From Aquitalea aquatilis (GTDB lineage: Bacteria; Pseudomonadota; Gammaproteobacteria; Burkholderiales; Chromobacteriaceae): 64,000 nt of DNA. The DNA lies in assembly GCF_005155025.1 (NCBI RefSeq), contig NZ_CP039731.1, forward strand, positions 1,240,001-1,304,000, given 5' to 3'. A program made the translations under genes and the position numbers. Positions 1 through 64,000 of this stretch are shown here, piece after piece. Numbering within the stretch: the stretch's first letter is position 1; the number at the start of each line of letters is the position of its first letter. The notes below the pieces were generated by a model, which was given only the letters and a program-made list of their open reading frames with translations, was not told the DNA's origin and made no database searches.

Positions 1-798
1 TCGCCGGTGACCGAAGCGGCCCAGCCGCATGCCTTGCCCATGGCTGGTCGGCTGCGTTTGCAGCAGGTGAGCTTTGCCTATCCTTCGCGGCCGGAGCAGC
101 CTTCGCTCAGCCAGATTGATCTGGAACTGGCTCCCGGCGAGCATGTGGCGCTGGTGGGCCCCTCCGGTGCCGGCAAGTCCACGCTGTTCCAGCTCTTGCT
201 GCGTTTCTACGACCCGCAACAGGGTGCAATCAGCCTGGGCGGCGTGGACATCCGCCAACTGGCCCTGGCCGATTTGCGCCAGCATATCGGCGTGGTGCTG
301 CAGGATTCGGTGATCTTTGGCAGCAGTGCGCTGGAAAACATCCGCTACGGCCGGCCCGGTGCCAGCGATGAAGAAGTGTTCGCTGCCGCCCGTGCCGCCG
401 CCGCCCACGATTTCATCCAGGCGCTGCCGCAAGGCTATGCCACCTATCTGGGCGAGCGCGGCGTGCGTCTGTCCGGCGGCCAGCGCCAGCGCATCGCCAT
501 TGCCCGCGCCATCCTGAAAAACCCGCCCATCCTGCTGCTGGACGAAGCCACCAGTGCGCTGGATGCCGAATCCGAACAGCTGGTACAGCAGGCGCTGGAA
601 CGTGCCGCGCACAATCGCACCACGCTGGTGATTGCCCACCGCCTGGCCACGGTGAAAGAGGCCGACCGCATCGTGGTGCTGGAAGGGGGACGTATCGTGG
701 CGCAGGGCCGGCATGATGAGCTGCTGCACAGCTCGCCGCTGTATGCGCGGCTGGCGGCCTTGCAGTTCGGCCCCGAGGCGGGAGCCTTGCCGGCATGA
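1..798 (+). CDS. ABC exporter, C-terminal ATP-binding part (partial)
   Basis: The reading frame is open from the first base of the window, so this is the 3' end of a longer gene. The visible part is a complete nucleotide-binding domain of the MsbA/multidrug exporter type: Walker A (GPSGAGKST), Q-loop (VVLQDS), ABC signature (LSGGQRQR), Walker B with catalytic Glu ([12 protein letters not shown]) and the switch His (IAHRLATV). Such proteins normally carry a six-helix membrane domain N-terminal to this, which would lie upstream of the window. The substrate cannot be told from the ATPase half. The stop codon overlaps the start of the next gene (ATGA), so the two are probably translationally coupled. 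Confidence 0.9.
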
Positions 799-1616
799 GC
801 GAGGCGGCCGAGGGCGACGCCGGGCTGACCCGGGCCGTGGTGGAGCGCTACCACCAGGCGTGGAAGCAGCGCCGGCTGGAGGACATTCTGGCGCTGTACC
901 ACCCGCAGGTGAGTTATCACGACTTCCTGCAGAACCGGGTGTTCCGGCTGGCCGAGCTGCGTGACTACGTGCAGGCGTCCCTGCCACAGGGCGAGGCCGA
1001 GCGGCTGGAGCACTGCGACCGCATCCGCGTGGATGGCGATACCGCCTTCATCCAGTACCAGCTGGTGTTGCGCGGTAGTGGCGGGCTGGCTTCCTTTCAG
1101 AGCAGCGAAGCCATTAGCGTGCGCGACGGGCTGATCTGGCGCGTGCGCGAATATGCCACCCTGCAACACGGCAGCAAGGCTGGCAGCGGCGCGACCAGCC
1201 AGCGCAGTCCGCTGCAAAGGCTGGGCCTGTCGGCACGCCAGCTGGGGCGCATGGCGGAAGACCTGCACAGCTATTTCCGTCTGCAGCAGCCTTATTTGCA
1301 GGCCGACTGCAATCTGGCGGCCGTGGCCAGCGCCACCGGCTACAGCCGCAACCAGCTGTCCTATCTGCTCAACCAGGTACTGGGGCAAAGCTTTTACCGC
1401 TACGTCAATCAGGCCAGGCTGCAGCATCTGCTGGCCAGCCTGCCCGCCGCCGACAGCATGGCGCGCATCGACCAGCTGGCCTTTGCCGCCGGCTTCAATT
1501 CGCTATCGGTGTTCTACCGCTGTTTTCGCGACCATACCGGCCTGACCCCCGCCACCTGGCTGCGGCGTTTTCCGTGCGGGTCCGCACAGACGACCAGCCA
1601 GCCGGACAAGGACTAA
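795..1616 (+). CDS. AraC-family regulator with SnoaL/NTF2-like N-terminal domain
   Basis: The 273-residue protein starts with an NTF2/SnoaL-like fold (about residues 8-125; [21 protein letters not shown] is the typical first helix) and ends in a double helix-turn-helix of the AraC type (about 155-265; [20 protein letters not shown] and the closing [20 protein letters not shown] signature). The N-terminal pocket could bind a small ligand, which is inference. ATG overlaps the stop of the upstream exporter gene by 4 nt, suggesting that the exporter and regulator are one unit. The amine oxidase that follows 30 nt downstream could be a target. Confidence 0.85.
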
Positions 1617-1646
1617 GCTGCAGGCTTCTTGCATGGAGGCCTGCCG

Positions 1647-3044
1647 ATGGGCGCAACACACAATATCAGCCTGTGGATGGAACAGCTGGGCGACAGCCTG
1701 CAGCCGCGCCCGGCGCTGCACGGCGATATCGAAGCCGATGTCGCCATTGTCGGTGCCGGCTTTACCGGGCTGTGGACGGCTTATTACCTGAAACAGCAGG
1801 CCCCGGATCTGAACATCGTGGTGCTGGAAGCCGAGATCGCCGGCTTTGGCGCATCCGGCCGCAATGGTGGCTGGGTGATTGGCGAGGTGCTGGGCGAAGA
1901 CCGGCTGCTGGCCGGGCTGGACCCGCTCGCCCGCAGCCATAGCCGCGCACTGCTGCATGACATTCCCGACGAAGTGGGCCGGGTCATCGCCCGCGAAGGC
2001 ATTGACTGCCACTATCGCAAGGGCGGGGTGCTGTACTGTGCCGCCCGCTATCCCGAGCAGGAAAGCCGGCTGCGCCAGCAACTGGTCGACTGGCGCGCCC
2101 ATGGCCACGGCGAGGAAGACTATCGCTGGCTGGAGGTGGCCGAATTGAACCAGCAGCTGCGTCTGGCCACGCCGTATGGCGCGGTGTTTTCGCCCCATGT
2201 GGCCACCATTCAGCCGGCGCGGCTGGTACGTGGCCTCGCCGCCTGTGTCGAAGGCATGGGGGTGGCCATCCACGAACAAAGCCGTGTCGACACGCTGCGT
2301 GCCGGCGAGCTGCGCACCGCCCACGGCCGGGTGCGGGCGCGCTGGGTGGTGCCGGCGGTAGAAGGCTATGCCAGCACCCTGCCGCCGTTTGGCCGTTATC
2401 AGTTGCCGGTGCAAAGCCTGATCATCGCCACCGAACCCTTGTCCGAGGCGCTGTGGCAGGAAATCGGACTGGAACACGGCCAGGCCTTCAGCGAAAACAG
2501 CCGGCAGGTCAGCTATGGCCAGCGCAGCCGCGACAATCGGCTGGTGTTTGGTGCCCGTGGCGGCTATCGCTTTGGTGGCCGGCTGCGGCAGAACTTCAAT
2601 CTCAGCCCGGACGAAATCAATCTGCGCCGCCAATTGATGGTGGAGCTGTTTCCCATGCTGGCCGGGGCGCGCATTACCCATGGCTGGGGCGGCAATCTGG
2701 GTGCGGCACGGCGTTTTCAGCCCCATATGGTGTGCGATGCCGGCCACGGTCTGGCCTGGGCCGGTGGCTATGGCGGTGAGGGCGTGGGTGCCAGCAATCT
2801 GGCTGGCCGTACCCTGGCCGAGCTGATGCTGGGCAAGGACACACTGCTGACCCGCCAGCCCTGGGTAAAAACCGTGGCCAGCCTGGGCCGCTGGGAGCCG
2901 GAGCCACTACGTTGGCTGGGCTACAACGCCATCATCAAGAGCTTTGTCTGGGAAGACCAGACGCTGAACAACCCCGCCAGCCCGCCATGGCAGCGTCGGC
3001 TGGTGCAGCGGCTGGCCGACCGGATGGAAAGCCTGATGCGCTAG
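1647..3044 (+). CDS. FAD-dependent amine/amino-acid oxidase (DAO family)
   Basis: The N-terminal dinucleotide-binding motif (DVAIVGAGFTGLWTAYYL, about residues 30-50) and the later GWGGNLGAARRFQPH and GGYGGEGVGASNLAGR segments place this in the DAO superfamily, closest in layout to gamma-glutamylputrescine oxidase (PuuB) and related oxidases. It would oxidise an amine or D-amino acid with O2, giving an imine and peroxide; the substrate is unknown. ATG at 1647 is preferred over the in-frame TTG at 1629 because GGAGG lies at 1635-1639. The 465-residue length is usual for the family. A cupin gene follows. Confidence 0.85.
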   Translation: MGATHNISLWMEQLGDSLQPRPALHGDIEADVAIVGAGFTGLWTAYYLKQQAPDLNIVVLEAEIAGFGASGRNGGWVIGEVLGEDRLLAGLDPLARSHSRALLHDIPDEVGRVIAREGIDCHYRKGGVLYCAARYPEQESRLRQQLVDWRAHGHGEEDYRWLEVAELNQQLRLATPYGAVFSPHVATIQPARLVRGLAACVEGMGVAIHEQSRVDTLRAGELRTAHGRVRARWVVPAVEGYASTLPPFGRYQLPVQSLIIATEPLSEALWQEIGLEHGQAFSENSRQVSYGQRSRDNRLVFGARGGYRFGGRLRQNFNLSPDEINLRRQLMVELFPMLAGARITHGWGGNLGAARRFQPHMVCDAGHGLAWAGGYGGEGVGASNLAGRTLAELMLGKDTLLTRQPWVKTVASLGRWEPEPLRWLGYNAIIKSFVWEDQTLNNPASPPWQRRLVQRLADRMESLMR

Positions 3045-3110
3045 CCAGCACCGCCCCTTGCCACAAGGCCAGACCATTTACAGTGAGTGCCAGCTAACAG
3101 GAGAAGCATC

Positions 3111-3455
3111 ATGTCGATTACCCTGCTGCCGCAATGCGGCGCGCTTCCGCTATCCGCAGCCAGCCCGGTGGCCATGCCGCTGAGCTTGCCGCACGCGGCC
3201 ACCCGCGTGCATGCCGTCGAGCGCCCGGACGGCGTGGAAACCGGCGTGTGGGAATGCAGCCCCGGCCGCTGGCGGCGCCAGATCATGCAGGCGGAGTTTT
3301 GCCACTTTATCCAGGGGCGTTGCCGCTTTATCCCCGATGATGGGGAGGCCATCGACATTCGCGCCGGCGATGCACTGTTTTTTCCCGCCAATAGCGCGGG
3401 GGTGTGGGAGGTGACGGAAACCGTGCGCAAATCCTATGTGCTGTGGCCGGACTGA
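3111..3455 (+). CDS. cupin-domain protein (DUF861 / ureidoglycine aminohydrolase-like cupin)
   Basis: This is a 114-residue single-cupin protein. The segment around GVWECSPGRWRRQI and the C-terminal IRAGDALFFPANSAGVWEV are typical of the small cupin_3 proteins often encoded next to amine oxidases and aldehyde dehydrogenases. The start at 3111 has AGGAG at 3099-3103; an in-frame GTG at 3087 lies upstream of that site and is less likely. It follows the oxidase by 66 nt in the same direction, so co-transcription is likely. Whether it is an enzyme or a binding protein cannot be told. Confidence 0.75.
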   Translation: MSITLLPQCGALPLSAASPVAMPLSLPHAATRVHAVERPDGVETGVWECSPGRWRRQIMQAEFCHFIQGRCRFIPDDGEAIDIRAGDALFFPANSAGVWEVTETVRKSYVLWPD

Positions 3456-3563
3456 GAACAAGCGCAGAAGCCGCGGTAGCGGCGATAAGGACGACGGCAT
3501 GTCGCGGTGGACGGGGTAGCGGGGCTTGGCCTAAACTGGCCGCTCTCCCCTCATGGCTGCTGC

Positions 3564-4793
3564 ATGCCGAAGCAGAATCCCGTGTTCAATACTGCATCAG
3601 ACCAGCCGCTCGCCTTGCCAGGCCGCTGGCGGGTCACCATCCCCAAAGCACTGTGGCCGGAATTTGAAGGCTATATCTGGCAGCATCATCGCGGTTTCCT
3701 GCTGCTGACCAATATCATCGCCGCGCTGGCATTTTTCTCTTATGTGCTGGCCGATTCCCTGCTGATTCCTGACATGGCGCAAGCATCACTGCTGCTGCGC
3801 GCTGCCCTGTTGCTGGTGGCCTTGCTGGATATCTGGCTGGTGTTTGGCCGCAGCCGCAACGTCCTGCTGATGGACCAGCTGATGCCGCTGCACGACCTGA
3901 TTGCCACCGTGGCCTGGTTCGAGCTGCTCAAGCGCAGCCACTCGCCGGATGTGCCCACTTTTCTCTATGCCTCGCTGATTTTCATCGTGTTCGCCAATCT
4001 GGGCGTGCGGGTGTCGTTCAAGGGTGCGCTGGCCAGCTCGCTGGCCATTTCACTGGTGATCATGGGCAATGTGGCGCTGATGAACCCGCAGGACAGCAAG
4101 CCGCTGCTGGTGTTCTCGCTGGTCTACCTGCCGGTGCTGCTGTTCTGCCTGTTCATGAGCTGGAATACCACCAGCAGCGTGCGGCTGGCTTTTTATGCCT
4201 CACGGGAAGAAGCAAGGTGCAAGAACGAACTGTCCTCGCTGAACCGGCGGCTGCAAATGCTGGCCTCCACCGATGCGCTCACCCAGGTGGGCAACCGCCG
4301 CGCCTTTGATCTGCAGCTGGAGCAGCTCTGGCTGCAGATGGGCCAGCATGGCCGGCCCTTTGCCCTGCTGCTGGTGGATATCGATTTTTTCAAACCCTAT
4401 AACGACCACTATGGCCATCTGGCAGGCGACCATGTGCTGGCCGAGGTCGCCAGCGCCATGGTGGGCAGCCTGCGCAGCGGGCAGGCCAGAGCGTTCCGCT
4501 ATGGCGGCGAAGAGTTTGCCATCCTGCTGCAAAGCGGCCATCAGGACGAGCTGCAGCACATCGCCCAGCGCCTGCTGCAGCAGGTGGCGGCCTTGCAGGT
4601 AGAACACCGCCACCGCCCGGACGGGCTGCCGCATCTCACCATCAGCGTGGGTGCGGCCTTGTCCAGTCTGCCGGGCTTGCGCCACGCCACCGACCTGCTG
4701 GCCTGCTGCGACCGCATGCTGTATCGCGCCAAGCAGCAGGGGCGCAACCAGCTGCAGCTGGCGACGGATGCCATGGCGGTGGGCAGCGACTGA
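3564..4793 (+). CDS. membrane-bound diguanylate cyclase (GGDEF)
   Basis: The N-terminal half (about residues 35-210) contains five or six hydrophobic segments, forming an integral-membrane sensor. The C-terminal GGDEF domain has an intact active site (RYGGEEFAILL) and the usual LDIDFFKxYND-type metal site (LVDIDFFKPYND), so it should make cyclic-di-GMP. No RxxD inhibitory site is seen five residues before GGEEF (Ala is at the Asp position), so product inhibition may be weak. The first convincing start is ATG 3564; the frame is open back to a GTG at 3507 without a ribosome site. It converges with the next gene with a 13-nt gap. Confidence 0.85.
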   Translation: MPKQNPVFNTASDQPLALPGRWRVTIPKALWPEFEGYIWQHHRGFLLLTNIIAALAFFSYVLADSLLIPDMAQASLLLRAALLLVALLDIWLVFGRSRNVLLMDQLMPLHDLIATVAWFELLKRSHSPDVPTFLYASLIFIVFANLGVRVSFKGALASSLAISLVIMGNVALMNPQDSKPLLVFSLVYLPVLLFCLFMSWNTTSSVRLAFYASREEARCKNELSSLNRRLQMLASTDALTQVGNRRAFDLQLEQLWLQMGQHGRPFALLLVDIDFFKPYNDHYGHLAGDHVLAEVASAMVGSLRSGQARAFRYGGEEFAILLQSGHQDELQHIAQRLLQQVAALQVEHRHRPDGLPHLTISVGAALSSLPGLRHATDLLACCDRMLYRAKQQGRNQLQLATDAMAVGSD

Positions 4794-4806
4794 GCGCCGC
4801 CTGGCG

Positions 4807-6036
4807 TCAGTCTTGCGGCTGTCCTCCGGCCCTTTGCAGCACCGCACCCAACAGCACATCGGCCCCCATGCGGACGTCGTGTGGCAGCGCGTCTTCCGCC
4901 TCGTTGTGGCTGATGCCGCCCACGCAGGGGATGAAGATCATGGTGGTAGGACAGTGCCGTGCCAGATGGATGGCGTCGTGGCCGGCACCGCTGACAATCT
5001 CCTGATGCGGATAGCCCAAGGCCGTTACCGCCTGCTGCACGGCAGCGATGCAGTCGCGGTCGAACGGCGTGGCGGCGCTGAACCAGTGCTGCTGGATGTC
5101 GACCGTCAGGCCGCGCGCCGCTGCCAGTTCCTGCAGTACGGCGCGGGCGCGTTGCTCCATGGCCGCGATCTGCGCGTCCTGATGGTGGCGCAGGTCGATG
5201 GTGAAGTGGACCTGGCCGGGAATGGTATTGCGCGAGGAGCCGGGAATGGCCAGCTGCCCCACGGTCACCAGCCCGTGCGGGCTGAATTCACCGGCCAGCT
5301 GTTCCAGCCGGCTGATCATGGTGCTGGCTGCAAACAGGGCATCGCGGCGCAGGGCCATGGGCGTGGTGCCGGCGTGGGCCGGGCTGCCGGTGACCAGCAC
5401 ATCCAGCCAGCAGATGGCCTGGCCGCCCGTCACCACCCCGATGGGCAGGCCGGCCTGTTCCAGGATCGGCCCCTGTTCGATATGGGCTTCGAAATAGGCA
5501 TCAAACGCCCGGCCCAGCGGCAGGTTGCCGGCATGGCCGGCCAGCGCGGTGGCCACGCTGATGCCCTGTGCGTCTTCTGCGGCCAGGGCCTCGTCCAGCG
5601 GCAATACACCGCAAAACGCCGCCGAACCCAGCATGGCCGGAGTGAAGCGCGCGCCTTCTTCATTGGTCCATACCGCAATTTCCAGCGGCTTGTCGGTGGT
5701 GATGCCGGCATCGTTCAGGCTGCGTACCACTTCCAGCCCGGCCAGCACACCATAGATGCCGTCAAAGCGGCCGCCGGCCGGCTGGGTATCCAGATGGCTG
5801 CCCATCACCACCGGCATGGCTTGCGGGTCGCGGCCGGGGCGGCGGGCAAACAGGTTGCCGATGGCATCGGTGTCCAGGCTCATGCCGGCCTGGTGGCACC
5901 AGTCGGCAAACAGGGCGCGGCCGGCGAAGTCTTCCGCCGACAGGGCCAGCCGGCAATTGCCGCCTGCTGTGGTGGGGCCGACTTTGGCCATGTCCATCAG
6001 GCTATTCCATAAGCGTGGACCATTCACGGTCAGCAT
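4807..6036 (-). CDS. M20-family Zn-dependent amidohydrolase (N-carbamoyl amino acid hydrolase / allantoate amidohydrolase type)
   Basis: The 409-residue protein has the metal-site motifs of the AllC/HyuC/AmaB group: MGSHLDTQPAGGRFDGIYGV (His-Asp), NEEGARF (catalytic Glu and metal Glu), EAHIEQGP, and SGAGHDAIHLA near the C-terminus. These enzymes cleave N-carbamoyl amino acids, ureidoglycolate-like compounds or allantoate in the cytoplasm. ATG 6036 has GAGGAGAAC just upstream; the frame continues to 6231 without a better start. It is the last gene of the operon beginning at 9079. The substrate is unknown, but its neighbours suggest breakdown of an N-substituted hydroxy or amino acid. Confidence 0.85.
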   Translation of the reverse strand: MLTVNGPRLWNSLMDMAKVGPTTAGGNCRLALSAEDFAGRALFADWCHQAGMSLDTDAIGNLFARRPGRDPQAMPVVMGSHLDTQPAGGRFDGIYGVLAGLEVVRSLNDAGITTDKPLEIAVWTNEEGARFTPAMLGSAAFCGVLPLDEALAAEDAQGISVATALAGHAGNLPLGRAFDAYFEAHIEQGPILEQAGLPIGVVTGGQAICWLDVLVTGSPAHAGTTPMALRRDALFAASTMISRLEQLAGEFSPHGLVTVGQLAIPGSSRNTIPGQVHFTIDLRHHQDAQIAAMEQRARAVLQELAAARGLTVDIQQHWFSAATPFDRDCIAAVQQAVTALGYPHQEIVSGAGHDAIHLARHCPTTMIFIPCVGGISHNEAEDALPHDVRMGADVLLGAVLQRAGGQPQD

Positions 6037-6080
6037 TGTCGTTCTCCTCAATTGTTTGTGTTTGTTTACGCGGCGGGGCT

Positions 6081-7010
6081 TCAGTAGCCCAGCGCCGGAT
6101 CGGCGCGATGCAGCAGGGCTGCGCCTGCGGCCAGCCGCCGGGTGTTTTCTGCGATCTGGCTGGCAATGCAGCGCGCCGAGGCGGCCGAAGCCATGTGCGG
6201 CGTGACGGTGACGCCCGGCGTGCGCCACCACGGGTGAGCGGCTGGCAGCGGTTCCTGTTCGAACACGTCGAGCAAGGCCGCGCGCAACTGGCCACTGCCG
6301 AGGGCTGCTGCCAGATCCGCAGCCGCCACATGCTGGCCACGGCCGCCATTCACCAGCACTGCGCCGGGGGCCAGTGCGGCAAACAGCTGGCTATCCAGCA
6401 GTCCTGCGGTGGCGGTGGTCAGCGGCAGCAGATTGATCAGCAGATCCAGCCCGGCCAGGCAGTCCTGCAAGCCGCTGTCGCCGTGGTAACAGCCCACCCC
6501 GGCCAGCGTCTTGGGGCTGCGCGACCAGCCGCGTACCGCATAGCCGGCCCCGGCCAGATCCTGTGCCACGGCGCTGCCCATCGAGCCCAGTCCCAGCACG
6601 CCCACCCGGTATGCGCTAGCGGGGCATTGCGGCGGCCGCTGCCAGCGCGCCTGGCGCTGGTTGGCCAGCACCAGGTCGAAATGACGCTGATAGTGGATGA
6701 CTGCCCAGCGCATGAACTCCACCATGCCCTGGCGCTGTTCCGGGTCCACCACCCGGCACACCGGCACGGCCGGCAAGCCGCCGGCTGTGTCCAGGTGCTC
6801 GATGCCGGCGGAGACCGAATGGATCAGCCGCAGCCGGGGCAATGCCTGCAAGCTGCCTGCTGGCGGAAACCAGCAGGCGGCAACTTCCGCTTCGCTGGCA
6901 CCCGCCTCGTGCGCTTGCAGCACGCACAGTGCGGGTGCCACCTGGGCAAAGGCCTGGCGCAGCGCTTCGATCAGTTCGGCATCGTCGGTGAGTAGCACCA
7001 CCGTGCTCAT
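6081..7010 (-). CDS. D-2-hydroxyacid dehydrogenase (GhrA-like)
   Basis: The 309-residue protein has an NAD(P)-binding motif (VGVLGLGSMGSAVAQDLAGAG) flanked by a substrate domain, with the HSVSAGIEHLD loop, NGGRGQHV and DVFEQEPLPAAHPWWRTPGV segments of the glyoxylate/hydroxypyruvate reductase A branch. It would interconvert a 2-oxoacid and a 2-hydroxyacid with NAD(P)H. Its ATG overlaps the stop of the class II aldolase gene (ATGA), so translation is coupled. Position within the LysR-controlled operon points to a catabolic role. Confidence 0.85.
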   Translation of the reverse strand: MSTVVLLTDDAELIEALRQAFAQVAPALCVLQAHEAGASEAEVAACWFPPAGSLQALPRLRLIHSVSAGIEHLDTAGGLPAVPVCRVVDPEQRQGMVEFMRWAVIHYQRHFDLVLANQRQARWQRPPQCPASAYRVGVLGLGSMGSAVAQDLAGAGYAVRGWSRSPKTLAGVGCYHGDSGLQDCLAGLDLLINLLPLTTATAGLLDSQLFAALAPGAVLVNGGRGQHVAAADLAAALGSGQLRAALLDVFEQEPLPAAHPWWRTPGVTVTPHMASAASARCIASQIAENTRRLAAGAALLHRADPALGY

Positions 7011-7765
7011 GAGGCATAGCTTTGCTGTTGATCGGCAATCAGCGACAGCGCCGCCTGCCAGCCCAGGGCGATGATTTCTTCTTCATCGCTACGGGCGAAC
7101 TGGGCCGAGGTGTGCTGGCGCACCGCCTCGCTGGGGTAGTGCAGCTGTGCGCCGCCAGCCATGGCCTGTACCTGTGCCTGACAGGCGCGCTCCAGGAAGT
7201 AGATTTCGTGGAAGGCTTCGGCCACCGAGCGGCCACCGGCCAGCAGGCCGTGGTTGCGCAGGATCAGCGCCTTGTTGTGCGGGCCGAGGTCGGCCACCAC
7301 CCGTTCGCGCTCTTCCAGCGACAGGGCAATGCCCTCGTACTCGTGGTAGCTCAGCCGGCCGTAAAACTTGAGCGCATGCTGGGTAATCGGCAGCAGGCCA
7401 TGTTCCTGTGCCGACACCGCCATGCCGGCTGCGGTATGGGTGTGTACCACGCAGTGCAGGTCGGGCCGGGCCATGTGCACGGCAGAATGGATGACAAAGC
7501 CTGCCTTGTTGACGCGCTGCACCTCACCGTCACCGCCCACCACATTGCCATGCTGGTCGATGCGTACCAGGTCGGAAGCACGCATGTGCTGGAACAGCAC
7601 GCCGTAGCGGTTGATGAGGAAATGATGCTCGGGGCCGGGGATGCGCAGCGAAATATGGGTGTCGATCATGTCCGTCATGCGGAAATGGGCGATCAGCCGG
7701 TACAGCGCTGCCAGCTCGCAACGCGCCTGCCATTCTTCAGGGGAAAATCGGGCCGCTTGATTCAT
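7007..7765 (-). CDS. class II aldolase/adducin-family protein
   Basis: The 252-residue protein contains the class II aldolase core: HISLRIPGPEHHFLINRYG, the metal-binding HTHTAAG motif and the later LRNHGLLAGGRSVAEAF. Family members split or decarboxylate phospho- or free hydroxyacids using a divalent metal; adducin-like members often have unknown substrates. GGAGAAC precedes ATG 7765. The gene lies 15 nt after the transporter gene and overlaps the dehydrogenase gene, so it belongs to the same operon. Confidence 0.85.
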   Translation of the reverse strand: MNQAARFSPEEWQARCELAALYRLIAHFRMTDMIDTHISLRIPGPEHHFLINRYGVLFQHMRASDLVRIDQHGNVVGGDGEVQRVNKAGFVIHSAVHMARPDLHCVVHTHTAAGMAVSAQEHGLLPITQHALKFYGRLSYHEYEGIALSLEERERVVADLGPHNKALILRNHGLLAGGRSVAEAFHEIYFLERACQAQVQAMAGGAQLHYPSEAVRQHTSAQFARSDEEEIIALGWQAALSLIADQQQSYAS

Positions 7766-7780
7766 GAGGTTCTCCAGGGG

Positions 7781-9079
7781 TTAACGGACAAAGACCAGCT
7801 CGGGGGGTGTGCTCTGCCGCCGCAGGCGGGCCAGCCCGGCCACGCCGACAAAAGACACCAGGGACAACAGTGAGAAGAACAGCGCCAGCGGCCACCATTC
7901 GCCGGCAAAGCGGCTGGCCAGCCAGGTGCCGATCAGCGGCGTGGTGCCGCCGGCCAGGGCGCAGATCAGCTGGTAGGCCAGCGAAATGCCGGAATAGCGC
8001 AGCCGCACCGGAAAGGCCTCGACCATATAACCGGCAATCACCGCATACAGGCCGGACAGGGTGACCACCGCCATGGCGATGCCCACGGTCATCAGCAGGA
8101 TGTTGCCGGTTTGCACCAGCAGGAACATGGGATAGGGCAGCACCACGCACAGCAGGGAGACGATCTTGAGGAAGCGCCCCTCGCCGATCTTCTCGGCCAG
8201 CAGCGCGGAACAGGGCTGCGACAGGAATTGCAGGATGGTCACCAGGAACAGCGTGTCCAGAATGGTGGAACGGGCAATGCCCTGATACTGGGTCACATAG
8301 GTGATCATGAAGGTGTTGGTGAAGAAGAAGCCGGCCGAGCCAATGGTGACGGCGGCGGCGGCGAACAGGATTTCACGCCAGCAATCGCGTATCACTTCCA
8401 GTACCGGATATTTCGCCGTGCTTTGTTCGGCCTGTACGGCCTTGAATTCCGGCGACTCGTCCACGCCGATGCGGATGGCCAGGCCCACGCACATCAAGAG
8501 GCCGCTGGCCAGAAAGGGCAGGCGCCAGCCCCAGCTGAGAAAGTCGGCCTGATCCAGCGAGGTGACCAGCCGGAAGGCGATCAGCGACAGAATCAGCCCG
8601 GCCGGGCTGCCCAGCTGGGCAAACGAGGCATAGAAGGTTTTGCGCTTGGCCGGTGCGTGTTCGCTGGCCATCAGCACGGCCCCGCCCCACTCGCCACCCA
8701 CCGAAATGCCCTGGATGAAGCGCAAGGCCACCAGGCCAATGGGCGCCCAGATGCCGGCACTGGCATAGCTGGGCAACAGGCCGATGCCGGCGGTGGCCAC
8801 GCCCATCAGCATCATGGTGAACAGCAGCATTTTCTTGCGCCCCAGCCGGTCACCCAGATGGCCGAACACCATCCCGGCCATGGGGCGGGCGATAAAGCCG
8901 ACGGCAAAGGTGGCAAAGGCCGCCAGCGTGCTCAGCGTGGGGTCGCTGCTGGGGAAAAACACCTGGCCCAGCACCAGGGCGGCAGCGGTGGCATAGATGT
9001 AGAAATCGTAAAACTCGATGGTGGTGCCGATGAAGGCGGCCGCCGCGGCTCGGCGCGACTGGCTGGAGGCTTGTGACAT
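7781..9079 (-). CDS. MFS transporter, metabolite:H+ symporter (MHS) family
   Basis: The 432-residue protein has about twelve hydrophobic segments and the MHS signatures: FIGTTIEFYDFYIYATAAAL at the N-terminus, GHLGDRLGRKKML after helix 2, and RFIQGISVGGEWGGAVL in helix 4. It resembles ShiA/ProP/KgtP-type importers of organic acids or zwitterions. ATG 9079 is chosen over an upstream in-frame start at 9130 because AGGAAT lies just before it and MSQASS is a usual N-terminus. It is the first gene of the operon and faces away from the LysR gene, so it probably imports the operon's substrate. Confidence 0.88.
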   Translation of the reverse strand: MSQASSQSRRAAAAAFIGTTIEFYDFYIYATAAALVLGQVFFPSSDPTLSTLAAFATFAVGFIARPMAGMVFGHLGDRLGRKKMLLFTMMLMGVATAGIGLLPSYASAGIWAPIGLVALRFIQGISVGGEWGGAVLMASEHAPAKRKTFYASFAQLGSPAGLILSLIAFRLVTSLDQADFLSWGWRLPFLASGLLMCVGLAIRIGVDESPEFKAVQAEQSTAKYPVLEVIRDCWREILFAAAAVTIGSAGFFFTNTFMITYVTQYQGIARSTILDTLFLVTILQFLSQPCSALLAEKIGEGRFLKIVSLLCVVLPYPMFLLVQTGNILLMTVGIAMAVVTLSGLYAVIAGYMVEAFPVRLRYSGISLAYQLICALAGGTTPLIGTWLASRFAGEWWPLALFFSLLSLVSFVGVAGLARLRRQSTPPELVFVR

Positions 9080-9169
9080 GGGGGATTCCTCTTTTTTGTA
9101 GATACGTGTTCGAGATCGGGTGACATGCACGTCGGTCTGCGCTCTGTTGGCGCGGTGAGGGTTTATCGC

Positions 9170-9230
9170 ATGGGCATTACCATTAGTAAAATTATCAAAA
9201 TTGAAGCTTAAAATAAGCAGAATTAATGAG
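9170..9230. promoter_or_regulatory. divergent promoter/operator between MHS transporter and LysR genes
   Basis: The 168-bp gap between the two divergent starts contains an AT-rich island, unlike the GC-rich surroundings. Within it, GCTTA (9206-9210) and TAAGC (9214-9218) form a short dyad around AAA, a plausible LysR-type half-site arrangement. I cannot pick a convincing -35/-10 pair. Confidence 0.45.
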
Positions 9231-9247
9231 TAACAGGAGGGCTGAAC

Positions 9248-10228
9248 ATGGCAAAAACAACAGGGACAACCCAGGCCAACATGACAGCAGGACGGCGTTT
9301 TCTGAGCGACAGGCTGGATTGGAATCTGCTACGGACTTATCTGGTAATCGCCCAGGAAAGCAGCATCAGCCGGGCTGCTGCCCGCCTGCATGTCACGCAG
9401 TCGGCGGTGAGCCAGGCCTTGAAACGGCTGGAAGAACAGTTGCAATGCACACTGATACTGCGGCAGGGGACGCGCTTCGCGCTGACGGAAACCGGCGATG
9501 AAATCTTCCGCATTGCCAGCGACATCTACGGCAATGTGTCGCGGCTGAGTGCCGCGCTGGAAAGCCGCAGCGAGGACATGCTGGGCAAGGTGCGCATACT
9601 GTGTGCCACCGGGCTGGAGGTGGCCGGCTACGATGCCTATCTGGCCCGTTTTCACCAGCAGTACCCACGGGTGGAACTGGAAGTGGAAGTCATGCGCAGC
9701 GCCGACATCATCAGCGGCCTGCTGCAAAAAACCGCCACCCTGGGGTTGGGCCTGTGCCGCCTGCCGCAGGCACGGCTGGAGCGGCGCTGTCTCATCACCC
9801 AGCGTTATGCGTTTTACTGTGGCCGCAGCCATCGCTTGTTCGGCCGCAGCGATCTGACGCTGGAGTCATTGCAGGGGCAGGATTTTGTCAGCTTCATCAG
9901 CGACCAGATTGGCGGCAACCTGTCGCCGCTGACCATCTTCCGCGACCAGCAAGGCTATACCGGCAAGATCATTGCGGCATCATCCAGCCTGGAAGAAGTG
10001 CGGCGGCTGGTACGCGCCGGCTTTGGCATCGGCAGCCTGCCGGAACACGTGGCGGCCCGCGATGTGGCACAAGGCGAGCTATGGCGGCTGCCGCCAGCCG
10101 CAGGCATTGCCGATCTGGATCTCTATCTGCTGTGGAACCGGGAGCAGAAGCTGGGTACGGCGGAAAGCGTATTTCTGGAGGGGCTGCAGCGCTGCTTGCC
10201 AGGGCTGGAAGAAAAAGACGGCAGTTGA
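9248..10228 (+). CDS. LysR-family transcriptional regulator
   Basis: The 326-residue protein has the winged helix-turn-helix at residues 24-85 (LRTYLVIAQESSISRAAARL, then HVTQSAVSQALKRLEEQL) and a LysR substrate-binding domain after residue 110. The leader of about 20 residues before the helix-turn-helix is slightly long; ATG 9248 has GGAGG at 9237-9241. It is divergent from the transporter-aldolase-dehydrogenase-amidohydrolase operon and is its likely regulator. Confidence 0.88.
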   Translation: MAKTTGTTQANMTAGRRFLSDRLDWNLLRTYLVIAQESSISRAAARLHVTQSAVSQALKRLEEQLQCTLILRQGTRFALTETGDEIFRIASDIYGNVSRLSAALESRSEDMLGKVRILCATGLEVAGYDAYLARFHQQYPRVELEVEVMRSADIISGLLQKTATLGLGLCRLPQARLERRCLITQRYAFYCGRSHRLFGRSDLTLESLQGQDFVSFISDQIGGNLSPLTIFRDQQGYTGKIIAASSSLEEVRRLVRAGFGIGSLPEHVAARDVAQGELWRLPPAAGIADLDLYLLWNREQKLGTAESVFLEGLQRCLPGLEEKDGS

Positions 10229-10436
10229 CGCGCGACCAACCGGCAGCTGGCGGCAAAGATTGCCTGCCGGCGGCAAGATTGGCGTCAAGAGATGTAAAGC
10301 AATGATAAGAAAAGAAAAATCGGCTCGATAAAAGGCTGGTATGGATATTGCAGTAGCCGGGCATCCCCTGCCGGGCTTGCTGGCTTGTGCCGGGACCATC
10401 CAGATACCACCACCAGACCGCCAGGAGTCCAGCAAG

Positions 10437-10604
10437 ATGGCCATGCCGATTTCACCCGCCAGCAGCTATGGCAGCACTATGCCCAAAACCATTAGCAGCA
10501 GTCGTCCGGCACCCGCGCCGGCACCGTTCACCCCCACGCCGGCGACAGAACAACCGGCCAGCCTGGGCGGCAATGTTGGCTCGCTGATCAATACCAAGGC
10601 CTGA
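10437..10604 (+). CDS. small Pro/Ala/Ser-rich hypothetical protein (55 aa)
   Basis: A 55-codon frame begins at ATG 10437 with AGGAG at 10423-10427 (9-nt spacing). The protein is rich in Pro, Ala, Ser and Thr (PAPAPAPFTPTP) and ends GSLINTKA. There is no signal peptide or membrane segment. Function unknown; the good ribosome site is the main argument that it is real. Confidence 0.5.
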   Translation: MAMPISPASSYGSTMPKTISSSRPAPAPAPFTPTPATEQPASLGGNVGSLINTKA

Positions 10605-10652
10605 GTCAGCCGCCCGGCCGCGCCCTGAGCACGGCCCGGGACGGCTGCACCA

Positions 10653-12269
10653 TCACACCTGGTAGCGGGCGAGAATATCCGCCTGCTGTCGCGCCATCTC
10701 ATCCAGCTGGGCGGCATTCTGCGCCGTATGCTGGGCTGCCGCGCTGGCCTCTTCCGAAGCCTGCGCCGTTCTTTCCACCATGGCGGCAATATTGTTGCTG
10801 GCCTCGCCCTGCTGCTGGATGGCGGCGGCCACGGCATCGCTGCCCTGTACTGCACCGCCGGCCAGTTCGCCGATACGACGCATGGCCACCGCCGCCTGAT
10901 CGGCGCGGGTGACGCCCACTTTCACCAGCTCTTCCGCCTTTTGCATCTGGGCGGTGGCCTGGCCGGCATTGCCCAGCATGGCCTCGATGGTGGAGGAAAT
11001 CTCCTGGGTCGACTTGGTGGTGCGCTCGGCCAGCTTGCGTACCTCGTCGGCCACCACGGCAAAGCCGCGGCCTTGTTCGCCGGCGCGGGCGGCCTCGATG
11101 GCGGCATTGAGCGCCAGCAGATTGGTCTGGTCGGCAATATCGCGGATCACATTGATCACGGTCGCCACCTCGCCGCTGTGTGCTTCCATCTCGTGAATGC
11201 TGCTGGCCGACACGGTTACCACCTGGGAAATCTGGTGAATGTCGTGGATGGTCTGTTCGATGATGCCGCTGCTGTCTTCGACCAGCGTCTGCGCCGATTT
11301 GGCCCCGGCGCTTTGCTCGGCCGACTGCTCGGCCACATGGTTGATGCTCACCGTCATCTGCTCGATGGTGGCGGCGATATTGGCCGAGGCCTCGCTCTGC
11401 GCACCAGAGGCCATCGACACCTCGTTGGCGGTTTGTGCCAGCTCTTGCGACGAGCGCTTCACCTGATGCGCGCCATCGGCCAGTTGGCCAAACGCCTGTT
11501 GCAGGCCATCCAGCAGCTGGTTGAAGGCACGGGCAGTCAGGCCGATTTCATCCTGGCTGCTGCTGTCGGCGCGCAGGCGGAAATCCCGCTGGCTGCTGAC
11601 CGCCTCGATGGTGTGCTGGATGGAGCCCAGCCCGTGGCTGATGGTGCGGTACAACAGCAAGGCCAGCGCGCCGGTCACCAGCAGCGCCAGCGCCATCAGC
11701 CCCAGTGCCACGGCAAATACGGTCTGGTAAGTGCGGTCGTTGTCGGCCGCCAGTTGCTCGGCCAGCCGGTAATTGAACTTGGCATGCTGTTCTACTGCCT
11801 GCATCAGCTGAGTGGCGGTCTGGGCAAATTCGTTATTGGTCAGCGCTACCGCCTGTTCGGTCTGATTGCTGCGCGACAAGGCCAGAATCCGGCTGCGTCC
11901 CTCGCGATACTGCACCATCATCGCCTTGTCTGCGGCCAGCAGCTGGCGGTCTTCGTCGCTGGCGCTTGCATTGATCTGATAGGACTCCATCAGCGTGTCA
12001 AAGCGCTGGTCGGCATCGGCCAGGTTTTTTTCAGCCAGCGCTTTTTGCTCGGCCGTGGTGGCCAGCACATGGCGCAAGGTATTGGCACGGATATCTGCCA
12101 CCGCCCGCAGGGTTCCCTGCATGACTTTCAGATCGGGAAAGGTACTGTTCCGCACATATTCGAAGCGCTGCTGCCCGTCATGCAGCGCGTGAATGGCATA
12201 GCCACCAACCAGCAACATGCTGGCCAGCGCAATCGACAAAGTCAGCAATAATTTTTTCGTGATGTTCAT
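10653..12269 (-). CDS. methyl-accepting chemotaxis protein
   Basis: The 538-residue protein has an N-terminal membrane helix (residues 7-27), a periplasmic four-helix-bundle-like domain (about 30-185), a second helix (about 185-210), a HAMP linker, and a cytoplasmic signalling domain. The conserved hairpin tip ([20 protein letters not shown]) binds CheW/CheA. No C-terminal CheR-tethering pentapeptide is seen (ends ILARYQV). The sensed ligand is unknown. It is monocistronic in appearance. Confidence 0.92.
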
Positions 12270-12688
12270 GATTTATCCCGAAATCAAAAAAGTAGTGACG
12301 GCTGGCCAGGTATAACGCATGTGCATAGCACCAGCTAAATCGTTTCAGCTTAGATAGTAGGGTAATTTTCAGCCATTTTAAAAGTGATCTTTACAAATAT
12401 TTCGATTATGAAAATGACATTTTTGTTAAGTAAACAGCAGCGATAAGCCCTGGCAGGATCAGCCAGCAGTCGGTATGGGCTTCGCTAGCCGAGGCTGAGC
12501 GTCTGCCATCATCGGGCAGCGAGCCGGCCTGGGACTTGCGCCATATCAGTTACTACTTATTTTTTAGCGATAGTCAGGGTTGTGCGTGGCAAACACCTGG
12601 GTAGTGCTTGAAAAGCAAACAGGCCTGCCAACTCAGCAGACCTGTTGTCGTGTCAAGGCACGCAGCTGCCTGACGGGAGCAGAGCGCT
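12270..12688. other. intergenic region between chemoreceptor and cytochrome c peroxidase genes
   Basis: These 419 bases hold the upstream region of the chemoreceptor gene (AT-rich, about 12340-12430) and the downstream region of the peroxidase gene. I found no convincing gene and no clear sigma-28 promoter for the chemoreceptor. Confidence 0.5.
12617..12645 (-). terminator. possible terminator of the cytochrome c peroxidase gene
   Basis: AACAGG-CTGC and GCAG-CCTGTT form an imperfect hairpin. On the minus strand it is followed by TGCTTTT. It lies about 45 bases past the peroxidase stop. Weak but correctly placed. Confidence 0.4.
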
Positions 12689-13690
12689 CTAGTTGAATGG
12701 CGTCGGGCGCGGGGTGTTATTGCTGGATGCCGGCAGAATCGGCAGCACGACCTGCGGTTGTTTGCCGGTAAGGGTATGCAGGAAGGCGACAATATCGCCT
12801 ATTTCCTGCTGGTTGAAGGCGCGGCCCAGTTGCAGCTTGCCCATGGTGGACACCGCGGCTTCCAGTGTCGGGGCGCCTGCATCGTGGAAATAGGGCGCGC
12901 GCAGTGCCACATTGCGCAAGGACGGGACCTTGAACGACATGCGGTCGGCATCGTTGCCGGTTACCCCCGCCCGGCCCTGGGCCGGATTGCTGGTCTGATA
13001 CGGTGTTACCAGGCCCATTTTCTGGAAGGAATTCCCCCCCACGGCGGGGCCGTTATGGCAGGCCACACAGCCGGCGGTCTTGAACGTCTGGTAGCCGCGC
13101 AGCTCCTGCGTGTTCAGCGCCTTCTTGTTGCCCTTCAGCCACTGGTCAAAGCGCGAATCCGGCGTGACCAGGGTTTCTTCAAAGGCGGCAATCGCCTTGG
13201 TTACCTGTTGCATTGAGACATTGCGGTTGCCGAACACCTTGTCGAATTCATTGACGTAGGCCGGCATCGAACGCAGCACATCCAGCGCCAGCACATGGTT
13301 GGACGCCATTTCCTTGGGGTTGGCAATCGGGCCGCTGGCCTGCTCTTGCAAGGACTTGGCACGGCCATCCCAGAACTGGGCCAGGTTCAGGCTGGAGTTG
13401 AGCACCGAAGGTGAGCGGATAGGCCCTTGTTGCCAATGGTCGCCAATCGAGGACGTGAGATTGTCACTGCCGCCGGTGGACAGGTTGTGACAGGAATTAC
13501 AGGAAATGAAACCGGATTTGGACAGGCGCGGTTCAAAAAACAGTTTTTTGCCCAATTCCACCATGGCCGGATTCTTGATGACTGGCTTGGGAATGGGCTG
13601 AATAGGTTCACTCTGAATACTGGGCGCAGCACTGGCAGATATTGCCAGCCACAGCGGAAACATCATGCCGATATATTTGATGAATTGCAT
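12689..13690 (-). CDS. di-haem cytochrome c peroxidase (CcpA/MauG family)
   Basis: The 333-residue protein begins with a hydrophobic signal peptide (FIKYIGMMFPLWLAISASAA) and contains two c-type haem sites, CNSCH near residue 64 and CVACH near residue 211, in the spacing of bacterial di-haem peroxidases. It would reduce H2O2 in the periplasm using a small c-type cytochrome. Three in-frame ATGs cluster at 13690-13702; GGAG six bases upstream supports 13690. A longer start at 13750 is possible but spoils the signal peptide. Confidence 0.88.
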   Translation of the reverse strand: MQFIKYIGMMFPLWLAISASAAPSIQSEPIQPIPKPVIKNPAMVELGKKLFFEPRLSKSGFISCNSCHNLSTGGSDNLTSSIGDHWQQGPIRSPSVLNSSLNLAQFWDGRAKSLQEQASGPIANPKEMASNHVLALDVLRSMPAYVNEFDKVFGNRNVSMQQVTKAIAAFEETLVTPDSRFDQWLKGNKKALNTQELRGYQTFKTAGCVACHNGPAVGGNSFQKMGLVTPYQTSNPAQGRAGVTGNDADRMSFKVPSLRNVALRAPYFHDAGAPTLEAAVSTMGKLQLGRAFNQQEIGDIVAFLHTLTGKQPQVVLPILPASSNNTPRPTPFN

Positions 13691-14219
13691 TGCCATCTCC
13701 ATTTGCGGTTGAAAAATGATTGTTGCGCGTAGCGAATCGAAAAATTTCATGGTGTGTCGGCAAATGTTCCGTGTAGCTGAATTATTCTATTGCGTCTTTT
13801 AAAACAGGCCATGGCGTATTTCATGGGATGGTCGGGATAATTGTGGGAGTTATCCCGTCATAAAACAGTATGAAATAAAGCCGCATACACGATGATTAAT
13901 GCGTTGCCATGGTTGAGTGCCAAGATGGGGCAGTTTGAGATCGGCTGATTTGTCGCAGATCAAATAGCGCAAATCAAAATGCTGGTAGGTAAATTGATAT
14001 TTTCAATTCATTTGATAGCCAAAAAATATCAGCATGCTTTATTTGGCAGCCGGAATATCCCCAGACCATTGCAGGGCAATGCCCGTGGTATAGATGGCTG
14101 CAGGAGAATGAACAGAATGGCAGTGCAGGTATTTACCACAGCAGGAATGCCGGGCAGGGCAGGTAAGGGCAGGGCAGGCGACATGCCAGGATCTGGCATG
14201 AGGAAGGGCGTAGCAGGAA
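13691..14219. other. gene-free region upstream of the peroxidase gene
   Basis: This 529-bp stretch is clearly richer in A+T than its surroundings. TTGTC-GCAG-ATCAA at 13950-13963 resembles a half-conserved FNR/Anr box, which would suit oxygen control of a peroxidase. It is 260 bases from the start, so relevance is uncertain. No gene is convincing here. Confidence 0.35.
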
Positions 14220-14438
14220 TTATTTAAAGAAAAACATGAAACCCAGCGTGAGCAGGATAAGCAGGCACAGCATGCTGATGCCGCACATTTGCTCGATGAT
14301 GGCATCCATACAAACCATCATCCAGCGCGCAGCCTTGCTGCTGCTGCCCTTGCCGGAGACAGGGTGCAGCAGCGGTCTGGATATATTTCTTTGCCTGAAG
14401 GAAAACATTTCTTGAATACTCTTAACAATAATTGCCAC
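14220..14438 (-). CDS. possible small membrane protein (72 aa or shorter)
   Basis: The frame ends in one strongly hydrophobic helix (MLCLLILLTLGFMFFFK) after a polar N-terminus, so a C-tail-anchored or single-pass protein is possible. An internal start around MVCMDAIIEQ would give only about 32 residues. No strong ribosome site decides between them, and no homology is recognised. It may be chance. Confidence 0.3.
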   Translation of the reverse strand: MAIIVKSIQEMFSFRQRNISRPLLHPVSGKGSSSKAARWMMVCMDAIIEQMCGISMLCLLILLTLGFMFFFK

Positions 14439-14715
14439 AAGACAATAATTGTTAAATTAAAGCAAATCAAGATATTAGACAGTAAATAAGGTGTTAAGTA
14501 ATGAAAATAACCATATGGCATTGTTTGGCTGGCTGGGATGTGCCGTGCCGGATTGCCAAGGCAAGCCGGTCTGGGGGAGGCCCAGAACAAGGCTCCAGGC
14601 AAGCACTTGCCCAGTTCTGCAGCGACGCTCCCGGAAAGGCATCATCCCTGCGCCAAAGCCAGTAGGGCTGGCTGCTCTGCAGCATGCTGGACGGCGTGGA
14701 CCACTTACCCCGCCA

Positions 14716-15030
14716 TCAGCACTCGCCCAGCCTGGGCTGATGGCGTTGCCTGTCGCTTTTTACCGCTTGTTCATGCTCGTAGCTCACCAGAATATTCATC
14801 AGCATGGTGGTCATGGCGGGTGTCAACATGGAAAAGCGCTGCGACCGGTAAGCTGCACTGATGGCGTGAAACAGCGTGCGGCTTTCGCCGGATAACTGAC
14901 GCAGATCGCCCAGGGTAAACAGGCGGACATCGTAGCGAGAGCCCATCAGCAGCCAGAAACCCGCCAGCATGGCACCGTCCCGGCTGCCATCCATTGCATT
15001 GATCCGAGCCAGAATTTCGCTTTCCGTCAT
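14716..15030 (-). CDS. hypothetical protein (104 aa) downstream of slipin
   Basis: This mostly helical, 104-residue soluble protein has no membrane segment and no motif that I recognise. It begins 38 nt after the slipin stop in the same direction, with a purine-rich AAGAAAGGGTGG before the ATG, so it is probably co-transcribed with slipin. Function unknown. Confidence 0.55.
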   Translation of the reverse strand: MTESEILARINAMDGSRDGAMLAGFWLLMGSRYDVRLFTLGDLRQLSGESRTLFHAISAAYRSQRFSMLTPAMTTMLMNILVSYEHEQAVKSDRQRHQPRLGEC

Positions 15031-15068
15031 GTCCGCACCACCCTTTCTTCAAGAAGCCTGGGCATTGC

Positions 15069-15941
15069 TCATGCCGCCGCCGGCATGGCAGGGGCGACCG
15101 GCGGCAAGCTGCTGCTGGCGGCAATGCCCAGCGTCAGCATGGCGGGGTTCATGCTGTCCACCATGGTGCTGGGAATCAGGATGGTGGTTCCCCGCTCCTT
15201 GGTGGTCTCGTAAATGATGTTCATCGCCCGCAACTGCAAAGCCCCGGGCTGCTGCTGATAGATGCGGGCCGCCGCGACAAACTGGCCGGCAATTTCCGCT
15301 TCGGCTGCGCCCAGAATGATGCGCGCCTGCTTTTCGCGCTCGGCCTGCGCCTGACGGGACATGGCATCCTGCAAGGCTACCGGGATGGCCACATCGCGGA
15401 CTTCCACCGAGCTGACGGTAATGCCCCACTCGCTGGTTTTCTGGCCGATGTCCGTGCACAGCTGCTGGTCCGCCGCCCGCCGGTCCGACAGCAAGGCGGC
15501 CAGCATGGACGAACCAATCATCTCGCGCAAAGAGGTTTGGGCGACACGGTCGATGGCTTGCTGGAAGTCGGTAATCGCCAGCGCGGCTTTCTGCGCATCG
15601 TGCACATGCCAGAAGATGACGGCGTCTACATTGACCGGCACCGTGTCGCGCGTCAGGGCCTGTTCGGCGTTGAAGGCGGTGGTCTGGATGCGCTCATCGA
15701 TGATGGCGACCACGCTGTCTATCACCGGCAGGATGACAAACAGGCCCGGGCCGCGCACCCCCTGCAGCTTGCCGGCGCGAAGCACCACGAATTTCTGCCA
15801 GGTATTGGCCATTTTGAGCGACATGCCCGTCACCATGCCGGCCAGCCAGAAGATAGCCGCCAGCCAGGTGCTACCCAGCATGCCGATGCCGGCACCCGTG
15901 GCCAGCAGGCATAGAACAATGAAAAAGGTAATGGGGTTCAC
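15069..15941 (-). CDS. slipin / SPFH (band 7) membrane protein
   Basis: Two adjacent hydrophobic segments at the N-terminus (about residues 5-45) are followed by the SPFH/band-7 domain (residues 55-210; VLRAGKLQGVRGPGLFVILP, then the TRDTVPVNVDAVIFWHV strand) and an Ala-rich coiled C-terminal helix (QAEREKQARIILGAAEAEIA). Members form membrane-associated oligomers and are involved in membrane-domain organisation and protease control. GTG 15941 with GGAG eight bases upstream fits the slipin N-terminus; an upstream ATG at 15983 would add 14 polar residues. No nfeD-type protease gene is adjacent. Confidence 0.82.
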   Translation of the reverse strand: MNPITFFIVLCLLATGAGIGMLGSTWLAAIFWLAGMVTGMSLKMANTWQKFVVLRAGKLQGVRGPGLFVILPVIDSVVAIIDERIQTTAFNAEQALTRDTVPVNVDAVIFWHVHDAQKAALAITDFQQAIDRVAQTSLREMIGSSMLAALLSDRRAADQQLCTDIGQKTSEWGITVSSVEVRDVAIPVALQDAMSRQAQAEREKQARIILGAAEAEIAGQFVAAARIYQQQPGALQLRAMNIIYETTKERGTTILIPSTMVDSMNPAMLTLGIAASSSLPPVAPAMPAAA

Positions 15942-16081
15942 GCTGATGCTCCTGCATGGATACCGGCTATGCGCCGAAGGCAACCGGACGGGACATCATC
16001 AGGGAAGTGGCAGCGGCTGTCGGTGCTGCAGCATACATAGCGGGCAGATTCGCCGCCGGCGGCAAGCGGGTGGTCCGTGAG

Positions 16082-17980
16082 CTAGCGTTCTTGCCGCAGC
16101 GACGGCATGTTTTCCCATCTGCGTTCCTGCTGCCAATGCAGCATCCAGGCGCTGACGGCACTGGCCGGCATGGGGCGGGCGATGGCATAGCCCTGGCAGT
16201 AGTGGCAATCCAGCTGCAACAGCATGGCACCATGCGCCAGGGTTTCCACCCCCTCGGCAATCACTTCGCGGTTGAATGCTCGCGCCAGCCGGATGATGCT
16301 GTCGACGATATTGCGGTCTTCCGGACTGTTCAGCATGTTGCTGACAAAGCTCTGGTCAATCTTCAGCATGTCCACCGGCAGATTGCGGAAATAGGACAGC
16401 GAAGAATAACCGGTACCAAAGTCGTCCAGCGCAAAGCGGATGCCATGTGCGCGGCAAGTCAGCAGCGTCTGTATCGACTGGGCCACCTTCTCCAGCGCTG
16501 CCGTTTCCAGCAATTCCAGCCCCAGCTGTGCCGGCGACAGCAGTGGAAAGCGCGCCAGTTGCTGCAGCAGCTTGTCGGCAAAGTCTTGCTGCTGCAGCTG
16601 GCTGGCACTGATATTGATGCTGACATCCAGCACCATGCCTTGCTGCCGCCAGTGTTCCATTTGCTGCAGCACCTGGCTGACCACCCATTGGCCCAGCACC
16701 AGTTCGGCACTGCTGCCTTCCAGCACTTGCAGGAAATTTTCCGGGGTCAGCAAACCCAGCTCCGGGTGTTGCCAGCGCAGCAAGGCTTCCAGGCCGGTCA
16801 CCCGGCCATCGCGCAAGTCGACCTTGGGCTGGTAGTACAGCAGCAGCTCGCCCTGTTCCAGCGCGCTGGTCAGCCGTGACAGCTGGTGGTGGTATTCCCG
16901 TATCAGTTGATCCTGGGCCAGATCGTAATAGTGGTAGCGGTTTTTGCCGGATTGCTTGGCCAGATACATGGCCTGGTCGGCATGGCGCAGCAGGGTGTCA
17001 TTGTCGGAATCGTCATACGGATAAACCGTTACCCCGATGCTGGCGGTAATCCGCACCAGGCGGCCGGTCAGCAACTGCGGCGTGCCAACGGCCTGCAGCA
17101 CGCGATCCAGCACCTGGCGGTACTCTGCGTCGTCGGCCAGGTCGGTCAGCAGCAGCACGAATTCATCGCCCCCCAGCCGGGCAATGATGTCATTGGCCCG
17201 CAGCGCCAGGCGCAGCCGGTCGGCGGTATCCACCAGCAACTGGTCGCCGGCCTCGTGTCCCAGGCTGTCGTTGATCGGTTTGAAGCCGTCCAGGTCCAGA
17301 TAACATACCGCCAGGTGCTTGCCGGTGCGCTGCGCCCGTTGAATGGCCAGATTCAGCCCCTCGGTCAGCAGGCGCCGGTTGGGCAGGCCGGTGAGCAAAT
17401 CGTAATTGGCCATGCGGGTCAGCTCGTCTTCTTTCTGCTTGAGCTGGCTGATGTCGGAAAAGAAGCCGATATAGTGCCGTGCGCGACGGCAGGCACCGGG
17501 GGGTTCTCGCAGCAAGGTCAGAAACAGGCGTGCCGGATAGGATGAACCATCGCGGCGCAGGCAGCTCAGCTCGCCGTGCCAGCTGCCGTCCCGGCGCAGT
17601 GCGCGCAGCCACGACCTGGGCTGCAAGCCGTCCACGCCCTTGCTGGCCAGCATGGCCACCCGCAGGCCAATGCTTTCGCTGGCGGTAAAACCGGTGATGG
17701 CGGTAAATGCCGGGTTGATGTCGACAATGCGCATGGCCCCATCGGTGATGACAATGCCTTCGTGGCTATGACTGAACACGCAGGCGGCCAGCCGCAGCGC
17801 TTCGTTGGAATGCGTCAGTTCTTCGTTCTGCATTTCCAGTTCGATCTGGTGCACTTGCAGCTCGTGCAGCAGGCGTAAGGGATCTGGCGTCCCGTGCAAA
17901 TGGGCCGGCATGGCTTGCAGCCGTTGCTCGGCACGCTGGCGCAAGGTGGCGGCGTCTTGTTTTGCATGGGGCTTGACCAT
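16082..17980 (-). CDS. PAS-GGDEF-EAL cyclic-di-GMP turnover protein
   Basis: The 632-residue soluble protein has an N-terminal coiled region, a PAS domain (about 65-190; ITDGAMRIVDINPAFTAITG), a GGDEF domain with intact LGGDEF and an upstream RAND inhibitory site, and an EAL domain with GLEALLRW, LDDFGTGYSSLSY and YCQGYAIARPM. Both catalytic domains look active on paper. It starts 6 nt after the CheB-CheR-PAS gene, so both are probably translated from one message and respond to a common input. Confidence 0.9.
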   Translation of the reverse strand: MVKPHAKQDAATLRQRAEQRLQAMPAHLHGTPDPLRLLHELQVHQIELEMQNEELTHSNEALRLAACVFSHSHEGIVITDGAMRIVDINPAFTAITGFTASESIGLRVAMLASKGVDGLQPRSWLRALRRDGSWHGELSCLRRDGSSYPARLFLTLLREPPGACRRARHYIGFFSDISQLKQKEDELTRMANYDLLTGLPNRRLLTEGLNLAIQRAQRTGKHLAVCYLDLDGFKPINDSLGHEAGDQLLVDTADRLRLALRANDIIARLGGDEFVLLLTDLADDAEYRQVLDRVLQAVGTPQLLTGRLVRITASIGVTVYPYDDSDNDTLLRHADQAMYLAKQSGKNRYHYYDLAQDQLIREYHHQLSRLTSALEQGELLLYYQPKVDLRDGRVTGLEALLRWQHPELGLLTPENFLQVLEGSSAELVLGQWVVSQVLQQMEHWRQQGMVLDVSINISASQLQQQDFADKLLQQLARFPLLSPAQLGLELLETAALEKVAQSIQTLLTCRAHGIRFALDDFGTGYSSLSYFRNLPVDMLKIDQSFVSNMLNSPEDRNIVDSIIRLARAFNREVIAEGVETLAHGAMLLQLDCHYCQGYAIARPMPASAVSAWMLHWQQERRWENMPSLRQER

Positions 17981-17986
17981 CAGCGC

Positions 17987-20515
17987 TTACTCCAGGTGTT
18001 GTTGCAGGCGTGCTTCCAGGCTGGCGATCTCCGTCGTGTCGATAAAAGTGATCACGATGCCGTCAATCACGTTATCCAGTCGGCGATACGGCATGATGCG
18101 TACGCGGTACCAGCGGCCACTGCGGCTATGCACCCGTTTTTCGGCAAAGACCAGGGTTTGCAGCACCTTGGCGGCATCGTCCAGCAAGCGGGGGTATTCC
18201 AGCTCGCCCCGGATGTCGGACAAAGGGCGGCCGATATCGCCGGGAATGAACTTGAACAGCGCGGTGGCATGGCTGGTAAAGCGTCGCAGCCGCATCTCGC
18301 CATCCAGAAACACCGTGGCAATTTCCGTGCTGTTCAGCAGGTTGTTCATGTCATTGCGTTCCCAGGTCAGGTCGTCCAGCTTGGCCTGCAGCTCGGCATT
18401 GATGGTTTGCAGTTCTTCGTTCAGCGATTGCAGCTCCTCGCGCGAGGTGGTCAGCTCCTCGTTGGTGGCCTGTAGCTCTTCATTGCCGGACTTCACTTCT
18501 TCCAGGGCAATCTGCATGTCTTCCTGCATGGAGCGCAGCAATTTGCGGTTTTGCTCCAGTTCCTGTTCCAGCATCAGCTCGCGTTCGCTGACCGACGCGC
18601 GGCGTCGTGGCCTGGCCTTGGGCTGCGGTGCTTCGGTAAACACCACCAGCAGCCGGCCTTGCAGCCCTTCTGGCTGGCGGATTAGCTGTACCGTCAGATG
18701 AAAGTGGTGTGGCGTGCCAAATCCATCCACCTGCAAATCATTCACCTGCACCAGCTCCACACCGGACTGCACTTGCAGAATGGCGGTATTCAGCGCGCTA
18801 CCCAGCCCGGCGCGTGCCATGGCATGGATATTCACATTCACCTTGCCGGCGGCGGGCTCCAGGTATTTGCCCACCCGGCCGCTGATATAGAGGATATCGC
18901 CGTCGCTATTGATCAGGACGGCAGCAGGGGCGTAATTCTGCTGGATGAGCTGGTCGGTCTGGTATTCAAGGCTTTTTCGATAATCTGGCATTGTTTCTTC
19001 AATAGTCAGCAACGATCTGGACTGTGTCCGCAGCGGAAACTCCAGCGTCCGGCTGCGGCTGGCACTGTCGCTACGGGTGAAAATGCGGTTTTTCTTGTCC
19101 AACGGTAAAAACAGGTTGGAAAACCGTCCGGTGGTTTCCGCGCTGCCCAGCACCAGAATACCCCGGCTGCACAAGGCGTAATGAAACAGCGGCAGCAGCT
19201 TGTCCTGCAACACGGTATCCAGATAAATCATCAGATTGCGGCATGACAGGATATCCAGCCGGGTAAAGGGCGGATCGGAAATGATGTTCTGCGTGGCAAA
19301 AACAATCATGTCGCGGATGCCCTTGCTGACCCGGAAGTGATTATCCTCGGCCACGAAGTAGCGTTCCAGCCGCGCGGCCCCCACATCGGCAGCCATGCTG
19401 CACGGATAGACGCCACGCCGGGCAAGCTGGATGGCGTCGTCATCCAGATCGGTGGCATAGATTTGCAGGCTGAATTGTCCCGCAGGCTGATGCAATAACA
19501 GCGACTCGCGAAACAGGATGGCCAGCGAGTACGCTTCCTCGCCGCTGGAGCAGGCCGGCACCCAGGCGCGCAATGCCTTGCCCGCCGGGTAGAGGGCAAA
19601 CAGGGCCGGCATGGCCACGTCGCGCAAGTACTCCCACACCGCCGTGTCGCGGAAGAAGCGGGTGACGCCGATGAGCAGCTCCTTGAGCAGCAAGTCGCGC
19701 TCTTGCAGATTGGCACGAAAATGCGCGGCATAAGCCTGCAGGTTCTCCAGCTGCAACAGGGCCATGCGCCGCTCAATGCGGCGATTCAGGGTATTGGGCT
19801 TGTAGTGGGAAAAATCATTACCGGTATGCTGCAGCAGCAGGCTGATGATTTCGCGCATGGCCTGCTGCGGGTCGGGCAGGGTCTGCCCTGTCCCCGGGTG
19901 GTCGTCCAGCCAGCCGGCGCATTGCTCAGCCACCAGCCGGGGCAGCCGTTCCGGTGCGGCCACGAAGTCCACCACGCCACGGTCTATCGCGCTGCGCGGC
20001 ATGCTGTCGGCGCGGGCGGTTTCCGGGTCCTGGGCAAAGGTCAGCCCGCCGCAGGCCTTGATTTCCTGCATGCCCAGCATGCCATCCGCACCCATGCCGG
20101 ACAGAAGCACCGCCATGCTGTGCTTGCCCAGCCCGTGCGCCAGCGTGTGAAACAGGTGGTCGATCGGCAGCCGCTGTCCTGCCGCCGGTGGCGACAGATA
20201 AAGGCAGCCACGCTCAAAACTCAGGGTTTTGTTGGGCGGAATGACATAAATGCAATCCGGCAGAATCGGTGTGCCGTGACTGGCCTCATGCACGGCCAGG
20301 TGGGTATGGCCTGCCAGCAGTTCCGGCAGGATGCTGGCGTAGTCGGGGGCCAGATGCTGGACGATGACCAGCGCCATGCTGTTGCCCGGCACAATGCCGG
20401 CCACAAATGCTTCCAGCGCCTCCAGCCCGCCGGCCGAGCAGCCGATGCCAATGATGGCAAGCGGCGGGCAGGCGGGGGGCGCTAGTGGAGATTCCGCATG
20501 GAGAGAGTTTTTCAT
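17987..20515 (-). CDS. CheB-CheR-PAS fusion protein
   Basis: The order of domains in this 842-residue protein is CheB methylesterase (about 20-205: Ser in GIGCSAGGLEAL, His in VQHLAPD, Asp in SGMGADGM), CheR methyltransferase (about 215-480: LIGVTRFFRDTAVW, VPACSSGEEAYSL, LSCRNLMIYLD), a PAS-like region, a long Glu/Leu coiled coil (around 640-720) and a C-terminal PAS domain (about 725-835). ATG 20515 is chosen because the conserved CheB start follows it; the frame is open to 20569. Such proteins are sensory rather than classical chemotaxis enzymes. The next gene in the operon is the GGDEF-EAL protein. Confidence 0.88.
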   Translation of the reverse strand: MKNSLHAESPLAPPACPPLAIIGIGCSAGGLEALEAFVAGIVPGNSMALVIVQHLAPDYASILPELLAGHTHLAVHEASHGTPILPDCIYVIPPNKTLSFERGCLYLSPPAAGQRLPIDHLFHTLAHGLGKHSMAVLLSGMGADGMLGMQEIKACGGLTFAQDPETARADSMPRSAIDRGVVDFVAAPERLPRLVAEQCAGWLDDHPGTGQTLPDPQQAMREIISLLLQHTGNDFSHYKPNTLNRRIERRMALLQLENLQAYAAHFRANLQERDLLLKELLIGVTRFFRDTAVWEYLRDVAMPALFALYPAGKALRAWVPACSSGEEAYSLAILFRESLLLHQPAGQFSLQIYATDLDDDAIQLARRGVYPCSMAADVGAARLERYFVAEDNHFRVSKGIRDMIVFATQNIISDPPFTRLDILSCRNLMIYLDTVLQDKLLPLFHYALCSRGILVLGSAETTGRFSNLFLPLDKKNRIFTRSDSASRSRTLEFPLRTQSRSLLTIEETMPDYRKSLEYQTDQLIQQNYAPAAVLINSDGDILYISGRVGKYLEPAAGKVNVNIHAMARAGLGSALNTAILQVQSGVELVQVNDLQVDGFGTPHHFHLTVQLIRQPEGLQGRLLVVFTEAPQPKARPRRRASVSERELMLEQELEQNRKLLRSMQEDMQIALEEVKSGNEELQATNEELTTSREELQSLNEELQTINAELQAKLDDLTWERNDMNNLLNSTEIATVFLDGEMRLRRFTSHATALFKFIPGDIGRPLSDIRGELEYPRLLDDAAKVLQTLVFAEKRVHSRSGRWYRVRIMPYRRLDNVIDGIVITFIDTTEIASLEARLQQHLE

Positions 20516-20689
20516 CACGTTTTTCTGTGCAGCACACTGCACGCCAGACAGCCCGGGGCAATATGACACCGGGCAGTGCCTTGCACCCTACTCCCTATTA
20601 CTAGAGCGACGGGAAATTTTCGCATTGCAGCATCCAATTGTGGTCGATCTACCCGTTGCCGGCTTATCCGGCGCGCCGTAACGGCGGCG

Positions 20690-21376
20690 CTAAACCAGCT
20701 GGGCATGGTTGCGCGCAAACAGCGCATAACAGCTGCAGGCCGCCAGCTGCAAGCCGGGCCGGTTCAGAATACTGACCACGCCACGGCGATAGCCAATCAG
20801 GCCCTGGCGCTGCAACTGGCCTGCCGCCTGCGTGATGCCGACCCGGCGCACGCCCAGCATGTCGGCCAGCATTTGCTGGGTGAAATGGATTTCATCCCCT
20901 GGCAGGCGGTCGTGTGCCATCAGCAGCCAGCAGGCCAGCCGTGGCTTGATCTGGTGAAAGTGGGCACAGCTGGCAGACAGCGCCAGCTGTTCGTGCGTGG
21001 CATAGAGATAGCGCTGGCTCAGCCGGATCAGCGGGCGGCTATGCCGCAGCGCATGCCAGAAGCCCAGATAGCTCAGCTGCAGCCCCCGTCCGGCTTCCAT
21101 GACCGTGGCCTGCAAGGGAGAGCGTGCCTTGCCCAATACCAGGCCGGCACCCAGCATGCCCTCATTGCCGAACATGCCGGCCGCCACGCCATGATTACCG
21201 CTCGCGGCCTGCACCACCACCAGCCCGGACAGCGGGAAATAGACCTGACTGCCGCCATGGCCGGGCAGGCCCAGCCGGGTGGCCAGCGGTAATGCCGTTT
21301 CCTCGCATAGTGCCAGCAGCTGGCGGCGGTCGGCAGCGGGCAAACGCTGCAAGATGCAATTATATGGCTGCGCCAT
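20690..21376 (-). CDS. Crp/Fnr-family regulator, copy 1
   Basis: The 228-residue protein combines a cNMP-type beta-roll (residues 10-130) with a C-terminal winged helix (about 150-220; QMLADMLGVRRVGITQAAGQ). It lacks the N-terminal cysteine cluster of Fnr, so it is not an obvious iron-sulfur sensor. ATG 21376 has GGAG eight bases upstream; the longer frame to 21718 has no support. It is similar to the second copy at 22164-22874; both flank a phasin-like gene. Confidence 0.82.
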   Translation of the reverse strand: MAQPYNCILQRLPAADRRQLLALCEETALPLATRLGLPGHGGSQVYFPLSGLVVVQAASGNHGVAAGMFGNEGMLGAGLVLGKARSPLQATVMEAGRGLQLSYLGFWHALRHSRPLIRLSQRYLYATHEQLALSASCAHFHQIKPRLACWLLMAHDRLPGDEIHFTQQMLADMLGVRRVGITQAAGQLQRQGLIGYRRGVVSILNRPGLQLAACSCYALFARNHAQLV

Positions 21377-21720
21377 GTTTCCACTCCGCGCCGCAAGCCC
21401 GGCGGTGATTGGCAGCCCGGTATTGAGCGCCACCGCCAGCCTGCGCGCAGCAGCAAGCGCTGACTGTCTGTTACCGCGCTTAGCGCATCGGCCATCCACA
21501 CCGGATTTTACCGATGGCCAGGCCAATGTTTGCCAACGCACATACGAGCGGATCGCGGCTGCCACAAGATAGGGCTGGCGGAAAAACATCTCCGTCTGGC
21601 CTGCCGGATTCCATTGCTGCTGCCCTGCTGCTGGATGAGGCCAGGCCCGATTTGCACTGCCCGGGCAAGGGAACAAGCCCCTTTCCCGGCAGCCACCATG
21701 ACCCGTAGCGGAGAACATTC
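21377..21720. other. intergenic region between Crp-like gene 1 and phasin-like gene
   Basis: This 344-bp gap lies between divergent genes and should carry both promoters. I see no convincing gene and no clear operator. Confidence 0.4.
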
Positions 21721-22113
21721 ATGAGCACTACATATCAGCCATTGCCCACATTCAGCCAGCCCGTCGTGGGGCTGGGCCTCAAATTCATGGCCATTTCCCT
21801 GGACTGCGCAGAGAAAATCGTCCACTTCAATCTGGCCTTGGGCCGGGCCGGGATGGACACCTGCGCCTTGTCGATGAAAGAGCTGACAGTTGCTGCCTCG
21901 CCAGAGGAAACCATGAGCAAAATCAGCAAGATAAGCAGCGATGCCTCCAGCAAGGTCATGCACTGCTCAAGCGAGCTGTGTAACGACCTGTCCAAAAGCC
22001 ATGAAGACCTGTGTGCGCTGACCGAGCATCATTTCAGCGCCTTGCGCAGCGTACTGTCCGACCTGCCTGCCGCTGACGGCAGCAAAAAGAAAACCGTCAG
22101 CACGGCCCTGTAA
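21721..22113 (+). CDS. phasin-like protein (130 aa)
   Basis: A helical, Ser/Ala/Lys-rich 130-residue protein. The FSQPVVGLGLKFMAISLDCAEKI start, amphipathic helices and absence of a signal peptide resemble phasin-family proteins that coat polyhydroxyalkanoate granules, though it is shorter and somewhat rich in Cys. The gene sits between two Crp-like regulators. Assignment is by composition and pattern, not by a decisive motif. Confidence 0.5.
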   Translation: MSTTYQPLPTFSQPVVGLGLKFMAISLDCAEKIVHFNLALGRAGMDTCALSMKELTVAASPEETMSKISKISSDASSKVMHCSSELCNDLSKSHEDLCALTEHHFSALRSVLSDLPAADGSKKKTVSTAL

Positions 22114-22130
22114 ACCTTTCCCGCAGCCTG

Positions 22131-22165
22131 GCCCGGCTCGTGCTGTGCCGGGCTGCTGGCTTTTT
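22131..22165 (+). terminator. terminator after phasin-like gene
   Basis: GCCCGGC (22131-22137) pairs with GCCGGGC (22147-22153), followed after TGCTGGC by a short T-run that runs into the end of the convergent Crp-like gene. Confidence 0.5.
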
Positions 22166-22874
22166 ACAGCGCCCGGCGTGGTGGCAGCAAGCGCTCATAC
22201 TCTTTTTTCACCACCGCATAACACTCGCAAGTACGGCTTTCCAGCGCCTCACGATCCAGCACCTTGATATGGCCACGGGAATAACTGATCACCCCCTCGC
22301 GCTGCAGATTCAGCGCCGCATTGGTGACCCCCTCGCGGCGGACCCCCAGCATGTTGGCAATCAGCTCCTGCGTCATGCACAGCTCATTGCCCTGCAGCCG
22401 GTCCAGGCTGAGCAGCAGCCAGCGGCACAGCTGCTGATCCAGCGAGTGGTGCCGGTTGCATACCGCGGTTTGCGACATCTGGGTAATCAGCGCCTGGGTA
22501 TAGCGCAGCAGAAGATGCATGAAGGGCAGCGAGCGGTCGAATTCCTGGCGGATGATTTTTGCCGGCAGACGGTAGCCACTTCCCCCGCTCTGGACCACCG
22601 CCCGGCTGGGGGTGGACTCCCCGCCCATGAACAGGGCAATACCGACGATGCCTTCATTGCCCACCACGGCAATCTCAGCGGAGTCGCCATTCTCCATGAC
22701 ATACAGCAGTGAAACGATGGCCGTCACCGGGAAATACACGTGACTCAGCGTGTGGCCAGACTCGTACAGTGTCTTGCCCAGCGGCAGTTCCACTTTTTCG
22801 AGAAAGGGAGTGATGTGTATCAGCTCAGTATCGGGCAAGACCTCAAGCAGGCCATTGCCCAGACAAGTATCCAT
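22164..22874 (-). CDS. Crp/Fnr-family regulator, copy 2
   Basis: The 236-residue protein has a cNMP-binding-type beta-roll (ELPLGKTLYESGHTLSHVYF, VVGNEGIVGIALFMGG) and a C-terminal helix-turn-helix (QELIANMLGVRREGVTNAAL) nearly identical in its core to copy 1. It has no N-terminal Fnr cysteines. This subfamily is often annotated simply as Crp/Fnr without a known ligand. It is convergent with the phasin-like gene and divergent from the BON-domain gene. Confidence 0.85.
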   Translation of the reverse strand: MDTCLGNGLLEVLPDTELIHITPFLEKVELPLGKTLYESGHTLSHVYFPVTAIVSLLYVMENGDSAEIAVVGNEGIVGIALFMGGESTPSRAVVQSGGSGYRLPAKIIRQEFDRSLPFMHLLLRYTQALITQMSQTAVCNRHHSLDQQLCRWLLLSLDRLQGNELCMTQELIANMLGVRREGVTNAALNLQREGVISYSRGHIKVLDREALESRTCECYAVVKKEYERLLPPRRAL

Positions 22875-23094
22875 CTGTCACCTCCGCATATTGAACCGTT
22901 TAATTCAATCTCTATAAACATAATCTAAAAATTAAGCAGAGTCTGTACGCTAACGAACATTAAGACTTGCGGCAGCAGGCCTGCACCACAGTAATCCAGC
23001 CGGCGATCAGCAGGGCAGGCCGACCCACCTGCTATGTGCGCCAGCAGACAGACGAGCGGGCCGGCCAGGCCTGACGATGGCCCTTCACAGGACC

Positions 23095-23101
23095 AGGAGG
23101 T
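23095..23101 (+). promoter_or_regulatory. full-length Shine-Dalgarno AGGAGGT
   Basis: AGGAGGT, a perfect match to the 16S rRNA tail, ends 6 nt before ATG 23108. This suggests the BON protein is made at a high level when transcribed. Confidence 0.8.
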
Positions 23102-23107
23102 GCAATC

Positions 23108-23764
23108 ATGATCAAGACCGACAGCCAACTGCAGGCGGATGTGATGGCCGAGCTGCAGTGGGACCCGCAGATCAATGCCAGCCATATCGGCGTACAGGCC
23201 AGCGATGGCGTCATTACCCTGAGCGGGCATGTGACTGACTTCAACCAGAAATGGGCCGCCGAACATGCCGCGTTGCGGGTGGCTGGTGTGCAGGCCATCG
23301 CCATCGAAATCAACGTGGAACTGCCCTGGCCAGACCGCCGTACCGACAGCGACATTTCCGGTGCCGCCGCCCATGCACTGCAGCTGGTGGGCGCACTCAA
23401 GGGCCACGCCATCAAGGTGATGGTGGAAAACGGCTGGATCACCCTGTCCGGTGATGTGGAATGGGATTTCCAGCGCAAGACCGCTACCCGGCTGCTGCGC
23501 CACCTGACTGGCGTCACCGGCGTCAGCTGCGAAATTGCGCTGCGCAGCAAGCTGGTCAGTGCAGCCATCAAGGAAGAAGTGGAAGCCGCGCTTAAACGGC
23601 GCGCCATTCATGATATCGACAGCATCACCGTGAGCATTTCCGGGCCGGATGTCATTCTGGGTGGCACCGTACACAGCTGGTCGGAGCGGGCACTGGCCAA
23701 CCATGCCGCCGCCGGCCTGCCGGGTGTGCGCAATGTCATCGACAAGATTGCCGTGCTTATCTGA
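23108..23764 (+). CDS. triple BON-domain protein
   Basis: The 218-residue protein contains three BON repeats (about residues 5-72, 80-147 and 150-217), each with the pattern V-x-G-x-V-x-(5-8)-K/R-x-x-A (for example ITLSGHVTDFNQKWAAEHAA). There is no signal peptide, so it is probably cytoplasmic, unlike OsmY. Proteins of this kind are commonly stress-induced. It starts behind an optimal ribosome site and faces away from a Crp-like regulator, which may control it. Confidence 0.85.
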   Translation: MIKTDSQLQADVMAELQWDPQINASHIGVQASDGVITLSGHVTDFNQKWAAEHAALRVAGVQAIAIEINVELPWPDRRTDSDISGAAAHALQLVGALKGHAIKVMVENGWITLSGDVEWDFQRKTATRLLRHLTGVTGVSCEIALRSKLVSAAIKEEVEAALKRRAIHDIDSITVSISGPDVILGGTVHSWSERALANHAAAGLPGVRNVIDKIAVLI

Positions 23765-23814
23765 GGGTGACGACGCCGCGCCGCCAACTGCCAACGCGGA
23801 AGATATCTTGCGCT

Positions 23815-23898
23815 ATGCCGGTTAACGCACAGACGGCCCAGCGCCAGGCGCGCATGGTGGAGTGGATGTCGGGTGAACTCACCCGACACAATCAGTAA
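23815..23898 (+). CDS. possible 27-residue peptide
   Basis: ATG to TAA, encoding a polar Gln/Arg-rich peptide (MPVNAQTAQRQARMVEW...). GGAAG lies about 14 nt upstream, a poor distance. It is too short to judge. Mentioned because it fills the gap between two same-direction genes. Confidence 0.2.
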   Translation: MPVNAQTAQRQARMVEWMSGELTRHNQ

Positions 23899-23915
23899 GA
23901 CCAGAGGTACACGCA

Positions 23916-24119
23916 ATGACTTCCATCACCGAAAAGCACGACACCGCAAAACCCGCCGACAGTAGCAACAGCAAGGCCAATGCCGGCATCACCAGTACCG
24001 GCCCGGTATTCAGCCAGAAGGGCAATACCGTTGAATCCGGCAAGGACGTCGCCAAGGACGCAGCAGGCAAAGAGCCCGGCAACATGCAGGACAAGGCCGC
24101 GGACAACACCAAGGCCTGA
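23916..24119 (+). CDS. small hydrophilic protein (67 aa), stress-protein-like composition
   Basis: A 67-residue protein almost without hydrophobic residues, rich in Lys, Asp, Ala, Asn and Ser, resembling intrinsically disordered stress proteins. GAGGT lies seven bases before ATG 23916. It follows the BON-domain gene in the same direction and may belong to the same stress regulon, which is inference. Confidence 0.6.
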   Translation: MTSITEKHDTAKPADSSNSKANAGITSTGPVFSQKGNTVESGKDVAKDAAGKEPGNMQDKAADNTKA

Positions 24120-24311
24120 GCCGCGCACCGCACTAGCGGACTCGCCTGCTACTAAGCCAAGGCTGTCCGCCATGCACACCCCGGCCTGCCTTGTGGCACC
24201 AGCCTGGCGGTAATAAGCTGCCTGTCAATTTCATCCCGGAATTGATGGGCATTTTGCATGATGGCGGGCACGGGCCAGCCGCCACCCGCCCGGTCAGACG
24301 GAGCCAGCTTG

Positions 24312-25697
24312 ATGACTACTTTCCAACGCATGGAGAGCGACAGCTTTGGCAGCATCGCCATCCCCGCCGATGCCCTGTGGGGGCCGCAAACCCAGCGCTC
24401 GCTGCAACACTTTGCCATTTCAAACGAAACCATGCCGCCAGCGCTGATCCATGCCCTGGCCGCCGTCAAGCGCGCTGCCGCACAGGCAAACAGTGAACTG
24501 GGCCTGCTGGACGCCAACAAGGCCCAGGCCATCATGGCTGCCTGCGATGCCATCTGCGCCGGTCAGCATGCGCGGCAGTTTCCGCTGTCGGTCTGGCAAA
24601 CCGGCTCCGGCACGCAAAGCAATATGAACATGAACGAAGTGCTGGCCAATCTGGCCAGCCTGGCGCTGGGTGGCCTGCCTAGCCAGCCTGCCGTGCTGCA
24701 CCCCAATGACGACATCAACCGGGGGCAGTCATCCAACGACGTATTCCCCACCGCCATGCACCTGGCCGCCGCACTGGGCCTGAGCCGGCAACTGCTGCCG
24801 GCGCTTGGCACGCTGCGCGCCATGCTGCAGGCCAAAGCGCAGGCGTACTCCCAGCTTATCAAGATTGGCCGCACCCACCTGCAAGACGCCACCCCGCTAA
24901 CCCTGGGCCAGGAAATATCAGGCTGGGCCGCACAACTGCAGCATGCCGAACAAGCCGTGCAAAACAGCCTGCCCGCACTCTGCCAGCTGGCCATCGGCGG
25001 CACTGCCGTGGGTACCGGGCTCAACACCCACCCGCAGTTTGGCGACCGGGTAGCCGCCATCCTGGCAGCACAAACCGGCCTGCCCCTGCGCAGCGCAGAC
25101 AATAAATTTGCCGCCCTGGCCGGGCACGATGCCATGGTGGTGGCCCACGGCGCGCTGAAAACGCTGGCCACCGCGCTGATGAAAATCGCCAACGACATCC
25201 GCTGGCTGGCATCCGGCCCGCGCTGTGGCCTGGGCGAACTGATTTTGCCGGCCAACGAAGCCGGCAGCTCCATCATGCCGGGCAAGGTCAACCCCACCCA
25301 GTGCGAGGCCGTCACCATGCTGTGCTGTCAGGTGATGGGCAACGATGTGGCGCTCACCATCGGCGCGGCCTCGGGCAACTTCGAGCTGAATGTGTTCAAG
25401 CCGCTGATTGCCCACAACTTCCTGCAAAGCCTGCGTCTGCTCTGCGATGGCATGCACAGCCTGGGCCAGCACTGCATTGCCGGGCTGGAGCCAGACCGCA
25501 CACGCATCGCCCAGCTGCTGGAACAATCGCTGATGCTGGTCACCGCCCTCAGCCCGCACATCGGCTATGACAAGGCCGCCAGCATTGCCCACCACGCCTT
25601 GCAGACCAACTGCACGCTGAAACAAGCGGCACTGGAACAGGCTGGCATCAGCGCCGCCCAGTTCGACGCCTGGGTGCAGCCCGCTCACATGGTGTAA
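24312..25697 (+). CDS. fumC: class II fumarate hydratase
   Basis: The 461-residue protein matches class II fumarase throughout: [15 protein letters not shown], the [20 protein letters not shown] substrate loop, [16 protein letters not shown] with the catalytic His region, and the superfamily signature [11 protein letters not shown]. It interconverts fumarate and malate without an iron-sulfur cluster. GGAG at 24300-24303 fixes the start at 24312. It appears monocistronic, with a strong terminator downstream. Confidence 0.95.
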
Positions 25698-25824
25698 GCC
25701 GCCAGGCCGCTACCGGTAACCGCCAGCGCGCCGCGCGCCACGCCCAGCCACGGACAGAAAACGGTGGCAGGCCGCACGGGCGAGAGGTTTGCCACGGCCA
25801 GCGCGGGCCGCCCAGTAATCAGCA

Positions 25825-25849
25825 AAGCAAGGCCAAGCCTTGCTTTTTT
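25825..25849 (+). terminator. fumC terminator
   Basis: AAGCAAGG (25825-25832) pairs perfectly with CCTTGCTT (25838-25845), loop of 5, and the T-run continues to 25849. Confidence 0.85.
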
Positions 25850-25882
25850 CTTTGCCGGACGGCGTGCGGCCAAAGCGCGGGC

Positions 25883-26281
25883 CTATGTCGGATGCAGGGC
25901 GGCCAGCGTACGGGTAAGCAAATGGTGCAGATGCTGCAAGATCAGATACTGGTCGCTCGGCTCCAGCGCGGCCGCATGCTCGGCATTCAGCAACTGCAGC
26001 AAACCCTCCAAGGTGCGGCGGCTTTCCAGCAGGCGCGCATCTACCTCGCTCCATTGCGCTTCCAGCCGATGGCAGACAGCCAACACATCCTGCCAGGCCT
26101 GCGCCACGGCCGGCGCGGGTTGGCTACCCAGCGCCGCCTGCATGGCGGACAGGCTGGCATGCAGCGGCCCCAGCGGCAGACAGGCTTGCTGCAGGAAATG
26201 GGCAAACTGCGGATCGGACTGACGGGGAGAAGAAAAAGACGGCTGCCCGGACGGCGGTGTATCGCGAGGCGTGCTGCTCAT
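25883..26281 (-). CDS. hypothetical helical protein (132 aa)
   Basis: After a Pro/Ser-rich N-terminus of about 20 residues, this 132-residue protein is predicted to be all helical (LHASLSAMQAALGSQ, LEAQWSEVDARLLESRRTLE). GGAGG sits just before ATG 26281, so the start is well supported. No family is recognised. It converges with fumC. Confidence 0.65.
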   Translation of the reverse strand: MSSTPRDTPPSGQPSFSSPRQSDPQFAHFLQQACLPLGPLHASLSAMQAALGSQPAPAVAQAWQDVLAVCHRLEAQWSEVDARLLESRRTLEGLLQLLNAEHAAALEPSDQYLILQHLHHLLTRTLAALHPT

Positions 26282-26780
26282 GGCAAATCCTCCGAGAGTT
26301 GAGAACTTCTGCCTGCCATGCCGACGCCAATCGGGGGTGGCAGGCACATGGCGGGATTGGCGTTACCGGACTCTCGGAACCGGCGCTTCCAAGGAAGCTC
26401 CCACCACGGCCCGCCATAGAAAAAGGCAAAGCAATGGTGCGAGGACTGGTGCGTATAAACGCAGCAGTCCGCCGAGAGTTGAGTCGGGACGCCAATCCCG
26501 GTGCCGCTATTGAACGGCACCGGGGGATTATCAGCCGGGAAGGGGGCCAGAAGCAAGGCAGGCGGCCAGCCAAACGCCAACACCCGACTAGACGACACTG
26601 CGTGGATGAGCACGGCGGTGGATGAGCAGATTGATGCCCCGCGCAGTCCGGCAAGGCAGAGTAAAGAATGTGACGTAAAAGCGGCTGACAAACTCATGCC
26701 AGCCACCCAAGATGGCAAAGGCGTTACCAACAACAGGAAACCGGTACCAAAGCGGCTCCCACCAAGGACTGTAAAAGCAT
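26282..26780. repeat. gene-free region with degenerate short repeats
   Basis: About 500 bp without a credible gene. Several words occur twice in the same order: CGAGAGTTGAG (near 26290 and 26474), GACGCCAATC (near 26323 and 26489), GGCGTTACC (near 26359 and 26721) and GCTCCCACCA (near 26397 and 26756). This looks like two decayed copies of an intergenic repeat. It marks the host side of the junction with the AT-rich island. Confidence 0.4.
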
Positions 26781-26787
26781 AAAAAAA

Positions 26788-26818
26788 GCCCACCATGTTC
26801 AGACGTGGTGGGCTTTTT
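26788..26818. terminator. bidirectional terminator at the end of the ABC-3C operon
   Basis: GCCCACCA (26788-26795) pairs with TGGTGGGC (26806-26813), with seven A before and five T after, so it works in both directions. It lies about 75 bases past the stop of the ABC ATPase gene. Confidence 0.8.
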
Positions 26819-26888
26819 GTGGGGGAGTGGTTACTAAAGTAAAATGTTACTCAATACCCATCACTACAGAAGAAAAATAATAAAGCAT

Positions 26889-28790
26889 TTATTTAAATTT
26901 TAGGCTCTTATTTTGTTGAGTATACGTTGCGCCGATAACATAATTAGGAGTATTAAGATCAGGATGAATACTCTTTGTAGCTATAATTATCTGCCCTTTT
27001 GCTTCAAGAGTCCCAATGTTTTTTGCTATCACCATTTGGAAGTTTTGCGATCTGGCATCTTCCATACCACCATTTTCTATTCCGTCCAAGATCATCAATC
27101 TTGGAATTCGGATATAGTTTTTTTCCAAAGATGTAAAAAGAAAAGCTAAATGCAAGGCATTGTTTAAATATACAGCGGTGCTCTCTGCAAAGGATGTTTT
27201 ATTATTGACAGAAATCCTATTTGCAGCAAAATCATATTCTACTTCTGTAGCTGCTTTGAATGTTTCTTCGGTCCCAGTGTCCGTGCTGATTAAATAGAGT
27301 AAATGCTTTGCTATCGTTTGGTTTACTTCAGTCTCTCGACTTGATGAGGTTGATTGATAGGTCGAGATCGCTGTCTTTAGATCATTAACTTCACCTTGTA
27401 GCTCATTTCTTTCTTTTGAGAGTTGCTCTAGAGCCGCATGTAGCTCACCAATTTTTTCCAGATTCACAATTCTTTCTTCATATTCGCCTATTTGCTTATA
27501 CAAAGTGTAATATTCTTTTTCTGCGGCACTATTCACTGACTGTAGATTTATAGATGAACTTCGTATATTTTTCTGCAAAGCCGAACGATACTCTTTCCTC
27601 TTTTTTTGCAGTTCATCTATACGCAATTTTCTTTGTTCAAGAAGACGAGTTGACTCACGAATTTGTATTTCAATCTCATTCTTCATTCGTAAAATATTTA
27701 CTTCTCTCGTTTGCTTTACGTTATCTGTCCCACAAAGGTCGCAGCAACTATCACCATGATCATTGATATTGGATAAGCATGCAGGGCAAATATCAAATTT
27801 AATAGAAGTAAATGCTTTTTCTGTCCTAATTGATTCAATTATAGAGTTCAACTTGTCCCGAAGTTCGGTAATGAACTCAGTAGAATCGTTTATCTCGTAG
27901 GTTAAAGCCTGTATTTCTTCTTCGCATTCTAGAAGTTCTATCTTTTTCTTTATGTTTTCTTGTGCAAAATTTTCCGTAACTTCTTTTTCTTTAGAGTATT
28001 GAAGGGATTCAATTTCCTTCAATTTCAATACTTTCTCTTCAGATAGTTTTATTTTATTGTTTAAAGAAATTTTCTGCTGCTCTATGGAATTCAATTCTTT
28101 CGGGTAAGAGGTTTTTCCAATGACCGTATATACGGCCTGAATTTTTGCAATAACTCGATCTAATTCTTTCTCTTTTTTACTTAATTCTATTTTCTTTTCA
28201 TATAAAGAATTGTCATATAGGCCCAGCAAATATCTTCCTATTGCTTCTCTCTTGAATGCAGAATCAAATTGTTCTATATTGAAAATGCATGACGCAGGGT
28301 TTGATTGATCACTATAAAGTAATCTAAAAATTTGATGCAATGTAATATTGTTATTTTCATCCGCTCGAGCTTCGGGTAGTCCTAAAATAGAAAAAATTTT
28401 TTGTGAAAAACTTTCTCTGCTGGAGTTTATTGAGTAAGGGTAGTTATTCCACTCATTGATACTTGTCAAAATAGCTTGATCATATGCTTTAAAGCAAATA
28501 TCAATTGGTTGTTTCTCTTTTTCAGAATGAAGCCTTCGCAAAGTCAGTGGGGGGTGGCCATTCGTCTCAATCTCTACAAAAATCGAATCACAGCTATTTG
28601 CTTCAACTCGCCAATTGCGAATCTCATATCCGAGACCATACATCAGCAGCTGAATAACTGAGGTTTTTCCACCACCATTGCGACCACTTAAAATATTCAG
28701 ACCGTAATGAAATTTTTCATCATAGACTACCTGCCCTTTCCAATGAGCAACAAGCCTGTTAATTTTTAATGTTGGATGAAATAGAGTCAT
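26889..28790 (-). CDS. ABC-3C system ABC ATPase with zinc hook
   Basis: The 633-residue SMC/Rad50-like ATPase has Walker A GRNGGGKT at residues 36-43 and a long coiled coil split at a zinc-hook-like site (C335, C338, C350, C353). The C-terminal half-site reads LMILDGIENGG (D569), with Gly where most ABC ATPases have the catalytic Glu and Glu at 572. This layout and the neighbours match the ATPase of ABC-three-component conflict systems. It overlaps the middle-component gene by 32 nt. The gene is strikingly AT-rich compared with the chromosome, a sign of horizontal transfer. Confidence 0.82.
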   Translation of the reverse strand: MTLFHPTLKINRLVAHWKGQVVYDEKFHYGLNILSGRNGGGKTSVIQLLMYGLGYEIRNWRVEANSCDSIFVEIETNGHPPLTLRRLHSEKEKQPIDICFKAYDQAILTSINEWNNYPYSINSSRESFSQKIFSILGLPEARADENNNITLHQIFRLLYSDQSNPASCIFNIEQFDSAFKREAIGRYLLGLYDNSLYEKKIELSKKEKELDRVIAKIQAVYTVIGKTSYPKELNSIEQQKISLNNKIKLSEEKVLKLKEIESLQYSKEKEVTENFAQENIKKKIELLECEEEIQALTYEINDSTEFITELRDKLNSIIESIRTEKAFTSIKFDICPACLSNINDHGDSCCDLCGTDNVKQTREVNILRMKNEIEIQIRESTRLLEQRKLRIDELQKKRKEYRSALQKNIRSSSINLQSVNSAAEKEYYTLYKQIGEYEERIVNLEKIGELHAALEQLSKERNELQGEVNDLKTAISTYQSTSSSRETEVNQTIAKHLLYLISTDTGTEETFKAATEVEYDFAANRISVNNKTSFAESTAVYLNNALHLAFLFTSLEKNYIRIPRLMILDGIENGGMEDARSQNFQMVIAKNIGTLEAKGQIIIATKSIHPDLNTPNYVIGATYTQQNKSLKFK

Positions 28791-29280
28791 ACTTGTATTC
28801 CATTAAATGGCTTGATGCCTTCAGCCCATTTTGGCCATAAAGTTCTTGATCAGCAAGAACGTTATTTATAAATGCAATTACATCTTTTATTTCTTGGCGG
28901 ACTTCAATTTCTGTAAGAGCAAATAACTCTGGAGAGTAATTTTCTTTCAAAATCACATACGAACTACTGTTGGGTATTTTTTGTAATATCTTAGATATTA
29001 TTAAATTGTCAATAACGGAATTCTGAATTGATTTCATGGACTCGAACAAAAAATACGCATCGAAAACATTATACGAATTTTTGAATTTCTTGAATGGGTT
29101 TTTTTGCTTTTGTAACTCTCTTGGAAGAGTGATTCGAGAAACGTGAACAGGAAAGGCAAGTAGAAAGTCATATATTCTAAGGCGGTCGTGCTCAATTTTT
29201 CCTTTACTGGTTCCGTTCAGAACATTAAGTAATCGAAAAAGTGTATGGTAAGGATCTAGAGCTTTATTGTAGAGTAGCAT
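28759..29280 (-). CDS. ABC-3C middle component
   Basis: The 173-residue protein begins LLYNKALDPYHTLFRLLNVL and continues with DRLRIYDFLLAFP, a pattern of the middle components that bridge the ATPase and effector-bearing protein in ABC-3C systems. It is predicted mostly helical. ATG 29280 overlaps the stop of the preceding gene by one base (TGATG), favouring it over the ATG three codons upstream. Family membership is from memory of this gene-cluster type and the conserved order. Confidence 0.75.
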   Translation of the reverse strand: MLLYNKALDPYHTLFRLLNVLNGTSKGKIEHDRLRIYDFLLAFPVHVSRITLPRELQKQKNPFKKFKNSYNVFDAYFLFESMKSIQNSVIDNLIISKILQKIPNSSSYVILKENYSPELFALTEIEVRQEIKDVIAFINNVLADQELYGQNGLKASSHLMEYKYDSISSNIKN

Positions 29281-29834
29281 CACTTCCACTCCAGATGACA
29301 GTTGCCAGTTAGAAAATATACCATTCCTCTTAATTGGCGAGAATATATATCTAAAACATTCTCACCAAGCTTCTCATTCAACACATTTTCGATACTTTGT
29401 CTCAGAATAAGACTTAGCTCGTGATCCTGGCATTTATTTCTAATTTTAGGCTTTATTTCAGAATTGAAAATTGACTCAATTTCGGCAAGCAAGTATGTAA
29501 TGATTTTTTGAGCAGACTTGTAGTGTTGGTATTTTACAATCAGTTTCGAGACAGACTCTTTCAGGTCCTCTGCATCTTTTATCAGGTAGGAATACCCAGC
29601 TTCAGATAGTTTTGTACTCAAATCTCGAATATCAGACTTACTGTTTTTATAATGAGTAAGTTCGTCAATTAACTGATTAGTACAGGATTTGTTCTCGACC
29701 TCTTTTTTATAAAGATTAGAAAAGAGGTCAAGCTGAGTTGGACGGGGAAGGTATATTTCATATTTGTCACCAGCGGTTACGTCGCCAAGTGCAGTTATAT
29801 TTTCTTGCTTAACAACTTTTCTAGCTGAAAACAT
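29280..29834 (-). CDS. ABC-3C C-terminal-domain (CTD) protein without a fused effector
   Basis: The 184-residue protein ends in the typical CTD signature (RQLRGMVYFLTGNCHLEWK). In most ABC-3C systems this domain is fused behind a toxic effector such as a nuclease or protease. Here only about 30 residues precede the helical part, and they carry QENITALGDVTAGDK (residues 10-24). The same tail occurs in the small membrane protein encoded immediately upstream (5-nt gap), suggesting that the effector role was split off to that protein. That is inference. Confidence 0.75.
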   Translation of the reverse strand: MFSARKVVKQENITALGDVTAGDKYEIYLPRPTQLDLFSNLYKKEVENKSCTNQLIDELTHYKNSKSDIRDLSTKLSEAGYSYLIKDAEDLKESVSKLIVKYQHYKSAQKIITYLLAEIESIFNSEIKPKIRNKCQDHELSLILRQSIENVLNEKLGENVLDIYSRQLRGMVYFLTGNCHLEWK

Positions 29835-29839
29835 AGCAA

Positions 29840-30001
29840 TTACTTATGAATCTTATCGCCGGCAGTTACATCACCAGCGGAAATAATGTTCTGCTGTACA
29901 ATTTTTTTACCGCCGACCCATTTGATCGCTACCTTTACACCTAAACCTAAGACAGCCAAACCAGCAATTACAGCGAGAGCGATGATGAGTAAAGAATTCA
30001 T
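29840..30001 (-). CDS. 53-residue membrane protein with GDVTAGDK tail, likely first gene of the ABC-3C operon
   Basis: ATG at 29999-30001 to TAA at 29840-29842. The N-terminus is one hydrophobic helix (about residues 3-23, LLIIALAVIAGLAVLGLGV), then a basic stretch (KWVGGKK) and a tail IVQQNIISAGDVTAGDK. The tail aligns almost residue by residue with positions 6-24 of the next protein. It is the first gene of a tightly packed four-gene set. No strong ribosome site is seen (upstream is A/T-rich). It could be a membrane-active effector or an anchor for the CTD protein. Confidence 0.7.
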   Translation of the reverse strand: MNSLLIIALAVIAGLAVLGLGVKVAIKWVGGKKIVQQNIISAGDVTAGDKIHK

Positions 30002-30310
30002 TTTGATTTATAGAGAGAGTATGAAAAAGGTTCTCTAAAGATAACTCATACGAAATGCATAATGCAAAAATTTCTACTATGGAATGTACATCTAGTGATA
30101 CTTCAAAACAGACGTGGCGAGTGTAAGCATTTGATTGTATTGAATTTATTTACAACCAAGATTGAAAGTAGAATGATTTATCATGTCACCTGCAACCTAA
30201 AGATGAAAAGAATCAGTGCATCTCCTGGTTCGGATGTGTTGATTTGTGTGAGTCAGAAATTATGTGTGCAGCCGTAACTTTCACCGCTCAATCGAAGGTC
30301 TGCTAAGGCC

Positions 30311-30341
30311 AAAAAAAAGCCACCGTTCTCGGTGGCTTTTT
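30311..30341. terminator. native gyrB terminator, now cut off by the transposon
   Basis: GCCACCG (30319-30325) pairs with CGGTGGC (30330-30336), loop TTCT, with eight A on the left and five T on the right. If the transposon is removed, this hairpin lies about 70 bases downstream of the gyrB stop, in the right orientation to end gyrB transcription. Confidence 0.75.
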
Positions 30342-30406
30342 CATTAACTGAATCAGTAGCTTTTCACTAACCTGACGCAACTATACTGTTGGTGTCACCC
30401 GTCAGA

Positions 30407-30411
30407 GCTTA
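30407..30411. repeat. 5-bp target site duplication GCTTA, left copy
   Basis: GCTTA directly precedes the left transposon terminus. The identical pentamer follows the right terminus at 43245-43249. Five base pairs is the duplication made by Tn7-family transposases. Confidence 0.9.
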
Positions 30412-30512
30412 TGTAGGATCCCATTTCTGTCTAGATTTGGGTCTTTGCCAAATCAACGAGGTTCTAGCTGAAAGTGGGACGGATCAGGTACCGGCGTCCC
30501 ATTTTCGTAGAT
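30412..30512. repeat. left transposon end with three TnsB-type sites
   Basis: Sites of the form TCCCA-(5-8 nt)-TCTAGAT or a near variant occur at 30419-30436, 30463-30479 (opposite orientation, TCTAGCTGAAAGTGGGA) and 30497-30512 (TCCCATTTTCGTAGAT). The last two lie inside the 3' end of tniQ, so the coding sequence and the transposon end overlap. Confidence 0.7.
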
Positions 30513-32441
30513 GATCCTCTGCCAGGCTTTATCACGTCGCTTCACCGTGTCGTGCCACTTCGTCAGATCGCCAACACTGTGCTTGTCGATGAACTGGTCA
30601 AGCGCTTCAGAACGAGTATATACCAGCTGGCGGCATGCTTCGATGCTGGTTCCCCGAAGGGGGTAGATCGATACTGCCTTCAGCATGAGCATTGCTTTTC
30701 TGGGGGAGCGGCCGATCCTGTCCGCGATCTCGGTACCGAAGATGTGTTGCCGGAGGAAGCGATCGACATCCACCTTGCGTACCCTGGAGCCCTGATGTTT
30801 CTGGTTGCCGATTTTTTGAGCTGGAATGTATTCATTTTGGGTTAGCCAGTAAGCAACTTGCTGTTTCACCCCTAATACTTCCGCAAGCTCTGGAATCGTA
30901 ATCCAGTTGACTCGATCTGTTTGCATGGTAGCTCGCCACTGGATCAGATCCTTGCGCTTGAACACCCAGCGGCTGATGCCTGCTTTGCCGATGAGCGTTT
31001 TGGTCAGCACCAGCGTCCCCGCTTTGACCTCCTCTACCAACGACACGATCTCGTCCGCGTTCCACTGCCAGTAGTGCAGCACATCCGCTAGCGAGACTTC
31101 ATCATCATCTACACTGTAGGTGCGTGGCAGTTCCTCGCCCAGTTCTGCTAGCTGGTATACCTCTGTGCTGGATATGCACCATGGTAGGTGCTGCTGGTCG
31201 TTCACTCGCCTGGCTGATGGGAAAAGTAGTTTCAATATTCGTCGCATCCGGACTTTGCCCAAGCCGAGAATCTCCATGGCTTTGGTCATCGTGATCTCGC
31301 CAGCCAAATCCTCCTCGACTTGTGCCAACTGGTCTTTTCTAACCATCAGGAAATGTCGGCCCCTAGTACTGAACGACTCTTGTCCATCCAGTTGCCCAGA
31401 GCGGATAAGATAGCGCAGCCTGGCCATCGAGATGCCTAATCGCTCAGCAGCTGCTTTGCCAGTAATCCACTGAACATTTTCGAAGATATCTTCGAGTATG
31501 GAGTTGGGCAAACGTTGATTTCTCTTGGCAAGCGAGCCTTTCCAGTCATGAGCCATCCACTGGAAAAAGGCATATCGCACCGGCTCGTAGATACCACCGC
31601 GCAGCCCACCTTTAAATAAGTACTGGTATGCATCCTTGAAAACGGCCTTCAGACTCATCCTGTGCTTTCCCCCGGTGTTTTGCAGCACGTCGAGGGTCTG
31701 GTGGAACTTCTCGGGCCAAAAGACCAGCATCTCTGCTGCCAGTGATGAAATGGCCCAGGAAACAGCCATCGATCCCGCATCAGCAATTTTGAGGGGTTTC
31801 AGTCCGGCAGCGGGATCCAGATACGCACCCAAATATCGGAGCAGCGATTGAACTTGGGCAACTGTCATTTCATTGAATGGGTATCCCTGCTGATAGCGGA
31901 TGTCCTGTCTGTGCAGAATCTGCTCCAGCACCTCGCCGAGCAAAATGCTGGCTGGCGGCGCGTCCTCCGGTATTTCTTGCCGCAGGTCTGCGCCACAGTT
32001 GCAGCGCAGCAAGTTATCCCGCTGCCAGGTCAGGTGTTCGCCACAGCTCGAGCATTGGTCGATCAACCACACGCCATGCTTATGGCAGGCGTCAAAGTGC
32101 AAAACCTCCCAACCAAGCCGCCAGCGTGGATCCTCTCCCAAGCAGTATGGGCAAAACCGGGCGTGCTGCCGATTCCAGATGCCGGGATGCTCTTGCTGAA
32201 GCTGGGCCACGTATCCCACCTGCTGATGCAGTTCCTGGTAGAGCTGTGGATGTGGCAGTAGCTGTTGTTGCAGCAAAGCTTCCGGATTGAAGGCAATGCC
32301 AATCTCCTCCAGGTCACGCAGGTTCATAAAGTTAGCTTCTGCTAGTCTGAACAGATAGCCAGTCGGCCCCTCGCTCCGGGAAGGATGGGGGCGGATCAAC
32401 AGAGTTGGTACTGGTGGCAGTGGAGTAGTGCCGTCATGCAT
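30453..32441 (-). CDS. tniQ: TniQ/TnsD-type target-selection protein
   Basis: The 662-residue protein has an N-terminal TniQ domain with zinc-binding pairs (C97/C100, C119/H122, C130/C133, C147/C149; FCPYC, DACHKHG, CSSCG). A long C-terminal part follows, apparently with several small helix-turn-helix units (for example ITGKAAAERLGISMARLRYL and ITIPELAEVLGVKQQVAYWL). TnsD-sized TniQ proteins bind a chromosomal attachment site and recruit TnsC. Since the element sits exactly at the gyrB stop, this protein probably recognises the 3' end of gyrB, which is inference. The start overlaps tnsC by 8 nt. Confidence 0.88.
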   Translation of the reverse strand: MHDGTTPLPPVPTLLIRPHPSRSEGPTGYLFRLAEANFMNLRDLEEIGIAFNPEALLQQQLLPHPQLYQELHQQVGYVAQLQQEHPGIWNRQHARFCPYCLGEDPRWRLGWEVLHFDACHKHGVWLIDQCSSCGEHLTWQRDNLLRCNCGADLRQEIPEDAPPASILLGEVLEQILHRQDIRYQQGYPFNEMTVAQVQSLLRYLGAYLDPAAGLKPLKIADAGSMAVSWAISSLAAEMLVFWPEKFHQTLDVLQNTGGKHRMSLKAVFKDAYQYLFKGGLRGGIYEPVRYAFFQWMAHDWKGSLAKRNQRLPNSILEDIFENVQWITGKAAAERLGISMARLRYLIRSGQLDGQESFSTRGRHFLMVRKDQLAQVEEDLAGEITMTKAMEILGLGKVRMRRILKLLFPSARRVNDQQHLPWCISSTEVYQLAELGEELPRTYSVDDDEVSLADVLHYWQWNADEIVSLVEEVKAGTLVLTKTLIGKAGISRWVFKRKDLIQWRATMQTDRVNWITIPELAEVLGVKQQVAYWLTQNEYIPAQKIGNQKHQGSRVRKVDVDRFLRQHIFGTEIADRIGRSPRKAMLMLKAVSIYPLRGTSIEACRQLVYTRSEALDQFIDKHSVGDLTKWHDTVKRRDKAWQRIIYENGTPVPDPSHFQLEPR

Positions 32442-33480
32442 TGCTTGCCCCTCCTTTGGTTGACCGTAATCCGAGTTTCATGGCGACGGGCGAGCCGACG
32501 GGATCCTTGCGTGTATGCTGGTAAAAGACCTCTCCAGGTTGCGTCAACGGCCGTAATGGTGACTCAGGATGGAATGGGTTCAAGATGTCTGGCACGTCCT
32601 TCCAGATGCGCTCGCGGAAACCGGCAGCTAGCACATCAAGCGACAAGGTACTCAGCCCGGCCAGGTTGGCCGCCGATACGGCTCCTTCCAACAGCTTGAT
32701 GGTGTAGTCGACTAAACCAAAGCTTGCCGCATGGATGCGCCGGGCCAAGTTGGCCTCGTACAAGGGAATTTCGCTTTCCATCGGCAGGCACGAGGCAATG
32801 GCTTTGAGCAGACCGCGGTACTCGATGAAGTCGGCCTCATCCTCAAGAGAAAAGGGATCAACCGGAACACTTGGAGAGAAGCGACGAGACAGTTGCTCAT
32901 TACTGCGAATGACAAGTTCAGCTGCGGGTAAGCCGCACCCGACTATGCCCAGCCTGGTACTTTCCAGTAGATTCTTCAGCCAGTCAGTGACATCTCGAAA
33001 TGCAGCCACGGTAGGGGGGTAGAACAGATGCTGAAACTCATCGAGCAGCAACATTTCCACGCCACAGCGCTTGATGAATGCTACAAGCCGGGTCGTCTTC
33101 TCGGGTGCTGTACCGCTGTGTGACTTATGGTCACCCATCGCTTCAAGGATGGCCCCAGCCAAGCTCCGCACCGTTGGAGAGGATGGCACCTTCGCAACTA
33201 GAACCGGTAGATGTGTCCGTTGTCCCTCGAAAGCACGTGGATACTCCGCTTCATACGCCTCGAGGATGGTGCTCTTACCTGCACCAGAAGGGCCAATCAG
33301 CAAAACACCGCCCCCCACCCCATGGGTGCGACGGCGATGATGCAACTCGGCGATCTGAAATAGCGCGTTCCGGAATCGTTGATGGCAAATCGGTTCCAGC
33401 AGCAGCTTGTAGCCCAGCACCTTGTCCGAGGTAAAACCGGCAGCGGGTACAAACTTCTTCATCATCAGAAGGGGATCCAT
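32434..33480 (-). CDS. tnsC: TnsC-type AAA+ transposition regulator
   Basis: The 348-residue AAA+ ATPase has Walker A GPSGAGKS at residues 63-70 and Walker B LLLDE at 144-148, followed by the sensor region GIVGCGLPAAEL. In Tn7-like systems TnsC polymerises on DNA at the site chosen by TniQ/TnsD and activates the transposase. The ATG overlaps the tnsB stop (ATGA) and the stop overlaps tniQ, so the whole set is translationally coupled. Confidence 0.9.
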   Translation of the reverse strand: MDPLLMMKKFVPAAGFTSDKVLGYKLLLEPICHQRFRNALFQIAELHHRRRTHGVGGGVLLIGPSGAGKSTILEAYEAEYPRAFEGQRTHLPVLVAKVPSSPTVRSLAGAILEAMGDHKSHSGTAPEKTTRLVAFIKRCGVEMLLLDEFQHLFYPPTVAAFRDVTDWLKNLLESTRLGIVGCGLPAAELVIRSNEQLSRRFSPSVPVDPFSLEDEADFIEYRGLLKAIASCLPMESEIPLYEANLARRIHAASFGLVDYTIKLLEGAVSAANLAGLSTLSLDVLAAGFRERIWKDVPDILNPFHPESPLRPLTQPGEVFYQHTRKDPVGSPVAMKLGLRSTKGGASNA

Positions 33481-35444
33481 CAGACACCCCCTTTCTTGGG
33501 CAAGACCGAAAACTCAGGTAAGTCGTCGCCCAAGCCGTCCGGCAGGTCTACTGGAGGGGCAACCTTCTTCCGTCTGGCGGGTTTTCTGGCTTCGGCCAAC
33601 GGGTCCTGCTTTGCCAGTGCAGCCTCGCTGTTCAGGTTGAACTGGCGTGCCCCCGACTTCCGGTAGCCCATCTTTTTGTGCTGCAGTGCCGCTTGCGCCA
33701 TCTCCTGAATTTCGCGCTTTGCTTCCAGTAGCTCCGGTGTATTGCACTGCTCGCCGAATTTTTTGCGAGCATGGGCGCGAATAGTGCGGTGCATTTCCCT
33801 GGTGAGGCCCGCGGCGTACTCCATATCTCTGGCTGGAACACGGAGGTAAACCTTGCTGTCCGGATCCAGGACGTGGATATGGCTGACCTGATCTTCGTAG
33901 TACTTGATATCCACCGGGAGGTTTTTGCCGGTGCGACGGCGAATCAGCTGCACAAGGTGGTCGTTGTAATGCAGCCCGTCGAACTCCACGCCGTAATGGA
34001 ACAGCGTGCGCTGGACGGGGATGCCGGCAATCAGCTCCAGCTGCTGCGGGTTGACCGGCAAAGCAATGGGCGTTGTCTGGGCCGACTCTTGCCATCGGTC
34101 CAATGGCCGGCTGTTGATGCCCCGGTGTGGCGTGACGTTGTAAACATCGACGATCCACTTGGTGATCAAGTGGGTCAACGTCTGCATATCCAGGCAAGCC
34201 TGCTTTTCTGATTCGTAGTCACCTCGCTGCTTCGGATTGGAAAACGTGGTCCCAGGCAGGGTGTGAATGTGACCCGCACTCATCGTACGAATGTAGCGCT
34301 CGATCCCCCCTTTTTGGTAAGACATCTTCGAGCCGCAGAACAACACCACAATGCTCAACTCCAGGCAGCCTTGTTCAAACCCGGTGCTGTGAAGGTCGGG
34401 CCCATTGTCTACCGCAACTAGCTGCGGGATACCGTAGGCTGGCCAGCAATTCTTGATGTCCGGAAATTGAGCGAGGAGATCATCTTTTGGCAGGATGGCA
34501 CGCCTCAGGCATTGCAAGAGCGAGTTGGCCGATGGCGCACCGATGCTGATGTAGAAGCCAACGATCATTCGTGAATAGTGGTCAATCGCCAGGGTAATCC
34601 ACGGCCGTCCCAGCGCCAGGCCTGTCACCAAGTCGATGATGATGATATCCAGCGGCGTATGGTCGATCTCAATGCGCTCCAGAATGGCTTGAGTCTTGAC
34701 CATCCCAATGGCGGCCCGGTACTTCATGCGTGTGGCTTCAGCCCCTTCCCGAGCCAGATCAACGAGGTCTTGTTGAAGCTCCCCCAGCCAGCGGTAAACT
34801 GTGGTGCGCCCCGGACATTTCATCTGCTCATGTGCGGGCAGTACCTGGTTGATAGCCTGAACACGCGCTTTAATCCGTTCATAGACAGTAAGCTTGGGCA
34901 GCTTGTTGTCTGTCAGGTAAACCTCGGCGATGACCTCTTCAAAGATGGCGTAACTTGGCTTGTGCTGGTGGATTGAAGCCGAGCGATTCCACGGAATCAG
35001 CTTCAAAATGGACCGCGTTTGCCGGTAACGCCGCCACCAGGCTGAAACGGTCGACGGACACGGCGGATCTGTATCACCGATCTCTTCTGAGATTTCACGG
35101 ATACGTTCTTCCCATACCGCCGAGTTATAGGGTGTCTGCTCGGGATTCAGCTTCTGCAGATAATGTAGCCGGCGTTTGGCAATCTCCTGGATTTTGGGCG
35201 GGTAGGTCGATAGATCACGGGGGGTAACCACGTAGATCACATTCCCCAGATTGGCCAGCGACTGCTCATCGATCAGCCACTCTTGTGACTGCCAGCGCTC
35301 CAAGAGTTCGGCATATGTCAGGCTCAGAATTTCGCCGTCCTCGGAGCACAGCTGCAACTTGCCACTGGCGAGTCTCCGGTCCAGTTCCCAACGAGTCTGT
35401 CCGGCGATGAAGCAAAGTCCACGCTTAAAAGTAAATCGCTGCAT
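33480..35444 (-). CDS. tnsB: TnsB-type DDE transposase
   Basis: The 654-residue protein has an integrase-core domain with a clear catalytic triad: D261 (EIDHTPLDI), D346 (VAVDNGPD) and E382 (KGGIERYIRT). Helix-turn-helix regions precede it and a Mu-type C-terminal beta-barrel and basic tail follow. TnsB binds the transposon ends and joins 3' ends to target DNA. ATG 35444 is preceded by GGGAGG; the longer frame to 35471 is not needed. It overlaps the end of tnsA by 20 nt. Confidence 0.92.
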   Translation of the reverse strand: MQRFTFKRGLCFIAGQTRWELDRRLASGKLQLCSEDGEILSLTYAELLERWQSQEWLIDEQSLANLGNVIYVVTPRDLSTYPPKIQEIAKRRLHYLQKLNPEQTPYNSAVWEERIREISEEIGDTDPPCPSTVSAWWRRYRQTRSILKLIPWNRSASIHQHKPSYAIFEEVIAEVYLTDNKLPKLTVYERIKARVQAINQVLPAHEQMKCPGRTTVYRWLGELQQDLVDLAREGAEATRMKYRAAIGMVKTQAILERIEIDHTPLDIIIIDLVTGLALGRPWITLAIDHYSRMIVGFYISIGAPSANSLLQCLRRAILPKDDLLAQFPDIKNCWPAYGIPQLVAVDNGPDLHSTGFEQGCLELSIVVLFCGSKMSYQKGGIERYIRTMSAGHIHTLPGTTFSNPKQRGDYESEKQACLDMQTLTHLITKWIVDVYNVTPHRGINSRPLDRWQESAQTTPIALPVNPQQLELIAGIPVQRTLFHYGVEFDGLHYNDHLVQLIRRRTGKNLPVDIKYYEDQVSHIHVLDPDSKVYLRVPARDMEYAAGLTREMHRTIRAHARKKFGEQCNTPELLEAKREIQEMAQAALQHKKMGYRKSGARQFNLNSEAALAKQDPLAEARKPARRKKVAPPVDLPDGLGDDLPEFSVLPKKGGV

Positions 35445-36063
35445 GATTGCCTCCCTCAGGTAAGTGCACAAGGGATGCAGGTGTGAGTACTAGCGACAGG
35501 TCAGCGATAAGCAAGCCCTTTGCTATCAGGGCATAGGCGACACCCATGCCGAAAATATCCATGCATTCCTGGAGGGTTGCGTAATCATGCCCTTTCAGTG
35601 TTGCTGCAACCCCCTTGGCTGACGGTAAATGTTCTGGAGGGTGCTTGTACCAATGTTGTAGTTTCCTAAGATTGCTGAACTGAGGCTCTTGGCGGATTTC
35701 ATGTTCAGTCAGAATCAGAAAGTGTTCACCCTGCTCTTGCAGATACAGCGCTATCCGCTGGTATTTGGCCTTCACCACTGGACGTTTGAGCTCCTCTGCG
35801 GGCTTGACCTCAATGAGCAATGAAGTCTCATCGCACAAGTTAACGCGTACATCAGGGACATAACGACACATCCTTTCGCCGTCCCAATAGATAACCTCCT
35901 CTGGCTGCTCCTGATAGCTGATCACACCCGGTGACAGCTCAACTAACATCAGCGCATCTTTCTCTAGAGGGGACTCCCAGACCACCATCCTGTTGAGTTT
36001 TTTAGAAGGGGAGTCACCGCGGATGTGCCGCCCCCGGCGGGTAACGACTTTACGTACTCGCAT
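35425..36063 (-). CDS. tnsA: TnsA-type endonuclease
   Basis: The 212-residue protein has the restriction-enzyme-like active site of TnsA: E34 (ESPLEKDA), D71 (YVPDVRV) and E85-x-K87 (IEVKP), followed by a C-terminal winged-helix part. TnsA cuts the 5' ends so that the element moves by cut-and-paste. All three catalytic positions are intact. AGGAG lies seven bases before the ATG and abuts a strong hairpin in the leader. Confidence 0.9.
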   Translation of the reverse strand: MRVRKVVTRRGRHIRGDSPSKKLNRMVVWESPLEKDALMLVELSPGVISYQEQPEEVIYWDGERMCRYVPDVRVNLCDETSLLIEVKPAEELKRPVVKAKYQRIALYLQEQGEHFLILTEHEIRQEPQFSNLRKLQHWYKHPPEHLPSAKGVAATLKGHDYATLQECMDIFGMGVAYALIAKGLLIADLSLVLTPASLVHLPEGGNHAAIYF

Positions 36064-36364
36064 CGTATTCTCCTGGTAGCGCAGGCAAGACTTCTCCCTG
36101 CGCTACCACGCATCTGTTTAGGAAAAGCCAATCGCAGGACGAGCGAAGCCGCCGTTCAGCAGCTTGCTGACCGTTTTTGGCTTGAAATGGGGGAATGTGG
36201 CTTGACCGCTAGGATGCGCGAGACGATACTGAGCTTGTCTAGGGCAAAGGTTTCGGCTTTTGCATCAAAGGGCTAGCCACTGTGCTAGCCTTTTACATTT
36301 CTGCTCCTCCTTCAAATTGATGTTGCTGGGGATACTCCCGGCAAGGGCAGTTCCTCTTCTTTCC
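36064..36364. other. tnsA leader and intergenic region
   Basis: These 301 bases contain the tnsA upstream region with the inverted repeat at 36074-36108, and a hairpin GGCTAGC/GCTAGCC near 36269-36291 flanked by A and T, a possible bidirectional terminator. No gene is convincing; an 83-codon rightward frame over 36025-36276 has no ribosome site. Confidence 0.45.
36069..36108 (-). promoter_or_regulatory. hairpin in the tnsA leader touching the ribosome site
   Basis: TGGTAGCGCAGG (36074-36085) and CCTGCGCTACCA (36097-36108) form a perfect 12-bp stem with an 11-nt loop. The AGGAGA ribosome site of tnsA is 36069-36074, so its first base is in the stem. It may be an operator in DNA, a fold limiting tnsA translation in RNA, or both. 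Confidence 0.6.
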
Positions 36365-36625
36365 TCAACATGCTTCATGTGGACTGGGGGCCGTTGAGCG
36401 GACATCCCAAAGCCATGATGCGACATCGCACGTCAGGGCATACCGCCCCCTTCTTCCCGGCAAAGTGAATATGCGTACCTCCAACTTTCCTTGGCGGATT
36501 GCTTTGTCAAAGCCGGCCCAAGTCTTGAAGCCCAAGGCTTGCCATAGCACCGCATCGCCCATCAATGGTCCATAGGCATCCAGCAGACTGCGCTGCAATT
36601 CGTCGAAGGAGGCTGAGGTAGTCAT
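36365..36625 (-). CDS. small putative DNA-binding protein (86 aa)
   Basis: The 86-residue protein contains LWQALGFKTWAGFDKAIRQG followed by FTLPGRRGRYALTCDVASWL, a pattern seen in small excisionase- or AlpA-like helix-turn-helix proteins carried on mobile elements. It reads toward tnsA and is divergent from the 304-residue gene. A regulator of the transposon or its cargo is possible; no function is proven by the sequence. Confidence 0.6.
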   Translation of the reverse strand: MTTSASFDELQRSLLDAYGPLMGDAVLWQALGFKTWAGFDKAIRQGKLEVRIFTLPGRRGRYALTCDVASWLWDVRSTAPSPHEAC

Positions 36626-36713
36626 GGTCAGGTGAAATCAGATTGGGCTGGATATAGAGGAGTGATACCAAACTCTGTGGTAACGTGAAAGCGGCCATGA
36701 AAAGGGGAGTTTC

Positions 36714-37628
36714 ATGATACCAAGTGATGTAAAGCGGATGGGAAGGCCCCGCCACTCGCCGGTAGAGAGGTTGCGAGCCAAGCTGTGGTACTACGCGGTC
36801 AAGTCGAGAACCTCACTTAGTGACTACCAGCTTGATCTGTTCTTTCTGGAGAAGCTGGGGCGTCGGCCGAAAGATCCCCAGATGCGTAGCCGGATTTTCG
36901 AAACAATACGTTTGCACGGCACGCTTCCTTCTAATGGAAATCATCCCAAACGCGATTTCGATCTGATTCAACTGGTGGAGGAGGAGACTGCCTTTGCCGG
37001 TACGGCAGAGCTTTTTTACTCCCCTTATTGGCAGCTTTTGACGCGTAATGACTTGGAAATTGTTGTTTACCACGACATTGCACAGGCGGCGATGAGTCGA
37101 TTGGGGCTAGCACGAACGGACTATTACGGAGAAAAATCTATTCGGAACATTTGCCATCAGAGTCATGAGAAGGTGATGCCGAGTTTGCCGATTCCCAACG
37201 ATTATATGTATAAAATGTATGGACAAATGCTACATAAGGTGATGAAAAGTGGCTCGCCAACATTGGACAATCTAGTTCTCCTGGGGGCCCTGTTTCGCGA
37301 GGCATACTTGGCATGTGCCTTAGAGATCGCCATTCAGGTCAGGGATTGTTACTGCGAGTTACTAACAGATTATGTGTGTCAGGACTGGCTTGATCCAATT
37401 GCTAAAGCATTACAGGAAATAGGTGAAGGCTATCTGGTTTTCTCCCATGCTTATGATTACATGTATGGACCAGCTGAGAAGCCTCCCTATGACGATTTTC
37501 CTCTAGCGGTTGTCGAGCGCCCGATCTGGTACGCAGGCGACGTAACGTCCATGAATCAGTCTGGTCGGCAACTGGAGGAGTGGCGCAGGCTAGAGCTCTT
37601 GAAAAAACAAGGCCTAGAAGGCGTCTGA
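36714..37628 (+). CDS. unrecognised cargo protein (304 aa)
   Basis: A soluble, mostly helical 304-residue protein with a basic N-terminus (VKRMGRPRHSPVERLRAKLWYY) and no catalytic motif that I recognise. GGGGAG lies before ATG 36714. Base composition is lower in G+C than the transposition genes, so it may be later cargo. It lies between the small DNA-binding protein gene and the IS3-side genes. Confidence 0.7.
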   Translation: MIPSDVKRMGRPRHSPVERLRAKLWYYAVKSRTSLSDYQLDLFFLEKLGRRPKDPQMRSRIFETIRLHGTLPSNGNHPKRDFDLIQLVEEETAFAGTAELFYSPYWQLLTRNDLEIVVYHDIAQAAMSRLGLARTDYYGEKSIRNICHQSHEKVMPSLPIPNDYMYKMYGQMLHKVMKSGSPTLDNLVLLGALFREAYLACALEIAIQVRDCYCELLTDYVCQDWLDPIAKALQEIGEGYLVFSHAYDYMYGPAEKPPYDDFPLAVVERPIWYAGDVTSMNQSGRQLEEWRRLELLKKQGLEGV

Positions 37629-37690
37629 TAATGTTCCCTTCGCAAGATATTTGCGGAATTCTATAGCCAACAGAATAGCTTGGGCTTCAC

Positions 37691-37969
37691 CTACTCGACT
37701 TGACGACAAGCGGCCTCAGCCCTATCTACCAAGGCATCAATCGCTTCCGTCAATGCGTGTGGAGCGGAATAGGAAACGGATAGCATCCCATGCTTTTCCT
37801 TGATGTCCATCCAGTGAAAACCTTGTGTGGCTCCCCCTTTGAGCAGCTCAGCTACGCCCGCACATAGAACGGCGATAGCCGGTAGCCAGCCTTCTGGTAC
37901 GCTATTGTCTAGCCGCCGGCCTGATTCGAACTGCCAACGGTAAAGGTTATGGATGTCATCCCGGTTCAT
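37691..37969 (-). CDS. unrecognised small cargo protein (92 aa)
   Basis: The 92-residue protein starts MNRDDIHNLYRWQFESG and ends in a helical segment (HALTEAIDALVDRAEAACRQ). GAGGA lies six bases before ATG 37969. The start is only 22 bases from the left end of the IS3-family element, so its original promoter may have been replaced or lost. No family assigned. Confidence 0.55.
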   Translation of the reverse strand: MNRDDIHNLYRWQFESGRRLDNSVPEGWLPAIAVLCAGVAELLKGGATQGFHWMDIKEKHGMLSVSYSAPHALTEAIDALVDRAEAACRQVE

Positions 37970-38054
37970 GCTGTCCTCGCTATATACGACCTGAATCGTC
38001 CCTCCTTTCCTAGACACTTCGAGAGCCTCACACTAGGCCCCACAAGGAGGTGTC

Positions 38055-38333
38055 ATGAGCAAGCCGCGTTTCCCCGAAGAGTTCAAGATTGAAGCGGTCA
38101 AACAGGTAACCGAGCGTGGTTACCCAGTGGCCGAAGTCGCCAGCCGCCTCGGCGTCTCTGCCCACAGCCTGTATCAATGGCTGAAACGCTATGACCCCAA
38201 GCGCGCCACACCGGTCGAATCTGCAGACCAACAAGCCGAAATTCGACGCCTCAAGGCAGAGCTCAAACGGGTCACCGAGGAGCGCGACATCCTAAAAAAG
38301 GCCGCCGCATACTTTGCCAAGGAGTCCGGGTAA
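38055..38333 (+). CDS. IS3-family transposase OrfA
   Basis: The 92-residue protein is a helix-turn-helix (KQVTERGYPVAEVASRLGVS, then AHSLYQWLKRY) followed by a leucine-zipper-like helix, standard for OrfA of IS3 elements. AGGAGGT lies before the ATG at 38055. It is joined to OrfB by a programmed -1 frameshift. Confidence 0.9.
   Translation: MSKPRFPEEFKIEAVKQVTERGYPVAEVASRLGVSAHSLYQWLKRYDPKRATPVESADQQAEIRRLKAELKRVTEERDILKKAAAYFAKESG
38294..38300 (+). promoter_or_regulatory. programmed -1 frameshift site A_AAA_AAG
   Basis: The zero-frame codons read CTA AAA AAG, giving the slippery heptamer A_AAA_AAG near the end of orfA. Shifting by -1 enters the orfB frame upstream of its first ATG and yields the fused OrfAB transposase. 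Confidence 0.85.
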
Positions 38334-38392
38334 GGTATGCCTTCATCCGGGCCCACGCGCAGCAATTTCCAGTTCGACGACTGTGCTGGGTC

Positions 38393-39205
38393 ATGGCAGT
38401 GCACCCCAGTGGCTACTACGCCTGGAGAGCATCCCCGCATTCACCGCGAGCGCGTGAAGACCAGCGCTTGCTGGGGCACATCAAGCAGGCTTGGCTCGAA
38501 AGTGGCGGTGTCTATGGTTATCGCAAGGTGCATGACGACCTGCAGGCTCAGGGAGAGCGCTGTGGCAAACATCGTGTGGCACGACTGATGAAGCAGGAGG
38601 GCTTACGTTCGCAGACGGGTTACCACCGGCGTCCTGGGCATTACAGTGGCCGCCCGGCAGTGGTGGCACCGAATCACTTGCAACGCCAGTTCACTGTGAA
38701 TGAGCCGAATAAAGCCTGGGTGACCGACATCACTTATATCCGCACGCATGAGGGGTGGTTGTACCTGGCGGTGGTGCTGGACCTGTTCTCGCGGCAGGTG
38801 ATTGGCTGGTCGATGCAGTCACGTATCGATAGAGAGCTGGTGCTGAATGCCTTATTGATGGCGGTATGGCGGCGTCAGCCCAAGCAGGAGGTACTGGTGC
38901 ATTCCGACCAGGGAAGTCAGTTCAGTAGCTACGACTGGCAAGATTTTTTGAAGGCACATCGCTTGGTACCCAGCATGAGTCGGCGCGGGAACTGCCACGA
39001 CAATGCTGTGGCTGAGAGTTTCTTCCAGTTGTTGAAGCGGGAGCGTATCAAGCGAAAAACCTATCACGACCGGGAGGAAGCTCGTCGTGACATCTTCGAT
39101 TACATCGAGATGTTCTACAACCCGAAACGCCGGCATGGTTCCGCAAACGGGCTATCGCCGGTAGAGTTTGAGAAGCAATATTTCCAACGGCTCAAGAGTG
39201 TCTAG
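38393..39205 (+). CDS. IS3-family transposase OrfB (integrase core)
   Basis: The 270-residue frame shows HTH_21 (GVYGYRKVHDDL) and the DDE core: first Asp in WVTDITYI, second in HSDQGSQF, Glu in NAVAESFFQLLKRE. The frame is open upstream to the frameshift site, so translation probably comes mainly from the OrfAB fusion and not from ATG 38393. It looks intact. Confidence 0.9.
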   Translation: MAVHPSGYYAWRASPHSPRAREDQRLLGHIKQAWLESGGVYGYRKVHDDLQAQGERCGKHRVARLMKQEGLRSQTGYHRRPGHYSGRPAVVAPNHLQRQFTVNEPNKAWVTDITYIRTHEGWLYLAVVLDLFSRQVIGWSMQSRIDRELVLNALLMAVWRRQPKQEVLVHSDQGSQFSSYDWQDFLKAHRLVPSMSRRGNCHDNAVAESFFQLLKRERIKRKTYHDREEARRDIFDYIEMFYNPKRRHGSANGLSPVEFEKQYFQRLKSV

Positions 39206-39223
39206 AGAAGCCGGGGCGATTCA

Positions 39224-41063
39224 TTGCATCAAGGTCCAGACAAAAGCCATCGGTGAGAAGGCTTGGCACGCCCTCAACATGGATTGGCGCCCGGCATTTC
39301 TAGACCCCACCTTGGACGCTTCGGACAAGGCGCTTGACTTCAAGCCTACGTCACAAGCATGCGAATCATCCGAAACAAATCTGAGTGGCACATCCATCAC
39401 CATCACAGACCTGCAGAGCGACTGGTCTAAGCAGAAACTCGTGGAAATTGCCTCGCTTCACCTTGCGAAGCTAGCAGACCCGTTCGCCAAACATCGTGCA
39501 AACAAATTTATGGAGGTCACATTTCAGGATGAGGTGATACCGGTTCCGACGCTCGATAAAGAGCCTTTGAACTATGTTGATGCGGTGGTAGAAGCGAATC
39601 TTCGCTACGACGACAATGATGCTCCGATTCTAAAGGTTCACGTTAACTATATAACCCACAAAAAGGAACGCACGCTGGAGCTTAGTGGCGATGCTCTTCG
39701 AGCTTGCGTTCGAGAGGGTCTCGAAAAACGCACCTCCAAAAGCAAACCACTTGTTGACGCAGAGATCGTTGCACGAGCGTTGAACCATCTTGGGCCATGG
39801 GAGCTGAAATTTTACTGGTTTAACCGTGGTCGCATACAGCGTAAGCACCGGGAGTTATATGATAACCAGATAAAAAGTTTTCTAGAGCAATGGTCTGGTG
39901 GCCTGTTGATTTATCGTGACGGTTATCGCGTGTATCCATACGGAGGACGCTCCGATGACTGGCTGGACCTAGACAAGAAGGCCTTAGCCTCCTCGGCATA
40001 CAAGTTGAACCGTGCGCAGATCGTGGGCTACCTCAGGCTCTCGAGTATTGCAAACCCCGCACTCCTCGATCAAACCAATCGGGAAGGTTTTCGAGACTCT
40101 CCCGACCGAGAGGCGCTTAAGCGAGTGCTACGCTGGGTAATTGCTGGTTCTGTAAGACAGTTCCTCGAGCAAGTTGATCGTGAAATCGAGCCACCTCTTA
40201 CTGAGGTAAAACAGAAGGTAGATCAACAAATTACAACATCGAAGGGACTTGCGGTCGAGGCGCTGCGGAGCATCAAAAGAGCAGCCCCAACTGAAACAAC
40301 AAACGTCGCCACAGTCATGCGTGCGTTTGACCAAGTCTCGGAAGCGTGGGAACGCGCGAAGCTCCGAATCGAAAACTTTGACAAGGAAATCGAAGGCTAC
40401 ATTCACCTGGCGGGGGTGGGGCTAATGCTTGAGTTTATTGCGCATGAACTGTCACGCGTAACACAGGACACATTGAAAGCGGTTACTAGCGGGAAGATGT
40501 CGCCACTGGCCGTTGAAGCACAACTGAAGACCCTAGAGAAACGGGTCCGAATTCTCGACGAGCTCAGTATTCCTGGTCGCCAACTACGATTCCAACAGTC
40601 CATTCTCGACATTGCCCTACTACTAAGCGATTTCCATCAAGCCAAGGCTGCGCGCAGCAGCATTACGCTCCGCGTCACACCGACATCGGAGAAAAATCCT
40701 TGGGAGGAAAAAGTCGAGAAGGGGCAGGTTCTTCAGATTTTGGACAACCTTATAAGCAACTCTTTCTACTGGCTTGACAACCGATTCGACAAGAGCGAGC
40801 CCGGCGTCATCGACATCCAAGTCGTCAAGAGTGCACGCCAGGTGCGAGTAACGGATAACGGTCCAGGCGTTCCAAACGACCGCAGAGAATTCATCTTCGA
40901 GCAATTTGCAACGACCAAGCCTCCTCGCGAAGGACGCGGGCTTGGCCTTTACATCGCCCGCAGGCTTGCAGAAGAGAACGGTGCAACACTGGAACTCGCG
41001 CCGCCCGGAGAGGACGGAATGGCACGAACGTTCATTCTCGAATTCGGAAATAAGACACCCTAA
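39224..41063 (+). pseudogene. GHKL (MORC/Hsp90-like plus histidine-kinase-like) ATPase, N-terminus removed by IS3
   Basis: The frame continues from the IS3 end. Directly after the junction comes QTKAIGEKAWHALNMDW, which belongs to the middle of an N-terminal Hsp90/MORC-type ATPase domain, so its nucleotide-binding N-box is missing. An S5-like region follows (LLIYRDGYRVYPYGG), then a coiled linker with an H-box-like IAHELSRVTQD. A complete second ATPase domain of the kinase type ends the protein (LDNLISNSFYWLDNR, RVTDNGPGVP, GRGLGLYIARRLAEENGA). An internal ATG at 39279 might still start a shorter protein. The partner gene follows after 54 nt. Confidence 0.7.
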
Positions 41064-41117
41064 CTAAGCATTTCAAAATGAAATCGTCATCAAGAAATTG
41101 AGGCGTAGAGATTCGTT

Positions 41118-42941
41118 ATGCCATTGAATATTCGTAAGGCTGTTGTCATCGACGACGCGTTGGGCCCACCACCCCCTGGGTTGGTACAGCAGGCGCAGAA
41201 AGATAACTGGGCTGATTTCGTCTTCCGCTCTGAAGCAGCAGTTAACGCACTAAATCGGGAACTCTTTACTGAACAACCGCTCGATGCGGAGGCCCTCGTC
41301 GAAACGCTAACTAGCCAGCATTCGCATTTGACCAGGCTTTGGCACTTACTAAGGGATGGAAAGATCCCTGAAGCGAACTTTGCCTTACTCTTCGAAGAAG
41401 CGGAGGCCGAAATGATGGCGCGGGCAGGTTCGGCGAATTTGGTTGTTGAGTATCTTCAACAACTCGTCGGTACACAGAACGTTTCGACTTTTTGGGCATA
41501 CGATGGGGCAACCGAAGCCCTTGCGGCAGCGGATGTTGCTTTTGTTGACTTTTACCTCAACAACGATGAGACAGAAGCAAATGCTCTTGACCGCATCGCA
41601 GCAGCTGCTCCCCAACTTAAAGGCCCGACGCTTCTTTTCTTTATGTCGTCACAGGCAACCCTCGAACAGCAGCAAAAAGTCCGGGAGAAGATTAATCGGC
41701 GTAGCGCCTTCTTTGATGTCATGCTCAAGACGGACATCAATACGGATTTCTTGGATTCCAAAATAGGGACCAAACGAGAGTCTTTCGATAGCAATCGTGC
41801 ACTGGAGAATGTTATCAACCAGGCGGTCGACGCAGCTAATGCCGCGGTGGCCGAGTTTCGTGTGCGATGTGCCGAACTCGAGGTACACGACCTGAGGCTC
41901 CTAAATCTGACTAGATTGGAAGCCGAGGGGGAATCTTTGCAGGAGTACCTAACGTGGCTATTCTCTGAAGCGCTTGCAGCCAAGACGCGCCGCTTAGCTC
42001 TCAGCCATGTACAAGACAGCGTCATTGAACCTGCGGCGATTGGGTTTTCAGGCCAAGTATCCCAAGGTACAGTTCTCTTCGACTTGTTTTCTGAGGTGGT
42101 GTTTGGCCCCCCCTTGGCGGCAGACAAGGGAATTCGTTTCGGTGAGGTTTTTCAATGTGTGGCCGAGCCGAACGAATACCTTGTGGTGCTAACTCCGGCT
42201 TGTGATTTGCAGCGGTGCGACCCTGATAAAACTGTATTGTGTGCAAGGGCGTTGGCGCTTGATTACAGCGGTCCTCGCGAAATCACAAAGTCAAAGTTAT
42301 TCGGAAAGCTAAATGAAGGGAAGCTTTGTCACCTGCTAACAACAGGCTCGAGCGGCAACGGCAAGCCGATTTTTTCCCTGCTTACTTGGGCCTCCGCGCG
42401 AATCACGACTTTGACCGTTGCGGAGCTAAAGGCCGCAGAATATAGACGTGTGGCACTGATGAACGAAATCTTCGCACAGGAGGTGAAGGAAGACGTTCTC
42501 CGAGTCCTAGGGCGTGTGGGCACTCAGATTGATCCGCCGCCCCCGCAAGCGCTCGATGCCGTGCTATCTTGGAAAACAGCTGCCGGCAACGCTTGGCAAA
42601 CAGAAGCAACTCCCGCGAATCGGTTCGCTTCAGCCTTGCTCACCTTCTCCGCAGACAAGAACGGCGCAGTTGCGGTGATTTCCGATGAATTCAAACTTTG
42701 GGCAAAGCGAAAAATATTCGACAGCTTCGATGGGCCCCCCCCTGAGAGTCTGACTAGATGTCTAACCACGCTTGCGGCTGAAAGCCAGTTCAAAATGAAT
42801 AAGGCTTTCAAATGTGAGAGCGGGGCTTTGACTGTCAGGCTCATCGACCCCACACTAAATCCACCCAATGAGCCCAACGCTTGGATCGTGATAACACTAC
42901 TTACAGGCTCCCCACAGGAGCAAAACGAAGACGACGGGTAA
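41118..42941 (+). CDS. receiver-like-domain protein partnered with the GHKL ATPase (607 aa)
   Basis: The first 210 residues fit a divergent response-regulator receiver domain with an insertion: acidic pair D12/D13 (AVVIDDALG), phospho-acceptor candidate D144 (AFVDFYLN), S177/S178 (LLFFMSSQ) and K204 (VMLKTD). The remaining 400 residues, including YLVVLTPACDLQRCDPDKT, match nothing I recognise and may be an effector. With the ATPase upstream it suggests a two-component-like system, possibly antiviral given its place as transposon cargo. That role is inference. Confidence 0.65.
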   Translation: MPLNIRKAVVIDDALGPPPPGLVQQAQKDNWADFVFRSEAAVNALNRELFTEQPLDAEALVETLTSQHSHLTRLWHLLRDGKIPEANFALLFEEAEAEMMARAGSANLVVEYLQQLVGTQNVSTFWAYDGATEALAAADVAFVDFYLNNDETEANALDRIAAAAPQLKGPTLLFFMSSQATLEQQQKVREKINRRSAFFDVMLKTDINTDFLDSKIGTKRESFDSNRALENVINQAVDAANAAVAEFRVRCAELEVHDLRLLNLTRLEAEGESLQEYLTWLFSEALAAKTRRLALSHVQDSVIEPAAIGFSGQVSQGTVLFDLFSEVVFGPPLAADKGIRFGEVFQCVAEPNEYLVVLTPACDLQRCDPDKTVLCARALALDYSGPREITKSKLFGKLNEGKLCHLLTTGSSGNGKPIFSLLTWASARITTLTVAELKAAEYRRVALMNEIFAQEVKEDVLRVLGRVGTQIDPPPPQALDAVLSWKTAAGNAWQTEATPANRFASALLTFSADKNGAVAVISDEFKLWAKRKIFDSFDGPPPESLTRCLTTLAAESQFKMNKAFKCESGALTVRLIDPTLNPPNEPNAWIVITLLTGSPQEQNEDDG

Positions 42942-43200
42942 TCCCCTGTGTCACCGAGCACATTTGTGCTTGGATCAACGATGACCGGATCGACGCCCCC
43001 CGGAAGCGACTAGCTACAAAATGATTTCTAGCTGAAGGGGTGGTCATTGGTAGTAGCCTCTCTAGTGTTTGTGGCACTGACTACTTTTGACTAGTGGATT
43101 TGTGAATGCTGCAAGTCTCATCGATTACTTGGAAATAAAAAATGGCCTCCAAAGTTGGAGGCCATTTGCTAATCGAAGTGCACAGAGCAGAATCCCAAAA
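42942..43200. other. gene-free stretch inside the right transposon end
   Basis: No gene seen. It includes an inner TnsB-type site at 43026-43044 and the hairpin at 43136-43171. Confidence 0.6.
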
Positions 43201-43244
43201 ATCTAGAAAAGTGGGAAATATCTAGATATTCGTGGGATCCTACA
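43026..43244. repeat. right transposon end with three TnsB-type sites
   Basis: Reading inward from the tip, sites lie at 43220-43237 (ATCTAGATATTCGTGGGA), 43201-43216 (ATCTAGAAAAGTGGGA) and 43026-43044 (TTCTAGCTGAAGGGGTGGT). The inner one matches the second left-end site over TTCTAGCTGAA. Confidence 0.7.
43136..43171 (-). terminator. transposon-borne terminator facing gyrB
   Basis: AATGGCCTCC (43141-43150) and GGAGGCCATT (43157-43166) form a perfect 10-bp stem with a 6-nt loop. On the minus strand it is followed by a T-run (43140 downwards). It lies about 80 bases from the gyrB stop and can replace the native gyrB terminator displaced by the insertion. Confidence 0.75.
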
Positions 43245-43246
43245 GC

Positions 43247-45709
<2,463 letters not shown>

Positions 45710-45772
45710 TTATACTCAAAATCTCGAAAACTGCTGCTTGTGGCAGCGGCTACGTCCGACTGTGTTGCTGCA

Positions 45773-46879
45773 TCAGATGCGCATCGGCATCACGATGTAC
45801 TTGAAGTTGCTGTAGTCGGGAATGGTGACCAGCGTGCTGCGGTTGGAGTCGCCAAACGCCATCTGCAGGGTGTCGGCCGGCAGGTTGGTCAGCACATCTA
45901 GCAGGTAGTTGATGTTGAAGCCGATTTCCAGCTCGCCGCCCTGGTAGGCGATTTCCAGTTCTTCTTCCGCTTCTTCCTGTTCGCTGTTGGTACACAGGAT
46001 GGACATCTTGCCCGGTGCCAGTACCAGTCGCACGCCACGGAATTTTTCGTTGGCCAGAATGGCGGCGCGTTGCAGCGCGTGCAGGAAGGTGAGGCGTTCG
46101 ATCAGGAAGATCTTGTCGTTATCCAGCGGAATCACGCGGTTGTAGTCGGGGAACTTGCCGTCTACCACCTTGCTGATGATCACGGTGGAGCCAAAGCTGA
46201 AGCGCACCTGGTTGGCCAGCACTTCGATATTGATTTCGTCGTCGCTGTCCTGCAGCAGCTTGTACAGCTCCAGGATGGTCTTGCGCGGCAGGATGACTTC
46301 GGCCTTGGGCAGGGTGGCTTCCACGTCGGCGCTGGCAAAGGCCAGGCGGTGGCCGTCGGTGGCGATCAGCTTGACTTGGTTGCCGTCGGTTTGCATCAAC
46401 AGGCCGTTGAGGTAGTAACGGATGTCCTGCACGGCCATGGCAAACTGCACCTGCGAAATCAGGCGTTTCAGTTCGCGCTGCGGCAGGGTGAAGCTGGCAT
46501 CAGAGGCCGAGCCCACCGACAGCAGCGGGAAGTCTTCCGCCGGCAGGGTTTGCAGGTTGAAGCGGCTTTTGCCGGCTTTCAGCGTCAGGCGGCCGTCCAG
46601 TTGTTCCAGCGTGACGGTGGCCTTGTCCGGGATGGCGCGCAGGATGTCCTGCAGCTTTTTGGCCGAGGTGGTCAGGCGGAAGTCTTCGCCCGGCAGTTCG
46701 TCGGCACTGGCGGTGGTGATCTGGATTTCCAGATCGGTGGCCAGAAAGCCTACCTGGCCGCCCTTCTTTTCAATCAGTACATTGGAAAGAATCGGCAGGG
46801 TATGGCGTCGTTCGACAATACCGGTCACCGCCAGCAGGGGCTTGAGAAGGGCATCGCGTTCGGCTTGCAGGATCAGCAT
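45773..46879 (-). CDS. dnaN: DNA polymerase III sliding clamp (beta subunit)
   Basis: The 368-residue protein shows the clamp layout of three repeated domains, starting MLILQAERDALLKPLLAVTG and ending in the conserved YIVMPMRI tail. It tethers DNA polymerase III to the template. It is 53 bases downstream of dnaA in the same direction. Confidence 0.97.
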   Translation of the reverse strand: MLILQAERDALLKPLLAVTGIVERRHTLPILSNVLIEKKGGQVGFLATDLEIQITTASADELPGEDFRLTTSAKKLQDILRAIPDKATVTLEQLDGRLTLKAGKSRFNLQTLPAEDFPLLSVGSASDASFTLPQRELKRLISQVQFAMAVQDIRYYLNGLLMQTDGNQVKLIATDGHRLAFASADVEATLPKAEVILPRKTILELYKLLQDSDDEINIEVLANQVRFSFGSTVIISKVVDGKFPDYNRVIPLDNDKIFLIERLTFLHALQRAAILANEKFRGVRLVLAPGKMSILCTNSEQEEAEEELEIAYQGGELEIGFNINYLLDVLTNLPADTLQMAFGDSNRSTLVTIPDYSNFKYIVMPMRI

Positions 46880-46932
46880 GTTTCGGGCTCCCGAATGTGT
46901 CCAGAGTCAGTTATCGGTTGAATCAACATCGT

Positions 46933-48330
46933 TCAGTTACGCAGCATGGATAGCAGCGTATCGTAATCGTGTGCCATATCGGCGTCATTACTGCGCATTT
47001 CGGCAATGGTCTTGCAGGCATGCAGCACGGTGGTGTGGTCGCGCCCGCCAAAGGCGTCGCCGATATTGGGCAGGGAAAGCTGGGTCAGCTCCTTGGCCAG
47101 TGCCATCGCCACCTGGCGCGGCCGGGCGATATCGCGGCTGCGCTTTTTGCTGTGCATGTCGGACAGCTTGATCTTGTAGTACTCGGCCACCGTTTTCTGG
47201 ATGGCATCTACCGTGACCTGGCGGTTGCCGGCGGCCAGGATGTCTTTCAGTGCTTCTTTTACCAGATCCAGCGAGATGTTCTGGTTGGTAAAGCGGGCAT
47301 AGGCCACCACGCGTTTGAGCGCGCCTTCCAGTTCGCGCACGTTGGAGCGCACGTTCTGGGCAATGAAAAACGCCACCGGGTGATCCAGCTTGATGCTGTC
47401 GGCCTCGGCCTTTTTCATCAAAATAGCCACACGCATTTCCAGCTCCGGCGGCTGGATTTCCACGGTTAGGCCCCAGGAGAAGCGCGAGATCAGCCGCTCT
47501 TCCATGCCTTCTATCTGCTTGGGGTAGGTGTCACAGGTCATGATGACCTGCTTGCCGCCCTCGATCAGTGCATTGAAGGCGTAGAAGAATTCTTCCTGGG
47601 TGCGGTTCTTGCCGGCAAAAAACTGGATGTCGTCGATCAGCAGCAGGTCCAGCGAGTGGTAGTAGCGCTTGAATTCGTCAAACGCCTTGTGCTGATAGGC
47701 GCGCATGATGTCGGCCACATAGCGTTCGGCGTGGATGTAGCGGATCTTGGCCTGCGGGTTCTTCTGGAACACGTGGTTACCGATGGCCTGAATCAAGTGG
47801 GTCTTACCCAGGCCCACGCCACCATAGACAAACAGCGGGTTGTAGGCCTGGTCGCCCGGGTTTTCGGCAATCTGCATGGCAGCGGCGCGCGCCAGCTGGT
47901 TACCTTTACCCGTTACCAGGGTGTCAAAGGTAAACGAGGGGTTGAGCCGGGTGCTTTCGTGGCTGCCGCCAATGGCTTTTACTGCGGCCTGCTTGGCCTG
48001 GCTGGGAATGTTGCTGGCTGCCGGGGTGGGCGCGGGTTTGCGCACGCCATTGCCCACGGCTGCGGGCACGGCCAGTGGCTTGCTGCTGGGCGCACCCAGG
48101 CGCAGCTCGACCGGTGCTTCGCCAACCAGCTCGACAGCCAGTTCTTCAATGCGGCCGAGGAAACGGTCTTTGATGAACTGCATGATGAAGCGATTGGGTG
48201 CAAACAGCGCAATGCCTTCATCGTTGGCTTCGGCCGCCAGCGGCTTGATCCAGGTGTTGAACTGCTGTGAAGACAGTTCGGCCTCGAGGCGAGCGAGGCA
48301 GGCAGGCCAGAATTGATCCAGTTCGGTCAT
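46933..48330 (-). CDS. dnaA: chromosomal replication initiator
   Basis: The 465-residue protein has the N-terminal DnaB-interaction domain (FWPACLARLEAELSSQQFNTW), a variable linker, the AAA+ domain (VYGGVGLGKTHL, LLLIDDIQFFAGK) and the C-terminal DNA-binding signature (FGGRDHTTVLHACKTI). ATG 48330 gives the usual MTELDQFW start; an in-frame GTG at 48339 is possible. No strong ribosome site precedes either. It diverges from rpmH. Confidence 0.97.
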   Translation of the reverse strand: MTELDQFWPACLARLEAELSSQQFNTWIKPLAAEANDEGIALFAPNRFIMQFIKDRFLGRIEELAVELVGEAPVELRLGAPSSKPLAVPAAVGNGVRKPAPTPAASNIPSQAKQAAVKAIGGSHESTRLNPSFTFDTLVTGKGNQLARAAAMQIAENPGDQAYNPLFVYGGVGLGKTHLIQAIGNHVFQKNPQAKIRYIHAERYVADIMRAYQHKAFDEFKRYYHSLDLLLIDDIQFFAGKNRTQEEFFYAFNALIEGGKQVIMTCDTYPKQIEGMEERLISRFSWGLTVEIQPPELEMRVAILMKKAEADSIKLDHPVAFFIAQNVRSNVRELEGALKRVVAYARFTNQNISLDLVKEALKDILAAGNRQVTVDAIQKTVAEYYKIKLSDMHSKKRSRDIARPRQVAMALAKELTQLSLPNIGDAFGGRDHTTVLHACKTIAEMRSNDADMAHDYDTLLSMLRN

Positions 48331-48587
48331 TAAGTACACACAAGTAAAAGCAAAAACCCGCCGTGACGATTATCAGGTTCGGCGGGATGGGCCATGGTTT
48401 GCCGCCCGGTGGGTTGGCCGGCGCAGTGCGCCTGGCGTGGGGCGTAACCTTGGCATGTGTTCATGCATGGCAGTGGCTTGCACCATCCTCCTGTCGCGCA
48501 TACCGCCCTGGGCGGGTGGTCTCGTTTAATAATTACGCAGGGGGTGAGGTGCGTTAAGTTTCGACATTCTAACGGTTTTCAGCAAAG

Positions 48588-48596
48588 TTATCCACA
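48588..48596 (+). promoter_or_regulatory. DnaA box TTATCCACA
   Basis: Perfect match to the consensus DnaA box, 90 bases upstream of rpmH and about 260 upstream of dnaA. It may serve initiation or autoregulation. Confidence 0.75.
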
Positions 48597-48616
48597 GGTG
48601 TACTAAAAATTTGCCA

Positions 48617-48645
48617 TTGACAAGCGGCGGTTTTTCTTGTGAAAT
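48617..48645 (+). promoter_or_regulatory. candidate rpmH promoter
   Basis: Perfect -35 TTGACA at 48617-48622 and, after 17 bases, TGAAAT at 48640-48645 as a fair -10. It is 40 bases before rpmH. Confidence 0.5.
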
Positions 48646-48684
48646 CACGCGTTTATTTCCGTTTCGAAACAGGAATTCTTTATC

Positions 48685-48819
48685 ATGAAGCGTACTTACC
48701 AGCCTTCCAATACCCGCCGCAAGCGCACTCACGGCTTCCTCGTTCGCATGAAGTCCCGCGGTGGCCGCGCAGTGATTGCCGCCCGTCGTGCCAAGGGTCG
48801 CAAGCGCCTGGCCGTATAA
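48685..48819 (+). CDS. rpmH: 50S ribosomal protein L34
   Basis: The 44-residue, strongly basic protein ([18 protein letters not shown]..., then [11 protein letters not shown]) is L34. It is a structural component of the large ribosomal subunit. AGGA lies ten bases before the ATG. It is the first gene of the rpmH-rnpA-yidD-yidC set. Confidence 0.98.
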
Positions 48820-48826
48820 GTTAGCA

Positions 48827-49189
48827 ATGACTTATCGCTTTCGCCGTGTGCACCGGCTATTAAAAACGGATGAATTTTCATCCGTTTTTAGTTTGCGGCA
48901 AGCGCGCAGCACAGCTTTGTTTCAGGTGTACGCCCGCCCCAATGAATTGGGCCATGCCCGTGTCGGCCTTGTTGTCGGCAAAAAGGTTCACAAGCGGGCA
49001 GTACGCCGAAACTACATCAAGCGTACGGTACGCGAGTGGTTTCGCCTGAACCAGGCGGCTTTGCCGGCGCAGGACTACATCGTCCGAGCCAAACAGGCCT
49101 TTTCCCGCGCTGACAGAGCAGAAGCTGTCATCGCCTTGTCTACACTCTTTGCTAAACTGGCACGATGTCGCGCCTCCTCATCCTCCTGA
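48827..49189 (+). CDS. rnpA: ribonuclease P protein component
   Basis: The 120-residue basic protein starts [18 protein letters not shown] and has the conserved RNPRRNxxKR-like basic motif ([19 protein letters not shown]). It supports the RNase P RNA in tRNA 5' maturation. It starts 7 bases after rpmH and overlaps yidD by 25 nt. Confidence 0.96.
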
Positions 49190-49374
49190 TCCGTTTTTAT
49201 CAACTGGCCATCAGCCCCTGGCTGGCACCACGGTGCCGCTATGTGCCGACCTGTTCCAGTTACGCGATCGAGGCGGTGAGAAAGCATGGCGCCTGCAAGG
49301 GCGGCTTTCTGGCGATGAAACGCATCGGGCGCTGTCACCCCTGGGGTGGCAGTGGTTATGACCCGGTTCCCTGA
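49165..49374 (+). CDS. yidD: membrane protein insertion efficiency factor
   Basis: The 69-residue protein has an amphipathic N-terminus ([17 protein letters not shown]), then [19 protein letters not shown] and [18 protein letters not shown], the full YidD signature with its three conserved cysteines. It assists YidC-dependent membrane insertion. It overlaps rnpA and ends 19 bases before the yidC start. Confidence 0.95.
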
Positions 49375-49393
49375 ACTTTCCGGTATCGTAGAG

Positions 49394-51043
49394 ATGGATT
49401 CCAAGCGACTCATAATCTTCATCGTCCTGTCCATGGGCATCCTCCTGCTGTGGCAGGAGTACTTTGCGCCCAAGCCTGCTCCGCAGCAGGTGGCACAGAC
49501 CCAAACGGCTTCGCAGCCGGACGCACAGGCCAGCCATACCGCCAGCGCCCAGCCTGCTGATGCAGCCAAGCTTACCGCCGGTCAGCGCATTCGCGTCAGC
49601 ACCGATGTGATCAAGGCCGAAATCGATACCGTAGGCGGCGACCTGCGTCAGCTCGACCTGCTGAAGCACGATTCCGCCACGGATGCCAAAAAGCCGTTCG
49701 AGCTGCTCACCGACAAGAATGGTCGCGTGTATGTAGCCCAGACCGGCCTGGTGGCAGCCAGCAATCCGGCACTGCCCACCCACAAAACCGTCTATAGCGC
49801 CGAGCAGTCCAGCTACACCCTGAGCGGCGACAGCCTGCAGGTGAAACTGACCGCCCCGGTGGCGAATGGCGTGCAGGTGGTGAAAACCTACACCTTCAAG
49901 AAGGGCAGTTACGATATCGGGGTTCGCTTCGACATCCACAACGGCGGCAGCACGCCGCTGGCCCCGACCGCCTATTACCGTCTGTTGCGTGACGGCCAGG
50001 CACCGGAAGGCGAAGGCCGCTTTGCCCACACCTTTACCGGCCCGGCTGTTTACACTGCCGACAACAAGTTCCAGAAGGTTTCCTTCGAAGACCTGGCCAA
50101 GGGCAAGGGCGACTACGCCAAGAACGCCACCGACGGCTGGGTGGGCATGCTGCAGCATTACTTCATGACCGCCTGGATCCTGAAGCCGGTGGATGCTGCC
50201 AGCGTGTGCAAGGATGAAAAATCCTGCCACTTCGAGCTGAAGGACAGCAACGGCCTGTACTCGGCTGCGGCCACCGTGGACCTGAAAACCATCAACCCCG
50301 GCCAGACCGCCTCCATCGCCGTGCCGCTGTATGCCGGCCCGGAAGACTACAGCGTGCTGACCCGTGTTGCTGATGGCCTGGAATATTCCAAGGACTATGG
50401 CTGGGTGCACATCTTTGCTTCGCCGCTGTTCTGGCTGCTGACCAAGCTGCACGGTCTGGTACAGAACTGGGGCTGGGCGATTGTGCTGCTGACCCTCACC
50501 GTCAAGGCCATCTTCTACCCGCTGACTGCTGCATCCTACCGCTCCATGGCCAAGATGAAGGCCCTGGCACCGCGTCTGGAGCGCATGAAGGAACAATACG
50601 GCGACGACCGCATGAAGTTCCAGCAGGCTGTGATGGAGATGTACAAGAGCGAGAAGGTGAATCCGCTGGGTGGCTGTCTGCCCATGCTGATCCAGATCCC
50701 GGTGTTCATCGGCCTGTACTGGGCGCTGCTGGCTTCGGTCGAGCTGCGTCAGGCTCCGTGGATCCTGTGGTACACCGACCTGGCCCGTCCGGACCCGTTC
50801 TATGTACTGCCGGTGATCATGGCCGCTACCATGTTCCTGCAAACCTTCCTGAACCCGCCGCCGACTGATCCGATGCAGGCCAAGATGATGAAAATCATGC
50901 CGGTTGCCTTCTCGGCCATGTTCTTCTTCTTCCCGGCTGGTCTGGTGCTGTACTACGCAGTCAACAACATCCTGTCGATTGCCCAGCAGTGGTACATCAA
51001 CAAGAGCATTGAAAACAGCAAGAAAGTCGCGCTGCAGTCCTGA
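49394..51043 (+). CDS. yidC: membrane protein insertase
   Basis: The 549-residue protein starts [20 protein letters not shown] (first membrane helix), has a large periplasmic domain (about 50-330) and ends in the 60-kDa insertase core with further helices ([20 protein letters not shown]). It inserts membrane proteins alone or with Sec. ATG 49394 is chosen over an upstream GTG at 49346 because the canonical N-terminus begins there. Confidence 0.97.
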
Positions 51044-51065
51044 TGTGGACGGTAGTGCCCCAGAA

Positions 51066-51095
51066 AGCCCGGCCGGATAAAGGCCGGGCTTTTTT
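51066..51095 (+). terminator. terminator after yidC
   Basis: AGCCCGGCC (51066-51074) pairs with GGCCGGGCT (51082-51090), 7-nt loop, then a T-run to 51095. It separates yidC from mnmE. Confidence 0.88.
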
Positions 51096-51192
51096 CTGAT
51101 ACAGTAAAAATCAGCGCAAGCTGACCGAAACAGCTGCCGCCGCACGCCCCGCGGCTGTTTCGGCCAGCCTGTCAGCCGCAAGGAAAGCCCGC

Positions 51193-52545
51193 ATGTCTAC
51201 TCTCTACGCTCCCGTCACCATCTGTGCCATTGCCACTGCACCCGGTCGCGGTGGCGTGGGCGTCATCCGTGTGTCCGGCCGTGATCTGCTGCCTTTTGCC
51301 GCGGCACTGAGCGGCGGCAAGCAGCCCAAGCCGCGTTATGCCACCTATACCGACTTCTACGCTGCCGATGGCCAGGCCATCGACAACGGCCTGCTGCTGT
51401 ACTTCCCCGGCCCCAACAGCTTTACCGGTGAAGACGTACTGGAATTGCAGGGCCACGGCGGGCCGGTGGTGCTCAACATGCTGCTGTCGCGCTGCCTGCA
51501 ACTGGGCGCACGGCTGGCCGAGCCGGGCGAGTTCTCCAAACGCGCTTTCCTGAATGACAAGATGGACCTGGCCCAGGCTGAAAGCGTGGCCGACCTGATC
51601 GACGCCTCCAGTGAAAGTGCAGCCCGCAGCGCGCTCAAGTCGCTGAAGGGGGCGTTTTCCAATGAAATCCATGTGCTGGTGGATGAGCTGATCACCCTGC
51701 GCATGCTGGTGGAAGCCACGCTGGATTTCCCGGAAGAGGAAATCGATTTTCTCAAGCAGGCCGACGCGCTGGGCAAACTGCAAACCCTGCGCCAGCGCCT
51801 GCAACAGGTACAGGCCACGGCGCGGCAGGGGGCCATCCTGCGCGAGGGCATGCATGTGGTGCTGGTGGGCCAGCCCAATGTCGGCAAGTCCAGCCTGATG
51901 AATGCGCTGGCGGGGGATGATGTTGCCATCGTCACCGATATCGCCGGCACCACCCGCGACACCGTGCGCGAGGAAATCGTTATCGACGGCGTGCCGGTGC
52001 ACATCATCGATACCGCCGGCCTGCGTGATACCGACGATGTGGTGGAGAAAATCGGCATCGAACGCACCTGGCAGGCGGTAGAGCGCGCCGATGTGGCGCT
52101 GGTGCTGGTGGATAGCCGCGACGGCGTCACCGCCGAGCTGGAGGCCATTCTGGAGCGCATTCCGCCGCAACTGCCGCGCCTGTTCATCTACAACAAGGCC
52201 GACCTCAGCGGCGACGCCATCGGCCTGTCTGAACAGGATGGCCGCAGCGTACTGCACCTGTCCGCCCGCACCCATGCCGGGGTCGATCTGCTGAAAGCCC
52301 GCCTGCTGGAGCTGATTGGCTACAGCGGGGCCAGCGAAGGGGTGTTCCTGGCACGCGAACGCCATCTGGACGCCATTCGCCGTGCTGCCGAACACATGGA
52401 GCTGGCGCATACAGATTGGGAAATGGTGGAAATCTTCGCCGAAGAGCTGCGATTGGCGCAGAACGCGCTATCGGAAATCACCGGCCAGTTCACCCCGGAC
52501 GACTTGCTGGGCGTGATTTTTAGTCGTTTTTGCATCGGCAAGTAA
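51193..52545 (+). CDS. mnmE: tRNA modification GTPase
   Basis: The 450-residue protein has the N-terminal folate-binding domain ([19 protein letters not shown]), a G domain inserted in a helical domain ([41 protein letters not shown]) and the C-terminal FCIGK with the conserved Cys. With MnmG it makes the 5-carboxymethylaminomethyl modification of wobble uridine. Confidence 0.97.
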
Positions 52546-52691
52546 CACCCGCCAGCTGCTTCTCCCGGCCGGGCGCCTGCAGCCTGGCGCTTGCCGCAAC
52601 AAAATTCCAACAATCTTCCACCTGGCTTTGCTGTACCGTTGGGTACAGGCATTTCTCCTGCCGTTTTGCCATGTCTCGCGGATCAAGTCTG

Positions 52692-53807
52692 ATGGAACAA
52701 ATCACCGTATACGCCTTCCCGGTTTTCCTGCTGCTGATGCTGGGGGAACTGGGCTATGGCCTGGCCATTGGCCGCAACACCTATCGCCTGAGTGACGCGC
52801 TGGCCAGCCTGAGCCAGGGTTTGCTCAGCCAGCTGGTGGCCAGTGTCAGTACCTTGTTCCAGATCGGCCTGTATGCGCTGACATGGCGGCACCTGGCGTT
52901 GTTTCCCCGTGCTGCGCTATGGAATAGCGTGTGGGGCTGGCTGCTGGCCATCGTGATGTTCGATTTCTGCGATTACTGGCTGCACCGGGTGGGGCATGAG
53001 AGCGCGGTGTTCTGGGCGGCGCATGCCGTGCATCACCAGAGCCAGGATTTCAATCTGTCCACCGCACTGCGCCAGGAAAGCACCGTGGCCTTTCTCGGCT
53101 GGCCGTTTTATTTGCCCATGGCGCTGGCCGGTGTCGCTCCGGCCCAATTTGCGCTGGCCGGGCTGATCGTCTTGCTCTACCAGTTCTGGATTCATACCGA
53201 GCATATCGGCAAGCTGGGCTGGTTCGACCGGGTGTTTTCTTCCCCGTCCAATCACCGGGTGCATCATGCGGTGAATGACCCGTACCTGGACAAGAACTAC
53301 GGCGGCATGTTGATCATCTGGGACCGGCTGTTCGGCACCTTTGCCGAGGAGGACGAAGCCCCGGTATACGGCACCCGCAGCCCGCTCAACAGCTGGAATC
53401 CCTTGTGGGCGGTGGCATCGGGCTATGTGCCGCTGTGGCGGCTGGCTTGCCAGGCCCCGCGCTGGCAGGACAAGTTCAAGGTATGGTTCAAGCCGCCGGG
53501 CTGGCTGCCGGCCGGCGTGGCGGATAACAGCCCGGCCTTTGATCTGCAGCGCGCCCGCCAGCGCTTTGATCTGCCGCTGACCCGCACCAGTATGGCGCTG
53601 GCCCTGCTGCAGTTTGTCCTGCTGACGGCCGCCGGTGCGGCTTATCTGTGGCAAGTGGATGGCCTGGACAACCTACAGCGGTGGGCATTTGCCTTGTTGC
53701 TGGTGGCCGGCCTCACCGGGCTGGGCAGCCTGCTGCAGGGACGTCTGGCTGTGGTCGGTCTGCTGCTGCTGGATGCCCTGCTCATGCTGGCTGCCTGGCT
53801 GTTGTAA
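52692..53807 (+). CDS. sterol desaturase / fatty acid hydroxylase-family membrane protein
   Basis: The 371-residue integral membrane protein has the di-iron histidine clusters of the family: HRVGH, HAVHHQSQ and NHRVHH, spread between hydrophobic segments. Such enzymes hydroxylate or desaturate lipid tails. The C-terminal third adds two to three further membrane helices. ATG 52692 is chosen because earlier in-frame codons lie in sequence resembling mnmE downstream DNA; its ribosome site is weak. Confidence 0.85.
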   Translation: MEQITVYAFPVFLLLMLGELGYGLAIGRNTYRLSDALASLSQGLLSQLVASVSTLFQIGLYALTWRHLALFPRAALWNSVWGWLLAIVMFDFCDYWLHRVGHESAVFWAAHAVHHQSQDFNLSTALRQESTVAFLGWPFYLPMALAGVAPAQFALAGLIVLLYQFWIHTEHIGKLGWFDRVFSSPSNHRVHHAVNDPYLDKNYGGMLIIWDRLFGTFAEEDEAPVYGTRSPLNSWNPLWAVASGYVPLWRLACQAPRWQDKFKVWFKPPGWLPAGVADNSPAFDLQRARQRFDLPLTRTSMALALLQFVLLTAAGAAYLWQVDGLDNLQRWAFALLLVAGLTGLGSLLQGRLAVVGLLLLDALLMLAAWLL

Positions 53808-54008
53808 TAGCCTGTGTCAGCGGCTTGCGAGTGCGAGTGAGACCAGGCGAAAACGACCGAAAACAAGTGGGGAGGCGGATTCTACCTGGAGTAAATGCGC
53901 ATTCCGCAGGCGTTTTTAACGCAGTATCACCGCAGCGCAGCAGACGATTAACTGGTTCTTAGGCTGCGCGCAGAAAATACCTTTTCAGTACCAGGGTTTG
54001 GCTATAGC

Positions 54009-54794
54009 ATGAGCAAAAATCATTTTGCGGATGTCATGTTTCCTTTCCTGCGCGGGCTGTTGCCGCTGGTCCTGTCACTGTTTTTATGCCCGGTTTGGGC
54101 GGCCAGTCCACCATTGGTATTGGCATTCAATACCTTCAGCCCCTGGAAAACGCTGGATGCACACGGCCAGCCATCTGGTCCCTATGTGGAGATCGTCAAG
54201 CTGCTGGCTGCCAGGCTGGATGTCCCCGTGCAATACCTGCCCTGTCCCTTGCAACGTTGCCTGCAGGCCATGCAGCAGGGGCAGGCTGATCTGGTGATCG
54301 GCGTACGCAACAGCGATGACCGTGATGCATACATCGATTTTCTCGATCCTCCCTATGCGGCAGCCACGCCGCTGGCGATTTACCTGCGGCGTGTCGATTC
54401 GCGCAAGGTACGCCGCTATGCCGACCTCTATCCATTGCGTATTGGTGTGGTCGAGGGGATGCGCTATCAGCCTGTTTTTGATGCAGATAAACAGCTAGAG
54501 CGTGATTTTGCACCAAGTAGTCTGTCCAATTTTCGCAAGCTGCTGGCTGGGCGAGTTGATGCTGTGGTCATTAATCGGCGCAACGGCATGGAGTTGTTGC
54601 ACAGCCAGGGTTGGGAAGCTCTGATTCGCGAGCAGCCACTGCAGTTGCCGGCGCAGGAAGAGCGCCGGCTCGGGCTGTCGCGTCGCTCAGCCTGGTATGC
54701 CCGGCGTGGCCGATTGACGGCGGTGCTGCGTGGCATGCTGCGTGATGGCAGCATTGCCAGATTGCTGGCCGTCATGCCCATCGCACCCAAATGA
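54009..54794 (+). CDS. periplasmic substrate-binding-like protein (SBP_bac_3 type)
   Basis: The 261-residue protein has a signal peptide (FLRGLLPLVLSLFLCPVWAA) and then the bacterial solute-binding family 3 pattern (GPYVEIVKLLAARLDVPVQY, QQGQADLVIGV, YPLRIGVVEGMRY). No ABC transporter genes are adjacent, so it may be an orphan amino-acid-type binding protein. It is somewhat more variable in codon use than its neighbours. Confidence 0.8.
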   Translation: MSKNHFADVMFPFLRGLLPLVLSLFLCPVWAASPPLVLAFNTFSPWKTLDAHGQPSGPYVEIVKLLAARLDVPVQYLPCPLQRCLQAMQQGQADLVIGVRNSDDRDAYIDFLDPPYAAATPLAIYLRRVDSRKVRRYADLYPLRIGVVEGMRYQPVFDADKQLERDFAPSSLSNFRKLLAGRVDAVVINRRNGMELLHSQGWEALIREQPLQLPAQEERRLGLSRRSAWYARRGRLTAVLRGMLRDGSIARLLAVMPIAPK

Positions 54795-55440
54795 CCCAGA
54801 TGGCGAGTCAGCCTTCCTGTACCACTCGGGCAGAGGAGTCAGGCTCACTGCCAGTAGCCTGTGCTGCGTCAAATGTCAGCGTTGTGACTAGGCTTTGCCC
54901 GCTGGCATCGCCTTCAGGCTCTTTGCCCTTGCCGGTAATGGGCTTTGCACTATGGTGCACTGCACGATAAAACCCTTTCCGCTCAATGTTTTCACCCCGG
55001 CCACCCGGCTATTCATTTTGATTAACAGTACCTTAGTGTTAATGGTTAACCCTGCTTTACAAGCTGGCGGGCGAACCGTTAGTGTCAGGCAACGCGGTGC
55101 TTTCCCATACTTGGTACTGCTCTTGCCACCCTGGATGCCAGTTGATTTTTCCTGCGCCAGCGGTGCAGCTCAGGCTGACGTGCAAAGCAGGCAATGCCGA
55201 CTCCCTGCCCGCACCCGACTTCCGCGCTGCGTGACCCCGGCCCGGAACACCCTGCCGTATTGACCGGATCGTCAGACGGTATATGGTTGGTGACTGTCGC
55301 AATTGTGTAAAAGTATTGCGCAAAATCAACATTCATGGTTTTAATATAATTCAAACGCTCGTTCGAAAAAGCCTCGCACGGGCGTTCGCTATCTTTTGGG
55401 TTTTGTTTTTTGTCATTTCACATTGCAGGAGAATTTGACC
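54795..55440. other. long intergenic region upstream of pntAA
   Basis: 646 bases without a credible gene. The last 130 bases are AT-rich and include a perfect TATAAT at 55345-55350, about 90 bases before pntAA, probably the -10 of the transhydrogenase operon; no matching -35 at 16-18 bases is clear. Open frames here lack ribosome sites. Confidence 0.5.
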
Positions 55441-56562
55441 ATGCAGATCGCTATTCCGGCCGAAAGGCTGGCTGGTGAAAAACGCGTGGCCGCGACACCG
55501 GAAACGGTGAAAAAGCTGATCGCCATGGGTCACACCGTGGTGGTGGAGCAGGGAGCCGGGCAGTTTGCCGCTGCTCCCGACGCGGCTTATGCAGAACTGG
55601 GTGCCAGCATTGCGGCCAATCGGGCCGAGGCGCTGGCGCAGGCCGACATCGTGCTCAGCGTGCGTGCGCTGGACGAAGCCGGCATTGCCGAGCTGAAACC
55701 GGGTGCGGTGCTGATCGGCCAGCTGGCCCCGTATCAGAACACCACCTTCCCGCAACTGGCTGCGCGCAAGGTCTCGGCCTTTGCCATGGAACTGCTGCCG
55801 CGTACCACGCGGGCGCAGAGCATGGACGTGCTGTCCAGCCAGAACAATATCGCCGGTTACAAGGCGGTGCTGCTGGCCACCCATTACTATCCGCGCTTCA
55901 TGCCCATGCTGATGACCGCAGCCGGCACGGTGAAGCCGGCCAAGGTGCTGATCATGGGTGTGGGTGTGGCTGGTCTGCAGGCCATTGCCACGGCCAAGCG
56001 CTTGGGTGCGGTGGTGGAAGCCACCGACGTACGGCCTTCCACCAAGGAGCAGGTGGAATCGCTGGGCGGCAAGTTCATCGAAGTACCGATGACCGATGAA
56101 GAAAAAGCAGCCAGTGATGGCGTGTACGCCAGGGAAATGTCGGACGACTACAAGCGTCGTCAGGCCGAACTGGTGAGCAAGCACGCCCGTGCGGCCGACA
56201 TCATCATCACCACCGCGCTGATTCCGGGCAAGAAGGCCCCGACGCTGATCAGCGCCGACATCGTGGCCGCAATGAAGCCGGGTTCGGTCATCATCGACAT
56301 CGCCGCCGAAGCCGGTGGCAACTGTGAACGCACCCAGCCGGGCGAGGTGGTGGTCACTGACAACCACGTCACCGTGGTGGGCCAGTTCAACCTGCCGGGC
56401 GAACTGGCGGCAGATGCCTCCAGCCTGTATGCCAAAAACCTGCTGACTTTCCTGTCGCTGATGCTGAGCAAGGAAGGTTTCACCCTCAATCTGGAAGACG
56501 ACCTGCTGGCGGCCACCCTGGTGACCCACGACGGCCAGGTGCGTTTCCCGGCGGCCAACTAA
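55441..56562 (+). CDS. pntAA: NAD(P) transhydrogenase subunit alpha part 1
   Basis: The 373-residue protein covers the NAD(H)-binding domain I ([20 protein letters not shown], then [21 protein letters not shown]). It is the soluble part of the proton-pumping transhydrogenase. The split into pntAA and pntAB is common outside enterics. AGGAG lies before ATG 55441. Confidence 0.95.
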
Positions 56563-56572
56563 GGAGAACAAG

Positions 56573-56869
56573 ATGGTCGATCCCTTTATCGCCAGCCTTA
56601 CCGTCTTCGTGCTGGCCGTGTTTGTCGGCTACCACGTGGTGTGGAATGTCACCCCGGCGCTGCATACCCCGCTGATGGCCGTCACCAATGCCATTTCCGG
56701 CATCATCATCGTCGGTGCCATGCTGCAGGTGGTGGACATCAATGGTTCCGAAATCACCCTCACCTCGGTGCTGGGTACCATCGGCATCTTCCTGGCCAGT
56801 ATCAACATCTTCGGCGGCTTCATGGTCACCCAGCGCATGCTGGACATGTTCAAGAAGAAGAAAAAGTAA
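56573..56869 (+). CDS. pntAB: NAD(P) transhydrogenase subunit alpha part 2
   Basis: The 98-residue protein has three to four membrane helices ([50 protein letters not shown]) and a basic tail. It is the membrane part of the alpha subunit, 10 bases after pntAA and 9 before pntB. Confidence 0.95.
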
Positions 56870-56878
56870 GGAAGAACC

Positions 56879-58252
56879 ATGGCTAATATTTCTGCAGTAC
56901 TTTATCTGGTGGCGGCCGTGCTGTTCATCCTGGCGCTCAAGGGCTTGTCCAGCCCGGTGACAGCGCTGCGCGGCAACAAGTTCGGCATCATCGGCATGCT
57001 GATTGCCGTGGTCACCACCTTCATGATCATGGACAAGCCGGTGCTGGGGCTGATTGCTGGCGCCATTGTCGCCGGTGCCGTGATTGGTGGCTGGAAGGCC
57101 AGAACGGTGGAGATGACCGGCATGCCGGAACTGGTGGCTGCCATGCACTCGCTGGTGGGCCTGTCGGCGGTGCTGATCGCCGTGGCTGCCATCTTCCATA
57201 GCGGTGTGGAACACACTGGCGTACAGAAGGTGGAGCTGTTCATCGGTGCCTTTATCGGTGCCATCACCTTTACCGCCTCGGTCATTGCCTACGGCAAGCT
57301 GTCTGGCCGCTTTGGCTCCAAGGCCGTCAGCTTCAATGGTCAGCATCTGCTGAACCTGCTGCTGGCGCTGTCCATGGTCGGCTTCGGCGTGGCCTACTTC
57401 GTGACGGATAGCCACGCTGCCTTCCTCGCCATGGTGGCGATTGCACTGGTACTGGGCGTGACGCTGATCATCCCCATCGGCGGCGCTGACATGCCGGTGG
57501 TGGTGTCCATGCTCAACTCCTACTCCGGCTGGGCGGCAGCGGGTATCGGCTTCACGCTGAACAACCCGGTGCTGATCATTGCCGGTGCCTGCGTGGGTTC
57601 GTCCGGTGCCATTCTGTCCTACATCATGTGCAAGGCGATGAACCGTTCCATCGTATCGGTGCTGCTGGGCGGCTTTGGTGCGGAGTCGGGTGGTGCTGGC
57701 CCGGCTGGTGATGCCGGTCCGAAGAACTACAAGTCCGGTTCGGCAGAAGATGCAGCCTTCCTGATGAGCAATGCTGACAGTGTGGTGATCGTGCCCGGTT
57801 ATGGCCTGGCGGTATCCCGTGCCCAGCATGCCTTGCAGGAGTTTGCCGAGTTGCTGCACGAGAAGGGCGTCACCGTACGCTATGCCATCCACCCGGTGGC
57901 GGGCCGCATGCCGGGCCACATGAACGTGCTGCTGGCCGAAGCCGAAGTGCCCTACGAGCAGGTACTGGAGATGGAGGAGATCAACTCCGACTTCAACAAT
58001 ACCGACGTGGTGCTGGTGATTGGTGCCAACGACGTGGTCAACCCGGCGGCACAGAAGGACAAGGCCAGCCCCATCTATGGCATGCCGATTCTGGAAGCCC
58101 ACAAGGCACGTACCGTGATCGTGGTGAAGCGTTCGATGAGCGTCGGCTATGCCGGCCTCGACAACGAGCTGTTCTACATGGACAAGACCATGATGGTGTT
58201 TGGCGACGCCAAGAAAGTGGTGGAAGACCTGGTGAAGGGCGTGGTGCACTAA
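56879..58252 (+). CDS. pntB: NAD(P) transhydrogenase subunit beta
   Basis: The 457-residue protein has about nine membrane helices (residues 1-260) and the C-terminal NADP(H)-binding domain III (VVIVPGYGLAVSRAQHA, HPVAGRMPGHMNVLLAEA, GANDVVNPAAQKD). With PntAA and PntAB it couples proton entry to NADPH formation. Confidence 0.96.
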   Translation: MANISAVLYLVAAVLFILALKGLSSPVTALRGNKFGIIGMLIAVVTTFMIMDKPVLGLIAGAIVAGAVIGGWKARTVEMTGMPELVAAMHSLVGLSAVLIAVAAIFHSGVEHTGVQKVELFIGAFIGAITFTASVIAYGKLSGRFGSKAVSFNGQHLLNLLLALSMVGFGVAYFVTDSHAAFLAMVAIALVLGVTLIIPIGGADMPVVVSMLNSYSGWAAAGIGFTLNNPVLIIAGACVGSSGAILSYIMCKAMNRSIVSVLLGGFGAESGGAGPAGDAGPKNYKSGSAEDAAFLMSNADSVVIVPGYGLAVSRAQHALQEFAELLHEKGVTVRYAIHPVAGRMPGHMNVLLAEAEVPYEQVLEMEEINSDFNNTDVVLVIGANDVVNPAAQKDKASPIYGMPILEAHKARTVIVVKRSMSVGYAGLDNELFYMDKTMMVFGDAKKVVEDLVKGVVH

Positions 58253-58275
58253 GCCACTGCCGCTTGTCACAACGA

Positions 58276-58303
58276 AAACCCTGCCGCGCCGGCAGGGTTT
58301 TTT
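58276..58303 (+). terminator. terminator of the pnt operon
   Basis: AAACCCTGCC (58276-58285) pairs with GGCAGGGTTT (58291-58300), 5-nt loop, followed by T's. Confidence 0.88.
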
Positions 58304-58432
58304 CTTGCCCGCCGCGCAGGCTTGGCGGCAGGCGCAGCCATCCTTAGGATGGGTTGACTGTAGTCGCTATATGGAACTCATGGCTTGTTCCGGCCTCTTA
58401 AATATTAGCGTTATTTAATTTTGGAGATGAAT

Positions 58433-59113
58433 ATGCACTGGAAAACCACCGCCATTATCGCCGCTCTGTTGTCTGCTCCTGTTGTTGCCCAGCCCAATCT
58501 GGTGGGCAGTGAATGGCAGCTGGTATCACCCAAAGTGGCCGAACCGCTGCCCACGCTGTCGTTTCAGGCCAAGGGCATCAGTGGTTTTGCCGGCTGTAAC
58601 CGCTTTACCGGCCATACCAATGCCGAAGGCAAGCTGATGGTGGCCACCACGCGCATGATGTGTCCGCCCGCCATGATGCAGACCGAACAGGCGTATATCG
58701 GATTCCTGTCGCAGCCCTTCCAGATCAAGACTGATGGCAAGGCGCAGCAACTGGTGCTGACGAGTAGCGCAGGCGAATATCGCTTTGTGCGCAAGCAGGA
58801 CAAGGTGGCAGGCCATCCCGCAGCAGCCACGGCCCCGGCGCAGCGGCCGCAGTATCTGTATGTCAGCAGCCAGCGTAAAAACTGCAGTGCTGGCGCGGGG
58901 CAGATGCAATGCCTGCAGGTCCGCAGCAGCGAAAACCAGCCCTGGCAGTTGTTCTACGGTGAGATCGAGGGTTTTACACCGCAGCCCGATACCGCCTACT
59001 ACCTGAAGCTGCGCTATGAAACCGTGCAGAACCCGCCAGCGGATGCATCCGCCGTGCGGACCATCCTGGACCGCGTGGTGTTCAGCGAAACCATCAGCCG
59101 CAGCGTGCAATGA
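58433..59113 (+). CDS. META-domain plus DUF4377-like exported protein
   Basis: The 226-residue protein has a signal peptide (TTAIIAALLSAPVVAQ), a META domain (about 20-130; GFAGCNRFTGHTNAEGKL, ATTRMMCPPAMMQTE) and a C-terminal domain (YLYVSSQRKNCSAG, WQLFYGEIEGF) of the DUF4377 type. META proteins such as HslJ are heat-shock or envelope-stress linked. GGAG at 58423-58426 supports ATG 58433 over the TTG at 58421. A second META gene follows 29 nt later. Confidence 0.8.
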   Translation: MHWKTTAIIAALLSAPVVAQPNLVGSEWQLVSPKVAEPLPTLSFQAKGISGFAGCNRFTGHTNAEGKLMVATTRMMCPPAMMQTEQAYIGFLSQPFQIKTDGKAQQLVLTSSAGEYRFVRKQDKVAGHPAAATAPAQRPQYLYVSSQRKNCSAGAGQMQCLQVRSSENQPWQLFYGEIEGFTPQPDTAYYLKLRYETVQNPPADASAVRTILDRVVFSETISRSVQ

Positions 59114-59142
59114 GCACGGGCCGCTCAGTCAGGAGTCAGCGC

Positions 59143-59580
59143 ATGAGACATTTCTGGTTACCGGTACTGGTATTAGGTTGGCTGACCGGCTGTGCCAGCG
59201 CGCCGCCGGCCACGCCCGCCGACAAGCCGCAGGGCTGGCAGGCACCGCGTGATCTGGCCAGTCTGGAAGGACGCTGGCAGCAGGTGGATGCCGGCAAGGA
59301 TCAGCCCTACCGGCTGGAATTCGCCGCCGGCCGGGTGCATGCCTCAGCCGGTTGCAACGGTCTGGGCGGTGTGGTGAGCCTGGAGCAGGGCTTGCTCAAG
59401 ACCGGGGCGATGATGTCGACCCTGATGGCTTGCCCGCCGCCGCTGGATGAGCGTGAGCGTAGCCTGAGCCAGTTGCTGTCGGCACAGCCACGGCTGGTGG
59501 TGCAGGGCAATCGGCTGCAATTGCAGGCGGGTACGGATCGGCTGGAATTCCAGCGCGAGGACAGTCACGGCGGCAGTTGA
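59143..59580 (+). CDS. META-domain lipoprotein
   Basis: The 145-residue protein has a lipoprotein signal ending LGWLTGC and a META domain (ASAGCNGLGGVVSLEQGLL, MMSTLMACPPPLDERE). It is probably anchored in the outer membrane. AGGAG before ATG 59143 decides the start. It forms an operon with the larger META protein. Confidence 0.82.
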   Translation: MRHFWLPVLVLGWLTGCASAPPATPADKPQGWQAPRDLASLEGRWQQVDAGKDQPYRLEFAAGRVHASAGCNGLGGVVSLEQGLLKTGAMMSTLMACPPPLDERERSLSQLLSAQPRLVVQGNRLQLQAGTDRLEFQREDSHGGS

Positions 59581-59598
59581 GTACCGCACAGAAAATGA

Positions 59599-59630
59599 AA
59601 AAGCCCGCGTTTTTTAAGCGCGGGCTTTTT
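59599..59630. terminator. bidirectional terminator between META and hemY genes
   Basis: AAAAGCCCGCG and CGCGGGCTTTT form a stem (59599-59609 with 59619-59629) flanked by A and T runs, serving the convergent META and haem operons. Confidence 0.85.
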
Positions 59631-59646
59631 GCTGTGTGGCCAGGCT

Positions 59647-60855
59647 TCAGTCGCCTTTGGCCAGTGCCAGCTCCAGGCTGCGGTGGTAATGCTGCGCGGC
59701 CTGTTCTTCCTTGCCGGTGGCCTCGAACAGCCGGGCCAGCTCTGCATTGGCACACAGCGTGGCGCTGATGGAGTTGCTGGCTTCCAGATAGCTTTGCGCC
59801 TTACCCCACAGCTGCTGGTTCATCGCCAGACGGCCCAGCGCCAGCAACAGCATGTGGTCGCGTGGACGGCTCTTGAGCCAGCCTTCTGCATCGCGCATCA
59901 GTTCCAGCCGCTTTTCCGGCGACAGGCGCTCGGCCAGCTGGCCCAGCTCGCGTGCCAGTTCCGGCGTGGCCTGTTCTTCGTCGGCCAGCGCCTCGCCCAG
60001 CAAGGTGGCGGCATAGTCGAAGTCTTCCAGCGCAATCAGCCGGCTGACGATTTCGCTGACCAGTACCGGATTGCGCCGTTCGGCGTCCGGGATGCGGCGC
60101 AGCCAGTCGCGCACTTCGCGGCCACCGACAAAGCCGGTCAGCTGCTGGCTGTAGGCGGCCAGACGGTAACGGCGGGCCTGTGCCGGTTCCAGCGCTTCGG
60201 CCTTGAGCAGCTTTTCGGTCAGTGCCAGTACCGCTTCCGGCTGGCGTTGCAGCAGGCGGACTTTCAACTCCAGGCGCAGGGCATTGGTGAGATTGGGCGA
60301 CAGGGCGCGGGCACGTTCGATGGCGGCCAGTGCGCCCAGCGCGTCCTTGGCTTCCAGCTTCAGTTCGGCATCCAGCATGTGGCGCGCCAGCTGCAGGCGT
60401 TCCGGCAGGGCATCCAGCTGTTGCAGATAGCTGTCACGCTTGTCCAGATCGCCGGTGGCACCCGCAGAGCGGGCGGCCAGCAACAGGGCAAGGGCACGGT
60501 TTTCCGGCGCATATTCGTCGGCCATGGCCTTGAGCGCTTCGCGCTCGGCTTTCTGGAAACGGCCTTCAAAAAAGGCGATACCGGCTTCACGCAGGGCGTG
60601 ACGGGCGGCTTTCAGCTTTTTCTGACGCTGGAAACGGCGCACTTCGGTGGGCAGGCCGGCGGTGATGCTGATGATGCGCATCACCACGTAAGCCAGCGCA
60701 ATCAGGGCCACGATGCCCAGTAGCAGCAGGTTGAACGACACCTCCATGCGGTAGGGCGGCAAAAACAGGATGGCGTAGCCGGTATTGAGGGTGGAGGCCA
60801 GCCCCACCAGCACGGCCAGGGCGAACAGCCCGGTAATCCAGATGACAAATTTCAC
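59647..60855 (-). CDS. hemY: HemY-type tetratricopeptide membrane protein
   Basis: The 402-residue protein has two N-terminal membrane helices (VIWITGLFALAVLVGLAST, LLLLGIVALIALAYVVMRI) and a TPR-rich C-terminus. It is the proteobacterial HemY of the hemCDXY cluster, thought to scaffold haem synthesis, not the Gram-positive oxidase of the same name. It is 3 bases downstream of hemX. Confidence 0.9.
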   Translation of the reverse strand: MKFVIWITGLFALAVLVGLASTLNTGYAILFLPPYRMEVSFNLLLLGIVALIALAYVVMRIISITAGLPTEVRRFQRQKKLKAARHALREAGIAFFEGRFQKAEREALKAMADEYAPENRALALLLAARSAGATGDLDKRDSYLQQLDALPERLQLARHMLDAELKLEAKDALGALAAIERARALSPNLTNALRLELKVRLLQRQPEAVLALTEKLLKAEALEPAQARRYRLAAYSQQLTGFVGGREVRDWLRRIPDAERRNPVLVSEIVSRLIALEDFDYAATLLGEALADEEQATPELARELGQLAERLSPEKRLELMRDAEGWLKSRPRDHMLLLALGRLAMNQQLWGKAQSYLEASNSISATLCANAELARLFEATGKEEQAAQHYHRSLELALAKGD

Positions 60856-60858
60856 CGG

Positions 60859-61881
60859 TCAGTCTCCCTTGTTGCCCTGAGCATCACGTACCGCTTTCAG
60901 GCTGGCATTGAGGTCGGGCAGGGTTACGGACAGTGGCGCACCTTTCAGTTCCAGCAAGGTGGACAGCCACTGGCGAGTGGCCGGCGCGTCATTGTCGAAG
61001 TAGCGCAGCACATAGGACTGGGCGGCGCTGACATCGGCATCGAAGGTGGTGCCGTCACGCTGGATCAGTGCCAGGCGGGCATCCAGCAGGCGCATTTTCA
61101 GGTTTTCCCGCAGGAAGAAGGACTGCTCAGGCGACAGCAGCAGCGCTTCGGGCTTGTCCATGCGGCGGATGTGCACCAGCTCGCCCAGGCTCTGGCTGAT
61201 GTCGGCCACCAGGCGTTCCCAGAAGGGGGCGCTGGCCGGCAGCGGCTTGGCAGCACGCTTGTCTTGCAGGCGATGCGCATCCACCACCAGCGGCAGGCTG
61301 TCGCCGGACAGCATCAGCCGGTCCAGCTTGACGGTGAGGCCGACGGTGTCCAGATAGGGCAGGGCCTTGAGCTTTTCCAGATCAGTGGCCACGGCTTTTT
61401 TCACCGCGATCAGCTGCGGCTGGTCGAATTTGGACAGGCGGGCGTCCACCATCTGCAGGGCGGAAATGGCGGCGGGGACGTTGCCGGCCAGTTGCAGCTG
61501 CTGGCTGGCAATGGCCAGGGTGTGTTCCACCTCGGACAGCAGCCAGTCGCTGCGGGTTTTGGTCAGCTCCTGGTACATGCCGTTCAGCGTGGCGTACTGG
61601 CCAGCGGATTCGTTGACGCGGGTTTCCAGTACCGCCAGCTTGGCGTCGGTGGCGCGGGCGGCGGTCAGTGCCTGCTCGGTCATGCCACGCAATTCCTTGG
61701 AGGCGCCATTACCTTCAGCCAGCCGGCCAGCCAGTTCCTGGCGGGCGGCAGCCAGCTCCTGCTGGGTGCTGTACAGCTGCCAGCCGGACAGGCCGAGGGC
61801 AGCCAGCGCCACCAGCAGGGCCAGGTTCAGCTGTTTTTTGCGGGACGGACGGGGGGTGTCGACAGTCTGGGTTTCGCTCAT
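60859..61881 (-). CDS. hemX: HemX membrane protein
   Basis: The 340-residue protein has one N-terminal helix (LNLALLVALAALGLSGWQLY) followed by a coiled coil (ELAAARQELAGRLAEGNGA) and the HemX domain. It is often misannotated as a methyltransferase; no such motif is present. ATG 61881 overlaps the hemD stop (ATGA), favouring it over ATG 61899. Confidence 0.9.
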   Translation of the reverse strand: MSETQTVDTPRPSRKKQLNLALLVALAALGLSGWQLYSTQQELAAARQELAGRLAEGNGASKELRGMTEQALTAARATDAKLAVLETRVNESAGQYATLNGMYQELTKTRSDWLLSEVEHTLAIASQQLQLAGNVPAAISALQMVDARLSKFDQPQLIAVKKAVATDLEKLKALPYLDTVGLTVKLDRLMLSGDSLPLVVDAHRLQDKRAAKPLPASAPFWERLVADISQSLGELVHIRRMDKPEALLLSPEQSFFLRENLKMRLLDARLALIQRDGTTFDADVSAAQSYVLRYFDNDAPATRQWLSTLLELKGAPLSVTLPDLNASLKAVRDAQGNKGD

Positions 61882-62618
61882 GGGTGACGGGAGAACCATT
61901 CTCTGAGGCCGGCGACGAGCGCATCGTCATCGGCCCGGGTTGTCACGATGCGTGTCGCGCCCAGAGCCTGCAATCGTTCGGCAATGCGCGGGTGCGGCAC
62001 ACAATACAAAAGGCATTGTAACGTCCCGGCTCTTGCCGGACCAGCCAGTCTGAACAATTGCTCGGCCATTTCACTGGATGTGATCACCATGGCGTCCGGC
62101 GGGCCATCATCCAGCAGGCTCCAGTCAGGTGCGCCATCCACCCGCTGGTAGACCTCGGCCAGCGTCACCGTGGCACCGCGCTGGCGCAGGGTATCGGCCA
62201 GCAGGGCACGGCCGCCCTGGCCACGCACGATCAGCCAGTGCTGGCCGGCGACATCAGCCAGCTGCGGCAGGGCCAGCAGGGCTTCGCTGTCGCTGCCTGC
62301 CGTGGGAAACAGGATGTCCTGCCCGCTGAGCGTGGCCAGGCGGCGGGCGCTGGCCTGGCCGACACAGGCTAGCTGTGCCTTGAGTGGCTGTGCCTGCAGC
62401 GTAGGCCAGGCCATGTCGATGGCGCTGGGGCTGACAAAAAACAGCCAGTCGGCCTGCGCGGCCTGCTGCGGCAGCTGGGCCAGCGCTTCCGGCTGCGGCT
62501 GGATATCCATCACCGGAAAGGCCTGCCCCTGCCAGCCGGCAGCGGCCAATAGTTGCAGCAAGCGGCCGCTTTGCGCGGCCGGTCTGGCCACCAGAATGCG
62601 GCGGCCAGCAGTTGTCAT
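61878..62618 (-). CDS. hemD: uroporphyrinogen-III synthase
   Basis: The 246-residue protein has the two-lobed HemD pattern ([58 protein letters not shown]). It closes and inverts ring D of hydroxymethylbilane. The gene overlaps hemC by 4 nt and hemX by 4 nt. Confidence 0.93.
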
Positions 62619-63544
62619 TGCTGGTCTTTCAGTACGGCGTCGATCAGCGGCTTGGCGCCATCATCCAGCAGGCGTTTGGCCACGGCACGGCCCAGCGATT
62701 CGGCATACTGGCGCGGGGCGCTGGCGGCTGCGGTGAGCATGACCGAGCCATCCGGATGCGCCACAAAGCCGCCCAGGCTGATGACGTCGTCGCTGAGGGT
62801 GGCAAACGCGCCCAGCGGCACCTGGCAGCTGCCGCCCAGTTCACGCGCCAGTGCGCGCTCGGCGCTGACACAGGCGTGGGTGTCCGGGTGGTTCAGCGGC
62901 TGCAGCAGGGCCAGCATGTCGGCGCGGTCGGCACGGATTTCAATGCCCAGCGCACCCTGGCCTGCAGCCGGCAGGCTTTCCGACGGGGCGAGTTCTGACC
63001 GGATACGGTCGTGCAGCTCCAGGCGCTTGAGGCCGGCTGCCGCCAGAATGATGGCGTCGTACTCGCCTTCGTCCAGCTTGCGCAGGCGGGTTTGCACATT
63101 GCCGCGCAAGGGCTTGATCACCAGTTGCGGGTAGCGCGCGCGCAGCTGCGATTCGCGGCGCAGGCTGGAGGTGCCCACCACGCTGCCGGCCGGCAGCTCG
63201 GCCAGGCTGGCAAACTTGTTGGAAACAAAGGCATCGCGCGGGTCTTCGCGTTCGCAGATGGCGGCCAGGGCAAAGCCTTCCGGCAGCACCATGGGCACAT
63301 CCTTGATGGAGTGTACGGCCAGATCGGCACGGCCTTCGGCCAGCGCCACTTCCAGCTCTTTCACGAACAGGCCCTTGCCGCCGATCTTGGACAGGGTCTT
63401 GTCCAGGATCTGGTCGCCCTGGGTGGTCATGCCGAGGATTTCGACAGTAAGGTGCGGATACAGCGCTTGCAGGCGGGCCTGAATGTGTTCTGCCTGCCAC
63501 ATGGCGAGCCGGCTTTCGCGGCTGGCGATGACGATCTTGTCCAT
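62615..63544 (-). CDS. hemC: hydroxymethylbilane synthase (porphobilinogen deaminase)
   Basis: The 309-residue protein shows [20 protein letters not shown], the [14 protein letters not shown] active-site segment with Asp and the cofactor-attachment region ([18 protein letters not shown], dipyrromethane on Cys). It polymerises four porphobilinogens. ATG 63544 fits the family start with AGGA eight bases upstream; ATG 63553 and 63586 are longer options. Confidence 0.95.
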
Positions 63545-63892
63545 GAATTGCATTCCTGACGATGAATTTTCGTCCGATTCTAGCATGCAGGCATGGCAAC
63601 GCCCGGAGTCGGATCAAGGAAAACCAATTGGCCGGGTGGTGGTGGGCAAGGGTCAACCCCCGTTGCTGTTGTGCACAAAATGTGCGAAAAAAATCAGGAA
63701 AATTCGGTAATGAACACACTACAGCGGCAATGCTGCCTATGATGTTTGTTCGCCAGTCTGCTGAAGCCAGGTTGCAACCTGTCTTGAGAAGATTGCCATC
63801 CCATTCATACACAAGGCCGTCATCACGGTTCCGGTGCCATATGCACCGCAAGCGGACAAGCCGGCCAGACGATTCGACAAAGGAAACTGGAC
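63545..63892. other. divergent promoter region between hemC and ppc
   Basis: 348 bases between divergent genes. TATGAT at 63738-63743 is a possible -10 for ppc without a clear -35. Nothing else is recognised. Confidence 0.4.
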
Positions 63893-64000
63893 ATGACGGA
63901 GCTGGACAAGGATCTTCCCCTACGTGCCGACCTGGCGCGGCTGGACCGCCTGTTGGGCGAGGTATTGCATGCCCAGGAAGGCCCCGAGGTGTATCAGGAG
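63893..64000 (+). CDS. ppc: phosphoenolpyruvate carboxylase, N-terminus (partial)
   Basis: The 36 visible residues (DKDLPLRADLARLDRLLGEV, then HAQEGPEVYQE) match the N-terminus of bacterial PEP carboxylase, which makes oxaloacetate from PEP and bicarbonate. AAAGGAAA precedes the ATG. The gene runs off the window, so only the start can be described. Confidence 0.75.
   Translation, partial: MTELDKDLPLRADLARLDRLLGEVLHAQEGPEVYQE

Follow-up and report, generated by a model that had tools for sequence, protein, structure and literature searches.

A Tn7-like transposon at the 3' end of gyrB in Aquitalea aquatilis and the probable use of gyrB as its attachment site

The transposon and its transposition genes

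The window, which is the whole 64,000-bp stretch of Aquitalea aquatilis DNA that was analysed, carries a Tn7-like transposon inserted at the stop codon of gyrB, next to an older layer of the gyrB island. The features are given below in window positions, with the strand in brackets where one applies.

26819-30406: older layer of the gyrB island, 35% GC
26889-28790: LmuB-like gene in the older layer (PADLOC LmuB, 4e-41)
28759-29289: weak LmuC match in the older layer (PADLOC LmuC, 6e-5)
30314-30406 (-): gyrB-side end, now decayed, of an earlier element from another family (B)
30407-30411: target-site duplication, outer copy (GCTTA; TAAGC on the gyrB strand)
30412-43244: Tn7-like transposon, 12,833 bp, with perfect 12-bp inverted termini and a 5-bp duplication
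30412-30479 (+): gyrB-distal end, read from the sequence: terminal site, TCTAGATTTGGG (from 30430) and TCTAGCTGAAAGTGGGA (30463-30479)
30453-32441 (-): tniQ, tniQ/tnsD-type target selector, 662 aa (TniQ domain 16-125; HTH_17 513-565)
32434-33480 (-): tnsC, TniB-type AAA ATPase
33480-35471 (-): tnsB, transposase (D270/D355/E391, numbered from the ORF start)
35425-36063 (-): tnsA, endonuclease
36365-36625 (-): 86-aa ORF upstream of tnsA, conserved in relatives
36714-37628 (+): 304-aa ORF, conserved companion, function unassigned
37992-39223 (+): IS3-type insertion sequence within the cargo
39264-41063 (+): histidine-kinase/HSP90-like ATPase gene (HATPase_c), N-terminus missing
41118-42941 (+): 607-aa cargo protein, function unassigned
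43140-43167 (-): rho-independent terminator-like hairpin with a 12-bp stem, a 4-nt loop and a T-rich tail, lying downstream of gyrB within the gyrB-side end
43188-43244 (-): gyrB-proximal end, read from the sequence: terminal site (43227-43244) and TCTAGAT-type sites (43208-43226 and 43188-43207)
43245-43249: target-site duplication, gyrB copy, including the gyrB stop codon
43247-45637 (-): gyrB, an intact ORF with homologous genes; its 3' end is the proposed attachment site

The sequence TGTAGGATCCCA starts at 30412 on the forward strand and at 43244 on the reverse strand, and the pentamer GCTTA outside both tips reads on the gyrB strand as the gyrB stop codon followed by GC. Without mismatches, the terminal 12-mer was found at just these two places in the 4,359,891-bp genome, which holds no second copy of the perfect ends; allowing one mismatch added one forward match, and a reversed-pattern control also gave one. 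Each end was read by eye as a terminal copy plus two TCTAG-type sites, and these repeats are putative TnsB binding sites. The three-site layout of the gyrB-proximal end is the same in other ends of this element's family (A-type), and that of the distal end, whose innermost site overlaps the 3' end of tniQ, is similar in relatives. The element thus has 5'-TGT...ACA-3' ends, several putative transposase sites and a 5-bp target duplication, as Tn7-like elements do. A first-pass annotation of this DNA had described base-exact ends with three related sites each, and both descriptions held; its further view, that the element looks recently mobile, is plausible in the light of the perfect duplication and ends.

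The same annotation had proposed an intact tnsA-tnsB-tnsC-tniQ set with all catalytic residues, and domain matches together with residue conservation agree with it. Curated cut-offs were exceeded by TniQ (PF06527, E 3.4e-12, and HTH_17), by the TniB-type TnsC and by the N-terminal domain of TnsA; TnsB gave a Mu-transpos_C match slightly below the cut-off and matched Tn6677 TnsB at 1.3e-55, and TniQ also matched TniQ chains in the PDB. The residues that we take to be catalytic were conserved throughout, namely D270/D355/E391 of TnsB in 18/18 rows, D71/E85/K87 of TnsA in 15/15 and K69 of TnsC in 13/13. The core therefore comprises a TnsA-type endonuclease, a DDE-type TnsB, a TnsC ATPase and a selector of the TniQ/TnsD family. 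As in TnsD-type proteins, TniQ has a long C-terminal extension with multiple HTH motifs: besides HTH_17, it contains related winged-helix-like modules within about residues 320-441 and 508-625. Four of the five proposed modules (m1, m2, m4 and m5) were mutually related by hhalign (E 4e-6 to 2e-4; m2-m5, 5e-3), and m3 showed no relation to the other four. From its sequence, TniQ seems to read DNA directly, in the manner of TnsD; its predicted structure is of low confidence (mean pLDDT 51). The 86-aa ORF may have an accessory or regulatory role, and its homologues occurred at nine loci representing seven other elements (L036 and L073 lie in one element, as do L037 and L075).

Relatives at gyrB and elsewhere

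The loci of the TniQ family (55-87% identity) were strongly concentrated at gyrB, with 12 of 14 located there, one elsewhere and one unresolved. Ten of these 12 members were on the gyrB contig, and for the other two a matching 5-bp duplication bridged a contig break. The far-end 5-mer was identical to the gyrB-side 5-mer in 10 members (TAAGC, AAAGG, GATAT, GAGGG, AATTT, AGGTG, AAACA, AAAAA, GATGT and ATGGT). The G036 element was mismatched, with ATTAG outside its far end and AAGGG at gyrB, and G059 yielded no perfect far end. In G041 and G018, both among the 12 gyrB members, the TniQ frame was shortened, to 510 and 410 aa respectively, with no tnsABC match adjoining it. Outside close relatives, no convincing partner end with a matching duplication was found.

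Empty sites were observed for another member of the TniQ family (G041 compared with G035 and G022) and for an element from another family at the same gyrB position (G004 compared with G003 and G007). For the window element, the uninterrupted junction expected by the first-pass annotation was present in G005 and G002, but what follows gyrB there is an old transposon end, not the native terminator. The first-pass reading of a complete Tn7-like element at the gyrB stop codon was supported, and the 12 gyrB loci and the empty sites point to gyrB as a true attachment site. According to that annotation, TniQ relatives at unrelated loci would speak against it, and one such case occurs within the family: a second copy in G046 (1377851-1398772, duplication GCTGG) interrupts a chemotaxis-receptor gene, so that targeting is not absolute, and some more distant TniQs lie beside genes other than gyrB.

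A profile of gyrB-type TniQs had matches in 11 of 398 Pseudomonadota genomes, and in 7 of the 10 judgeable genomes the matched TniQ lay on the gyrB strand, 11-24 kb downstream of the gene (5/8 without the two genomes that contributed their own rows to the profile). Relatives linked to gyrB were also found in other families, including one (G514) outside the order. A class-level search at E 1e-30 returned 2 of 369 genomes, one being the present genome. On plasmids, TniQ relatives covering most of the query were about 25% identical, and the TnsB search gave values below 60% for all of the at least 5000 records listed. On the TniQ tree, whose rooting is unset and whose branches are long, gyrB labels need at least three changes, against a mean of 8.7 after shuffling (none of 500 shuffles reached so low a value), which fits one origin or several. 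Within gyrB, the third bases of codons -8 to -4 are conserved, yet these are not the codons favoured in such GC-rich genes. Third-base uniformity was slightly higher at A-type sites than at the 42 remaining sites (23 of which have other ends), and 12 of the 19 sites lacking a recognised end likewise have ATT at codon -7. As part of the whole explanation developed below, the 3' end of gyrB is very likely a genuine attachment site of this Tn7-like TniQ family. No report of such a role for gyrB was found in the available main-text passages of the literature searched.

End families, stacked insertions and terminator-like hairpins

The host-family set comprised 61 genomes and was reduced to 59 by dropping G008 (no gyrB match) and G033 (contig end); Silvimonas, two Iodobacter and G207 were added as TniQ carriers, giving 63 in the wider set. 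By pattern, a transposon-like end directly follows the stop codon in 40 of the 59 host-family gyrB genes, and the ends belong to several families; in this assignment the class 'D?' is mixed, and G018 and G002, counted in the class without an end, seem to have altered ends. Eighteen of the 40 ends were A-type, and 11 of the 18 occurred in genomes without the family TniQ, which indicates that many are decayed or not self-mobile.

Insertions were also found stacked on one another. In G050, a C-type element, deeply diverged and Tn7-like, lies 5 nt inside an A-type end with TGTAG duplicated, and the outer duplication of the A element, AATTT, is still identical to the bases at gyrB. This nested insertion indicates that the insertion point is set from gyrB and not from the downstream sequence. 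The possibility that C-type elements (G050, G028 and G038) form a TnsA-less lineage was ruled out by a 257-266-aa frame upstream of each tnsB. These frames matched the TnsA profile at E 2e-7 to 4e-12 and Pfam TnsA_N at E 3e-4 to 0.015, below the cut-off, and the C-type elements accordingly read as diverged TnsABC-TniQ elements. In the window, positions 30314-30411 shared 80% identity over 99 bp with the B-type end of G005, a likeness that rules out the flank outside 30407 as the native terminator of gyrB. The backbone common to G002, G003 and G007 begins at 26814-26821, which places the start of the gyrB island near 26819 by this comparison.

Terminator-like hairpins were present at the gyrB-side ends of A (21/21), B (10/10), C (4/4) and D? 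(7/9) elements, compared with 0-7.5% of shuffled sequences. The element-borne hairpin probably takes over from gyrB's own terminator. That the hairpins are ordinary features with no part in sparing gyrB seems unlikely: their function is putative and one is also present at 17 of the 19 sites that lack a recognised end, as expected of any gyrB terminator, but in A and C elements the hairpin lies within the element, between gyrB and the cargo, and its stem varies among members. More broadly, we lean towards a reading in which gyrB offers, at its 3' end, a major unnamed docking site to several TnsABC-TniQ lineages that have diverged deeply (TniQ 18-32% identical). These lineages would either have reached the site by convergence or have retained it through the divergence of their transposases and ends; insertion would be measured from gyrB, the elements' own terminators would shield the gene, and the layered islands would gather defence genes.

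Proposed targeting, alternatives and cargo

We consider it very probable (about 0.9) that the element is a Tn7-like transposon, presumably cut-and-paste, with TnsA and TnsB, a TnsC ATPase and one TnsD-type TniQ, and that it uses the 3' end of gyrB for attachment. TniQ would read the end of the gyrB coding sequence through its C-terminal winged-helix-like modules and recruit TnsC, and TnsAB would then carry out the insertion, which falls a short and constant way beyond the last sense codon (5-8 nt), with the tniQ end away from gyrB. The gene retains its stop codon and would receive a replacement terminator from the gyrB-side end, and later elements, arriving at much the same distance, displace earlier ones outward into an island.

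Tn7 itself has a 5-bp duplication and TGT...ACA ends, as has the gyrB element, and both combine TnsABC and a TnsD-type protein with insertion just beyond the 3' end of a conserved gene. The gyrB element differs in its site, which is gyrB and not the region downstream of glmS, in a duplication that overlaps the stop codon and in having its tns genes at the target-distal end; no tnsE was recognised among its scanned ORFs. TnsD is reported to bind the end of the glmS coding region (excerpt of PMC2918618), and for parE, a gyrB paralogue, direct reading of the site by one TniQ has been reported (excerpt of PMC11406308). In Pseudomonas putida HB3267, a reported Tn7-like transposon spans genes B479_00025-00140 (PMC4731212) and would start right after gyrB if dnaA-dnaN-recF-gyrB are 00005-00020; this likeness comes from gene numbering, not sequence, and the available text of that paper does not name gyrB as the site.

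A single chance insertion at gyrB, inherited or disseminated through homologous recombination in the dnaA-gyrB region, would agree with most hosts coming from one family, with the decay of some ends and with the A-type ends lacking a family TniQ. This is already strongly contradicted by the variety of duplicated 5-mers and their slightly varying offsets (5-8 nt), the several end families, the empty sites within the host family, the tandem and nested copies and the gyrB-linked relatives beyond the family and, in one case, beyond the order, and it appears extremely improbable. Target choice by a guide RNA or by a partner protein such as TnsF, with TniQ merely an adaptor, is also improbable, though slightly less so. 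TniQ is an adaptor in I-F3 CASTs (PMC11406308) and in Tn6022, which uses a short TniQ plus TnsF (PMC10293859), as far as the excerpted texts describe; the best PADLOC models for the 662-aa TniQ are CAST TniQs, and conserved companion ORFs are present. However, a TniQ of this length with several winged-helix-like modules is the published mark of direct selectors (excerpt of PMC10293859), and the companion ORFs are absent from some gyrB members. No Rfam family matched in 26500-43700, and two sets of ten protein ORFs contained no Cas effector such as the Cas8/5, Cas7 and Cas6 that accompany a guide array inside I-F3 CASTs. The nearest solved TnsB and TnsC structures are those of the I-F3 CAST Tn6677. 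Compared with such CASTs, including their parE branch, the gyrB element has a single long TniQ and gyrB, not parE, as its site. It shares a Tn7-like TnsABC core and chromosomal homing with Tn6022 (comM), but its one TniQ bears its own HTH modules, and no tyrosine-recombinase match that might point to a TnsF was found among the scanned ORFs.

If attachment at gyrB is correct, an essential and near-universal gene joins the Tn7-like attachment sites, and a TnsD-type selector and its target become available as a pair for testing how TniQ reads DNA. Different element families at one site form a natural experiment in which a nested insertion reveals the side from which the distance is set. The hairpins built into the elements suggest a route by which site-specific elements spare an essential gene, and the layered islands with Lamassu-like genes would be one place where defence genes can gather.

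Among the cargo, the 304-aa and 607-aa proteins had no match in Pfam, NCBIfam, PADLOC or PHROGs; homologues of the former occurred at five loci representing four other elements, including the distant G009 element. The IS3-type insertion has 27-nt inverted repeats (81% complementary), matches the rve domain and IS3 transposase models, and has a 94% identical stretch in G004. The G036 element has an 839-aa open frame with which the HATPase_c protein aligns (32% identity), starting at residue 230 of that frame; this alignment indicates that the N-terminus of the HATPase_c protein has been replaced by the IS3-type insertion.

Ends, transposition genes and cargo of the element

The Tn7-like transposon has the perfect 12-bp termini that the first-pass annotation had claimed, with TGTAGGATCCCA inverted at both tips, and the pentamer GCTTA (TAAGC on the gyrB strand) was likewise confirmed outside each of them. 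A mismatch-free search of the 4,359,891-bp genome found perfect copies of the 12-mer at these two places only.

30412-43244: Tn7-like transposon, with TGTAGGATCCCA inverted at both tips and the 5-mer repeated outside
37992-39223: IS3-type element with 27-nt inverted repeats

The tnsA, tnsB, tnsC and tniQ genes form a single row in the same direction as gyrB, reading toward the gyrB-far end. Their catalytic residues had been described as intact, and this was borne out by homologue alignments, in which the candidate residues D270/D355/E391 of TnsB were kept in 18 of 18 rows, D71/E85/K87 of TnsA in 15 of 15 and K69 of TnsC in 13 of 13; these are the residues that we take to be catalytic. The nearest solved TnsB and TnsC to the window proteins are those of Tn6677. 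An 86-aa ORF (36365-36625) upstream of tnsA has homologues at nine loci, which represent seven other elements, and a divergently oriented 304-aa ORF (36714-37628) has homologues at five loci, which represent four other elements. Because they recur in relatives, both are probably part of the element core. The conserved pair beside tnsA was present even in the distant element of genome G009. The N-terminus of a histidine-kinase-like cargo gene has been replaced by the IS3-type element, and what is left of the gene can be aligned with an 839-aa open frame of the G036 element from its residue 230 onward. A 607-aa cargo protein had no match in the protein-family libraries searched.

Elements at the gyrB 3' end

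Family TniQ relatives, 55-87% identical to the window TniQ, were present in the host family, Silvimonas and Iodobacter. The search for elements with the same TniQ at gyrB, as had been proposed, gave 14 loci (the window's own included); at ten of them the element shares a contig with gyrB and lies downstream of it on its strand. Two of these ten, Silvimonas L039 and Iodobacter L040, are counted on the assumption that contigs C6 and C65 are their records; both have matching duplications (GATGT and ATGGT). In G019 and G051 the element lies across a contig break from gyrB, and the far-end pentamers AAACA and AAAAA equal the gyrB 5-mers. The remaining two are a second copy elsewhere in G046 and L041, which was not placeable. 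The far-end 5-mer equals the gyrB 5-mer in ten family members, with G036 as an exception (ATTAG at the far end versus AAGGG at gyrB), and no perfect far end was found for G059 and L041. TniQ frames were short in G041 (510 aa) and G018 (410 aa), with no tnsABC matches beside them.

The expectation that relatives would not be inserted at unrelated loci held for the 12 of 14 at gyrB and failed once in the family. The second copy in G046 (C1:1377851-1398772; L186, L084, L187) is complete, lies far from gyrB, has a clean target-site duplication, GCTGG, and cuts a methyl-accepting chemotaxis gene, with MCPsignal on one side and PAS on the other; a second, less specific pathway is possible.

In a census of 63 gyrB 3' ends, with classes set by pattern, 21 were A-type (the family of the window element), 10 B-type, 4 C-type and 9 of a mixed class, D?, and 19 had no recognised end (18, 10, 4, 8 and 19 when only the 59 host-family ends are counted). 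Tn7-like genes were found behind such ends. The B-type elements of G059 (17.9 kb, duplication GATTC) and G048 (12.7 kb, duplication AAGGG) are each directly followed by an A-type end, and the C-type elements of G050, G028 and G038 contain tnsB, tnsC and tniQ, with a diverged tnsA upstream of tnsB (TnsA profile E 2e-7 to 4e-12). TniQs only 30% (G031), 27% (G084), 22-23% (G009, G048, G053, G013) and 18-19% (C-type) identical to the window's were all located at gyrB. Counting against the gyrB reading, 11 of the 18 host-family A-type ends sit in genomes without a family TniQ; these are read as cargo-only or decayed elements, which others might move. The genomes concerned are G014, G020, G025, G027, G040, G044, G045, G047, G052, G055 and G060, with a broken TniQ remnant only in G060 and distant TniQs only in G045.

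Measured from the last sense codon, A-type ends begin at 5-8 nt and C-type ends at 10-11 nt. In G050, a 29.5-kb C-type element is placed 5 nt inside an A-type end, and its duplication, TGTAG, copies the five bases with which that end begins, so that the A end was rebuilt; the bases next to gyrB are still identical to the outer duplication of the A element, AATTT. The point of insertion is therefore tied to gyrB, and it makes no difference whether the DNA downstream is native or belongs to another transposon. The tandem A-A arrays of G039 and G046 fit a distance measured from gyrB.

For comparison with empty sites, elements were removed in silico and the flanks aligned to relatives. The C-type G004 was then identical to G003 at 140 of 151 positions and to G007 at 139 of 150; G041 was identical to G035 at 114 of 156 and to G022 at 108 of 156, with differences mostly beyond the native terminator. 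The uninterrupted junction sought for the window's element was seen in relatives (121/152 versus G005, 113/155 versus G002), and its outer flank proved to be an old B-type end. Beside this decayed end, an older island layer (26819-30406; 35% GC) runs to about 26819 and contains an LmuB-like gene together with a weak match to LmuC.

A hairpin with a T-rich tail was found no farther than 155 nt from the stop codon at 21/21 A, 10/10 B, 4/4 C and 7/9 D? sites, and the same type at 17/19 sites without a recognised end; hairpins appeared in 0-7.5% of 40 single-base shuffles per sequence. At A and C sites the hairpin is within the element and its stem varies between members, and we infer that the elements bring a predicted substitute for the displaced gyrB terminator. 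Third bases of gyrB codons -8 to -4 (43259-43273; L ATT GCG CGG AAT) were strongly conserved, which is odd for genes with GC3 mostly above 0.8, and this was also seen at many element-free sites.

Target selection and other sites

The window TniQ (662 aa) is putatively of the direct-selector type, judging from its long C-terminus with multiple HTH domains, the feature by which such selectors are marked in the available part of PMC10293859. Four of five proposed C-terminal modules were mutually related in profile comparisons (best E 4e-6, weakest pair 5e-3), and the third showed no relation to the other four; controls gave E 0.013 or above, save one pair of overlapping windows. The predicted structure model was of poor quality.

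The gyrB paralogue parE is a reported Tn7-like site (PMC11406308, available part). We did not find gyrB named as one in the literature searched, mostly judged from listings and with supplements, subscription journals and bioRxiv outside its scope, which included available parts of PMC12452197, PMC10293859, PMC4731212, PMC8649781, PMC11406308, PMC7301842, PMC7550585, PMC9797978 and PMC2918618; neither 'gyrB' nor 'gyrase' is used in the main text of PMC10293859, PMC8649781 or PMC11406308. A gyrB entry in some supplementary table is possible.

A profile of 14 gyrB-type TniQs matched 11 of 398 Pseudomonadota genomes (E 1e-25). In G000 (the host genome), G207, G084, G833, G705, G675 and G514 the TniQ shares the strand of gyrB and lies 11-24 kb downstream of it; the profile itself includes G000 and G084, without which the count is 5/8, and G207 was known from an earlier search. 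Matches in G740, G803 and G806 were not gyrB-linked, and that in G508 was split over contigs. A chance match to a 25-kb one-strand stretch in a 4-Mb genome is roughly estimated at <1%. The gyrB-linked genomes have a TGT-type sequence at most 14 nt after the stop codon, for which no convincing partner end was found among them. The TniQ tree fits one origin of gyrB targeting and several alike, and cannot tell them apart.

Related Tn7-like elements were also observed beside other genes, which counts against a strict gyrB reading. By Pfam, the L143 element adjoins a class II D/K/N tRNA synthetase (lysS-like), L139 an enoyl-ACP reductase (fabI-like) and L144 a SelR-domain gene (msrB-like); the neighbour of L142, L146 and L147 is tentatively read as lysS from frames or TniQ kinship. 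These lysS-like, fabI-like and msrB-like neighbours may be further attachment sites. The G207 gyrB element (C1, L137 17453-20000 into L138) has two consecutive TniQ-family genes (344 and 608 aa), a predicted dual-selector layout. Two more TniQ-domain genes lie outside the window in the host genome (G000:C1:3422083-3422481 and 795153-795431).
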